Shown: positions 1-64,000 of the stretch, in pieces
Position numbering within the stretch: the stretch's first letter is position 1
Layout of the letters: every line of letters begins with the position of its first letter
Assembly (NCBI GenBank): GCA_025200525.1
Contig: CM045762.1
Location: 24,369,374-24,433,373 of the forward strand
DNA: 64,000 bases
Source: Camellia lanceoleosa
Lineage: Eukaryota > Streptophyta > Magnoliopsida > Ericales > Theaceae
Direction: 5' to 3'
Made by a program: the position numbers and the translations under genes
Notes under the pieces: model-generated
Seen by the model: only the letters and a program-made list of their open reading frames with translations
Told to the model about the DNA's origin: nothing
Databases searched by the model: none

Positions 1-1244
1 GGACCTTCCTGGATGGACCCCATCATCGCCTTTTTGAAAGATCGAACTTTGCGGAAGAAAGAAGGCGGCCCACAAGATCCGGCGAAGTCGAGGCGGTTTT
101 GGCTCTCACCTTCCGGCGCTTTGTACAAAAAATCTTTCACGGGGCCATATTTAAAGTGTGTCCACCCCTCTAAGGTGGAAGCCTTCCTCTATGAAATTCA
201 TGAGGGCATCTGCGGCAGCCATACTGGGGGCAGATCTTTAGCATACCGAGCAATCTCGCAGGGCTATTGGTGGCCGTGCATGCAGGCGGACGCGCAGAAA
301 TATGTTCGCAGGTGTGAGAAATGTCAGAAATTTGCTCACCAGATCCACCAGCCAGCGAGAGAGTTGCTCTCTCTCACAAGTCCTTGGCCATTCGCGCTTT
401 GGGGATTGGATATTGTTGGACCGCTCCCAGTTGCACCGGGCAATCGCAAGTTTTTCATTGCCGCCACTGACTATTTCACCAAGTGGGTGGAGGCAGAGCC
501 ACTAGCAACTATCAAGGAGAAGGATGTGAAGAAATTTGTCTGGAAGAATGTGATCACTCGCTTCGGTATTCCCAGAGCCTTAATCTCAGACAATGGTACT
601 CAATTCGATGGGAAACTCTTTCGCGGGTTTTGCGAGGAGTTGAAGATTGAATTCTACAATTCGACGCCGGCTTATCCCCAGTCAAATGGACAAGCAGAGG
701 CCTCCAACAAGACCATCCTGGACGGCTTGAAGAAACGGCTTGAGAAAGCTAAGGGTAAGTGGGTTGAAGAGCTCCCTAATGTGTTATGGGCATACCGCAC
801 TACATCGAGACGATCTACCGGGGAAACACCGTTCGCTCTGGCCTATGGCATGGAGGCTGTCATCCCACTGGAGATCGGCCTGCCAACCATCCGTTCAGAG
901 AGTTTCCAGCCGGATTCGAACAATGAAGTTATGGCACTGGAATTAGACCTAGCTGAAGAAAGGAGAGAGCGTGCACTAATTCACCTAGCGCCTATCGCCA
1001 GGAGCTTTCTAAAAAAATACAACAAGGCAAGTATCCTGTGTCATTTAAAATTGGAGATTGGGTCCTGAGGAAGGTGCTTGGCAACACGGTGGTCCCTGGC
1101 GAAGGAAAACTTGGTGCAAACTGGGAAGGACCATACAAGGTGGTTGGCCTAGCTGGCAAGGGGGCATACCATCTAGAAGATTTGGACGGTAAGGCTGTCC
1201 CCCGACCTTGGAACGCTGCCAACCTTAAGGTCTTTTACTTTTAA
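1..1244 (+). pseudogene. Ty3/gypsy integrase, C-terminal end of pol
   Basis: Integrase joins retrotransposon cDNA to host DNA. Counting from the Met at 13, an HHCC zinc-binding module is visible (H63, H70, C101, C104), followed by a D,D35E core: D133 in GLDIVGPL, D193 in SDNGTQF, E229 in NGQAEASN. The motif YRTTSRRSTGETPF is typical of Tat/Athila-type integrases. The frame breaks near 1011-1045, around a run of seven A, and resumes in another frame as the C-terminal module with GPYKV, stopping at 1242-1244. The Met at 13 is not the true start, because pol runs in from upstream. The catalytic residues are intact, but the frameshift makes the copy probably inactive. Confidence 0.9.
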
Positions 1245-2084
1245 GATGTAACTTGCTCTTGTTTAGCTTTTTTAGACCATTAGCCTTTCGGCACTACCTG
1301 TAAAAAAGATAGCATTGCCTTTGCAATGTTTACGTAATGAAAGCTAGTCCTATTGTTGTTGCTGTATTGCATTGTTTTTTGTATTACATCTTTGTACCTA
1401 AAGAGAATTTGTTTTCCGGAATGGGAACAGATCAGCATAAGCGATTGCGCATGGAACAATCGCATTCAAGCGAATGATTTTGCTCGCCGGTGGGAATGTT
1501 GGCGGCATGACCAACTAACCAAACATTGGTGAATTGCCCAATGTCGTAAGGCGAGCGGATTTTGCTCGCCCAACGTAGCATATTGGTGAATTGCCCAATA
1601 TGGGAAACGAGCTGATTTTGCTCGGGGGAAACGAGCTGATTTTGCTCGGGGGAAACGGCAACATTGATGTCTTTTCGGCAAATGTAAGGCGAGTGAATTT
1701 GCTCGGCGAAAAGAAGTAATAGCAATTGAACCAACTGCAAAATGACGTGCGTGCGAGTTTTTGCTCGGTCGGATAATCATTGCCAGCAAAGTGGGGCCGA
1801 GCGGATTTTGCTCGGCCAAATCCTACACATCCTACTTGGAAATAAAAGGGATTGCAGGGTTACGTGAAGACATATTGTTTGCGCGGTTAAGCCGATCAAA
1901 AAGTTGAACAAAATTTGGCAGAGGAAATTCAAACATACAAAAGCCGATCAAAAACAACAGTTGTGCGGGCAAACAGTTCATACTTCATTGATAGGGAATT
2001 TAATACAGGGAGGGGCCTTGCCCGGTTACATAGCAAAAAGGAAAGAAAAACAAGAGACAAAAAAGTACAAAGAAAGCAAAGTCA
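1245..2084 (+). repeat. Noncoding 3' region of Tat element with GAGC...TTTTGCTCG repeats
   Basis: No credible gene. The stretch is built around short GAGCNGATTTTGCTCG-like palindromes (about 1477, 1560, 1617, 1641, 1698, 1758, 1807). A 25-bp unit reading GGAAACGAGCTGATTTTGCT and onward is tandemly duplicated at about 1603-1655, and a block containing GTGAATTGCCCAAT occurs at about 1530 and 1586. Minus-strand reading frames here encode only these repeats and are not believed. Confidence 0.6.
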
Positions 2085-4231
2085 TCAGTCTAGGTCATCA
2101 AGGCTTTGCTCGGCTCCCTCCTCCGTCGGCTCGGCGCTCGGCAGGGTTTGCTCGGGCAGGATGTCCTCGGCATCGTCGTCTGTGCCTTCCACCGAGACGA
2201 CCCCCCGATCAATCACTTCATCCTCAGCATTGTGGGATGCTTCGGGTGGAGTTTGCTCGGCTTCTTTCTCGGCGGCGGCTTCTTCCTCTGCCTCTTTCCT
2301 CGCCTCCGCTATCAGACGGTTTTGCTCGGCTTGGGAGTAGGCTAGCATGTAGACCGGGATATAAGCAGTGGGTGGGTTGATGAACATCTCCGAATCCTGG
2401 CCAAGGCCAACTTTTTCCACGGCGGCTTTCCAGCCGCACTGGAAAAAGATGTCCTTAGTAGCCCGGACTTGGCGCCCATAAGTCTTCTCCCCCTGCTTAT
2501 ACCCACGGTCCTCTGCCTCGTCGACCGCCTTGTCCAGGGCGTCCTTGTGGGCATCCCTCAATTTGCGGAGCTCGGCCAGGTACCGTGCCTTGGCCTTCTT
2601 CTCGGCCTTCTTCTTATCCTCGTCTGCCCGGTCAAGCTTACAGCGCGATTCGTCGCTTCGTCGCCAGCGACCACACCTCGGCCTTCAGCATTTCTATCTC
2701 GGCCTGGAGCACTTTGTTCTCGGTGATGGCGTCTCGGAGACTCTTCCGAACTGCAACCATCCGCTCGTGGGCAAGATAGTTCTTTTGGGCGGTCTGCAAA
2801 ATAGAACAGATTATTAGTATCTAAAAGCCGAGCAGAAAAACCGAACAGAAAGTTCAAGAAAAGATGTTGAATTTACCAGCACAATAGATTCTGCCGCTGA
2901 GCGGAGGAGCTTGAGGTCGGTCAGCTCGTCATGCTTCTTCATGTCACCGGGCAGGATCAATCCCCTGGTCAAGTTGAAACCGAGCGAGATGTCCTTGTCC
3001 TCGGCGACAGAATCTGCGGCGGAGACCGCTCGGCCCTTGTAGTTGAACTCTGGCGCCCAGACCGGGGGGGCAGCAGGGGCCTTGCCTTTGGTTTTGCGGG
3101 CAAGTTGTTGCTCGGTCTGGTCGCCGAGCTCGGTAGAGGCCATTTCGGTGGTATCCTCATCCACAAGCCCCTGACCGGCGGCCTCCCTCCTCTGCTTCTT
3201 CTTTGGCCGACCAGCCTGTTGTTCGCTGGCCAGGGCGAGCACCGCCTCTTTTTGCCCGGCCGGAGTGGAAGATCCTCCCCCGGTTGCTTCGGGTGTTGGG
3301 GACTCACCTTCGTCCCCGGTTATCATTGATTTAATGGCTCTGATTTTCGCCATTTCTTGCTCGGCGGTGGTTGGGACGAGTCTGACCGGCGGTAAAGTGG
3401 GATCTGGTTCTGGGGTTGGCTCGCGCAGGAAGTCTGTGACCCTGCCTTTGCGCGGTGCTTGGTAGTTGTACGTTTGCTCAAAACCGAGCAAGTCTGGCGA
3501 CTCCCTCTCGGTTGCAGGAATGCGCAGCAACACTCTGATCGCCTCTTGGTTTGGTCGGTTGTAACGCGCGGCTAAATTCTTATCTGCAAAAGAGCAAAGT
3601 GTTAGACCGGTGCAATGAAAAGCAATTAAGAGAAGAAAGATAATGGTACGGTCAGCCGGGCTCCTTACCTGCTCTACCGAAGTGTTTCCTAATTTGCCAG
3701 CCCGGTATGGGTGCCTCTAGGTCTTCATAGCGACCGGACACCCACAAAAAGTCATCATCATTGGACTCTTTGTCCGGGTTGCCCTCGATGAGTTTTGCTC
3801 GGCCCTTCTTTACTTTAAGGTAGTAGCAAAACCCACCCTTATTTGAACTGAGGCTGTATTGGTGAAAAATTTCCGCGAGGCCGAGATCGAGACCGTCTTA
3901 GTTGGTTCGGCTCGGACGCCGCTTATTATTTTATAGGTATTGTTGGAAACCTGGGTTGGGCAAAGCCCTGTCTACCTCAAAAATTCGCAGATCAGGGGTT
4001 GGACCGGGAAGTCCGCCCTCTATTATTGACACCACGGTGAAGGGGCACCGTTCTAGATCGCCCCATGGAGTTTCTCCCTTCTTGCCGAGCTCTAAGACTA
4101 CGTCTTCAGGGATTTTGAATTCTTCTCGAAATTCAGCCATCGCCCCGGGCGAGCTAACCCTAAAGCGGTATTTGCCCATCTCTCTCGGCTATATGTACTC
4201 TACGGTATCTCGGTCAAAAATGTTGGTATGA
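2085..4231 (-). CDS. Antisense ORF of Tat element (transposase_28-like), spliced
   Basis: This is an antisense gene of the kind known in Tat-lineage elements (Pfam 'putative gypsy type transposon'); its function is unknown. Segments read leftward. (1) 4179-3931 starts MGKYRFRVSSPG and contains GLPGPTPDLRIFEV. (2) About 3890-3669 contains GGFCYYLKVKKGRAKLIEG and ends at a GTAAGG donor. (3) About 3587-2876 follows a TTTGCAG acceptor and is rich in Pro, Glu and Lys. (4) About 2795-2085 follows TTTTGCAG and is an acidic, Ala/Glu/Lys-rich coiled-coil-like tail ending SLDDLD-stop. A stop near 3930 and a frame slip near 2650 suggest decay. The splice sites are inferred from consensus only. Confidence 0.6.
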
Positions 4232-5309
4232 TTGCTCGGTCTTTGAGCTCTGCACGATGAAAAAAGGGCAAGGGTTAGCACGGCATATATTCTTGGCTTG
4301 CATTGGAAATAGCGCTAATAGGCTCTAGGTGTTTGGCCGGCCTCCCCTACCTCGGCCCATCAGGACGGCGGACTTAGCCTTCCTCTTTTTGGTTCAGGTT
4401 TCTACTCGGTCTATGAGTTCTGACCGGTTGGATTCTAAGGGACGTTTTTGCTCGGTCGAGCCCCAGAACAAGGAATTGGCCGATTTGGACCTTCACCGGT
4501 TAAGCCCTACCGATCTAAGGTGGATAGCTCGGTTGTGGCCTCAGTGCAAAGCCACAAACAGCTTTTTGCTCGGTTACGGCCCCAATTTTGGATCGAAAGA
4601 GTTTTTTGCTCGGTTTTGCCCAGAATTCATCTGGTTCATCTTGTTCTTCCTAGGCTAATGGCTCCTTCGAGCTACCTATGGGAAAATGGGGGCACGAGGG
4701 CCCCCTCTTCCCTTCGTTTCCATTTTCCTAGGGTGTGACGCATCCAAGCAAGGAAAAACAACCCTCAAAGCAAAAAAATACCAAGCACAGTATGCAAAAA
4801 TGAAGAACAAGCTTGAAAAACGGGAGTGAAAATGCAAGAGGGGGGAAGAAAGGGCTTACCAGGAAACGGAAGAGGGCCTCGAAAGCTCGAACACGTCGAA
4901 GATGGCAAGAATGAACGAGCAAGGAAGCAGCAATGACGAGAGCAAGAGAGTAGGCAGAGAGAGAGAGAGAGGCTGATTTAGGGTTTCTGCAAAAGGAGTG
5001 TGAGAAGTGAGGGGTTTGAGACCCCTCGTTTGAGCCAAAAAAGGGGGGGAAAAAACCCCCAAGCAAGGCCGTTGAAATTGCAGCGTTCGACAGCTGTATG
5101 CACGACCCAATGAGGTGATGGCACGTGGCTCTGACAGGGCGGCTGTCAGTACGGTTGTACGACTTTTGATGGGACTGCTTTGATCATCACCGGTCAATTG
5201 GGATTGCTCGGCGGCAAAAGTGTTCCCAGTTCCATCATTGCACGGCGGCAAAGCTGCATACGATAGCTCGGTCATAAGGTAAACCCAATCACGATGGCTC
5301 GGATGGGTT
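4232..5309. other. Noncoding stretch between antisense ORF and 3' LTR
   Basis: No gene is supported. It contains further TTTTGCTCGG motifs (about 4447, 4566, 4605), a short GA run near 4960-4980, and a G-run followed by AAAAAACCCCC near 5043-5060. It could hold the promoter of the antisense ORF, but I see no clear element. Confidence 0.4.
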
Positions 5310-5320
5310 TAAGGGGCAAT

Positions 5321-6219
5321 TGAGTGGGGAGATTTCCATCTGTTAGTACGGCCGAGCAAGAATAACGCGTTCTGATTCTGTGGCCAGCCGAGCTAATGGG
5401 GCGGTGTAACGGTAGAAGCGATTCGCTCGTTCGATTGACTAGGTTGACCGCAACTCTTGGAGGCCGGCGAAGACCACTAGGTCGGTCGAAGTTCAGAGTG
5501 AGATGCGACCGGGCTGAAGGGCTGACCGGCCACGCCGAGGATGCGGCTTGGCCGGCATGCCATTAACCGCCCAGCCGTGGCGAAGCTGTTGCGCGTGACC
5601 GAGATTGGTGATGAGACGGTTGGAGGCCGGCATGCCTCACAACCGGTCTATCGCGATGAACCGGTATAGGGTAGCTCGGCATTTGCTATTAAGTTCTGGG
5701 CTGGTTCTAAGTCATAAGCCGGCGGTATTGGCATGGTTGTGTGATGGCAATTTTCCACAAGTGTTTGGCCGGTCATGGTACCTCGGTTAAGGGTGCCACC
5801 TGGGCCAATGGTGTGAAGGAGAGGACGTCTGCTCCACGAACGCCTCAATACCGTTAGGCAGTTCTGCATGTACTGGAAAGAGGACAAAACCTTTACACGT
5901 GTAAGGTGGTGAGAGGCGAGCACTGCCACCTGTCCAGGAAAGGACAGCAGAGGTAGTGCGCGCACAATCTTGGAGCTGCGTGGGCAGCCTAGATATGGAG
6001 AGGGAAGGCGAACGTTTCAGGTATGCGATTTCACTCTCACAAATTCTCTCTCTCTTTCCATTGTCTTCTGGCTCACTGAACTGACTTGAGCGTCGGAGGG
6101 TTTTTCCGGCACACCACCGCCGGGCAGCTCACCATTCTTGTGTTGCAGAGACAGACGCCGTTACCAGAAGCTCGACGTTCAAGGTGTACGGAGAGTCGTG
6201 GATATTTCGCCCCTGTACA
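5321..6219 (+). repeat. 3' LTR of Tat-like gypsy element
   Basis: A polypurine tract (AAGGGGCAAT, 5311-5320) precedes TGAGTGGGGAGATTTCC. The proposed end is CCCCTGTACA at 6219; its reverse complement TGTACAGGGGCGAAATATCC resembles the start, as expected for LTR termini. The U5-like text CTGACTTGAGCGTCGGAG (about 6080) is a common plant gypsy LTR motif and recurs in similar form in the solo LTR at 56775-57357. Length is about 899 bp. The 5' partner LTR is outside the window, so the borders are inferred. Confidence 0.6.
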
Positions 6220-6672
6220 AAACTGATAAAGGATTGTGAGAGAACCCAACCACCCCTTGCTGAACACATCTTCTTGGCATCTTTCGGGTCTTGAGCTTTA
6301 AAAGCCTTGTACTTAAGCTCATTAAAGATGAACTCCATCAGTTCATTCGGAGGTTTGGTTTTTGTTACGTATTGCATCTCAGCAAGGAGATCATCGAGTC
6401 CCAAAATTATAGCTGGTTTGTCAAACCAGTTCAAGTACTGTTCCTCCACACAATATTTGATAAAACTGAGCCACGAGACAGAATTGGACCACTGCCGTCT
6501 TCCGACAATTGAAAACTTTTTTCTTATTGCGTAAACAATTGACATCATTTTAGAATTCTTGAGCAAAGCTACAGTCCAGTCAGAGAAGATGAGCCTGACA
6601 AATGCTACCAAGTCCAAGCCAAGAGCACCGATAAGAAGAGTGTAGGTGACTGCAATGTCCAAGTGGTGGAGG

Positions 6673-7523
6673 CAAGAAATGGCAGTTCTTGATCGTAAAT
6701 GCTTGATAGCGGTGATCTTGATTCTTGATTCTTGAGTGTAAAGGCCATAGTGTAATTCAAGCAGAATTAAACCGTGAATTTTTTTATTTTTCGTACAATT
6801 TGAAAAAAACTTACCGATACGCATATTTTTTTTCATGATCATATTTATTGGGTTAAAAATAAATATTGATCAATTTTTATAAATTTTTAAGTATGATCCA
6901 ATATATTTCATATTTTTAAATCACTATAAATTGAGTTTTTTACATTTTATTTTAATAATTAATGACTTTATGTTATACAAAAAATCAATCACTAACTATT
7001 ATATATAAGATAAATAATGACAAAAGTAAGAGAATAAATAAGAGTCTAAATATATATATATATATATATACATATTTTAACCAAGTCAAATAGATAATGA
7101 CCACACTTATTGTTATTATTATTTTCAAACAATACATAGATAGACACACATAAACAAAATAGTTTAATGATACCAGCTGAATAGAATAGCATAGGTCTTA
7201 CAGTTTCAACAAATCAATAACATGTTCTTCATCTTCCCTCTTCTCTTTCTCTATCTCTTGCTCTTCCATTTTCTCTCTTTATCTTCCTTCTTCTATCTCT
7301 CTTCCCCCATTTTCAGCCTTTTTTTTTTTTTTTTTGGTTTTTTTTCAAAAGCAGGTTTGAATCAGATTACGTAACGGTGCATAAAGTGCCGTTACAACCG
7401 TTACAACTTGTCGACTGTGAATCTCAATCACATTACAAAAGCGGCCGTAACGGGTGGCGGTAACCGCTAAAACCGTTACGTAACGGCGTTACGTAACGGT
7501 TACGGCCGCTTTTCAAAACCTTG
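6673..7523. mobile_element. hAT-like non-autonomous insertion in gene A exon
   Basis: It is flanked by the 8-bp direct repeat GGTGGAGG (6665-6672 and 7524-7531), matching hAT target duplications. Paralogous gene B reads uninterrupted through the same point (about 48819). The right end, inverted, reads CAAGGTTTTGAAAAGCGGCC; the left end keeps only CAAG. A GC-rich hairpin (AAAAGCGGCCGTAACGG with its inverse, 7438-7515) sits at the right end. It also holds a (TA)n run (about 7052-7072), a long pyrimidine tract (about 7219-7340) and no gene. Confidence 0.7.
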
Positions 7524-8666
7524 GGTGGAGGTGTTGTTTATGATGGGATGCAAAGCGTTGAAACGAAATCACAATCAAAACCGAGCAAACCAAGCGGAAA
7601 AAGAAGCCTCTCTTACAAAGCACCACAGGCACCTTGGTGTAGAGCACATCATACAAGAAATTCAGTTCCAATTCCATAACTCTAAGAGCATCGTGAGGAG
7701 ACCTTTCAAACATGAAAACTCGACTCTCTTGCCGATCTTCAAGGCTAGATGCGAGGTCAACAATTAGTCCCTTGAAAATTTTGAAGAACTTGTATGCTGC
7801 ATTCACCTCAATTTCTTCTATGGGCTTTTTGATTGAAAGCTGTGCCTCCATGTTTTCTTCTATGGGATCTTTTCTTCTATGGGATCTTTTCTTGACTTCC
7901 TTTGCGAAAACAATCTTAACTGGGACGTGACCCTCCATGTTTGACGAGTATTCCTCCATGAGCCAAGGATAATCTATTCCAGCTTCTGGCTTTGGAAGCA
8001 TAGAAGCCTTAAAATTACCCAAACAAGCTAAATAAAGAGCACGAGTTCGCTCAGCATACTTAATAGTTCCAGCTACAAACATGAGGAGAGTTGGGATCCA
8101 AAATTCGTTAGGAAGAGACTGCAAGAAGACATAAGCAACTGCAACAAACTGGACCATAAGGCTGAGCAAGTGTCGAAGCCATAGTTCATTGCCTTCGAGG
8201 GCAAAAGCAGAGATGGTATCTGGGCCACCAAGGTGTAGCAATAGAAATGGAGCCCAAAAAACTGCAATGTCTTTGTTTACAAGTTCCTTGCCATTGTGAT
8301 TACCTGTTGAAAATAATAAGGCCACTGTTTGATGCAACTTATGCTTCTAACTTATTAAGCATAAATAATTTAAATAAGTTGATAATTAAAAACTAGGTGA
8401 GTGAAGTTTTTGTTTTTTAGTTTTTGCTTTTGGATTATTAATTTTTAATTAAGAATAAATTGTACTAAATAGTACCGGTTTTAGGTTGTAGCTGTAAGAT
8501 AAATTGTATTTATTTGTGTATTAGTGTGGTGATATTAGTTGGTTGTGATTAACTCTATAAAATCAGTAAAAGCCCAATTTCATGGGACAATAAGTGACTT
8601 GATTATTTTTGTAAAATAAGAGACAATAAGATCTTTTCACCTCTAATTTCATGGGATTAGATTAGT

Positions 8667-8898
8667 AAACCCAAAGTCCTATGACAGTTTTTCAAACAAA
8701 CATGATTACTAATATATTCTCACCTTAAAATAATCAGGATATGAGAGTAATATAAGTGAAAAGATTATGTTGCCTCTTTTCATTAATAAACCCAAAGTCC
8801 TATGATAATTTTTCAAAACAAACATGATTATTATTAATATAATCTCACCTTAAAATAAATAGGATATGAGAGTAATATGAGTGAAAAGATTATGTTGT
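8667..8898. repeat. Tandem duplication, about 115 bp x 2
   Basis: Two adjacent copies (about 8667-8774 and 8788-8898) share AAACCCAAAGTCCTATGA at the start and GTGAAAAGATTATGTTG at the end, with scattered differences. They lie inside the intron-like insertion of gene A. No coding potential. Confidence 0.8.
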
Positions 8899-9137
8899 CG
8901 TTTGACAACAATTTTTTTGCCTAAATAAGCACAAAAAAACAAAATAGGTTCAATAAGTTAATAAAACAAAATGTCACATTCAAACTATACTCATTTCACT
9001 TTTTCACTTACAGTCATTACATCGAAACCAAAAAAAGCTAAAAATTCTTCCCAAACGGAACTAATTTAGTCAGACTAAATTAGTCAAAAAATTAAAAAGC
9101 TAGATTAAATTAGCTCTTCTCAAACAAAACCTATTCA

Positions 9138-9548
9138 GCTTGTTTGGTTTTAGTTTTCAAAAAATTTTACTTTTTTATTTTTTGTATTCTAATGTTTTCA
9201 ATTATTTTTTGTAATATTTTAAGCATTTTTTTAAAAAAATTTTTAGACACACCTAATATAAATACACTTAAAAAGTATAATATTTGTGAATCTTTTTTTA
9301 AAAAAAATACACTAAATACCAAAAAATACAAAAAAAAAAAAAAAAAAAATTCACTACATTTTTTCTTGTTTTTGTGTATTTATTAATTTTTTAAAATATT
9401 TTTTTACAAATATTTTACTATTTAGATATATCTAAGTAAGGTGCATCTAAATAAGTAAAAAAATTACTTAAAATTTAAAATATATTCACTAAAAATAAAA
9501 AAAAAAATATGAAAAAAAAAACTTAGTTTTCAAAAAACCGAAACCAAA
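9138..9548. mobile_element. MITE-like sequence with inverted ends
   Basis: The left end TTGTTTGGTTTTAGTTTTCA and the inverted right end TGTATTTGGTTTCGGTTTTT are similar. The interior is almost pure A/T with several homopolymer runs. The target duplication is unclear. It lies within the insertion that splits gene A. Confidence 0.4.
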
Positions 9549-9863
9549 TACAGTGATTATTATTATTATTTTTTTTTCAAGTATCTTATTATAAGTTGTT
9601 TTGAGTGTAGCCATTTCATATCCAAAAGTACCTTGGGCACTGAAGATGAGTCCAACAGCAAAGGCAGCGACCCAGTCAGCAAGGAGATAAGCAGCCCAGG
9701 TGAACAAGGTTATAATTCTCTTTTCGGTACGTTTTCGCAACGGTGCTATGTAAATCAACAATGTCTGCAATAACAAACTGACCAGGACATTGCCACGTAT
9801 GTTCCATTTATCCCATTCATCCTTCACAATGCTCGGAATTGCGAAATACTTGCTATCCAGCTC

Positions 9864-10717
9864 CTGCTTAATTCATCATTATTAACGTTCTGTTTGTCTC
9901 TTAGAAAAATTACTTTTTATAAAAATATTTTATTATGTTTGATTGTATTATTGAGACTGGCAGTGGAGTGATGGTGATAGGATGGAGGAGAGTTGGTGGG
10001 GTGGAGTAGTGGTTGTAGTGATGGCAATGGTGGGGTGAAAGTGGTAGTAGTGTCGGCAGTGGGAATGGGGGTGGGAGTGGCCATCGCCCCCCTACCATTC
10101 CAAACTTTTTAATCATGCATGTTCGCCTCCGTAGATTTGAAAAAATAAGTAGTTGCATTACTTATTGAGAAAAGTTAGGAATTATGAAAATTCTTTCATA
10201 AAAATGATCATGAAAGAGTTATGATCCTTGAATTATTTTGATTAGTGTACAGTACTTTATTATAAGTGTAATTCAAGGGTCACAAAACTTTCATAAAAGA
10301 TTTTTCATGATACCTAGCATTACTGTTACTTATTTTGTGAAGTGGGTTAAAAGTTATTTTTTTTGTTTTTTTTTTAATTACTTTTTTGAAAAAACATACA
10401 AAAAAGTAAAGAGATAGTGTGATTCAAAAAAATAAAAATAATAATAAAAAAAAAATTGGCTTTTAACGATATTGCCAAAATAAAGGTGAGATTCAAAGTA
10501 TAAAATTTAACAATTTCAACAAAATATAATAATAATATTTGGTTTCTCACAATTAGTATTGATAGATTTTTTACAATTGATCTTTTATAGCTCAATACGA
10601 GTATAAGTGAATTATATATATATACATATATTTTAGGCTATTTTTCACCTTTTATGTATGTAAATTTTTTTGTTGTAGTATACACTATTTTATAGTGTAG
10701 CAGTATTAATAAAACTT
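9864..10717. other. Noncoding flank of gene A
   Basis: No gene is seen. A short GTGGTGG-rich stretch lies at about 9957-10080. Two inverted copies of TCATGAAA-containing sequence around 10170-10320 form a loose foldback. The rest is AT-rich. Confidence 0.4.
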
Positions 10718-11555
10718 GGGTTAAATTTATTTTATCCTCTCCTCATTTGGGTTTGAAGCACTTTATCCCCTTCTTGTTCAAACACAGTTAGAAAGCGTAT
10801 ATGTGGTTTTGGATTAAAGTGTTGCCATTAGTTTTTCTATCAAAACTAACAGAAGGTGTATTATACACACCATTTTTTAGGAGGTTTTATTTTCTGAAAG
10901 ATTTAAATGAAATTAATACAACAAAAGGACAATTTTATCCCTATTTTCTCCAAACATAAAATTATATTAATATGTTAATTAAAATAAAATAAAATATAAT
11001 TAAGAATTGATCTAAAATATAAAATATAATTAAGAATTGATTTAAAATATAATTAAATAAAATATAATATAAAATAAACAATAATTAAGAATTGATCTAA
11101 AATGTAATTAAATTAAAATTATATTAACATGTCAGAAATTATAATAAATAATTAAGAATTTACGATTAATTGTGATATAAAATCTAATTAAATTAAAATT
11201 AGATTAAAAAGTTAGTAATTACAATAAATAGTTAAATATTTAGGATTAATTGTAATCTAAAATATAATTAAAATAAAAATTAAAGAATTACAATAAATAA
11301 TTAAGAATTTATAATTAATTGTAATTGAATTGAATTAATACTATACATTATAAATTATATGTATGAGAGATGAGAGAAAAAGAAAATAACAAGAAAATAA
11401 GTTTTTTGGATATTATAATCATTTCACATCTATTGTTAACAGTGTTAACAGTTGGATTTTAGTTTAAAACTATATGGTGGGCATATGACTATTTTTAAAA
11501 GATAGGGGTAAAGTGCTATCAAGCCATACTATAGAGAGATAAAAGGAATTTTTCC
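10718..11555. mobile_element. MULE-like MITE, 838 bp
   Basis: Flanked by the 10-bp direct repeat AATAAAACTT (10708-10717 and 11556-11565), fitting the 9-10 bp duplications of Mutator-like elements. The ends GGGTTAAATTTATTTTATC and, inverted, GGAAAAATTCCTTTTATC match over about 60 bp, including GCACTTTA. The interior is a degenerate array of AATTAAGAATTGATCTAAAA-like units. A right-hand part of a second copy is at about 52239-52820. Confidence 0.75.
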
Positions 11556-11565
11556 AATAAAACTT

Positions 11566-13074
11566 TAGTCCGAAAAATAATTTTCACCTTTTAAAATTAA
11601 AAAGTAATTTTTATTTAAATAGGCTTATTTTTTGTTTAACCATGAAAATATTTTATGTTGATTTTTGTGTTGTTGTACCAAATGTGAGAAAATAAATTTT
11701 TTTTTTTTGAAATTTTTTTTTTGTCCAAACAAACGGATGGTAAAATATAAATTTAGACTTGGAGAGGCATGGGAGATTATTTTTGAATCATGGGTTTGTA
11801 GTGGGGAAGAAGAAGAAAAAAAGAAATTAAAAAGAAAATGAAGTTTATTTATTTCGTTGTTCTTTCCCTTGTAAAGGAATGCCCAAATTTTATATGAGAA
11901 ATACTATGATACATCTTTCAAAAGGTTTGTACCACATGTATCTTATAATTTTTTTGAGCATATATGCACTTTGTAATTAAATAAAAAAATGACATACTTT
12001 CATACTTTTTTAGTCATAATTAAAAAAAAATATATATATATATCATAACCAAACGCAACATGAGACATAACTAAAGAATTTATAAGTCATAATTAAAATA
12101 ACGTCAAAATTATAAATAAATAAAAAATAGTCACAATTAAAGAAGAAATTGACATAATTAGAGGTGTATATGGTGCATTCTTTTCAAGAGTGTGCATGTA
12201 AGAATTTCCTATGTTATATAAAGAGATGAGACACTGTCTGATTTTAATTCACAATAATGTTAGGAATCATGAAAAGTTTTTATAAAAATTCTCCACTCTT
12301 GAATTAGTTTGTAATGTTTTATTGTATGTTATGCAATTATCCTTAGATTAGTTTCATAAAACTTTTCATGATATTTTTTCATGATGTATAACATTTCTCT
12401 TTAATCTATCCTATACATCTCCCTATATGACAAAATTATAGATATAAAAAAAATAAAATAAAACTATTTTCTTTTTGAGTTTTATCAATTTCCCTTTTAA
12501 TTAATTTTTTCTTAAAAAAATAATTATCAAATCAACTTAATTTTTATCATTAATAATATATATAGACCTTCCGATTTATATAATCAAAACATGACCCAAG
12601 TTGGACAACTAACAAAATTTATCAACAGTTGTTACTCACCTGAGTCATTCCCGTCATACTGTTCATGTGGATCGTGGTTCAGATTCCAAAGTTTGACCTT
12701 TGCAGGCCACTGTGAAAAAACATATTTGTTAAATTTATTAGTTTGCATAATTATTTTGTAATGCAAAAAGCTATAGTTCTCTGATCACTATGAGGATTAA
12801 TTACGCTAAAAGTCGCTTAATTATTAGAAAATACCACTTTACTCCATTTATGAACTTATACAAATTGACACTCTCTACTATAAATATTGTACAAATATAC
12901 CTCTTTTGAAAGTGGTCTACAAGAATAAAAGTGATATATTTTTATTTTTGAGGGAATCAAAATATACATATGCATAGACGAGAAAGGAAAATTAATATTT
13001 GCTAATTAAGGGAGTCTTGGTGTAATTAATTCTCACTAGAAATTGCAACGGATTGAAAAACATAATTAAAGGAG
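11566..13074. other. AT-rich intergenic/intron DNA, duplicated at 52.8-56.05 kb
   Basis: No gene apart from the possible small exon at 12640-12709. The stretch aligns throughout with about 52820-56050, for example GGGTTTGTAGTGGGGAAGAA at about 11789 and 53048. The alignment is interrupted in the second copy by the foldback element at 53319-55047. Confidence 0.7.
12640..12709 (-). other. Possible small exon, duplicated at 55659-55728
   Basis: A 70-bp segment is bounded on the minus strand by a TTTTTTCACAG acceptor and a GTGAGTAAC donor. One frame reads WPAKVKLWNLNHDPHEQYDG. A copy with the same borders lies at 55659-55728. Both copies sit upstream of DUF4220 sequence on the same strand, so it may be a 5' exon of that gene family. 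Its frame does not obviously join the exon at 9863, and it could be untranslated. Confidence 0.35.
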
Positions 13075-13238
13075 GAGGATCCCCTCCAGTGTGGACTGAA
13101 GGGTGCTGTTTGGACCCGTAGGGCCCACCAAGAGTCCCGTTTCGATTATTCGAATATTTTATTTTGTCAGGCATTTTGTGTATTTTATCTATACAAAAAA
13201 TTAGGTCGATTCAATTACTGTAACTTGTTCAATTTATA

Positions 13239-14233
13239 GGGTGTGTTTGGTAACGTTTACGTTTTTAGTTTATATTTACAAAAATTTTATAAACTGGTTT
13301 TTGTTTATTTTTTGTTTCTTTTTAGAAAAACATAAACTACAAACGCGTTTGGTAATTAACAAAATGTTTAAAAAATTTTAACAGTATAAAAAATAGTGAG
13401 AAATAGCAAGTGGTGGCCAGTGGCGGCGGAAGACGGTAGTGAAAAGTGGTGACGGTGGGTGGTGGGTAGCTGGTGGTGGGTGGTGGTAATGGGTGGGTGG
13501 GGGGGTGTGAGCGGGTGGTAGCGAGTGGGTAGTAGTGGTGGTGGTGGCGGGTGGTAGTGGCAGGTGGGTGGTGGATGACAAGTGTTGGTAGGTGGTGGCG
13601 GGTGGGTGGTGGTGGTGGTGGGTAGGTGGTCGGTGGGTGGGTAGCAGTGGCGGTGGTGGGTTATAGCAGTGGGTGGTAGTGGTAACGGTGGTGGCAGTGG
13701 GTGGCAGACGGTGGGTGGTGGCGGGTGATGGTGGGTGGGTGGGTGATGGTGGCGGGTGGGTGACAAGTGGCTGGTGGTGGTGGTGGGTGGCTAGTGGTGG
13801 CTGGTGGTGAATGGTGGTAGTAGCTGGGTGGTGAGTAGTGGTGGCAAGTAGGTGGCGGGTGGTAGTGGCAGGTGGTGGATGGTAGTGGCGGGTGGTGGGT
13901 GGTTGGCAGGTGGATGGTGGGTGGTGGTGGTGGGGGTGGCGGCAAAGGGTGGGTGGTGGTGGCAGGTAGTGGTGGGGGGTGAGTGGTGGTGGCGGAAGAC
14001 AGTGGTGGAAAATGGTGGCTGGGTGGCTAGTGCTGGGTGGTAAAAAAAAAAAAAAACTCAAAACTCAAAACGAAAACACATTTTTTGTGTTTTCATTTTT
14101 TAGCCAAATTTAAAAACTGAGACCACTGATTTATAAATCAAAAATTTTACCAAACAAGTTTTTATTTAAGTTTTTAAAATTTTTGTAAATATAAACAGAA
14201 AACTGAAAACGTAAGTGTTACCAAACGGCATCA
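13239..14233. mobile_element. TIR element carrying a GGT minisatellite
   Basis: The ends are inverted: GTGTTTGGTAACGTTTACGT at left and, inverted, CGTTTGGTAACACTTACGTT at right, continuing through ATATTTACAAAAATTTTA over about 50 bp. The duplicate at about 56209 reads through without it, so this is a discrete insertion; the target duplication looks like 3-4 bp (TAG/ATAG). The core is the G-rich minisatellite. Large Pro/Thr/His-rich minus frames are a by-product of the repeat. Termini beginning near GTGTTTGG suggest a Harbinger-type MITE. Confidence 0.7.
13402..14040 (+). repeat. G-rich GGTGGT/GGTGGGT minisatellite
   Basis: About 640 bp are built of GGTGGTGG, GGTGGGTGG and GGCGGTGG variants; the plus strand is almost free of C. 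Many clusters of four or more GG/GGG runs make quadruplex formation possible on the plus strand. Unit length is irregular (3-12 bp), so the array is degenerate. Confidence 0.85.
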
Positions 14234-14475
14234 TAGTGTTTTTAATAAAAAAAAATTATGATTTATTTTTAAAAATACAATTTTTTTTGATGAAAAACAC
14301 GATAAATTGAACAAGTTACAGTTATAAGAGCGACCTAATTTTTTGTGTTGATGAAATACAAAAACTGTTTAACAAAATGAACAGTTCCAATCATCAAAAG
14401 ATCTGTGATGGGCCCTACAAACTCAAACAACGCCCCTACATCTGAAATTTGGACCAGTGTGAAACCTCCACCATA

Positions 14476-14672
14476 AGTAAACTATTGTAACGAGGTCTAA
14501 ATTTACTAGACCTTTCAATGTTAACCTCCAAATTTTAAATTTTTTAATTAAGCTCTTAGAGTTCTATAATTACATTGATATAGATAAAAGTATCACATTT
14601 TGTTGGGTAAAAGTAAAATAATTTTAAAAACTTCGATAATATATATATATTTTTGAATTTTAGTGGGGAGAG
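14476..14672. other. Intergenic DNA left of copia element 1
   Basis: AT-rich, no gene. It matches about 56476-56660 in the duplicated unit, which continues past the copia insertion point without interruption. The last five bases (GAGAG) are the element's target duplication. Confidence 0.6.
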
Positions 14673-15009
14673 TGTTGATGGGAGTGGGGTGTAAATCACT
14701 GGTGGTGATTCACAAGAAGAGGCTTAAAAATTGAACCAAACTGAACTTCAATTTATTGAAACAATTTAGAAATAAAAGAGGGAGCTCTCTTCTTCACTTC
14801 TCTCCCACATATTTTTCACTCTCATAATACATGGCTATTTATAGAAGCCTAGACAGTATAAAAACTACAATCATAAATGTGAAACCATAGTGTGAAAAAC
14901 ATGCAGCCTTTGTAGACCTCCTATCTTCAACAATGGTGGGTTGTCAAAGTTGGTAGATGGTTAGCCACCTACCATTATCACCTACCATTTAGCAAGCTTA
15001 TTTTCAACA
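14673..15009 (-). repeat. 3' LTR of copia element 1
   Basis: 337 bp with TG...CA ends in plus sense (TGTTGATGGGAG to TTTTCAACA). It is preceded in element sense by the polypurine tract AAGGGGGGA. TATTTATAG near 14832 is a candidate core promoter. Confidence 0.95.
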
Positions 15010-18000
15010 TCCCCCCTTAAGCTTGATTCTCCATGCTGCTTCATTCCGAGCATTATCTTCATTCTGTTGAATAGATCATTTTTCAACGGCTTCGTGAAAA
15101 TATCTGCAAGCTGATCTTGGGATTTGCAAGACAATAATTCCACCTCTTTATTTTTCACATGCTCTCGGATGAAATGATAACGGGTGTCAATATGCTTACT
15201 TCTTTCATGATAAACTGGGTTCTTCGCCAATGCAATTGCTGAGCGATTATCAACAAAAATCTCAGTGGGTTTTTCTTGTGGAAATCCCAAATGCTTCAGT
15301 ATGTTTCGTAACCATATTGCATGGCACACAGCTGAGTTGGCTGCAACATACTCAGCTTCGCAAGTCGATAATGTCACAATGGCTTGCTTCTTGGATGACC
15401 ATGTGAAAGCTGTATCTCCCATAAAGAAAGTAAACCCCGTAGTACTTTTCCGTTCATCCAAGTCACGTCCCCAATCGCTATCTGAGTAGCCAACAAGACT
15501 GAAATTTTCAGTTGGTTTATTGAATAAACCATCATCGACTGTACCTTTGATGTAGCGAAGAATCCTCTTTGCTGCATAAAGGTGTGACTGATCTGGTGTT
15601 TCCATATATCTGCTGATCAATCCTACTCCATAGAGTATATCTGGCCTGGTACAAGTAAGATAGCGAAGACTTCCAACTAGGCTCTTGAAATAAGTTGGAT
15701 CCACATCACCTGCCTTCGTACCTTTTCTGAGCTCCACTCCACTGTCTCTGAGTGTTGGTCGGATTGCAATTCTCCATTCCATATCGCTTCAGAATTTCCT
15801 TGGCATAGCCACTTTGGGAAATGAAAATTCCATCTTTTCTTTTTGCAACTTCAATGCCTAGAAAATGAGCCATCAATCCAATATCTGTCATTTCAAATTC
15901 TTGGACCATGTTTCTTTTAAAGTCTTTGAACATGGCTGGATTGTTTCCAGTGAAGATTAGATCATCAACATAAAGACAAGCAAGCAACATACTTCCATCA
16001 GCTTCCTTCTTCAAATATAGTGCGTGCTCATATGGACATTTTTCAAAACCATTGTCATGAAAATACTGATCAATTCTAGTATTCCATGCACGCGGAGCTT
16101 GCTTCAATCCATAAAGTGCTTTTTTCAATTTGTACACTTTGTCTTCATACCTATTCTGAACATACCCCAAAGGTTGTTCAATATAGATTTCTTCTTCAAG
16201 GAAATCGTTAAGAAATGCAGATTTTACATCAAGTTGATAAATCTGCCACTTGTGCTGGGCAGCCAAAGAAATCATTAGCCTGATAGTCTCCAATCGGGCA
16301 ACTGGAGCAAACACCTCTCCATAGTCAATTCCAGATCTCTGCTTGTAACCTTTTGCTACTAACCTTGCCTTGTAACGTTGCACTTCGCCTTGTGCATTCC
16401 TCTTTGTCTTGTATACCCATTTCACTCCAATGGGTTTGTGCCCCTCTGGTAGACTGGTAAGCTTCCATGTGTCATTTTTCTCAATGGCATGAATTTCTTC
16501 ATCCATTGTTTTCTTCCAGTTATCTTCTTGGATGGCTTCCGAGAAGGTAAGTGGATCACTATCTGCAAGTAGGCAGTACAGATTCAGATCTACTTCTTCT
16601 GTAGCTTTATATATCTCCTGCAAATTTCTCATTGGTCTTGGTTGTTTGAAAAAACTATCATCTGATGATGCTGATGCTGATGATGATGATGATGCAGCAC
16701 TTCTGTGAGAAATTGGCGATCTAGGTACAGGAATTCTATGTGAAGGAGTCTGTGGCTCATCTTGAACTTCTCTTGTGATTTCAACAGGAGCTTTTGATGT
16801 TTCATCTTCAAGAATGAGTTCTGTATCTTTGACAACTTCATCTTGATTCCAGTTCCAAGCTTCATCTTCTTCAAATATCACATCTCTACTCATGATCACC
16901 TTTTTGGTAATGGGATTATACAACTTGTATCCCATTGTTTTATCTCCATATCCGACAAGGATACATTTTTCTCCCTTATCATCGAGCTTGGTTCTTCTTG
17001 CTTCTGGAATCTTGGTATATGCAACACACCCAAATATTCTGAAATGGTTAACACTTGGCTTATGTGAACTCCAAGCTTCTTCTAGAGTCATAGAATGAAG
17101 GCTCCTGGTTGGGCATCTATTTAGTAGATACACAGCACATGATATGGCTTCAGCCCAAAATTGCTTAGGCATTCCCTTTCCTTTCAACATGCTTCTTGCC
17201 ATATCTAAGATTGTGCGATTCTTCCTTTCAGCAACACCATTCAGCTGTGGCGTATAGGATGGTGTTGTTTGATGCTTGATTCCCTGCTCTTTGCAATACT
17301 TCTCAAAAGCATCTGATGTATATTCTCCGCCTTGATCTGATCACAATGTCTTGATGTAGTAGCCGCTTTGCTTCTCTACAAAAGCTTTGAATTCTTTGAA
17401 GATGTTGAACACCTCCGACTTTCTTTTAAGAAAGTACACCCATGTCTTCCGGCTATAATCATCAATGAAGGTGAGAAAGTATCTATTCTGTCCATTTGAC
17501 ATTGGCTTCAATGGACCACACACATCAGTGTGCACTAGCTCCAACGGCTTTGTTGCTCTCCACTTCACTTCTTTGGCAAAGCTAGTTCTGTGATGCTTAC
17601 CAAGAATGCAGCTTTCACAGACTTCATTAGTATGAGCAATATGAGGTAACCCTTTTACCATATTCTTGCTTGACAACAGCTTCAAGCTTCCAAAGTTAAG
17701 ATGTCCAAACCTCAAATGCCATAGCCAGTATTTGTCTTTGATGATGACATTTAAACACTTCGCAGCATCATGTTGGATGTTCAATGCAAACATCCGATTC
17801 TTGGACATTCTCACCCGAGCGATCAAATTACCATGATTGTCTTTGATGGTAAGATAACAATCTTTCATGCTGATGTCGTATCCTTTCTCTAGGAGTTGTC
17901 CCATACTCAAAATGTTGTTCTTCATGGCAGGAACATAATACGCATTGGAGATGTAATCATGATCTCCATTCTTGAGCTTAATTAGAATATTACCTCTTCC

Positions 18001-19164
18001 TTTCACTGGAGTCTTTGATGAATCACCAAATGAGACTTGTGCTTATACAGTCTCGTCAAGCTCAACAAATAGCTCTCTTTTACCACACATGTGATTGCTG
18101 GCTCCTGAATCTAGATACCAAACATTGTTTTGGTTTTTAGTGTCTCCATGGTGAACAAACAGAACTGTAGGTCCAACTTTGTTTGTTTCCTGCTCAGCAA
18201 AATTTGCTTGCTCACGGCCTTGTTGTTGCTACTTGGCATTCATTCTTTGTAATGCGAACTTGTGACACTGGTAACACTGAACATTACTTTTGTCAAAACC
18301 TGGTCGGTTGTTGTAACCACCTCCTCTACCGCTTGCTCTTCCTCTTGGAGCAAAGTGTGGTTGACTTCTTCCTCCTCTGGCTGGACTTCTTCTGCCTCTT
18401 CCTCGAAAACCAAAATTTTGGTTATTGTAACCACGACCTCTTCCTCGGCTTCTTTATGATGTCCCCCCTTGCTCGTTTCTGTCATCTCTGAAAGACAGCT
18501 TTGATTGAAGAGCTTGTTCTAGAGAACTTGATGAAGTCTTCTTGTTGATCCTTTGTTCATGAATCTCAAGTGTGCCCATCAACTCATCGGTGGTCATGGC
18601 ACTGAGATCTTTGGACTTTTCTATTGCTACAACCACGTGCTCGAACTTGGAACTGAGTGATCGGAGAATCTTTTCTATCACTTGAAGAGATTCCATCTTC
18701 TCTCCATATCTTCTCATCTGATTAACAATGGTCAATATTCTGTTGAAGTACTCAGAAATTGACTCATTCTCATTTATGTGTAGCATCTCGAATTCGCCAC
18801 GTAACACCTGTAGTCGAACTCTGATCGTCTTCTCAATTCCACGGTGTGAATTTCGAAGAATACTCCATGCCTCTTTAGAGGTTGTTGCTGCTGAAATCTT
18901 CTCAAAACTTGACTCATCAATACCTTGATAGAGTAGATACAAGGCTTTTTTATCTCTTCTCCTTGAATCTTTTAACGTTGTCTTCTGACCATCATTTAAA
19001 CTTCCTTCATCTTCGAGAGTAGCTAGCTCGTCATATCCTCGATCCACTAACTCTCACAAATCTTGTGAGGCTAGTAGGACTTGCATTTGAATACTCCAAT
19101 TTTCATAGTTCTCCTTGCTGAGTTTCGAAAACTGGGGCTGAAAGAAGTTGTTTATGTTGGCCAT
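15010..19164 (-). pseudogene. Copia element 1 gag-pol polyprotein (broken)
   Basis: Order is gag, protease, integrase, RT, RNase H. Gag starts at 19164 (MANINNFF). A stop replaces a Trp codon at 19056-19054. The CCHC knuckle region (about 18290-18240) is frameshifted. Protease LDSGASNHM is near 18110. Gln-to-stop lies at 18045-18043. Integrase retains HTDVCGP and NGVAERKN, but an Arg-to-stop (CGA to TGA) at 17343-17341 falls directly before SDQGGEY. RT (17202-15706) has [10 protein letters not shown] and [10 protein letters not shown] 2-bp loss near 15745 shifts the frame into RNase H, which ends near 14982 (SKHIDTRYHFI, DIFTKPL). All domains are present but none of the polyprotein is readable end to end. 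Confidence 0.95.
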
Positions 19165-19823
19165 TGGTTGTCTTTAAAATTCTGCAAATTTTCAGAATGG
19201 AATTTGCCAATTCTGACCGTACAGATGTGTCTGGAATATTCCAAATAGTTGGAAAGCACTATTGGATCACCCGAAACAGACTCCGAATGGCTCAGATCAA
19301 GCCAAAACAAGTTGAACGGCTCAGATCTGAGGATGCAACTTAGCCGCGGCACACTGGATTAATCTTGTGCGGCTCAGTCAATGGCTACGGTTAGTGGCTT
19401 GGACCGGCTCGGGTCAACAAAGGCTCGGCTCGGTCAAACGGCTCTGGTCAACGGCTTGGCGGCTCGGCTTGGATGACGTCAACAGATGACGTCGTCAATG
19501 ACGTCAGACTTGGATCCGTATCTGGGTTGGCGGATCGGATCTCGGGTCAAGCTCTGGAATTCAGGCGAAGAAGACTCGTGGAGCGCGTGCCGGCGCGTGA
19601 GAACGACGTCAGGGAGGCGCGTGTGGTGCGTGCAGTTTCTGTGAGGCTCGGTTTTTGATGTTCTTTTTTTCAGTGTGATCGTCTCGTCGAGAGCTTCAAT
19701 CTGGTATGATCAAAAATTGATTTCGACCACTTTGATTTCTGGGCAACTTTCAAAATCACACTCTGTTTTTGCAAATTTGCAGAATTTCTGCAAATTCAAA
19801 CTACCTTCGGGCTTTGATACCAC
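19165..19823 (-). other. Leader of copia element 1 (PBS to gag)
   Basis: The untranslated leader between the 5' LTR and gag. It contains the tRNA primer site at 19822-19811 and a GC-rich segment (about 19320-19640) with CGGCTC/GGCTCGG and TGACGTCA motifs. No protein is supported. Confidence 0.8.
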
Positions 19824-20160
19824 TGTTGGTAGGAGTGGGGTATAAATCACTGGTGGTGATTCACAAGAAGAGGCTTAAAAATTGAACCAAACTGAACTTC
19901 AATTTATTGAAACAATTTTGAAATAAAACAGGGAGCTTTCTTCTTCACTTCTCTCCCACACATTTTTCACTCTCATTATACATGGCTATTTATAGAAGCC
20001 TAGACAGTATAAAAACTACAATCATAAATGTGAAACCATAGTGTGAAAAACATACAGCCTTTGTAGACCTCCTATCTTCAACAATGGTGGGTTGTCAAAG
20101 TTGGTGGATGGTTAGCCACCTACCATTATCACCTACCATTTAGCAAGCTTATTTTCAACA
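19824..20160 (-). repeat. 5' LTR of copia element 1
   Basis: 337 bp, aligning gap-free with the left LTR at about 97% identity. In element sense it starts TGTTGAAAATAAGCTTGCTA and ends next to the primer-binding site. Confidence 0.95.
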
Positions 20161-20831
20161 GAGAGGAGGGGAGGGGGGGAATTGGCAAAAAATTAAATCT
20201 ATGGGTAAAATTCTGAAAAAAAAAAAATTATAAATTCATGTGTAAGAATTAAAGTTCCACACTGAGTGAGTGTAGTGACAAAAAACAATACAAAAAATGC
20301 AATATGTGTTTATATATATGTATATCCCAATAACATGATTAACATTCATTCATGAAGGGAGGGATGTAGGTATTAGATAAATAGAAATAGAACTCAAATT
20401 ACCTTTTTGTCCTCTTCCTCTTCTTCTCCTGCTGCTGTTTCTTAGTTCTATAAATTATTTTTTCTTTGCTTTGTTGCTTGAGTGAATTCTTTTTTCTTTT
20501 CAATCATATTTATATTACAGAATGCTTGAAATGGAGTTAAAGAATCCTCCTCATGCTATTTCTTACTTTTTCATATTCTTTCCTTGCTTTGTTGCTTTAG
20601 GTTGTATTTGGATTATAAATTTAGATTAAAAAAAAAAAAAAAATTGGAAACAAAAAGAAAAATGCAAGTAAAAAGTGAGTGAGTGAAATATAAGCTAATC
20701 TTTTTTTCCTATTTTCCTTATACTTTTTTTTTTCCTTTTCTGTTTCTAAATCTTTACCTAAGTTTATAATCGAAACACAACCTTGCTAAATTCCTTTTAT
20801 TCTCAAGTTGTTCTTTATTATAGTGAGCACG
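20161..20831. other. Duplicated flank (three copies in window)
   Basis: No gene. The stretch is homologous to about 56690-57490 (interrupted there by a solo LTR) and in part to about 49700-50280. It includes TTACCTTTTTGTCCTCTTCC at about 20400, shared with the flank of gene B, which could be a 5' UTR or exon border. The last 13 bases (20819-20831) are the SINE target duplication. Confidence 0.6.
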
Positions 20832-21030
20832 CCTAGTCTAGTTAGTTACCATGCTTTTCTTAGGGTTTAGTCTTAAAAAGGTTATGGGTTCAATTCCCCT
20901 TAGGGGAGTTGAATTAAGAGAGTGCAAGCACTTAAGTGCTTTGCCAAGGGTGGGGAGATTTTCTCCCATAAGTGCTAATCTAACAACTAACAACTAACAT
21001 TTGCCGATCAAATAAAAAAAAAATTTTTTT
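20832..21030 (+). mobile_element. tRNA-derived SINE
   Basis: About 199 bp flanked by the perfect 13-bp repeat TATAGTGAGCACG (20819-20831 and 21031-21043). It contains a polymerase III B-box-like GGTTCAATTCC at about 20888, a possible A box about 40 bp upstream (TAGTTAGTTACC), and an A/T-rich tail (AATAAAAAAAAAATTTTTTT). The related site at 57478-57510 lacks it. Plant SINEs have this architecture. Confidence 0.8.
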
Positions 21031-21059
21031 TATAGTGAGCACGCACTACTACAAAAATA

Positions 21060-21720
21060 GTTAAAGAACACACTTTGAGAAAAAAAAAATCTCACTTTTA
21101 TTGGAAGTGTGATAAAAAAATTACATTGATATTTTTATCACACTTAATTTGATTGAGTGTGATAATATTTATTTTTTATGTTACTTTTCAATTAAGTGTG
21201 ATTATGTATACACTACTACTTTTTAATCACACTTTTTAAATAAGTGTGATTATAAATATATTTTTTAATCACACATTCTAATTAAAGTGTGATTATATAT
21301 ACACTACTACTTTTTAATCACACTTTTTAAATAAGTGTGATTATAAATATATTTTTTAATCACACATTCTAATTAAAGTGTGATTATTTATATATTTTTT
21401 AATCACACTTTCTAATTAAAGTGTGATTATATATACACTTCTACTTTTTAATCACACTGTTTAAATAAGTGTGATTATAAATATATTTTTTAATCACACA
21501 TTCTAATTAAAGTGTGATTATACATACATTACTACTTTTTAATCACACTTTTTAAATGAGTGATTATATATATATATATATATATTTTTTAATCACATAT
21601 TCTAATTAAAGTGTGATTATTTATATATTTTTTAATCACACATTCTAATTAAAGTGTGATTATATATACACTACTACTTTTTAATCACACTCCCTAAATA
21701 TGTGTGATTGTATAAAATAT
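21060..21720. repeat. 5' subterminal repeat array of CACTA element
   Basis: Repeated palindromic units of the type AATCACAC(A/T)TT...AAGTGTGATT, separated by TATATA-rich spacers and CACTACTACTTTTT. In this superfamily subterminal repeats are transposase-binding sites. The palindromes could form hairpins. Confidence 0.85.
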
Positions 21721-23267
21721 TCCAATTTGATTTTTATATAAAATATACAATTCCCAAATTTGCGCCTCTATTCTACACCTATGAATGACAGAGGACGACT
21801 CTTTCCATCCCCAACAAGGTTGAATTTCGCAAACACACAGGTCTCTTCTCCTCACTACAACAAGTTTTCACGGATTCACATTAACGACATACAGTAAATG
21901 CAAGCCGTGGTAAATAAAAATATCTCACTTTTAATGGAAGTGTGATTAAATAAAAAAGGCAAATTACACTAACAGTCCCTATAGTTTGGGACTCGTGTCA
22001 CTTTGGTCCTTGACTTTTAATTTAGATACATTTGACCATGAATTTTGAATTTTGATCCAAATAAGGACAATTGAAGATACCATTGTTTAATTTCAAGGGC
22101 AAAATCATCAATTTAATAAAATATAAACTAATTTGACAAAAATAAATGTCAAAAAAATATTTTTAATTTTTTTTTTAATTTTTTTTAACCACCAATGATA
22201 AAATTATGTAAAATTGATAAAAATTAATAAAAATTACGGGATTAATTTTTTAAAATTAATTTTACATGATCATTATCCAAACAAATAATAAAAAATAATT
22301 TGGTAAAAAAATAAATAAATGTCTAAAAGATTTATCAATTTTACATAATTTTATTTTTAGTTTGTAGAAATAATTTTAAAAAATTCAAAAATATTTGTTT
22401 GACATTTATTTTTCTCAAATTAGTTTATAATTGTATCAAATTGATGATTTTACCGTTGAAAAATCTAATGATATTTTCAATTATCTTTATTTAGAACAAA
22501 ATTCAAAATTCAGGAGATAAAATAAAATAATATTATTTATTAAAAATATGATAATTATATTTAATTTTTTGGATTTTTTCTCTCGTAAATAAAATTTTAT
22601 ATGTAAGTTTAAGAGTTTTGTTTCATATGTTTCTTTACTATAATATTTACTCATCAACATATATTAAAATTGTTGTATTGACAATTAACAATTAAAATTA
22701 TGCTTTATTATAAAAAAAAATAACATAGTTCTAATACTTTATTATTTTAGAATAAAAATATATGAATTTTAAAAAATTATTATATTGGTTTTTGAAAGGA
22801 AAATAATTTAAAAACTTAATATAAGAAAGGATTATCATAAAATGTAATTTAAAACATCAAAAAAAAGTTAAAAATAAATAAAGACTTTAAAAAGTTGTGA
22901 TTACAATTAAAACTAATGTCATATTTATTAACTAGAAATTAATGATATTGCAACATATGCATTTTAACAATTTTTTAGTCTATTTATTGATTTGGGCAAA
23001 ATCTCCTGATCAATATTTAAAATCCCCTCATACAAATAATTATAGATACAAGCTATGTATAATTACTGTAGTACCATTTTCAACTTCTCTCTTATATATT
23101 ATAATTAGTAATAAAATTATTAAATTATTTTTATAAAAAATTTTTAAAAAAAATATAATTTATATATTAAAAAAAATCTAAAATAAATATAAATATTTAT
23201 AATTATTCTGTTGTGATAGGCTAGTTTTTAAAAATTTAAAAGCCCAAACCGAGCGTAGTTTGGACGG
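21721..23267. other. CACTA interior upstream of captured gene
   Basis: AT-rich, no gene. It includes a second CACTA-like terminus (CACTACAACAAGTTTTCACG near 21857), a truncated MULE-like arm (about 21958-22515, beginning GCAAATTACACTAACAGTCC), and the immediate 5' flank of the captured gene, which may carry its former promoter (AAAGCCCAAACCGAGCG just before the first ATG). Confidence 0.5.
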
Positions 23268-23529
23268 ATGATAGCCAAAACCATGAAAGCAACCCTAAAG
23301 CGTGCAAGTTCAAGCGTCTCAATGGAAATGGAAATCGATCCTCCGAAGAAGCCAGAAGTCGGAGCAGAAGCAATCAACGACGATGACTTCTTCAATGCCG
23401 CCGAAAATGGCGACTCTTCCTTCTTCGAAGCTCTTTCACACGATCAGCTTCTCAAAGCCCTCTCTCTCAGGAACGAAGATTGCAGCTCGCTCCTCCACGT
23501 CGCCGCCTCTTCAGCTCACCCCAAGGTTC

Positions 23530-23565
<36 letters not shown>

Positions 23566-25741
23566 CCCAAATCAAAGGAAAGAAAAGAAAAGAAAAATCA
23601 TCTTTTTTACTTACCAAAACTACTGTTAGGGTTTAAAGGATTTGTCTTTATTTACTTATTCTTCGTTTGTCTGAGCAATTAAATCAATAATCTGTTTGTC
23701 ATACACATTTTCTGTTGATTTTGGGGATCATTTTGTAGGAAAATCGAACCTTTTAGTCGAATTTTCATCTGCTGGCTCTCGTTGACATGCATTGTACTAT
23801 TCCGTTTTTGAAATTTTGATCTTGATGCTTTTTTTTTTTTGAATGAATTGATTAGGTTGTGAAGATACTATCAGCTATAGATCCATCTGTAACTGGTATA
23901 AACAGTGCGGATGAGGAGGGCTGGGCGCCACTTCATTCCGCATCTAGCAGTGGGAATTTAGAAATTGTGGAGATTTTGCTCAGCAGCGGTAAGGAATTGT
24001 TATCAAGTTCCAAAAGAGTTTCTATTATTTGTTTCAAGTTTGTGTTGGATGGTCTTCAAAATAAGTCCAAGCTAGTTAGTTGTATGTCATAGGAACAAAT
24101 ATGTCTTTCAAGAGAAAGAAAAAAATTTGGGAGAAGAAGACTGCATGAATGTGAGTGATTGGTTGCTTGCAAGTCCAGTGCACTGGCTCAGAGTTGTTGC
24201 TTTAGTTATTGTGAGAATTTTAAGGCTGGCAAGGTTATTTTATATTAACTGTAACTAATATGGTATCATTCATGATGTAATGGTGCAGACTAGCACAAGT
24301 ACTCTTTTTAGATTAGAGGAAGTATGTTTTGAGAGATTCTATTTCATGGAGACCTTTAAAAAATGTGTGTTTGTTCGTGTAGCTTGCTTTAATGGGTGAA
24401 TTCTTCATTTTATCTTTCTAATTGTTTGTGTTTGTGTTCAAGCAGCTTGCTGATTCTGTGCAGTGTGTTGTACCTTCAATATGCCAATTTCTGTGAGGTT
24501 AAGGGTGGTCAAGGGTGTGAGAATGCTAGATGACTACTAGTCTCAAAAGCTTAAACTGTGAGATGTTAAGAAATGGACCAAACAATGCATATCAAGCTTT
24601 TTAACACCCTATTTCACGTGTAATCCTGACTTGCACAGCTAGATGCAATCATTCAAACATAGAGAAAAATAGAATGTACATGGAAAACCAATGCAGACAA
24701 AGAGACTTAAGCCTAAAACTTTTCACCACTAGTCCCAACAGCTTATCTATTAGGAAAGCACCCAACAATGCATATCACTCCAACAAAAACATTATTAAGT
24801 AGGATGAATTTGGGGACAAAAAATCATTAATACAAAGATGAATTGGTGACACCACCTATTTGTCTTTGACATAAAATGATATCTCTGATTGAATCACTCT
24901 TGAATCATATTCCACAGAGTAAATTGTGATATGAAGAATAGAGTTTTATATATTCATTGATGATTGATCCATCAATCGTTGGTGTATGTCCTTTGCTTAT
25001 GGATTGCTATGCTTTGACCTCAATGTGGTGAGCCTCCCAAGTACCATCTCTTTTCTTTGAGGTACTTGAGACATTTGGTACTATTATAGGAAATGGTGTG
25101 CATGATGTGACCCATTAACTGATAGTGTGTTACTAATTGTGCCTTCAATTGGTTTTACGAATGTTATTGAACAATTTTTGCTGGTGTTTTTATAGGATCT
25201 ATCTTGAGTATACTTGGAGTTTTTTTCTTTCTATTTGTTCAAATTAGCCATTTAGCCAAAGTTTGTAGTTTCTTGTCAAAGTGATATCATCGTATATCAA
25301 CATCGACATTTTTTAAACTTCTGCTGAATGCACAGGGGCTAATGTTAATTTGAAAAATAATGGTGGTCGTACTGCTCTTCATTACGCTGCTAGCAAGGGT
25401 TGGTTGAAAATAGCTGAAATTCTACTTTCACATGGTGCAAACATCAATTTGAAGGACAAGGCATGTAACTTCACACTATTGCCTTTTTGCTTTTATATAT
25501 ATATATATACTTTCATTAATCTTGTTTTGTGCTGCTGATAGCATAGGTCTTGGACTTCTTCCCTCAATATTTGGTTGGTTTTAATTTCTTTTAGGTTGGA
25601 TGCACCCCTCTGCATCGTGCAGCAAGCACAGGGAACTCAGAGTTGTATGAACTTTTAATTGAGGAAGGAGCTGAGGTTGATGCTATTGATAAAACAGGTC
25701 AAACTCCCCTAATGAGTGCAGTAATATGCGAAAACAAAGAG
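23268..25741 (+). CDS. PSMD10-like: PSMD10/gankyrin-like ankyrin protein, captured, 3'-truncated
   Basis: PSMD10 family proteins are ankyrin-repeat chaperones for assembly of the 26S proteasome regulatory particle. Exons: 23268-23525, 23856-23988, 25336-25460, 25595-25741; junction phases join without a stop. In-frame ATGs lie at 23268, 23283 and 23322. The last gives [10 protein letters not shown], resembling the family N-terminus, and is the likely start. Ankyrin repeats are clear: [44 protein letters not shown]. Intron 3 has a GC donor (AAG|GCATGT); the others are GT-AG. After the fourth exon, where the final repeat should follow, only transposon sequence is found. Retained introns show DNA-level capture. 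Expression is unknown. Confidence 0.85.
23532..23563 (+). repeat. (CT)n microsatellite in intron 1 of captured gene
   Basis: About 16 uninterrupted CT units seven bases after the exon 1 donor. Confidence 0.9.
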
Positions 25742-26700
25742 GTAATTATTATTGTTATCAAATCCTCGAAAACTTGACGCATAAAAAATTCATTGGACTT
25801 TTATTTATGTAATTATGTTAACCTAAGCTATTGCAACATGCGTTCTATTTATGTCTTAATTTTCAATTTGTCTAGTAGATTAAGGCCATCTGGAATTGAG
25901 TTGTATTACCAAACAAACATATCTGTGTTGCCTTTCAGACTCATCTTTCTTTAACTTCTAGGGTGCATTTTGAGGGTGGATTTCGATTGGAAAGAGCTTT
26001 CTAAGCTCCAATTCTATATTCCAGCATCTGGATATCTAGCAGATTGAATTCTATAATTCCTCAAGACCCTGTAACATATTGGATGGCCAAATCTTTAGTT
26101 CAATTTCCAATTTAAATTTTTTTAATTTGTTAGTTTTAGTCTTCAGGAATTTGCTAATCAACTATTAGTATAATTATGGTGTGTGACATGTGTCAGTTGT
26201 GTAGTGCTGATAGTGGCGACACTGATAGCAGCCACGCCAGTGGTGCTGTTGTGCCAATGTTAGTGTTTTTTCAAAGAGCTTTGTGGTGGTGATGATGCCA
26301 TTGGCAGTGGTGTGTCAATGTCACAACTTAGTGGGTGTTTGGGAAGTGCCTATTTTTTTAGGCTTTTTGACTTTTTGGCTATTTTAGTAAGCTATTTTAG
26401 TTTTTGTGTTTAGAAAGATGGGATGAAGTTTTATTTGAGTTATTGTATTGAAAAATGTGTTTGAAATGATGTTTGAGGTTGAAATGACAAATTTGTCCTT
26501 AATCCCATTTTATTTCAAAATTGATGTAATGGGGCAAAAGTGTAATTTACTACAGTGGGACAGCTTGCCAAGTACAGTGGTAGGCTGTCAGTGCCAAAAA
26601 TGTAGGCTGTTGAGCTACATTTTTTTTAAAAATGTAAGTCAATAAAATAGCCTATCCCACTGCTTTCCAAACACCGCCTTAATGTACTTGATACAAATAT
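25742..26700. other. Region joining captured gene to CACTA body
   Basis: Contains the start of the intron after PSMD10-like exon 4 (GTAATT donor at 25742) and the capture junction, whose exact position I cannot place, plus a Harbinger-like MITE. The expected final exon of the gene is not found. Confidence 0.5.
26331..26678. mobile_element. Tourist/Harbinger-like MITE inside CACTA
   Basis: 348 bp with TTA on each side (26328-26330, 26679-26681). The termini GTGGGTGTTTGGGAAG and, inverted, GGCGGTGTTTGGAAAG match. A TTA target and this terminus fit PIF/Harbinger MITEs. Confidence 0.7.
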
Positions 26701-27813
26701 GATGAAGCCATAGACATTCCACTAGAGAAAGACATATTTGGAGAGGAGATTAATATCCAACTTCAAAGAGTAGACATGGAGTACATATGTCATGTAAAAG
26801 AATTACCTGTTACATGTATCATGTTGTACATAAGGTAAGGAAAATTTGCTACATCAATAGTTATTTTTGCAGATTTTATGAGTTACGAATTTAATTAAAA
26901 TTAGTTTATTTTATTAGTCATCTCCATCAAGTGTTGAAGGCTTCCAATTGGAGGAAACAATTTGTATTTGTTAACCCTTGTATCGTTAGTGGAAAAACAA
27001 TGGCTGGGGAGAAATCAAAATCAGTGTTGTTTGCAAGAAGATTAGAGGAGGCTATGCTAGAACAATTGATTTTAATTCTTTATAATATCGGGTAATTATC
27101 TAAAACTATTTATTTCATGTGTTCAAATGATAATAAACTTATTAAGCTTATACTTGTGACTTGTTCAATTGTAGGTAACATTAGATATTGTTAGTCATTG
27201 ATCTAACATTGATGATTGTGTACTTGCTCGATCCGATTAATTCTAAAATAAACACAAGTTTTGAAATTGTAATAAAAACGTAAGTTTGGCTAGTTCGTAC
27301 ATTTTTAAGCATTTTGAGTTACTCTAAAAATATTTTGACATCTGAAATTTCTTTTGTAAAGTGTTTTGAAAATTTATGAAACTACCCAAAGGAGGAGGAC
27401 CAATTCAGTTTGGAAAGTAGTTCAGGTAATCAATATCATTTTCTCTAATTTTATCATATATTTATGCTAATGATTGTTCAACTTGATCATAACACTTTAT
27501 ATATAGTTTCTAATAATAATGAAAATACTTTTATGTAGTCTCCGCAACAACCTACAAACGTGGAATGTGGGTTTTATGTAATGCGGTATGTGAAAGACCT
27601 CATTGGAGATCAAAGCAACCTAAGAAAACAAAATGTGAGATAAATTCTAAACTTTTGTTACTATTATATTCATGATACTTGTACATCTTCTTCATTATTT
27701 AATTGTTTGTAAATAACCTTTTGTAGTTCAATGGAAAAAAAACTTACACGGAAATCGAACTTGATGAAGTGCGAGTTGAATGGATTAATTTCGTACTAAA
27801 AAATATGAGTTGA
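26701..27813 (+). pseudogene. Ulp1-like (C48) protease relic of CACTA element
   Basis: Plant CACTA and related elements often carry a Ulp1/SENP-like cysteine protease gene. Exon-like pieces: 26701-26834 (KELPVTCIMLYIR), 26918-27091 (VLKASNWRKQFVFVNP), about 27358-27425 (VLKIYE), 27540-27634 (QPTNVECGFYVMRY, with the catalytic-Cys context) and 27727-27813 (ELDEVRVEWINFVL, then stop). Splice borders look conventional. The segment that should hold the catalytic His and Asp, between 27091 and 27358, is not recognisable, and the N-terminus is absent. Probably inactive. Confidence 0.75.
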
Positions 27814-28485
27814 AATCCAATGTAAGTATGATATAACTTCCGTTTTTTAAATTACTAATCAACAATTTCTTTAGTTGGTAAAGAATATATAATCACTTCA
27901 AGATTTCATTTTAAATTTGTTGATTCTATGTATATTTGGTTTTATGACTTTAAAATATTTGCTCATACATTGAAGATTTTCATTTTGGATTTATTGATTC
28001 TATGTATATGTCATATTTATATATGGTAATCTAAACATTTTATATTAGTAACAATCAAAGTTATTATTTCTTTTCTATTGATGCAGGAGATGAAGAGTCA
28101 GTGTGATGAGAAAATGTTCGATTTTTGTCTTTTGTAAGTCTCTACAAAAATATTAAGTTTATTCATATGTTTCTAGCCGTTTCTGAATTAATTTGTGTTT
28201 TTATTTTTCAGATCAAAAATTTCTTGGAGAAATGCAAAATATGGTCAAAGAATTCAACAACTTAGTTTTTTCAAGTTTTTTTTTTATTTTTTTATATATG
28301 TAAGTACAGTTAAATTTTTTTTACTAATTCGTTTGTATATACTTTTTTGACATTTAACTTTCATTTATGAAATATATGACGTTATTCCATTCAATATATG
28401 GTTGTGATTCAAAATATAGTATATAGTATGTATTACATTCTTCAAATGCATATAATATGTGATCTTATCTGATTATTAATCACGT
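27814..28485. other. CACTA interior, AT-rich
   Basis: No gene. Two exon-like scraps follow splice-type AG (near 28087 and 28212), but neither carries a recognisable domain. Confidence 0.3.
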
Positions 28486-29060
28486 ATTTTATTAGATATT
28501 AATCACACTTAAAATATGTGATCTAAATGTTTATTATTACATGTTTTATTAGTTATTAATCACACTTAAAAGATGTGATCTAAATGTTATTAATCACACT
28601 TAAAAATGTGATCTAAATATTTTTAATCACACTTAAAATGTGTGATCTAAATATTATTAATTACACTTAAAAGATGTGATCTAAATATTTTCAATCACAC
28701 TTAAAATGTGTGATCTAAATATTATCAATCACACTTAAAAGGTGTGATCTAAATAATGTTATCAATCACACTTAAAAGGTGTGATCTAAATGTTTTTAAT
28801 CACACTTAAAAGGTGTGATCTAATATTTTTAATCACACTTAAAATGTGTGATCTAAATGTTATTAATCACACTTAAAAGGTGTGATCTAATGTTTTTAAT
28901 CACACTTAAAAGGTGTGATCTAAATGTTGTTAATCACACTTAAAAAGTGTGATTAAAAATGACTCATTTTAATCACACTCTCAAAGATCACACTTTAATA
29001 AAACTTAAAAAGTGTAATTAAATAACAAATATCACACAAAAAAAATGTGATATTTATATG
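28486..29060. repeat. 3' subterminal repeat array of CACTA element
   Basis: More than a dozen units of AATCACACTTAAAAGGTGTG followed by ATCTAAAT, each a small palindrome, with period about 33-40 bp. It shares AATCACAC with the 5' array but has a different spacer, and is denser and more regular. Confidence 0.9.
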
Positions 29061-29074
29061 TTTTTGTAGTAATG

Positions 29075-30083
29075 ACGCATTAATAATTTATATTCCAAAT
29101 ACAACCTTCCTGAATTCCTTTTATTCTCAAGTTATACTTTATCATAATGAGTACACATTAATAAAGGGAGAAAAAAAAGAATGACATCGTACTGAAACCT
29201 TGCTTCACCATTCTATCAAGTATTTAATTCTTTTTGTAATGCTATGTTTGGTTTATTGGAATGAGTTGAAATATAATGATTATTTCATTTATCAAAATAT
29301 TTATTCTCACGTTTGGCTCACTAATGTTGTGTTTGGATAATAGATTTAATAGGATTTGAAAAAGGCAAAGTAAGACGACTGAAGTGAGATTTTAGTGAAA
29401 TTGTAAAAATTAAAATTAGATTTTGATAAGGTATAAGGGTGCTAATAAATCTACTACTATTATAATAGTGTGAAGGATCTGTCATATTTTTTACATTTTT
29501 AAATCTCAATTTTACCCTCTCAAATTTGCTATATTTTCTAAGAGTCTGTTATATTTTCTACTTTTACTCTTCAAAATATTTTTATTACAATGAGTTATAA
29601 TGGTGAGTAAGAAGAAAAACACCAAGATGGTGAAACAAAAATTACAAAAGATCTATTGCAACATCTTTCCAAGCAAAGTTAGACGGACTGAAGCAGGAAT
29701 TGTCATATTTGTTGTGAAATTCAAGAAAAAAAATATACCTCATGCACACATTTTAGTCAAATTGCAAGAAAGAAATTAAAAAAAAAAAAAAATGATGCCC
29801 AAACATTATCGCAACAACTCAATGATCCATAAAGTAATTATATCAAAAAAGAATTTGATCAATTTTTGTCATATGATGATTACTTACAAATAACATAATA
29901 AATTATGTAATTTGGCAGTTTCATAAAAGTGACCCTACAAACACTTATAAGTATGAATCTATAAATATCGTGAAAACAATTATGAAATTCCTATATTGAT
30001 CGAAATATTAAGTTATAATATCATTCCATTTTCTTAAAAAAACTATTCCACATTTTCTACATAAATGAAAATATACTAATGAC
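29075..30083. other. Intergenic DNA between CACTA and copia element 2
   Basis: No gene. The first 450 bp are homologous to about 57502-57917 in the duplicated unit (CTTGCTTCACCATTCTATCA at about 29200 and 57639); the copy there is cut by copia element 4. The final five bases ATGAC are element 2's target duplication. Confidence 0.65.
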
Positions 30084-30416
30084 TATTGAAAATAAGCTTG
30101 CTATATGGTAGGTGATAATAGTGGCCAACCATCCACCAACTTTGACAACCCACCATTGTTGAAGATAGGAGGTCTACAAAGGCTGCATGTTTTTCATACT
30201 ATGTTTTCACATTGAATAATTGTAGTTTTATACTGTCTAAGCTATCTATAAATAGCTATGTATTATGAGAGTTAAATTGTGTGGGAGAGAAGTGAAGAAG
30301 AGAGCTCCCTGTTTTATTTCAGAATTGTTTCAATAAATTGAAGTTCAGCTTAGTTCAATTTTTAAGTCTCTTCTTGTGAATCACCACTAGTGATTTACAT
30401 CCCACTCCCACCAACA
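30084..30416 (+). repeat. 5' LTR of copia element 2
   Basis: Starts TATTGAAAATAAGCTTGC, ends CCACCAACA. TCTATAAATAGC at about 30244-30255 is a likely TATA box. Confidence 0.95.
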
Positions 30417-30429
30417 GTGGTATCAGAGC

Positions 30430-31045
30430 CCGAATGTAGCTTGAATTTGCAGAAATTCTGCAAATTGCAAAAATAGAGTGTGATTTCGAAAGTTGTCCAG
30501 AAATAAAAGTGGTCGAAATCAATTTTTGATCATACCAGATTGAATCTCTCGACGAGACGATCACACCGAAAAAAAGAACGTCGAAAACCGAGCCTCACAG
30601 ATGCCGCACGCGCCACACGCGCCTCCGTGACGCCGTTCTCATGCGCCGACATGCGCAAACGCGCTCCACGCGTCTTCTTCACCCAAATTGCAGTGCTTGA
30701 CCCGCGATCCGATCCGCCAACCCAGATCCGGATCCAAGTCTGACGTTATTGACGACGTCATCTGCTGACGTCATTCAAGCCGAGCCGCTAAGCCGCAGAG
30801 CCGAGCCGGTCCAAGCCGTTGACCGTAGCCGTTGACTGAGCCGCATCGAAATTAATCCAGTGTGCCGCGGCTAAGCTGTAGCCTCAGATCTGAGCCGTTC
30901 AACTTGTTTAGGCCTGATCTGAGTCATTCAGAGTCTGTTTCGGGTGATCCAATAGTGGTTTCTAACTATTTGGAATATTCCGGACACATCTCAGATCGAA
31001 TTTGCAAATTCCATTCTAAAATTTGCAGATTGTTAAAGACAACCA
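30430..31045 (+). other. Leader of copia element 2
   Basis: Untranslated leader from the primer-binding site to gag. It carries the same GC-rich GAGCCG repeats and GACGTCA motifs (about 30745-30850) as element 1's leader. Confidence 0.8.
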
Positions 31046-34000
31046 ATGGCCAACACAAACAATTTCTTTGTTGATTTCCAAAACTTAGTAAGGAGAACTA
31101 TGAAAATTGGAGTATTCAAATGCTAGTTCTACTAGCCTCACAAGATTTGTGGGAGTTAGTGGATCGAGGAGATGACGAGCTACTCTCGCAGATGAAGGAA
31201 CTTTAAATGATACTCAGAAGACGGTGTTAAAAGATTCAAGGAGGAGAGATAAAAAGGCCTTGTATCTACTCTATCAAGGCATTGATGAATCAAGTTTTGA
31301 GAAGATTTCAGCAGCAATAACCTCTAAAGAGGCATGGAGTATTCTTCGCAATTCACACCGTAGAATTGAGAAGACGATCAGAGTTCGACTACAGGTGTTA
31401 CGTGGCGAATTCGAGATGTTGCACATGAATGAGAATGAGTCAATTTCTGAGTACTTTAATAGAACATTGACCATTGTTAATCAGATGAGAAGATATGGAG
31501 AGAAGATGGAATCTCTTCAAGTGATAGAGAAGATTCTCCGATCACTTAGTTCTAAGTTCGAGCACGTGGTTGTAGCAATAGAAGAGTCCAAGGATCTCAG
31601 TGCCATGACCACCGATGAGTTGATGGGCACACTTGAGATTCATGAACAAAGGATCAACAAGAAGGCTTCCTCAAGTTCTCTAGAGCAAGCTCTTCAATCA
31701 AAGCTGTCTTTTAGAGATGACAGAAACGAGCAAGAGGGGACATCACAAAGAAGCCGAGGAAGAGGTCGTGCTTATAATAACCGAAGTTCTGTCTTTCGAG
31801 GAAGAGGCGGAAGAAGTCCAGCTAGAGGAGGAAGAAGTCAACCACATTTTGCTCCAAGAGGAAGAGCAAGCGGTAGAGGAGGTGGTTACAACAACCGACC
31901 AGGTTTTGACAAAAGGAATGTTCAGTGTTACCATTGCCATAAGTTCGGGCATTACAGCAATGAATGCCGAAGTAGAGCAACAACAGAAGCCGGCGAGCAA
32001 GCAAATTTTGCCGAGCAGGAAACAAACAAAGTTGGACCTACAGTCCTGTTTGTTCACCATGGAGACACTGAAAACCAAAACAATGTTTGGTATCTAGATT
32101 CGGGAGCCAGTAACCACATGTGTGGTAAAAGAGAGTTGTTCGTTGAGCTTGATGAGACTGTACAAGCACAAGTCTCATTTGGTGATTCTTCAAAGACTCC
32201 ACTGAAAGGAAGAGGTAATATTCTGATCAAGCTGAAGAATGGAGATCATGATTACATCTCCAATGTTTATTATGTTCCTGCTATGAAGAACAACATTTTG
32301 AGTATGGGACAACTCCTAGAGAAAGGATACGACATCAGCTTGAAAGATTGTCATCTTACCATCAAAGACAATCATGGTAATTTGATCGCTCGGGTGAGAA
32401 TGTCCAAGAATCGGATGTTTGCATTGAACATCCAACATGATGCTGCGAAGTGTTTACGTGCCATCATCAAAGACAAAGACTGGCTATGGCATTTGAGGTT
32501 TGGACATCTTAACTTTGGAAGCTTGAAGCTGTTGTCAAGCAAGAATATGGTGAGAGGGCTCCCTCATATTGCTCATACTAATGAAGTCTGTGAAAGTTGC
32601 ATTCTTGGTAAGCATCACAGAACTAGCTTTGCCAAAGAAGCGAGCAACAAAGCCGCTGGAGCTAGTGCACACTGATGTGTGTGGTCCATTGAAGCCAATG
32701 TCAAATGGACAAAATAGGTATTTTCTCACCTTCATTGATGATTATAGCCGGAAGACATGGGTGTACTTTCTTAAAAGAAAGTCGGAGGTGTTCAACATCT
32801 TCAAAGAATTCAAAGCTTTTGTAGAGAAGCAAAGCGGCTACTACATCAAGACATTTGATCGGATCAAGGTGGAGAATATACATCAGATGCTTTCGAGAAG
32901 TATTGCAAAGAGCAGGGAATCAAGCATCAAACAACACCATCCTATACGCCACAGCTGAATGGTGTTGCTGAAAGGAAGAATCGCACAATCTTAGATATGG
33001 CAAGAAGCATGTTGAAAGGAAAGGGACTGCCCAAGCAAATTTGGGGTGAAGTCAGATCATGTCTCAGGTATCTACTAAATAGATGCCCAACCAAGAGCCT
33101 TCATTCTATGACTCAAGAAGAAGCTTGGAGTTCACATAAGCCAAGTGTCAACCATCTCAAAATATTTGGGTGTGTTGCGTACACCAAGATTCCAGAAGCA
33201 AGAAGAACCAAGCTCGATGATAAAGGAGAAAAATGTATCCTTGTTGGATATGGAGATAGAACAATGGGATACAAGTTGTATAATCCCATTACCAAAAAAG
33301 TGATCATGAGTAGAGATGTGATATTTGAAGAAGAAGAAGCTTGGAACTGGAATCAAGATGAAGTTGTCAAAGATGCAGAACTCATTCTTGAAGATGAAAC
33401 ATCAAAAGCTCCTGTTGAAATCACAAGAGAAGTCCAAGATGAGCCACAAACTCCTCCACATAGAATTCCTGCACCAAGATCGCCAATTTCTCACAGAAGT
33501 GTTGCATCATCATCATCATCAGCATCATCAGATGATAGTTTTTTCAAACAACCAAGACCAATGAGAAATTTGCAGGAGATATATGAAGCCATAGAAGAAG
33601 TAGATCTGAATCTGTATTGCCTACTCGCAGATAGTGATCCACTTACCTTCTCAGAAGCCATCCAGGAAGATAAATGGAAGAAAGCGATGGATGAAGAAAT
33701 TCATGCCATTGAGAAAAATGACACATGGAAGCTTACCAGTTTACCAGAGGGGCACAAACCCATTGGAGTGAAATGGGTATACAAGACAAAGAGGAATGCA
33801 CAAGGCGAAGTGCAATGCTACAAGGCAAGGTTAGTAGCAAAAGGTTACAAGCAGAGAGCTGGAATTGACTATGGAGAGGTGTTTGCTCCAGTTGCCCGAT
33901 TGGAGACTATCAGGCTAATGATCTCTTTGGCTACCCGACAAGTGATGGTTATCAACTTGATGTGAAATCTGCATTTCTTAACGGTTTCCTTGAAGAAGAA

Positions 34001-35143
34001 ATCTATATTGAACAACCTTCGGGGTATGTTCAGAATAGGTATGAAGACAAAGTGTACAAATTGAAGAAAGCACTTTATGGATTGAAGCAAGCTCCAAGTG
34101 CATGGAATACTAGAATTGATCAGTATTTTCATGACAATGGTTTTGAAAAATGTCCATATGAGCACGCACTATATTTGAAGAAGGAAGCTGATGGAAGCAT
34201 GTTGCTTGCTTGTCTTTATGTTGATGATCTAATCTTTACTGGAAACAATCCAGCCATGTTCAAAGACTTTAAAAGAAGCATGGTCCAAGAATTTGAAATG
34301 ACAGATATTGGATTGATGGCTCATTTTCTAGGCATTGAAGTGGAACAAAGAAAAGATGGAATTTTCATTTCCCAAAGTGGCTATGCCAAGGAAATTCTGA
34401 AGCGATATGGAATGGAGAATTGCAATCCAGTCAACACTCCTGTAGACAGTGGAGTGGAGCTCAGAAAAGGTACGAAAGCAGGTGATGTGGATCCAACTTA
34501 TTTCAAGAGCCTAGTTGGAAGTCTTCGCTATCTTACTTGTACCAGGCCAGACATACTCTATGGAGTAGGATTGATCAGCAGATATATGGAAACACCAGAT
34601 CAGTCACACCTTTATGCAGCAAAGAGGATTCTTCGCTACATCAAAGGTACAGTCGATGATGGTTTATTCAATAAACCAACTGAAATTTCAGTCTTGTTGG
34701 CTACTCAGATAGTGATTGGGGACGTGACTTGGATGAACGGAAAAGTACTACAGGGTTTACTTTCTTTATGGGAGATACAGCTTTCACATGGTCATCCAAG
34801 AAGCAAGCCATTGTGACATTATCAACTTGCGGTTGGTATGTTGCGTACCAACTCACCGTGTGTCATGCAATATGGTTACGAACATCTTTGAAGCATTTGG
34901 GATTTCCACAAAAAACCCAAAGGAGATCTATGTTGATAATCGTCAAAGAATTGCATTGGCAAAGAACCCAGTTTATCATGAAAGAAGTAAGCATATTGAC
35001 ACCCGCTATCATTTCATCCGAGAGCATGTGAAAAATAAAGAGGTGGAATTATTGTCTTGCAAATCCCAAGATCAGCTTGCAGATATTTTCACGAAGCCGT
35101 TGAAAAATGATCTATTCAATGTAATGAAGATAATGCTCGAATG
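31046..35143 (+). pseudogene. Copia element 2 gag-pol polyprotein (broken)
   Basis: Gag begins at 31046 (MANTNNFF) but small deletions near 31075 and 31180 shift the frame. The longest open stretch, 31224-32675, covers the gag C-terminus with an RG-rich tract, the CCHC knuckle CYHCHKFGHYSNEC, protease LDSGASNHM and the pre-integrase region. Integrase continues in another frame (32569-32958, HTDVCGP) and is shifted again near 32857, beside the second catalytic Asp. RT follows in two frames (32997-33965 and 33962-34816: [18 protein letters not shown]). RNase H (34729-35143) is shifted again and ends with DIFTKPLKND. At least six frame breaks; defective despite young LTRs. Confidence 0.95.
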
Positions 35144-35176
35144 AAGCAAAGATGGAGAATCAAGCTTAAGGGGGGA

Positions 35177-35509
35177 TATTGAAAATAAGCTTGCTATATG
35201 GTAGGTGATAATAGTGGCCAACCATCCACCAACTTTGACAACCCACCATTGTTGAAGATAGGAGGTCTACAAAGGCTACATGTTTTTCATACTATGTTTT
35301 CACATTGAATAATTGTAGTTTTATACTGTCTAAGCTATCTATAAATAGCTATGTATTATGAGAGTTAAATTGTGTGGTAGAGAAGTGAAGAAGAGAGCTC
35401 CTTGTTTTATTTCAGAATTGTTTCAATAAATTGAAGTTCAGCTTGGTTCAATTTTTAAGTCTCTTCTTGTGAATCACCACCAGTGATTTACACCCCACTC
35501 CCACCAACA
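35177..35509 (+). repeat. 3' LTR of copia element 2
   Basis: About 98% identical to the 5' LTR, collinear and gap-free. It follows the polypurine tract directly. Confidence 0.95.
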
Positions 35510-35514
35510 ATGAC

Positions 35515-36600
35515 TAATACTACATTTTTCATCATGAAAGATATTCATAGCATATGAAACGAGACTAAATAACTCTCAATATGTAAAAATATATTATATA
35601 TTGATATTAATGCATTCTTATACTAATAGTATACAAATAATATGCAATAATGGGTTTCATGAATTTGTATTATGAGGTGAACTAATAAACAAAATTGTGT
35701 AATTGTGCAATTAAATTCATACATTCAATTGTATTACAGGTACAAATTATGAAAAATAGAAGTGGGAAGTTGATAGAATTTTTTTGTGTGTAATACTATA
35801 TATTTAAAGTACCTGTTTATTATTTATTATTTAAGATAAGATTATAATCTCAACAATCTAGTTATAAATTGATATTTAAGTTTATAAAATTTTTCATTTA
35901 TCATTTAAATTCTTCAGCCGAGTATGTCTTTATTTCTTACTTAGTTATGTTTTGGATATAGATCAATTTACTCATACAAGTCTCCATACTTTGTATACAT
36001 ATCACATACTAATTTAGGAGATACGTATAATTACAGTATTAATAGTTGATAAAAAAATCATGTGCCATATGCAATGCACGTGCCCAACTACTAGTTGAAA
36101 AAAAAAAATGTCAAGTATTGTTTACATGACAAGTTTCATCAATAGGGTGATATTGTAATTCAACTTAAACTGTAAGAGGTAAACAGTCACAATTAAAAAT
36201 AAAATGACTAAAGTGAGAATTAAAATGAAATTATAGTGAAACTGTAGGAGTACTGTAATTAACCCATTTTCTTTTTCATAATGACATGTTTTCAAGCTTG
36301 CCAAATTCTATGCAGAAGTTATGAGATTATTATTCAAAAAATAATGGGCAACTTGCAGTTTTATACTTTATACTAAATTTTATTTTGCTTTTTGATATTT
36401 TAATTGTTTCAACGAACCTTTATAACTTGAGTCAAATTACAATTAGATCCAGTCAAATAATTTCGTTCGTAATATTGAGTACTTTATGGAATAAGTTTTT
36501 TCAAATTTCTTAAAAAGTGTAGCATTTTTCTATAAAAAATAATCTTAAACATATTTTTCTTGGCAGCCACATTGACCATTTTTCCCTCACCTCCCTCACC
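35515..36600. other. Intergenic AT-rich DNA
   Basis: No gene seen. The rightmost part (about 36500-36600) is shared with about 51930-52000 and forms the 3' flank of the DUF594 copies. Confidence 0.5.
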
Positions 36601-37394
36601 GACATTGAAAAAGATACACACAAGACCTTAATGTGTGGTTCCAACCATGCACAATCCAATGGGGAGTCTTTCTTTCAAACCAAAATGAGCCATCAATAAC
36701 CAAACAAAAGTAATAAACTCACCACCTTTGTTGAGCTGCTCGGCATGAGCATTTCCTCCACAATGAGTTGCAGCATATGACAACAATTCCACCCACTCTC
36801 TACTCATTATCTCCTATTTCCTCTTAATTCCTAACTTGTTCAGCTCCTTAGCTAGATTGCATCGATCAAACAAAACATATTTGCATATGCATTCTGCGAC
36901 GTTACATTCTAATCCTAGAATCTGGCAGGTTGTGATCCTTTCTCGCATCAATTTTGATTGTCTACTTTGAATGAATTTCTTGAACTTTTCAAATATGTTT
37001 AGGGGCTTCGAATTCGTATGTGATTTCAAGACCTTTTTGGCTTTATCGTATGTGTGCTGAATTCTGATTTGCGCTATACCTTGCACCTCTGACATCATTG
37101 CAGGCTGCATAACAATAAGATACAACATATAATCTGAAAAAATCTTACAAAATTCTCTATTTTGGCTATTTTTTTCTTCATCGCTATCTTCACCTTTGTG
37201 ATAACATATCTCAGTAGCAACTTGCCACATCAAAAGGCTATGATCATATTCAACTTCCTTTTTTATGCTGTTTACAATCGAGGGGTGAAGACAATCGTAT
37301 TGTGAGAGAACCCAATTTCCCTTGCTGAACATATCTCCTTGGAAAATTCCGGATCTTCAGCTTGGAGAGCCTTGTTCTTTAGCTCCATAAAGAT

Positions 37395-37680
37395 TGATGA
37401 AAATGTAAATCTCTTTCTTATTGATTCAATAGTCCAAATATACACAGCTCAAGATATTATATAGTACAAGTGCTCTAACTAACTCAGTTAACAAACAGCT
37501 CTAACTTCCTAACAAACTTTACAACTATATCTATAACTGTTACAGATATTATCTGGAGAACATTTATTGAGACATGACTGTGACAGATGAGATATCCATG
37601 CTGACTTCTCCTCTAGCTGTAACTGCAGCTGTGGCTCTTCCTCTAACTATGATTGTGGCAACTGAGTGTGAATCTTAGCA
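37395..37680 (-). repeat. 3' LTR of copia element 3
   Basis: 286 bp. Element-sense start TGCTAAGATTCACACTCAGT; end CATTTTCATCA. Confidence 0.9.
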
Positions 37681-39211
37681 GCCCCTTGCAAGCTGATGGG
37701 GGCAAGGTTGCGCAAGAAGCTTGTCTTTCAAATAAAGAAAACGAGAGGTAGAAAGAGGTTTGGTAAAGATGTTTGCCACCTGGTCTTTGGTAGGAACATA
37801 CTTCAAATCAATCAGTTTGGCAACAACCTTATCTCGAATAAAATGACAATTGATTTCAATGTGTTTAGAACGAGAGTGAAAAACTAGATTAGAAGCCAAG
37901 GCCATAGCAGAGAGGTTATCACACTAGAGCTCAGGAATGGAAGATGAATTAATATGTATGTCTGTCAGTAACTGCTGCAACCAAGTTAATTTAGTAGTGG
38001 CATTAGCCAAGACCCTATACGCAGCCTCAGTAGATGATTGAGAAACAATGGATTGTTTCTTAGCACTCCAAAATCAGATTAGGACCCAAATACACATAGT
38101 AACCTGAAGTGGATTTTCGATCAATACTATCTCTAGCCTAGCTTGAATCAGAAAAAGCATGAAGAGAGAAGGGACCAGAAGTAAATTGTAGACCATGGTG
38201 AAGAGTGCCTTTCACATATCTTAACAATTGTTTGACAGCTTGAAAATCAGCATTAGTAGGAAGATGCATATGCTGGCATGCCTGATTAACAGCTAAGGCT
38301 AAATCAGGCGTGGTAATGGTGAGATACTGTAAGCTACCAACAAGACTCCTATAGAGACAAGGATTAGAAAATGGAAGACCATTTGAAGAAGAAGGAGAAG
38401 AGGAATAAGCTTTGACAGCTAAAGGGGTAGAGCAGGGTTTACAATCAGTTAAACCAGCTTTATAAAGAAGCTCAGTTGCATACTTAGCTTGAGACAAGAA
38501 GTAACCATGAGACAAGGTTTGAACTGAGATGCCCAAGAAATAGGACATAGTACCCAGTTCCTTCATGGAAAACACAATATGCGTATGTTGAATAAACTAT
38601 GTAACAAGAGAAGGATCACTACCAGTGACTAGGATATCATCAACATAGACTACAAGAATGAGAAGACTTGTGGAAGTATGCTGAACAAAGAGAGAGGAGT
38701 CTGAATGACTATTAGCAAAATCTTGAGAAAGAAGAAACTTAGAGAAAGTAGAATACCAAGCTCGAGGAGCTTGTTTATGACCATATAAGGCTTTCTTGAG
38801 CTTGCACACTTGATGGGAAGACTGAACAAAACTTGGAGGTTGCAGCATATACACTTCCTCATCTAATGTGCCATGAAGAAAGGCATTAGAAATGTCTAAC
38901 TGATGAATAGGCCAATGGAAATGAAGAGCCAAACAAAGAAAAATGCGAATTGTAGGCTACTTAGCCACAGGGCTAAAAGTTTCATGAAAGTCAACACCTT
39001 CTTGTTGAAGATATCCATTTGCCACCAATCTGGCTTTATACCTAGCCATGGAACCATCAGAATTATGCTTGATTCTATACACCCATTTACAACCAATAGC
39101 AGTTTTATGAGAAGGAAAAGACACAAGATCCCAAGTGCCTTGTTGCTGCAAGGCTTGAAATTCCTCTTGCATAACAGTACTAAGCCACACAAGAGAAGCT
39201 AAGGCAGCCTG
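37681..39211 (-). pseudogene. Copia element 3 RT-RNase H (broken)
   Basis: Reads from 39190 leftward. RT N-terminus 39190-38957 ([14 protein letters not shown]), RT 38932-38597 (HQLDISNAFLHGTLDEEVY, ALYGHKQAPRAWY, VVYVDDILVTG), then 38575-38138 (KELGTMSYFLGI, SLVGSLQYLT), and RNase H tail 37905-37675 (SKHIEINCHFIRDK, NIFTKPLS). Stops separate the pieces. RT continues rightward across LTR X to the linker at 45.9 kb. Confidence 0.9.
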
Positions 39212-40046
39212 TGTGATGACCCATAATTTTTTTTTTTTTTTAAATAGTTAGTGTATAATTTATTTGAGCAAATTTTCGGATTTGACTGCTGTATAAATTT
39301 TGTGTAAAAATAGTTTGGTTTTGTATTTTTTTAAAATAGTTCCCGATTTCAGAAAATTATGAAATTTTTATATGTTGTTCACATACGAGTCTAGAATGTT
39401 GGATAAAAATTTCAGAATTAAATTATGAGTATTTAGTTTATGAAAATTCGTGAACTGATTGGTGTTCAATTTTATTTATAGCAAAATTTTGTTATTTAAT
39501 TTTGAATGTTTAGATCATCATTTGGATGAATTTGTTGGGTCTATTTTGATATATAATTGGACCATGTTGGCTTATGGGTAAGACCCATGACTTAGATTTA
39601 ATTTAAGTTGAGTTTGTTTGGTGACTCATGTTTAACTGTTTGGTCCTTTTTAATTATGTGGTTGGTAGTAACCACTTTAAAAGTTGTTATTATTTATTAT
39701 ATAGGTGTTATAATAAATGTTTGATAGTTGATTTTATGGTGTATACTATATGATGAAAAATTATTCATTTTATAAAAAATGAAAATATGTATATTTCGTA
39801 AGAAACAAAATATTATATTTTGTGGTGTACAAAAAATGTTATATTTTGTGGTGAGAAAAATTATATCATTTTATAATTTATATTATAAAATTTTGAGGTA
39901 TTATTACAAAAATTATATTGTATTTTTTGAAAAACCCATTTTGGGAAGTGAACCCACGTGGGGTTGTTCCCCATGCCTTCTCCCTTCTTTCTTTTCCTTT
40001 CTTTTTCTTTTCTTTTCTTTCTTGGGTGCTTGGCAGAGAACTCAAC

Positions 40047-40047
<1 letters not shown>

Positions 40048-40089
<42 letters not shown>
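40048..40089 (+). repeat. (TC)n microsatellite
   Basis: About 21 TC units inside LTR X, in a wider pyrimidine-rich stretch (39980-40140). The Ser/Leu frames and Arg/Glu frames over it are repeat artefacts. Confidence 0.9.
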
Positions 40090-40093
<4 letters not shown>

Positions 40094-43000
40094 AGTGTGT
40101 ATGTGTCTCTCTCTCTCTTTCTTTTTTTCCCCCTCCATTGTTGCTCAATCTTTGAGCTTCAAATGAGAGTCCTTAGAGTGAGATTTTGCAAAAGTGTTGT
40201 AAATGAAAATTGGAGAGCTCGTCGTGATCTTCACAATGGTTTCTCGGATTCATGATCGGGTGATGTTTGCATTTTCGGATTGCTTTTCTTCATAGTTGAG
40301 GTAGAGACTTTCTTCATATTCTTACATTAAAGCTATGTTAGGGTTATTTTGAGAAAATATGTTATTATAAGAGGTATTGCATATATATATATATAATTTT
40401 TTTATTTATTTTTGTTTGGTAATTTTTGGAAGAAAAATTAGGTTGAAGTGTTAAGAATATTGTTATTTTGAAATTGATTTGGAAAAATCATCTTGTGTTG
40501 GAAATACTTGTTAAAAATACGAAAATAAAATAAAATAAATAGTTGTATGAGTTGTATCTACCTCATATTATGGTTAGATAATTTATTTTGAAAAAATAAT
40601 GTTAAAATATTTATCTCATCTTTGAGTTTTGGAATTTATTTTTGAGAAGAAAAATAAATTGATATTGATGAATGTGGTGTGAATTGTTAAGTTGAGATTA
40701 TAGAATGATTTTGGGATTTAAGACTCTAAAAGTGTGATATTCATGATGTTTTGTAAATATTAATTTATTAATTTTAGAAAAGTTGTGAAATTGTGGTTTG
40801 TAGGGATTTGGAAAAATTGGTTAGGCATGAAATGTGGGGGTATTTTGAGTGATGAATCATGTGAATTTATATTTGGTGTTATTAATTTGGAAGATGGTGA
40901 ACTTAATGGAGTTACTAATTTGATGAATTAAATTAATTTGGTTAATATTTAAAATCCTTCGTAATTAAATGGGTGTTATTGGGTTTAAATTCCTAACTTT
41001 TAATATTATGAGATTAAAAGTGATGATGTTGACCAAGAATGACATTTAGGGAAATAAGCGAGATTAAGTTGATGTGATATGGTATTTGATCCATCGTTTT
41101 ACTAGTTGAGTTATGTTATCATAATAATACTTAAAATTCATATATGAGATATTCGAATTGTTTTGGCGGATTTTGACAATAAAAGAAAAGAATATGGTTT
41201 TAGCTTGTTTAGAGCAAATGAATGAATTGGATTAAAACAAGAATGAGTTATCAAAACTTTTATTTATTTATTTATTTATTTTTCTTAGTTTAATTTGATG
41301 CAGTTGATGTTGATAATCGGAAAATGAACACTTACGTTATATTTTATATTTATAGTCAAGAGAAGATTTTGATATAATTGATTAGGTGTTAGAATATTCA
41401 CTTATGTTTATTGAGAATTATGATTGAACTTGATGATCTCGAGATTTCACTTGCATGAGAAAAATGAGAATTTGATTCTACTTAATGTTTGGAATGGGAA
41501 TGAGTTTTGAAAAGATTGTAATTACATTTCATTGATAAAGTATGTAAGTTAGAAATTGATGAAAACTTGAATCCACTTTGGTGTCATATGTTATTGCTAT
41601 TGATGAACCTATTGCTTAGAAGTTTTAGTTTTGATAACTGGTAGGGGATTGCCATGTTGGTATTTAAATGAGGAGATTTTTGGAAAGGTAAGAAAATGTT
41701 TGACTTTGGAAGTTTGTTTTATATAAGGAATATTGTTAAATTGTCTTGAAAAGGCTAAGTTAGAAGTTGTTGATTTACATGTAGTAAATACATGAACATT
41801 GGCATTGTTATATTATCTCTTGGGATTGGATCATGATATTACATTGATAGGGATATGGAAATTGATCACAATAGAGAATTGTGTGGAGGAAATTGGAAAT
41901 GAAATCATATGAAGGATTGTACATTTTGCATTATTATTTTATTGAACCACTATTGAAATTGATTTTTAATCTTGCATTGGATGGTTATGATTTTAAAAGA
42001 GAAATTATTTTATGAAACAAGATCTATTGTTTTGTTTTTGGTAAATACGTTGGTAAGTCTGGAAAGGGGGTGTAGTTGGTATTGGTTAAATTGGTCTGAG
42101 TGTCCATAGTGAATGTAACAACCCTCGTTACCGATTACTGACTAATCACTGACCACTGAATTAAATACTGATTATTGCTAAACTGGACCGCTAATGACTG
42201 ATAATTGGATTAACTGAAGTATTGGATAGACTGATTGAAACTGGAACTGAAATGGAATAAGTTATCTATTGAATTGCATATTGTATCTGTTTGATTGAAT
42301 GATTATCTGTTTGAATTCGTATGTTTAAACTGTTAAATGAAGGCCTTATCGGCGGCCGAATTTGGAACCGTTTAGTGTTTTGGACTCAGTAGAATATTCC
42401 TGATTTAATGGTATATTTATCTGAAAATTGTTTAAGAATGACTAAATTGGATTAAATTAAGTCAATTAAAGAGTTCAACTTAATTACGGAAATGCCATTG
42501 AGTGGCCTAGTTTATTCTTGCCATGTGAAGCCTTGTTTACACTTAGAGAAAACATTGATCAGCCTCTTATTCTTACTCCCAACCGACCAAGAGAGTAGAG
42601 AGTGAGGGACTTGGAGTGAAATCAATTTGGTCTTGAAGAAATGCTTATAATCTTGAAGGATTGAAGTGTAACTTGGCAAAATTAAGCTCCTAAACCTTGA
42701 ATACAAGATTAAGGTAGGATATTCATCTCCTTATTGTTGTCATTGAACTAGTTCTTGCATGTTTCATGTTAAATTTATGAGCTAAGTCATGCTTTTAAGC
42801 TTAGCATGTGAGATTGAAGCTTAATTGTTGCATGCATGTTAGTTTTAGTGAGTTTGAAGTGGATTTCATGGTCAAATGCCACATGCATGTTCATAATCAT
42901 GTTTAAATCCATGTTTTCATCTTGTTTTGAAAAGAATGAGCTCATTTGAGCAAGCTTTGAAGCTTCAATTTGGTTTAAAATTCATGCATGGCATGTTTGA

Positions 43001-43205
43001 AGTTTATTCTTGAAAATGGGTTTGAAAATGGTTTTAATTGACTCACCTTTGGGGCTTGAATTCATAAATTGAGCTTTGAAACTTGTTGTATATTGATTTG
43101 AGATGTGTTTCCCAGAATTTGGGCCCAAGAGGTCGAGTATTGAGTGGTAGAATGCTTGGTTCGGACTTGGAAGACAAATCTGGAAATTCCAGAATTTGGC
43201 CTCCT

Positions 43206-43412
43206 CGCTCGAGCGAAGGATTCCTCGCTCGAGCGACCATCGTTTGTTCAGAGCTCCGCTCGAGCGAATAAATGGTGGCTCGAGCGTAAAATTTCAGCAT
43301 CCAGTATTTTTACTGTTTCATCAGACCGCTCGAGCGAAGGATTTCTTGCTCGAGCGAAGCCTTTGATTTTGGAAGCTAGCTCGAGCGAAGGCCCGCTCGA
43401 GCGAGGCCCTTG
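43206..43412. repeat. GCTCGAGC palindrome minisatellite, copy 1
   Basis: Eight copies of GCTCGAGCG (about 43207, 43227, 43257, 43277, 43327, 43347, 43378, 43393), most preceded by C so that they form the perfect palindrome CGCTCGAGCG. They come in pairs about 20 bp apart, the pairs about 50-70 bp apart, with GAAGGATT-type spacers. Confidence 0.85.
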
Positions 43413-43948
43413 TTTTCAGCAAATTTCGTAAAGTACTTTCTAAGTGCATCTTTGCATCCTCATCCCATTCTAGGCATTCTTAGGCCTAGTTTAAGGCATC
43501 TTGATGAGGATATAGATGTAGAACACACTGAGGCAAATTAGGGTAAGTTATTGATCTTCCCCCAACTGTATAGCTTAGTGTGTGTTCATCCTGTATACTG
43601 TGTAGGGTTGGCTTACCGAGGAGACGCTCTAGCATATCAGTAGCAGTAACTCGTGAGTAACAACCGTGTAAAGATATGTCCAAAAATGATTATCTTCAAC
43701 TGTTTACTTTATTGAACTGCCATCTAGTATTGAAATTTGTCTATTTTATCGAATTTCTTATCACTGAATCGAATCAATCTTGAATTGATACCGTTCTTGA
43801 ATTGATCTTGTTCTCCGAATTGAATCATTTCTTGAATTGACACTGCTTCTTGAATTGAGCATCCTTTGGTGACCTTTGTATACTAAATGAACGTATGAGT
43901 TATATTACGAATCGCATTAGGGCATCCTTGGCACCTCTTTATTGATTT

Positions 43949-44269
43949 GGAGCAAAGTGCTAATCGGAGCCACCTCTAGAATCTACAGCTAAGTGCTACA
44001 AAGGGGAGCCACCTCTTGAATCCACATCTTGTGACAGAGAGACCTGTCGGTTCCCAAGTTGGGAACCACTCTTTCTTGTTGTGATGGCCACTCGATATTA
44101 CCGATATGGAGCAAAGTGCTACATCGAGCCACCTCTAGAATCTACTGAGCTAAGTGCTACTGGGAGCCACCTCTTGAATCCCATTATCGATAAGGAGCAA
44201 AGTGCTACTGGAGCCACCTCTAGAATCTCTGGAACTAAGTGCTACGATTGGGAGCCACCTCTTGAATCC
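43949..44269. repeat. Dimeric 75-bp minisatellite in LTR Y
   Basis: Three copies (43949-44023, 44107-44181, 44193-44269) of a dimer. The first half is GGAGCAAAGTGCTA...GAGCCACCTCTAGAATCT; the second is GCTAAGTGCTAC...GGAGCCACCTCTTGAATCC. Confidence 0.85.
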
Positions 44270-45925
44270 ACAATCTTGCCTTGTTCTCTGAATTGGTCTG
44301 TTCTCGCCATTCTTGTCTCGCTCTCGATGGCCATCATTCTTTGTTTGGTCTGTTAAGACCCGGTCTCTTAAGACCTACTGTTTCTTTATCTTTATTCGCC
44401 AAAGGATGTACCACATATCACTATTTTAATCAATGAATATTGTTATGGCTCAAATATGAGCCACAAACTGAATGACTGACAAACTGACTGGAATGACTGG
44501 TTTTAATACTGAAAGGACATTTATTCTTAACCCCCTTTACACATTATATTATTCACTGGGCTTTAGCTCACTGCTCATATACATATGTAGGTGTACAGCA
44601 CTGCCGCCGACTAGAAGCGTCGGGGTTACTTGATTTGTCAAGCGACCTCGTGCCTCCTTTGTGAGGTTCCGAGCCGACCTTGCCAAGGCTTAGGGGTGTT
44701 TTAGTATTTCCCCTACTGTACTGTCTTACTGTTTTGTAATAACTGGATCAAATGTATAGACTGAATGTTCGCTGCACTGTTGAGTAGGGATTAAGTCCCT
44801 ATATTGAGTGCCTGTAAATGATTGTTTAGACTGTACTGTCCCGAACTGTATGGATGCATGAAAAATGTTTTTGGCATACAGATTTTCACAGCTCAATGGA
44901 CACTAGTTATTTACTGTATTGGCTTCCGCCAGGCCCTCTACTCTGTTTTATTGTATTACTGTTCAGCAGGCCTTTGGTAATCTCGGATTACTGGCCAGTT
45001 ACGGTGCTAAACCCATAGGGCCGGGTTTGGGTCGTGACAGTGAAAGACCACAAACCCGTGCGAATAGGTGTCGAGCCTTCCGGTTAATACCGGTAAAAAT
45101 GACAATTTGGTAGTACTTGTATAGTCTACTTGCAGACACCAACCTAAGGATTACTTGAGTCGTATTTACCACCTTGGAATTTTATTGGAATTATTGGATT
45201 AATGTGTTTTCAAATTGGCATTGTGCATAAGATTTTCAAAAGATGAGAAAGATATTTTGAGCATGACATGACATATGCATTCATCTCATAAGACTATAAA
45301 ATGTATTTGATGCTTTGTTAGATGTCATTATGAATTGTTTAATTATTTGATTCAATTGACAATGAGATAATTGAATGAATTAAAAAGGATGTCCTATTGC
45401 TATTAAAACATGTTTATTTATTTAAGTTAACAAGTTGTGGTTAATTAAATAAATAGGATTTAAGAGATGGTGTAATAGAATCGTATGGTTTTTGACATAG
45501 TATGATTTCAAGTATATGTATGATTATCTTTGTACTCGCATATCTCTTAATGTTTTAATATGAGATTGTTTGGTGAGCTAGTGGTTGCTCACCCCTGCCT
45601 GTACATGTGTACAGGAAATGCTTTTCGGATGTGAAGATCAAACAACGGGTTTTTCCATTTCATAAGTATAATATAGTGATGGATTGTACTCCTTCATTTG
45701 TTTGTTTGGCTGAGTGTTTTTTTGTAAAGAATAGTGTCCTCTCTTTTATTGTAATCCTCAGGACATTTCTTTTATTTGTATGTAAATGTCATTGTTGTAT
45801 AATAAAAAGTAATATGTATATTTAATTATTCATCATTGCATCCAAGGATGAAATGTTATTTGTAAATGGACTTAATAAATGAATATTGGTAATGTTATCC
45901 GAGTAATAAAATACGGGGTGTGACA

Positions 45926-46330
45926 GCCTGAACAGTAGGAGGTTCAGATTGAAGATAAGAAGAGGAGGAAGAGGATGTGGCTGTAAGACACAGAGGAGGT
46001 TTGGTTTTAGACCGAGTGAGCATGGGATGAATATTAGAAGAAGGCAAGGAAGGAACAGGATTAGAAGGCAAACTAGAAGGTGGAGGAAGATCAACAGAAA
46101 TAGAAGTAATAGGAATAACATGAGAAAGTGGAGAAAAACTCAGAGGAGAGGATGATAAAAATTGAGGAATAGAGGAAGGAGGAGAAGGAGACAATTGAGA
46201 AGAAGAAGAAGAAGCAGATGAAGAAGAAACAATGAGAACCTCAGAGGAAAGAGAAGAAGGCCAGAAAAATTGATGAATATGAGGCAAAGAGATAAGAGGA
46301 GATGAAGAGGATGTGATCCAAAGTTAGAGT
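45926..46330 (-). pseudogene. Copia element 3 integrase-RT linker
   Basis: The minus frame 46287-45895 is Ser/Pro-rich and contains NIHPMLTRSKTK, the hallmark of the linker between integrase and RT in many copia polyproteins. It follows gag sequence directly on its left in element order (about 46330), showing that protease and integrase were deleted. Confidence 0.75.
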
Positions 46331-46972
46331 GTTGTGCTTCGAGACCAGAACCAGAACCTGAATCAAAACGGGAACCACAAGTGGAACCTTTGGTTGTTGA
46401 ATAAGAAACATGCAAATCAGTTTTAGAAGAATTCTTGATCTTATTTTCGATATGAATCTCTTCTGAGCTAAGTAAGGAACACAACTCTTCCATAGAGACA
46501 TCATTAGATCTAGTACGAATCGATGTTTTGAATGCATCATATTCATCTGGTAAGCCATTTAAGGTAAGAAGAATAAGATCTTCATCATTAACTTTTGCAT
46601 CAGACAAAGCTAACTGATCTGAGACTTCTTTGATCTGTGAAAGATAACAATCAATTAAAGAAGATTGCTTTCGAATCGTATAAAGTTTGTTCTTCAATTG
46701 ATGAATGTGAGATTTGGAGACAGAAGTAAATTTCTTTTCAAGTGTTTGCCAGACTTGCAAGCTACTTTGAAGATGAAGAACAGATGAATATACTGAAGAA
46801 GAAAGTGTTGCAGTTAAACAAGTGAGAAGATTGGCATCAATTGCTTCCCATTGAATATATGCAGGATTGGAAACTGATTTTCCAGATACATTAGTAATTT
46901 TGGATGGAGGACAAGATATTGCACCAGTTACATATCAGAGAAGACCAGTGGCTCAAAGAATATTATGGAATC

Positions 46973-48006
46973 TGTTAGGTTTTTATTCTTGGCAATCCCG
47001 TTTGACAAAACTCCTTTCAGTTGTACTTGTATTCACACTTTTTATTTCAGTGAGACTATGAATTTTTAGATATGAATCCAACCCGAATTGTGCATTGCAG
47101 AGAAGTTTATGGTGTTAATTTTTTCATGTTTGCCACTTTGCTGACTATGTACAGGATCGAGTTGCTCGATTAGCTCGCGGGGGTCCAAGAGGCAGCGCCC
47201 AGGCGAGGTCGAAGGGCAGCGCCCCTGAAGCCAAAAGCAAAATTGCAATCAAAGTTGTTTGGTCGCTCGAGCGAAGGAGTGTGCGCTCGAGCAAAGAATC
47301 CTTGATCCCAGATGTTTGCACTGACTGTGAGAATACTGAGAAGATGCTTTTCTCACTCGAGCAACACTTTGGGGGCTCGAGCGAAGACACTCGGAAAAAC
47401 ATGCGTTTTAGTCTCCTCGCTCGAGCGACCATTGCGGACTTATTTTCTATAGATATGTGTTTCAATCAGATTTTAGGGTTACCCCTCCAGATCTTTTTCT
47501 TGGATATTAGGGTTTATATCTAGGGCTATTTTGCTAGTTTTCTTTGATGTTTAATTGAGTATTCAACTCATGGTTTAAGAAGTATACATAAAAGGATTGT
47601 TTTTTTATTCAATACAAAAGAGAGTGTTTTTCTTCGATGGATTCTGGGAAATTTGAGCCTGAAGCTTTGGTGGATTCTAGAGTGGCTCATCGTCGTGATT
47701 CGACATCGGCGTTGTGGATTCAACGTTGGGCAAGGCAATTTCGAGGTGAAGACTGTGGTGGAAGAGGTATACAGGGGTCAGTTCAATTCGGGCGTGGATT
47801 CGCTAGGTAATTGAGAGTATACTTGTGTAATTCATTTTGTCTTCTTAGTCGATTATTTTGTGTCTTTTGCCGTGATTTTTTTTTTTTTTTATCACAATTG
47901 GAGGCACTCCAATTGTGGTTTTTCCATGTTAAAATTGTTGTGTCAATTTGTCTTGATTGTTTGATTGTGATTGTTATTTACTGTTTAAAATTGATACATA
48001 ATCACA
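46973..48006. mobile_element. Probable solo LTR or insertion within element 3 gag
   Basis: Splits gag: host sequence stops near 46972 and resumes near 48010. The insert begins TGTTAGG and may end ATAATCACA, with AATC on both sides; these borders are tentative. It contains GCTCGAGC motifs (47160-47440) and LTR-like sequence, but no protein domain. Confidence 0.4.
47262..47432. repeat. GCTCGAGC palindrome cluster, copy 2
   Basis: Five GCTCGAGC or ACTCGAGC sites (about 47263, 47284, 47354, 47374, 47420), some followed by GAAGG as in LTR Y. The surrounding sequence otherwise differs from Y. Confidence 0.75.
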
Positions 48007-48198
48007 AATCAATATCTAGGGGATTTCTAGATTTTCAGAGTTGATTTCTTTAGATCAAAAAATTATTGGAATCAAGTTTAATAGTAATAAGAGAACCAAA
48101 ATTGGACAGAAGAAATAGAAGACTTGAAGGTGAAGAAGCATGATCCTCCATGGATGGATCTTGAATTATGCTCGTAAGAGCTCAAAGCTCTGATATCG

Positions 48199-48484
48199 TG
48201 ATGAAAATGTAAATCTCTTTCTTATTGATTCAATAGTCCAAATACACACAGCTCAGGATATTATATAGTATAAGTGCTCTAACTAACTCAGTTAACAGAC
48301 AGCTCTAACTTCCTAAAAAGCTTTACAACTGTATCTATAACTGTTACAGATATTATCTGGAGAACATCTATTGAAACATGGTTGTGACAGATGAGATATC
48401 AATGCTGACTTCTCCTCTAGCTGTGACTGCAGCTGTGGCTCTTTATCTAACTGTGATTGTGGCAACTGAATGTGAATCTTAACA
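48199..48484 (-). repeat. 5' LTR of copia element 3
   Basis: 286 bp, collinear with the left LTR at about 94% identity. It is followed in element sense by the primer-binding site. Confidence 0.9.
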
Positions 48485-49686
48485 GAACTCCTTCAAATCA
48501 TCGTTCACCGATGAGGTTCTTTTGAACTGTATCTCATCAACAAAATCCTCGAGTCCAGAAAAGTCAACTACTTTTTCAAACAAGTTGAACTGGTCATTGA
48601 TGCAGTAATTGATCAAACTGTGTTGCGAGACAGAGTTGGAATGCAAGAATCTTTCCCCAAATGAAAGTTTTTCTTTGATCGCGAAAACGATTTTTGTATC
48701 ATTGGAATTATTGAGCGAAGCTATGGTGCGATTAAAGAAGATAAGCTTGAGAAGTGAGACCATGTCCAAGCCAACAGCACCAATAAGAAGAGTGTAGGTG
48801 ACAACAATGTCCAAGAGGTGGAGTTGGTGTTTATGACGGGATGCAAAGAATGCAAAAGAAACCACTATCAAGACACAACAAATGAAGTGAAAAATGTACC
48901 CAATCTTACTATGCACCATAACCATCTTCGTGTAGAGCGCATCATACATGAAATTGAGTTGCACTCCCATTACTCTAAAAGTGTCTTTACAAGTCATCTC
49001 AAGGGAGAACTTTCGACTCTTATGGTGCTCGGGGAATAAAGGTCAGAAAAACAATTAGTCTCTTGATCATTTGAAAAAAACTTGTACCCATTTTTCACCA
49101 CTTCAATGTCAGATAAAGGGGTAGATGTTAAGCTTTCTTCATCTAAGGTCTTCGATCCTTCCCCAATGGAACCTTGTCCAACATTGATTTGACTTCCTTG
49201 ATCAGTAAAGTGTAATTTGGAAGCACAGAGTGATTTAAATTACTCAAGCATGCTAGATATAGAGCACGTGTCCGCTCAAAGTACTTAATAGTTCTAGCAA
49301 AAAAACATGAAGATTGTTGGGATGAGAAATTGGTTAGGGACTGATTTACAGAAGGCATAAACAACTGCAAAAAGCTAGATGAGAAAGCTGAACAAGTGTC
49401 GGAGCCAGAGTTCATTGTCTTCGAGAGAGAAAGCAATAATGGTATCTAGGCCACCGAGATGTAGCAACAGAAATGGAGCCCAAAAGTAGCAATGTCATCG
49501 TGCACATGGTACTTGTCAGTCATTACCTTGGCCACTTGTGATGAGTCCAACTGCAAACGTTGCGACCCAGTCTGCGAGCAAATAAGCCCCCCATACCAAT
49601 GAGGTTACAATTCTGTTTTTAGTACTTTTCGGAAATGGTGCAATGAAAATCAACACGGAGGTTGCATTCATCCCAAAGTTTTAGAA

Positions 49687-51989
49687 CTTATTATGCCAGT
49701 GATAACCAAAAAATTGTTAAAAGTGTAATACAAAAAAATGCAATATGTATATATCCCAATAATAAATGGCATTAAGTCATCAAGAATAGAGATAGATAAA
49801 TGGATATGGGAATCGAATTACCTTCTTGTCCTCCTCTTTTTTCCTGAATTGTTACTGTTTATTATATCTATATTTATAGCATTAACTACATTTGTTGGAC
49901 TTGGATTCCCTTAGATCCATAATTTAGAGTGGAGGGTGTTGTCCGGGCCTCTGGGGCTTACCACGAGTCCTGTTTTAATAATCTAAACTATCATTTTTAG
50001 GATTCTTTGTGTATATCATCTATAAAAAAAAATAAAAAAAAATAAAAAAATTATATCGATATGATAATTGTAACCTATTCTCCTTTCTTCTTTGCCTGTC
50101 ATAATATTATTTCTTTGCTTTGTTACTTGACAGAATTCTTCAATTCTAAGCTATACTTATTCTACTACGCTAAGGGAGAAAAAGAAATATTCTACTATTA
50201 TTTTTTTTGCTCTTTCCTTGCTTTGTTGGTTGAGAGAATTCCTTTTATTCTCTGTTATAGAACTTATTCTATTAGTTATTGTTTGATTAGTAAGATTAAT
50301 AATGAAAGAATTAACAATTTATGAGATTAGTGTAAGATTGATTATCCAAGTAGATCAGTGAAATAAATAATTTTCTAATATTCACATTTATTTTGCAATG
50401 GACATAGAAATACATAATCTAAAATATATGTTTGTTTTGAATTGCTAGTTATAGAACTAAAAAAAATTGTCAATTTTATTAAATAGATTGTCCATCATAA
50501 TCTAATCCAAACAACGAAATATAAGTTATATATTAATAATCTTAATCTTATACTATAATTCATCCAATCAAACAAGCCATAAGATAAAGCAGTAAAGGGA
50601 GAAAAAGAAGAGGGCATGCCATTGACAAATTTTAAATTATTATTATTATTATTATTTTCAAAATATTTTTTGTGATACAAAACCTATTTCCTTCCCCTAA
50701 TTGGTTCCTCTTACTCTAAGGCCAGGTGATAGAGAAATAATTCAATAGTTTTGAAGGAAAGTTAGTGAAAGTGGAAGTAGAAGTGCAATTGATATGTGCC
50801 TTTCACTATGCATTACACTTTTGGGCCTCAAATTAGAAAGTTTTTCTTGTTCTACCTCTTTCAATTGTGACCACTTTTCCACAGTGGCAAACATGATTCA
50901 TGATAAAGTTGCAAGGAGAAATTGTAAATCAGAGGAATGTTATCAAAATAATTGTAAATTTATGAAAAATTTTATCATTTTAATTATTAAAATTGATAAA
51001 GTATTCTACTAATTTACAATTATTTTGAGAAGATCACACTGAATTACAATTTTTTTTAAAGTTGTAACGGTCTACATTGATGCTTTTTAAGGTAAAGTTT
51101 GGTTCCACAAAATTTAATTAAAATAGATTGGAATGATTATTTTTTAGCAATGCTATGTTTTAGAAAAATAATTTGAGGAAGATGGTTATGAAAATTCTCT
51201 ATCCTTAAATTAGTTTTTGATATTTTATTATATGTTATGCAATCGCATGCACTAAATTGCAACCAATCAACCATAAATCACTGTAAGACAACTAAATTTA
51301 TATTATTTGCAAATTAAGACTTCAAAATTAAAACATACTTACATTAATGTTTGGTCTCACAGTATCTTACAAGAATTAACTTAAATCTTAAAATTAAAGT
51401 CTAACTATGAAATTAATTTAAATAACTTAACACTAGATTATTTCTAAAAGTTTCTTGAAACTTTTCTTGATTATTTATGAAATGATTATTCTCTCGCGAT
51501 GGTGAATGGTATTCTATTTACTTTATGATAAATCAAGCGTAAAAATGAACATTCTGATGGAATGATCTTTTCATTCTAATGAACCAAACAAACTTTGAGC
51601 ATCTCTATACTTCAATGTTGAATTATCAAAGCCTTCGTCTGGGATATGGGTTGGCTTTTTGGCTATTTTAGCATGAGGCTAAAAAGTCTCGTTTGGAATA
51701 GACTTTTTGGCCTTTTTAACTTTTAATGGAAAAAAAATGAAATGGTTATGATTTGTGATATTTTGTCTTTTTGTGACTATTTTAACCCAAACTCTATATG
51801 CCAAACAAAGCCAAAATAGTGTGTAGGATTAAATATTTGAAGTTTCTATAATATGCATTTTGTGTTATTTGATCCATGATGTGTATTTTCATATTTCATT
51901 GTATAGCAATGAAATAAGTTTGTTCAAATATCTTGTAAAGTGCTATAACTAATAATCTTAAACATATTTTTCTTGGCTGCCACATTGAC
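49687..51989. other. Intergenic DNA right of gene B
   Basis: No gene. About 49700-50290 repeats the flank seen at 20270-20830 and 56690-57480. One arm of the foldback MITE is at about 49925-50065. A GGCTTTTTGGCTATTTTAGC-type MITE-like sequence (about 51630-51830) resembles the MITE at 26331. A (TTA)n run is at about 50637-50658. Confidence 0.55.
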
Positions 51990-52238
51990 CCCTTTGCCCT
52001 GCCTCTCTCACCCACAATGAAAAAGATACACACAAGGGCTCAATGTGTGGTTTCAACCATGCACAATCCAATAGGGAGTCTTTCTGTAAAACCAAAATGA
52101 GCCATCAATAACCAAACAAAAGTAATAAACTTACCACCTTTGTTGAGCTGCTGGGCACGACCATTTCCTCCACAATGAGTTGCAGCATATGACAACAATT
52201 CCACCCACACTATGCTCATTATCTCCCATCTCCTCTTA
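51990..52238 (-). pseudogene. DUF594 C-terminal fragment, gene C
   Basis: Minus-strand reading gives VWVELLSYAATHCGGN and FITFVWLLMAHFGFTERLP, closely matching the end of gene B (36603-36820) but with Trp where B has the TAG stop. Only the last about 65 codons remain. The fragment is joined at 52238 to the interior of the MULE-like MITE known whole at 10718-11555, so a rearrangement removed the rest. Confidence 0.8.
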
Positions 52239-53318
52239 ATTAAAATAAAATAAAATATAATTAAGAATTGATCTAAAATATAAAATATAATTAAGAATTA
52301 ATTGAAAATATAATATAATAAAATAAAATAAAATAAAAAATAATTAAGAAGTGATCTAAAATGTAATTAAATTAAAATTAGATTAACATGTTAGAAATTA
52401 TAATAAATAATTAAGAATTTAGGATTAATTGTGATATAAAATATAATTAAATTAAAATTAGATTAAAAAGTTAGTAATTACAATAAATAGTTAAATATTT
52501 AGAATTAATTGTGATCTAAAATATAATTAAAATAAAAATTAAAGAATTACAATAAATAATTAAGAATTTATAATTAATTGTGATTTAATTGAATTAATAC
52601 TACACATTATAAATTATGTGTATGAGAGATGAGAGAGAAAGAAAGAAAAAAAAGTTTGAGAGTATTATAATTATTTCACATCTATAGGTAACGGTATTAA
52701 CAGTTACATTTTAGTTTAAAACTATATGGGGGGCATATGGCTTTTGTTAAAAGACAAGGGGGCAAAGTACTATCAAGTCATATCACAGGAAGATAAAATA
52801 AATTTTGCCCATAAAACTTCAGTCTGAAAAATATTTTTCACCTTTTGAAAATAAAAAATAATTTTTACTTAAATAGGCTTATCTTTTGTTTAACCATAAA
52901 AATATTTTCCATTAATTTTTGTTTTGTTGTATCAAATGTCAAAAAATAATTTTTTTTTTTTTTTTGAAAATATTTTTCGTCCAAACAATCAAATGGCAAA
53001 AGACGAATTTAGATTTGGAGAGGCGTGAGAGGTTAGTTTTGAATCATGGGTTTGTAGTGGGGAAGAAGAAAACAAAAAAAAATTAAAAATTAAAAAGAAG
53101 ATGAAGTGAAAAAAAAATTAAATTTATTTATTTCATTCTTCTTTCCCTTGTAAAGGAATGTCCTTTGAAATTTTATAGGGGAAATACTATGGTACACCCT
53201 TCAAAAGATATATATTATACGCACTTTATAATTTTTTAGGACATATATGTACCTTGTAATTAAAAAAAAAAAACGACATATATTCATACTTTTCGAGTTA
53301 TAATTATAAATAGAAAAA

Positions 53319-55047
53319 GAGCAAACTACAGAAATGGTCCATATAATTTACCTTTTGTTTCATTTTGGTCCATGCACTTTTAAATGTATCAATTTTGCCC
53401 CTGCAATTTGGTTTTTGGCTCGAACTGGGTCAATAGTTAACCACAGTTGAGATTTTGGATGAAAATTCCACGCGTGCAAGGCACGCACTGGACAATTTTA
53501 ACTTTCTTGAACAATTTTGACTTTTTGTTTTATTTAATTTCATAATTTAATTATTATTATTTTTTTAAATAAATTTATTTAAAATTTTAATTAAAAAAAT
53601 AACATATGTTTTTGATATTTTATTTATTTATTTTTTAAAAATAAATTTATTTAATTATGTAAAAAATTAAATAAAATAAATTTTTATTTAATCTAGCTAA
53701 AAATAATTAAAATATTAAAGATATGTTTAATATTGCTATTACTTAGTAAAAAATTGAAAAATAGTAAAATAGTTTTTTACACATTTATCCTTATCCAGTT
53801 CATCCAACCAAATATTAGATTCACTAAAAATAGTCATTTTCAGACATCTAATCCCATGAGAAAACAAACATGAAATACACATCCAATCCAACCAAATAGT
53901 CTAAGAGAATTCACAGTCTCAGGATTCAAGTCCGATTGATTCTAATCCCCCATTTTCTCATTATTTACTAAGTAATAGCATGACGGTAAAATAGACATTT
54001 CGCACATTAATCCCATGGGATACCAATCCCATGGAAATAATCTCCCCCCAAGATTGTTTAGTCCCTCATATGAGGGATATGGAGTCCGGCCGGACTCCAT
54101 GTCCAGCGGACTAAATTATTAATAAAAAATAATTTATTATTAAAATAGACATTTATAAATATATTAATAAAAAATATAGACATTTATATTTTTTTTAGTG
54201 TTGTTAATTTAAAATTTTATATTAATAAAAAAAATATAAATTATAAATTTTAATTTTAATTTTAATTTATAAGGCCATATTATATTTGATTCGGATTGTC
54301 GTTAATTGAAATTATTTTTAAATTAATAATAAATTATTAATTTAGTCCATCGTTTGCTTATCCATCATTTGATTCGGATGGTTGTCAATAATAAATTATT
54401 TTTAATTAATAATTTACTCCCTCGGACTCCATATCCCTCATATGAGGGACTAAACAATCCTAGGAGGGTGGTATTATTTCCATGGAATTGGTATCCCATG
54501 GGACTAATGTGTGAAATGTCTATTTTATCGTCATGCTATTACTTAGTAAACAATTAGAAAATAGGAGATTAGAATCTATCGGACTTGAATCATGAAACTG
54601 TGAATCTCCCGGACTATTTGATTGGATTGGATGTGTATCCCGTGTTTATTTTCTCATGGAATTAGATGTCTAAAAAGGACTATTTTTAATAAATCTAATA
54701 TTTAGTTGGACGGATTGGATAAGGATAAATGTGCAAATAAATAAAATATCAACAAAAATATATGTTATTTTTTAATTAAAATTTTAAATAAATTTATTTT
54801 AAAAAATAATAATAATTAAATAATAAAATTAAATAAAACAGAAAGTCAAAATTGTTTAAGAAAATCAAGATTGTCCCATATATGCCTTGCACACGTGGAA
54901 TTTCCATCCAAAATCCCAACGACGGTTAACTATTGGACCAGTTTGAGCCAAAAACCAAACTACAGGGACAAAATTGATACATTTAGAAGTACAGGGACCA
55001 AAATGAAACCACGGGTAAACTATAGAGGCCATTTCTGTAATTTGCCC
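53319..55047. mobile_element. Long-TIR foldback (MULE-like), with nested inner foldback
   Basis: The outer arms (about 53319-53630 and 54738-55047) are inverted: GAGCAAACTACAGAAATGG faces, inverted, GGGCAAATTACAGAAATGG. The A-rich 9-bp flanks resemble each other. The homologous place near 12030 lacks it. An inner pair of arms (about 53822-54105 and 54418-54725) shares CCCTCATATGAGGGA and CCCATGGGAT-type sequence, so a second foldback element sits within. No transposase gene. Confidence 0.75.
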
Positions 55048-55658
55048 AAAAAAAAAATGTTATAATCAAACACAACATGAGACATAATTAAAGAATTTAT
55101 GAGTTATAATTAAAATAATGTCAAAACTAAAGAAGAAAATTAGTCATAACTAAAAAAAAAATGACATACTTAGGGGTGTATATGGTGCACCCCTTTTAAG
55201 GGTGTGCATGTTAGAATTTATCATGTTATATAGCAATGAAACAATAGCATCTAAAGAGATTAGACACCGTCTGATTTTAATTCATAACAATGTTAGGAAT
55301 CATAAATAAATAAAAATATCATGAAAAGTTTTTATTAAGATTCTTCGTCCTTCGATTAGTTTATAATATTTTATTATATATTATGCAATCATTCTTGAAT
55401 TAGTTTCATAAAACTTTTCTTGATATGTAGCATTACTCTTTAATCCATCCTCTATATCTCTCTCTATGACAAAATTATAGATATATATAAACTATTTCCT
55501 TCTTGAGTTTATGAATTTCCCTTTTTAATTAATTTTTTCTTAAAAATACAATTATCAAATTGACTTTAATTTTTTTCATAAATAATATATACAAAGTATC
55601 TTACAAAATATGACCCATGTTGGGTAGGTAACAAAATTTATCAACAGTTGTTACTCAC

Positions 55659-55728
55659 CTGAGCTGCTCCTATCATATTATTCATGTGGATCATGGTTCA
55701 GATTCCAAAGTTTGATCTTTGCATGCCA
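55659..55728 (-). other. Possible small exon, duplicate of 12640-12709
   Basis: Same length, with TATAG acceptor and GTGAGTAAC donor kept. Substitutions change several codons and may add no selection signal. See the other copy. Confidence 0.3.
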
Positions 55729-56049
55729 CTATAAAAAAATATTTGTAAAATTTATTAGTTTGCATAATATTTTTGTAATTCAAAATGCTATAGTTCTCTC
55801 TTCACTACAAGAATTAATTACATTAGGACTTTCTTAATTATTAGAAAATATTATTTTACTTCCTCATTTATGAACATGGATAAATTTACACCCTCTACTA
55901 TAAATATCGTACAAATATACGTATTTTGAAAGTGGTCAAGCAGGATAAAAGTGATATATTTTCATTGTTGAGGGGATCAAAATACACGAATGCATAGACG
56001 AGAAAGGGAAATTAATATTTGCTAATTAAGGGAGTCTTCGTGTAATTGT

Positions 56050-56475
56050 TTAAGGAGGAGGATCCCCCCTAGTTCGATTTGGAGGATGCTGTTTGTTTAC
56101 CACGAGTCCCGTTTCAATTATTTGAACATTTCATTTTGTCGGGCACTTTCTGTATTTCATCCACACAAAAAATTAGGTCGATCAAATAGCTGTAAGTTGT
56201 TCAATTTATCGTGTTTTTAATCAAAAAAATTTATGATTTATTTTTAAAAATATAATTTTTTTGGTTAAAAACACGATAAATTGAACAACTTACAATTATA
56301 AGATCGACCTAATTTATTTTTTATGTTGATGAAATATACAAAGTGTCTGACAAAATGAACGCTTTAGATCATCAAAACGAGACCCGTGATGAGCCCCATA
56401 GACCCAAACAATGCCGTCCAATATAAAATCTGGACCGGTGTGAAACCTCCACCATAAGTAAACTATTGTAACGAG
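56050..56475. mobile_element. Foldback MITE, uninterrupted copy
   Basis: Duplicate of the element at 13075-14475 without the GGT insertion. The arms meet around ATTTATCGTGTTTTTAATCA at about 56203-56222. Confidence 0.65.
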
Positions 56476-56774
56476 GTCTAACTTTCCTAGACCTTTCAAT
56501 GTTAACCTCCAAATTTTAATTTTAATTTTTTTTTTTAATTTAAGCTCTTAGAGTTCTATAATTACATTGATATAGATAAAAGTATATCACATTTTGTTGG
56601 GTAAAAGTAAAATAATTTTAAAAACTTCAATAAAATAATATTTTTTTGAATTTTAGTTGGGGGAGGGGGGGGGAATTGGAATGAGTTGAGTGAGTGTAGT
56701 GAAAGAAACAATACAAAAAACGCAATATGTGTCTATATATATATATATGTATATATATGTATATCCTAATAACA

Positions 56775-57357
56775 TGTGGAGATATATTTTTTGAGTACCA
56801 ACACGTGGCAAGATGATGCCGACGTGTCAGCCGAGGTGCCACATGTCCTGGTCGTGACGCCGAGGTGATCTCGGCAAGGCCGAGGTTATCTCCGAAGATA
56901 TCGGAATCCGAGATAAGTGGATAAGGGACAAGAGTTCTAGAATGAAAAGAGAACTCAACCTGGATGAGGGACAAGAGTCCTAGAATGAGAGAAGACTTCA
57001 GTTTGTATTAAGATAAAGACTCTTAGAGAGTTTATCCTAATCTTACTGGAAGTCCAAGATTAACAGTAATCCTGAGTCCATAGAAGTTAGGCTTCTATTG
57101 GGACTAGGTTTATGTTGGCTATAAAAGAGAGGCACCCCCATTGGTCTAAGGTATGCTTTTTAGGCTCAAGCTTGTGAGTTGAAAAATTGATTATCTTTGA
57201 GAGATATACTGACTTGATCGTCGGAGTGCCCCCGGGTGGACGAACTACCGCGGAATTTTTATATTTCTGTTGCAGATTAGTCAGGTGCCATCTATTCTGC
57301 CAGTGCTCTCCAGCTGAATTACTGAGTTGGCTGTGTGGTCGGAAAATTTCCCACACA
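56775..57357 (+). mobile_element. Gypsy-like solo LTR, 583 bp
   Basis: Starts TGTGGAGATAT, ends TTTCCCACACA, flanked by TAACA (56770-56774, 57358-57362). The empty site is at about 20330 (CCAATAACATGATTAACATT). U5-like CTGACTTGATCGTCGGAGTG and a TATAAAAG box near 57120 support an LTR in plus sense. It is distantly similar at both ends to the Tat LTR at 5321-6219. No internal region is present, indicating unequal recombination. Confidence 0.85.
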
Positions 57358-57917
57358 TAACATAATTGACATTCATTCATGAAGGGAGGGATGTAGATTT
57401 TTTTCTTTTCCTTTCCTAAATCTTTACCCAAGTTTATAATCCAAGCACAACGTTACTAAATTTCTTTTATTCTTAAGTTGTACTTTATTATAGTGAGCAA
57501 CCATTAATAAAAGAAGAAAAATATTCAAATTTATAATCCAAATACAACTTTTCTGAATTCTTTTTATTCTCAAGTTATACTTTATCATAGTGAGCACGCA
57601 TTAATAAAGAGAGGGAAAAAAAGTGGCACCATACTAAAACCTTGCTTCACTATTCTATCAAGTATTTAATTCTTCTTTTATTTTTTTTGATGTTGTGTTT
57701 GGTTCATTGGAATGAGTTGAAATATAATAATTATTTCATCTATCAAATAATTTATTTTCATGTTTGGTTCACTAATGTTGTGTTTGGATAATAGATTTCA
57801 GTAGGATTTGAAAAAGGCAAAGTAAAATGATTGAAGTGAGATTTTAGTGAAATTATAAAAATTAAATTTGATTTTAATAAAGTATAGGTGTGCTAATAAA
57901 TCTGCTATTATTATAAC

Positions 57918-58518
57918 TGTTGGTGAAAATACCAGAAAAAATATATTTTATTGATAAATAATGCAAAGAAAAAGAGATACAAATAGATCAGGCTAAGGCA
58001 CGGATATCTCGTTTTCTTTAAGGAGATTAAGCCCACTGCGGTTGGAAGAATCCAAATACTGATGCAGCAGTCACAAAACGATGACCTGTCCTCTCTAGGA
58101 TACAACAGCCCAACCACTTGTCGTATGGTTCAAACCAACTCTGCACAAGATGGTGAACCCAAAGCTCCACCAAGAAAAAACACCATTCTTTGCTAGTAAT
58201 CTCTCTTGTATAGAAAATAGTTGATTTGTTGATTTTTTGTTGAAGAAAAGAGTAGAAGAGGGAACTATTTATAGGCCACTAGGACATTACAAAATACATC
58301 AACAATAATAATGGCCATGAACCTAGAGAAAAGGGATAATGTACCAAACATGAATCCACCACCAAGTTCATGAATTATAATCAATATTAATTCATGAACA
58401 AAACCAAAGCAATGAATTTTCATTCATGAACAAGATAAAATTCATGAATAAGAACCAAGGAAGATTCATGAAAAAAATGAATAAATAAATAAATAAATGA
58501 TATTAAAATGAACCAACA
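57918..58518 (-). repeat. 3' LTR of copia element 4
   Basis: 601 bp, TGTTGGTGAAAATACC to ATGAACCAACA in plus sense. It contains a (AAAT)n run near its right end and TATTTATAGG (about 58268). Confidence 0.9.
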
Positions 58519-58530
58519 CTCCCCCACTCA

Positions 58531-59110
58531 TTTTAATATCAACAAGGACAAGAGAGATTACCAAACAAAGATAGACTAGTATGCATCATGAAGGTGTGCT
58601 CTGCATTGAACCTTCATTAGTGAAACAGCAACCTCTCCTCCAGAGTCAGTAGTGGTCTCAGACTTGAACTATGATTGCTTAGGGGAAATAAAGTATTACT
58701 GCTCACACATAATAATCCAGGAGTTGACATGAGCTTTAATAGCCAGCACATTACAGCCTTGTGCTTATTCCAGTTTTCATGAGCATTTTTTAGAAAAGCC
58801 TTGTTCTCATAGAAAGCGGCCCCACTTTCATGCTCACATAGGTGAAATCTGTCAAGGATGTTCCTATAATTGACACACCCCACTCAACAAGAATTACAAA
58901 ATTTCATTAAGAGTATAAAAACTCAACCATCCAACATTACAGGATAAATACACTTACATCATAGGGATGTATAACAAAATATTAAGGAGTGCATTTTTGA
59001 CAACCACCATATGATTCGTTCTTCCCATTGAACCTAGTTATAGGATCTCCGGTCCCTAGGTTAGGTATCCTCAGACATGGTTTTTGATTTTACAGGCTTC
59101 AAACCCATCC
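58531..59110. other. Copia element 4, 3' noncoding region
   Basis: Between the RNase H end and the polypurine tract. No coding domain is recognised. Confidence 0.5.
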
Positions 59111-59123
59111 CCCTCGATGTATT

Positions 59124-61726
59124 TCAGACCCTATCTCTCGCCAAGGCCTTGGTTAACGGATCCGCAAGATTATCACAAGATCTTACATAATTCACAGTTA
59201 TGATGCCATTACTCAAATAGGATCTCACATTACTGTGTTTCCTTTGAATAGGTCTGGATTTGCCATTATAAAAATGGTTATTCACTCTACCAATAGCAGT
59301 AGTGCTATCACAACGAATTAACACAGGAGGAATTGGTTTTTCCCAAAAAGGAATTTCATGTAAGAAATCTCTTAACCAATTCGCTTCCTTACATGCTGAA
59401 GTTAACGCTATAAGCTCAGCTTTCATTGTAGAATTAGTAATTATAGCCTGTTTTTTAGACTTCCAACATATAGCACCACTACCCAAGGTAAAAATAAAAC
59501 CCGAGGTAGAGAGAGAATCACCTGACAAAGTGTTCCAATCGGCATCACTATATCCCTCAAGTACAGCAGGATACTTGTTATAAAACAAATCATAATTTTT
59601 GGTACTAGATAAGTATCTTATAATTCTTCCCATGGCTAGCCAATGATCTCGACTTGGCTTGCTAGTAAACCTACTAAGTACTCCAACAGCATATGCAATG
59701 TTAGGTCTAGTACAGTCAATAGGATATCTCAAACTACCAATCATGCTAGCATATTCCTTTTGATTAATCACTTCTTTTTCATTTGTTACAACAGATAAAT
59801 GTATGCTTGCATCAAAAGGAGTAGCAACATGTTTACAGTCTAGAAAATTATATTTCTTTAAAATTTTCTCAACATAATGTGACTGATCAAGAAAAATACC
59901 ATCATTAGTCTTGGTAATTTTAATTCCCAAAATAAAATTGGCTTCACCAAGATTTTTCATATCAAAGTGGCTATTAAACATATTTTTAGTCTCATTTATA
60001 ATATGCAACTTAGAGCCAAAGATAAGTAGATCATCCACATATACGCTAACAATTACATGTGCATTCTCACAAGTTTTATAATATATGCACTTATCACATT
60101 CATTAGTCTTATAGCCATTCTCAAGCATGCAAGAATCAAATTTTTCATGCCATTGTTTAGGAACTTGTTTTAAACCATAAAGGGATTTAGTTAGCTTACA
60201 CACCTTGCTTTCTTGGCCAGGCTCCACAAAGCTTTTAGGTTAGTCCATGTAAATCTCCTCATCTAGAACTTTATTTAAAAATGTTATTTTCACATCCATT
60301 TGATGAATTTTTAAATCATGAATTGCAGCTACAGCTATTAACAGTTTAATGGATGTAATTCTAGTAACCAGATAAAAAGTATCAAAGAAATCAAGATCAA
60401 CTTGTTGCTTAAAACCTTTAGCGACAAGCCTTGTTTTATATTTATCTATAGTTCCATCCGATTTAAGTTTTTTACGAAGGACCCATTTACACCCAATAGT
60501 TTTACAACCTGGAGGTAAATCCACTAGCTTCCATGTTTTATTTGAAAATAGTGAACCTATCTCATTATTTACAGCCTCTTTCCAGAAAATAGCATCAGGT
60601 GATGATAAAGCTTCTTGCACCGTAAGAGGAATTTCTTCCACATTATAAAGATAATAGTCAAGGCCAAAATCTTTTTCAATTCTAACTCGTTTAGTCCTCC
60701 TTGGTTGGATTTGAAAATTTTCTTGTTCTTGAAAAACTTGAGGAGTAGAAGAGCTAGGCATGGATAAAATATTTTCAGAAATTATTTGACCCCCACTATT
60801 TCTAGATTTGAAAGGAAATTTATTTTCATGAAAAATAGCATCACCTGATTCAAAAATAATATTATTTTCCATATCAAAAAATCTATAAGCTGTACTATAC
60901 AAAGTATACCCAAGAAAAGCACAGGTGGTAGCTCGTTCACCCAATTTAGGTCGTTTAGGATCTGCAAGTCTCACAAAAGCTAAACAACCTCAAACCCTCA
61001 AATAACTTAGATTTGGTTTACGCCTCTGCCACAACTCATAAGGTACAATTTTAGTCTTTTTATGTGGCACTCTATTTATCACATGGCAAGCTGTCAAAAT
61101 AGCCTCACCCCATAGATTTGAGGGAGCACCTGAATCAATAAGCATAGCATTCTTCAAATCAATTAACATTCTATTTTTTCTTTTAGCTACGCCATTAGAT
61201 TAAGGTGAATATGGTGGGGTAGTCTCATGAATGATTCCCAATGACTGAACAAAAGAGTTGAATCCAAGAGATTCATACTCCCGGCCCCTATCACTTTTAA
61301 TTCTCTTAATCTTTTTATCGAATTGATTTCCACTTCAAGAAGGAATTCTTTAAATTTCTCAAAAGTATCACTTTTATTTTTTTAATAAATATACGTTTGT
61401 GTATTTTGAAAAATCATCAATAAACGTGATAAAATATCGATTACCACCCCGAGTTAAAATTCCTTCAAACTCACACAAATCAGTATGAAATAATTCTAGC
61501 AATTCGGTATTTTTTTCAACACTTTTATGAGGCCTCTTGGTAATTTTTGCTTTACTACAAACTTCACATTTCTCAAATTTTTTGTCACTTTAGGAATTAA
61601 TCCTAAACTATTCATGATTCCCACATATTTACTGTTAATATGACACAAGCGAGCATGCCAAAAAAAAATTAATAGAAGACAACATGTAAGTGGTGTCATA
61701 GTAATAATCATAAAATTAATCAGCAA
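59124..61726 (-). pseudogene. Copia element 4 integrase-RT-RNase H (broken)
   Basis: Reads leftward. Pre-integrase near 61690 (WHARLCHINSKYVG), then a degraded integrase with a stop inside the conserved P-Y-S-P-(stop)-S-N-G-V-A motif at about 61200, and another stop at about 60990 where a Trp codon is expected before GCLAFVRL. The integrase end to RT N-terminus is open at 60974-60240 (KWVLRKKLKSDG, HQMDVKITFLN), stopping at a TAA where Gln is expected. RT to RNase H is open at 60227-59124 (LYGLKQVPKQWH, VYVDDLLIFG, GSLRYPIDCTRP, DPLTKALARD). The stops fit C-to-T changes. Inactive. Confidence 0.9.
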
Positions 61727-61739
61727 GGCAATTTAAGAG

Positions 61740-62009
61740 ATAAAAGCGACATTTATACTCATCTATATTATAGGAAGCCACTTTTGCTTCATGTGCCTTG
61801 TAGTCTTTATCATTCATCTCCTTGGTTGAGATTTTGTTTGGGTTCTTCTCGGTAAGAACATATGCAACTTTCAAAAGACTAAGGTAAAAAAGAACTTTTC
61901 ATTTCCACCACTTAAAATGAACTCCCTTGAACTTGAAAGGCTTGTTAAGATCTTCAATTCTATCATTGGTTTTTTCTGGTACTTGATCCATGGTTGATCT
62001 CCTTAAAAT
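61740..62009 (-). pseudogene. Copia element 4 gag remnant
   Basis: The gag start is at about 61992 (MDQVPEKTNDRIEDLNKPFK), followed within 150 bp by a scrap reading [16 protein letters not shown] and then pre-integrase. Most of gag and all of protease are deleted. Only 17 bp separate the LTR from the gag ATG. Confidence 0.7.
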
Positions 62010-62257
62010 TATTGGTGAAAATACCAGAAAAAATATATTTTATTGATAAATAATGTAAAGAAAAAGAGATACAAATAGATCAGGCTGAGGCACGGATATC
62101 TCGTTTTCTTTAAGGAGAGCAAGCCCACTGCGGTTGGAAGAACCCAAATACCGATGCAGCAGTCACAAAACTATGACCTATCCCCTCCAGGATACAACAG
62201 CCCGACCACTTGTCGTATGGTTCAAGCCAACTCTGCACAAGATGGTGAACGCAAAGT
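62010..62257 (-). repeat. 5' LTR of copia element 4, truncated part
   Basis: 248 bp matching 57918-58165. It begins TA instead of TG in plus sense and stops where TGTGACAACCCTC begins. Confidence 0.9.
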
Positions 62258-64000
62258 TGTGACAACCCTCACCATTGTTTACTGATAATACCACTGATTA
62301 CTGCTAAACTGTGACTGAACATGATTAAGTAACTGATTTGACTGACATCCTGAACTGATTGATTGAGTGTATTAGTTTAAACGCATTTCTATCTGTTTGA
62401 CTGTTAATTGATCTATTCATGTTTTAAGTTTGAACTGTAAATTGAAGGCCTTATTGGCGGCCGAATCTAAAATCGATTAATGTTTTATGCTAATTAGAAT
62501 TTATATGATTTTATGGTAGATTTGATTGAAATGTGATTTAGAATGATTAAATTAGATTAAATACTGGTAAATTACATTAGTTGGCTTATTTACCAAAATA
62601 CCATAGAAGTGGGCCACTTTGTTAAGTCTTGTTAGAGCTTATGTGTTACATCATTTTGTTCATTCTTGAGACCAAAACCGATTGAGAGAGAGAGAGTAGG
62701 AGGAAAGACTTGAGTTCATCAAATTGGCTTGGAGAATTAGAAGATTTGGAGGATAATTGCACAAATTGAGCTTCCATTCTTGAAATTGAGGACCTAAGGT
62801 AGGAGAATCATCTTCTTGAACTTGTATTTAAGTTGTATCTTGCATGTTTCATGGAAGTTTGGTGATTAGAGTCTAGAATTGGTTCAAAATGTTGAATTGA
62901 AACTTAAATCATGCATGCATGTACATGTTCTAGCATTTTGAGGTTGTTTGCATGGAAATTGCTACATACATGTGCATATCTTGATTATAGTTCATGAATT
63001 CATCATGTTTTTGGAAGTTTTGACTCATTTGATTACGTATTGGAAGCTTTGATTTCAATTGAACACATGCATGTTACATACACTTTATGTTCTTGAAGTT
63101 TATTTGAAATTGTGTTTAATTGACTCACCTTTGGACTTTGATTTTGCAAATTGACCTTCAAAACATGTCATATTATGAGTTTTAAAGTGTTTTCTAGAAA
63201 ATTGGCCCAAAGGAATCGAATTTGATGCTTTAAATGTTGAGTTTTGTGCTTGGAGACAAATCTGGAAATTCCAGATTTTGGATCAACGCTCGAGCGGGAA
63301 ACTCCATGCTTGAGCGTACACTCTGAGTACATACATCCCGCTCGAGCAGGAAAAGTAACGCTCAAACGTGAAATGCGTGTATCCAATACTTTTCATATGT
63401 TTACACTCCGCTCAAGCGAGGGAATGCACGCTCGAGCGAGGACTTGTGTCTCACGCTCGAGCGGAGGTCGAGCGCCCATCAAGCGTGAATTGCATGCATC
63501 CAGTACTTTTGCTTGAGTTTACAGTCCACTCGAGCGAAGGAAGTCACGCTCGAGCTGAGATCCTTTGTCTGCTTGTCCGCTTGAGCATAGAAAGCCACGC
63601 TTGAGCGAGACCCCTGTTTTTTGAAAATTTTGAAAAGCGTTTTAAAGTACATCTTTGCATCCTCATTTCATCCTAGGCATTCCTAGGCCTAGTTTAAGGC
63701 ATCTTAACGAGGATATTGATGTAGAACCACATCGAGTCAAGTTAGGGACTAAGTCATTGATTCCCAAGTGTATAACTTAGTGTGTGTCCATTCTGTAACT
63801 GTGTAGGGTTGGCATCCGAGGATGCTCACTAGCCTCTCTATAGCCCAGTACTCTGTGAGTAACAATGTTGTAAAGATATGTTCAATTATGAATATTTTCT
63901 GAATGATCTATTGTACTGCTTTCTGAAATGATATTTCTTACTGAATAAATGATGTCCTATTGATGAACTGTACTTGTGGTATCCATAGCAACTTACTGTT
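62258..64000. mobile_element. Second Y-type LTR, runs off window
   Basis: Starts TGTGACAACCCTCACC, related to LTR Y (TGTAACAACCCTCGTTACC), and follows it in order: GAAGGCCTTAT(T/C)GGCGGCCGA at about 62440 and 42342, the GCTCGAGC cluster, and GGCATTC(C/T)TAGGCCTAGTTT at about 63677 and 43472. Identity is moderate. It interrupts copia element 4's right LTR. The right end and its target duplication lie outside. Confidence 0.8.
63286..63608. repeat. GCTCGAGC palindrome minisatellite, copy 3
   Basis: About a dozen CGCTCGAGCG-like sites, several degraded to CGCTTGAGCG, CGCTCAAGCG or CACTCGAGCG (the expected C-to-T/G-to-A outcomes). Spacers of about 20 bp alternate with longer ones containing GCATCCA(A/G)TACTTTT, as in copy 1. 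Units of roughly 110-130 bp. Confidence 0.85.

Follow-up and report, generated by a model that had tools for sequence, protein, structure and literature searches.

A truncated, intron-bearing copy of the host gene PSMD10 resides inside a CACTA element occupying positions 21044-29074 (8031 bp) of the stretch of Camellia lanceoleosa DNA analysed here, which is 64,000 nucleotides long and is referred to below as the window. It is very probable that we are dealing with a non-autonomous Tpn1-like, Pack-CACTA-type element which carries the gene fragment and has been amplified together with it, the cargo most probably being on its way to a pseudogene. Capture of intron-bearing PSMD10 by a CACTA transposon had been proposed in the initial annotation of the window, and it is borne out by exon 5-bearing PSMD10 loci lacking CACTA arms elsewhere in the genome, by defined breakpoints on both sides of the cargo, by a junction found at four genomic places, and by a paralogous site devoid of the element (Table 1).

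Table 1. Coordinates of the CACTA element, its cargo and the related empty site in the window
Feature	Position	Strand	Remark
Target-site duplication, left copy (ACG)	21041-21043	.	sequence at element edge
Left terminal inverted repeat CACTACTACAAAAA	21044-21057	+	0 mismatches
Left subterminal repeat array	21183-21721	.	43/91/134-bp periods
Foldback-like insert	22000-22512	.	also in sister element L012 (93%)
Captured host segment	23225-26690	+	homology ends, compared with resident C6:142.7 Mb
PSMD10 5′ flank	23225-23321	+	97 bp
PSMD10 exon 1	23322-23525	+
PSMD10 exon 2	23856-23988	+
PSMD10 exon 3	25336-25460	+	followed by GC donor
PSMD10 exon 4	25595-25741	+
MITE in intron 4	26330-26690 (limits approximate)	.	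shared with resident loci C6 and C294
Ulp1/peptidase C48 relic	26691-27813	+	element's own gene
Ulp1 exon stretch 1	about 26695-26832	+
Ulp1 exon stretch 2	about 26904-27092 (limits approximate)	+
Ulp1 His exon	about 27173-27280	+	two stops
Ulp1 exon stretch 4	about 27337-27425 (limits approximate)	+
Ulp1 Cys exon	about 27539-27634	+
Ulp1 last exon stretch	about 27727-27813	+
Right subterminal repeat array	28454-28957	.	34/57/67-bp periods
Right terminal inverted repeat CATTACTACAAAAA	29061-29074	-	1 mismatch (CATTA)
Target-site duplication, right copy (ACG)	29075-29077	.	sequence at element edge
Paralogous empty site	57398-57916	+	both flanks match; lacks the element and a SINE-like insert

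The element displays the features of the CACTA (En/Spm) superfamily which had been named before, namely matched CACTA termini, a 3-bp target-site duplication and subterminal repeat arrays at both ends, and all of them were recovered, the terminal inverted repeats (TIRs) being 14 bp long with one mismatch at the right end. Among five sites listed for the window only two deviate from the CACTA end by fewer than two mismatches, and these are the two ends of the element. Genome-wide, the exact 14-mer occurs in 1626 copies as compared to 860 for the reversed control, so that about half of the exact matches represent background. In a sample of 12 TIR pairs selected from the genome, the 3-bp flanks are identical in 10 (one more pair has a mismatch and one is cut off), and arrays related to both subterminal arrays accompany all 12 elements, with the best matches of the left array ranging from 79 to 90%. 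The empty site lies within the same 64-kb window; 260 of the 295 aligned bases are identical there, and the insertion point is ungapped in the stretch shown, over 31 bases to the left and 7 to the right. Autonomous members of the superfamily have a transposase gene. Only two stop-to-stop frames of at least 120 codons are found in the element, both over PSMD10 exon 1, and judging by this lack of long open frames it is apparently non-autonomous. An Rfam scan of the window gave no match.

Judged by its sequence, the cargo is a DNA-level, intron-bearing copy of the first four of the five exons of PSMD10, a gankyrin/Nas6-like proteasome-assembly chaperone. The captured segment comprises the 5′ flank, exons 1-4, introns 1-3 and the first part of intron 4 with a MITE, which by its ends we take to be hAT-like and which has no match in the C12 pair of paralogues. 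The four exons with introns and the open frame postulated in the initial annotation are indeed present, the frame running through 203 codons and ending 11 codons into intron 4, but the gene is incomplete: exon 5, encoding the last ankyrin repeat and the C terminus, was searched for in the element and not found, so the captured PSMD10 is truncated and falls short of a complete PSMD10/gankyrin/Nas6 gene, which includes this exon. Orthologues of this group further bind the Rpt3 ATPase and take part in proteasome assembly. The suggestion that the gene kept its own 5′ flank is likewise correct in part, since a flank is present but extends over 97 bp only. Upstream of it, comparison of 22000-23225 with the resident loci yielded only a 74-bp AT-rich match (76%) in C6 and C294, and, close to the C12 pair, a relative of the foldback insert at 77%. 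The GC donor of intron 3 was considered as a lesion and rejected; C6, C294, C3, C6:125.98 and the C12 pair have GC as well (C2 was left out of this count), hence the donor was inherited.

Homology to the host stops at 26690 and Ulp1 coding sequence starts within five bases. A genome-wide search for the 29-bp junction between cargo and Ulp1, tolerating up to 3 mismatches, returned four occurrences, each with 0 mismatches, and none for the control. This exact recurrence implies one capture followed by amplification. At three of the four places sharing the junction another module replaces exons 1-2. The adjoining Ulp1 gene of the element is a relic, as had been noted initially. Catalytically intact Ulp1 in the window copy was rejected since of the catalytic His-Asp-Cys exons the His exon is interrupted by two stops; the Cys exon is present, and its peptide scores 15.8 bits against Pfam PF02902, below the cut-off of 20.7. 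Two sister copies carry a frameshift in the first Ulp1 exon stretch, and the exonic divergence of Ulp1 exceeds that of noncoding sequence in all three comparisons.

The genome search for PSMD10 produced 603 candidates, 150 of which were scored, resulting in 131 matches, so copy counts are to be read as a lower bound: among the scored candidates at least 21 exon-level rows at 80% identity or more represent at least 8 loci, the remaining rows being no more than 46% identical. Four other PSMD10 loci retain exon 5 and have no CACTA arms within the 20 kb examined. One of these four, the intact PSMD10 at C6:142.7 Mb, is closest to the captured copy over most of the cargo, with identity of 95.9% over 24882-26696 and 92.8% over 23307-24734. 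The tract 23475-23974 is nearer to the C12 pair than to C6, which counts against the main explanation and indicates that the donor was not one simple sequence. In the tree of 24300-26300 the element copies stand apart from the resident ones with 92% ultrafast bootstrap. The one intact resident copy that was found carries, immediately ahead of its start codon, a transposon of about 2.65 kb. Over 24300-26330 four element copies are 95.1-97.8% identical to resident C6, and a review (PMC13317346) describes how captured sequences can trigger silencing; both points would suit an action of the cargo via RNA, with transcripts or small RNAs of the element silencing or tuning resident PSMD10, a possibility which we consider unlikely.

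Very unlikely, in our estimate, is the expression of the captured gene as a functional protein, either truncated or fused to Ulp1, that would serve the proteasome as a new chaperone or as a decoy one. In its favor, the window locus is annotated as a 281-aa PSMD10-Ulp1 fusion (P0001) and five C. sinensis records contain such a fusion too. However, P0001, the top match of our protein search, is the record of the window locus itself and thus not independent (the other 119 matches listed, of 585, include many plant proteins named PSMD10, the rest being unnamed or otherwise named), and the junctions vary, three of the six models sharing a common one and three having others. Prediction confidence is high for the ankyrin part. 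Among the 50 fold matches listed, the gankyrin structures 3aji and 1uoh take ranks 7 and 21, most other top matches being designed ankyrins; gankyrin was not singled out among the 60 matches listed by the PDB sequence search, because long ankyrin arrays dominate there. The captured copy thus matches plant PSMD10 in sequence and, as far as the model goes, in fold, but the tail of the fusion, with pLDDT of about 39-54, is without confident predicted fold, and exon 5 is missing.

Substitution patterns bear on the same question. Lineage changes in exons 3-4 amount to 3 nonsynonymous and 3 synonymous ones by the codon table, nonsynonymous changes being below the neutral expectation, though not significantly (P 0.14; P 0.04 with only 1 to 3 window-private changes). 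Against constraint, exons 3-4 are more divergent than introns in all five comparisons with other copies, including 13/272 differences versus 25/1530 for the captured copy and C6 (P 0.0025), and in the Ulp1 exons divergence equals or exceeds that of noncoding sequence. As separate observations, three points were counted against the main explanation: the four exons stay open, the captured protein deviates at 6 of the 120 positions on which four outgroup plants all agree, as compared to 8 for the resident C6 copy, and NG86 omega between these two copies is 0.42 (C294, with its frame breaks, and C2:28.75, whose exon-3 codons were also excluded, were left out of dN/dS). Altogether no constraint on the captured gene emerges from the substitution data, and with the Ulp1 part decaying, its reading as a new or decoy chaperone is unsupported. 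A still more specific scenario, in which a chimeric gene created and spread by CACTA is retained by two or more Camellia species, has PSMD10 exons 1-4 spliced to the Cys-containing exons of Ulp1, and yields a product (or a variant without the tail, terminating in intron 4) that competes with resident PSMD10 in proteasome assembly, seems to us highly improbable. The view that a resident PSMD10 gene is merely flanked by CACTA repeats, which draws solely on its position between the ends and which the initial annotation had tied to this being the only PSMD10 gene in the genome and to relatives lacking the CACTA ends at orthologous loci, can practically be dismissed, as other PSMD10 loci exist and carry the exon 5 that the window copy lacks, the cargo|Ulp1 junction is found at four places, and the empty site is present.

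According to the preferred explanation, capture with amplification by a non-autonomous element, a single event would have fused PSMD10 to the Ulp1 gene of the element at a point in intron 4 just beyond the MITE, so that exon 5 was not taken along. Amplification and reshuffling of the composite would have followed, movement being presumably by cut-and-paste with transposase supplied in trans. Chimeric or truncated transcripts, with exon 4 spliced into Ulp1 exons, may be formed, no conserved product being indicated.

The case is a well-documented capture, for which a resident gene, both breakpoints, an empty site and sister copies are available in one genome and C. sinensis has related PSMD10-Ulp1 fusions among its annotated genes. 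Caution is called for with public Camellia gene models named "26S proteasome subunit 10", since transposon chimeras are among them. Were RNA data to reveal translation of the fusion, the locus would offer a tractable example of a gene born through a transposon. Furthermore, a single Camellia CACTA family acquires several host genes: pieces of host genes other than PSMD10 were detected in four of eight large sister elements, namely SelO (L009), P450 (L015) and chromo with GH85 (L016) by Pfam, and U11/U12-48K (L012) by homology; the Pfam cargo scan, which leaves out L010, L011 and L013, gave no match for L014.

By its sequence organization the family clearly appears to be Tpn1-like and of Pack-CACTA type, that is, a new case of a known process. 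Among the papers listed, no title pointed to work on CACTA gene capture in Camellia or on plant gankyrin in connection with a transposon, which is not to claim its absence. Members of the Tpn1 family of Ipomoea nil are described as mostly non-autonomous CACTA elements with 3-bp TSDs and subterminal repeats, their interiors being replaced by host genic regions, some of which enter chimeric RNAs (PMC5105172). Similar size, 3-bp TSDs, subterminal repeats and a host genic interior are common to these and the Camellia element, whereas the latter, unlike Tpn1 as portrayed in that source, retains an Ulp1 relic beside the cargo. The Tpn1 family proper is marked by a TIR of 28 bp and by TnpA/TnpD acting in trans. 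Pack-CACTA and other Pack-TYPE elements hold host coding DNA between transposon ends (PMC8903248, PMC13317346), and module exchange among the Camellia elements is in keeping with the hybrid-element model as given in the second of these papers; unlike the Pack-TYPE elements outlined there, the Camellia cargo consists of four exons with introns, still open, next to a transposon gene. Tgm-Express1 of soybean is likewise a CACTA element with host gene fragments retaining exon/intron structure, and for it spliced chimeric transcripts with chimeric ORFs were detected by RT-PCR (PMC1947982); it carries, however, five unrelated fragments, lies within a host-gene intron and has its transcription shown, while transcripts of the Camellia element are putative. 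Finally, CACTA-ULP elements, represented by the Cactavine families of grapevine, carry an Ulp1 protease domain (PMC2528002), as does the Camellia element, where, however, the captured gene stands in place of the 5′ part of a broken Ulp1 gene.

The four-exon gene for a PSMD10-like proteasome chaperone, which the initial annotation placed inside a CACTA transposon, stands as regards the element and its reading frame: long subterminal arrays lie inside both ends, ACG flanks each of them, and the joined exons are open throughout, the other three end-motif sites listed for the window having two mismatches each. The gene is not complete. A fifth exon, encoding the last ankyrin repeat and the C terminus, is present in complete relatives (P0002, P0007 and others); it was sought within the element and not found, and reading on past exon 4 gives 11 codons and then a stop, so the captured gene is truncated. 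Of 585 matches in a protein search with the cargo, the 120 listed were all plant or unnamed, many of them named 26S proteasome non-ATPase regulatory subunit 10. In the AlphaFold2 model of the fusion protein described below, the ankyrin part has pLDDT above 90 across most of its length, and the fold search placed gankyrin structures 3aji and 1uoh at ranks 7 and 21 among the 50 matches shown, designed ankyrin proteins making up most of the others.

Features of the CACTA element and its surroundings (window positions)
Feature	Position	Detail
Segmental duplication	~8-14.5 kb; 49.3-57.9 kb	offset 41-43 kb, pieces 79-95% alike
Minisatellite	13300-14100	reads as Pro/Thr/His runs; outside element
Copia-type LTR retrotransposons (2)	14673-20123; 30084-35476	one family, opposite orientation
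Left flank and paralogue	20728-20829; 57398-57499	88%
SINE-like insert	20832-21030	internal GGTTCAATTCC box; TATAGTGAGCACG duplicated on both sides
CACTA left end	21044	CACTACTACAAAAA, exact
Start of homology to C6:142.7 Mb	23225	97 bp before start codon
PSMD10 exons 1-4	23322-23525, 23856-23988, 25336-25460, 25595-25741	joined, 203 open codons
End of homology to C6:142.7 Mb	26690	directly past MITE of intron 4
CACTA right end	29061-29074	inverse of left end, 1 mismatch
Right flank and paralogue	29085-29465; 57528-57916	87%
Foldback structure, large	53321-55045	three inverted-arm pairs, 86-90% complementary

A genome search with the 203-residue sequence yielded at least 131 matches (150 of 603 candidates scored); among these, at least 21 exon-level rows reach 80% identity and lie at no fewer than eight loci. 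Each of the seven loci other than the window copy was examined in a 20-kb stretch. Exon 5 is present at four of them (C6:142.7 Mb, C294, C12:85.92 and C12:86.49 Mb, the number after C denoting the contig), in whose stretches no CACTA end motif with fewer than two mismatches (one to four sites each with two) and no match to the subterminal arm or Ulp1 was found. All five exons are open at C6:142.7 Mb alone; the C294 copy has stops and frame breaks in exons 2 and 4, and the C12 pair has a stop in exon 4 and just the end of exon 1. Directly before the start codon at C6:142.7 Mb (fetched stretch L037) and C294 (L038) a transposon of ~2.65 kb, bounded by 15-bp inverted ends GGGCCATTTCCCTAA and flanked by an 8-bp duplication AGTTCAAG, parts PSMD10 from its upstream flank. 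Past the 3′ limit of homology to C6:142.7 Mb, the element's Ulp1 coding sequence starts within five bases. The window also holds, in a second, duplicated stretch, a paralogous site with both flanks and no element. When the joined flanks are aligned to it, the insertion point is ungapped (the displayed stretch has 31 bases on its left and 7 on its right) and is followed by a 19-base gap, 260 of 295 aligned bases being identical overall; the target letters are AAC there vs ACG at the element. Capture of PSMD10 by the CACTA element, as initially annotated, is thus borne out by loci with exon 5 elsewhere, by the breakpoints and by the empty site. The SINE-like insert is likewise absent from the paralogous site, and only its own duplicated target bases separate it from the element's left end; we take its internal box to be a B-box pattern. 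In the copia-type pair on either side of the element, the 300-nt end repeats agree at 97% and 99%, and near the segmental duplication lie relics of membrane-protein genes, presumably DUF4220/DUF594-like.

The three remaining loci (C2:28.75, C3:117.06 and C6:125.98 Mb) are CACTA elements with PSMD10 exons 3-4 only. Both ends are present at C6:125.98 Mb, with ACT either side, and at C3:117.06 Mb, whose flanks AAT and AAA differ by one mismatch; C2:28.75 Mb has the left end and arm, its homology is lost after ~200 bp of the Ulp1 part, and its 20-kb stretch showed no right end. A genome search for the 29-bp 3′ junction, allowing up to three mismatches, returned four places (control 0), the window copy and these three elements, all exact, which a single capture event explains. 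Between the left arm, common to ~21761, and 24299 the three carry a different module, including a P450-like reading made by eye (Pfam P450 scored only on the related L015). The window copy and L012, a sister element on contig C1, have in common the left arm up to 22512 (91%) and the right part from 27630 (91%), a U11/U12-48K piece occupying the middle of L012 where the window copy has PSMD10; elements of the family are thus modular. The minisatellite is common (~73%) to these three PSMD10-bearing CACTA elements, ~4.0-4.8 kb into the 20-kb stretch of each.

Across the 3.0-Gb, 790-contig Camellia lanceoleosa assembly, where the window is C5:24369374-24433373, the exact 14-mer end occurs 829 + 797 times vs 444 + 416 for the reversed control, so some of the exact matches are background. 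Among 12 hand-picked plus/minus end pairs ~1.5-10 kb apart on C1, related arrays were found at both ends in all 12 and identical 3-bp flanks in 10 (L012 has one mismatch, the L016 stretch ends before the flank); none has a PSMD10 match. Pfam scanning covered the frames of five (L009, L012, L014, L015 and L016) of the eight large sister elements L009-L016; in L010, L011 and L013 the long frames are of low complexity. It revealed SelO in L009, cytochrome P450 in L015 and chromo + GH85 in L016, with no match in frames of L012 and L014, the L012 piece being matched by homology; the family thus captures host genes repeatedly.

In the tree of 24300-26300 element copies split from resident copies with 92% ultrafast bootstrap. 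Over tract 23475-23974 the window copy resembles the C12 pair (95-98%) more than C6 (88-94%), and of the sites parting the C12 pair from C6/C294, 19 of the first 24 and 14 of the remaining 71 are C12-like (P 3e-7 with the cut picked by eye; 3e-5 for a cut at 28 and 3e-4 for one at 34). The simplest reading is that this tract was later exchanged with a C12-type gene. Compared with C6, the window copy gives an NG86 omega of 0.42, a value averaging host and element branches. Along the captured lineage, leaving out codon 148 (common to three element copies, direction ambiguous), exons 3-4 show three nonsynonymous changes, two common to C6:125.98, and three synonymous (P 0.14 against neutrality; 0.04 counting window-private changes only, 1 to 3). 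Exons 3-4 diverge more than introns in all five window-copy comparisons, which counts against constraint: 13/272 vs 25/1530 for C6 (P 0.0025), 10/272 vs 47/1676 for C3, 9 vs 27 for C2, 17 vs 53/1661 for C6:125.98 and 20 vs 64/1322 for C12:85.92. Within 23475-24299 the exonic share of differences is higher vs C6 and slightly lower vs C12. At 120 outgroup-invariant positions the captured protein departs 6 times, C6 8, the C. sinensis gene P0002 3, and fusion proteins P0003 and P0005 8 each.

Public annotation of the locus (P0001) has 281 residues: 18 upstream, 203 from exons 1-4 and 60 from two Ulp1 exons. Eleven proteins were found with the Ulp1 tail, and in six of them, namely P0001 and five C. 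sinensis records, PSMD10 exons 1-4 run on into Ulp1 exons as a fusion; the junction is identical in three (P0001, P0003, P0045) and others are used in the remaining three. The C. sinensis models P0004 and P0010 stop in intron-4 read-through, and P0049 and P0056 take other routes into the Ulp1 region. The C. sinensis records suggest a capture older than the C. lanceoleosa/C. sinensis split. In the window copy two stops interrupt the Ulp1 His exon, C3 and C6:125.98 are frameshifted in their first Ulp1 exon stretch, exonic vs noncoding Ulp1 divergence in three pairs is 3.4, 4.4 and 2.1% vs 3.2, 2.0 and 1.8%, and the tail is modelled at pLDDT 39-54. Judged from sequence, the fusion records look like the output of gene prediction from a template in decay, and on present evidence the suggested role as a new or decoy chaperone is unlikely.

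The Camellia element belongs with known gene-capturing CACTA elements. Published accounts describe, for the Tpn1 family, non-autonomous elements in which host genic regions have taken the place of the interior, and which have 3-bp duplications and subterminal repeats and give chimeric transcripts (PMC5105172), for soybean Tgm-Express1 spliced chimeric transcripts (PMC1947982), for grapevine elements Ulp1 domains (PMC2528002) and for Chenopodium elements captured gene fragments (PMC8978399). Distinct in Camellia are the intron-bearing cargo with four exons still open, its potential in-frame splicing into the element's own Ulp1 gene, and a complete local record in which the resident gene, the breakpoints, the empty site and the sister copies can all be seen.
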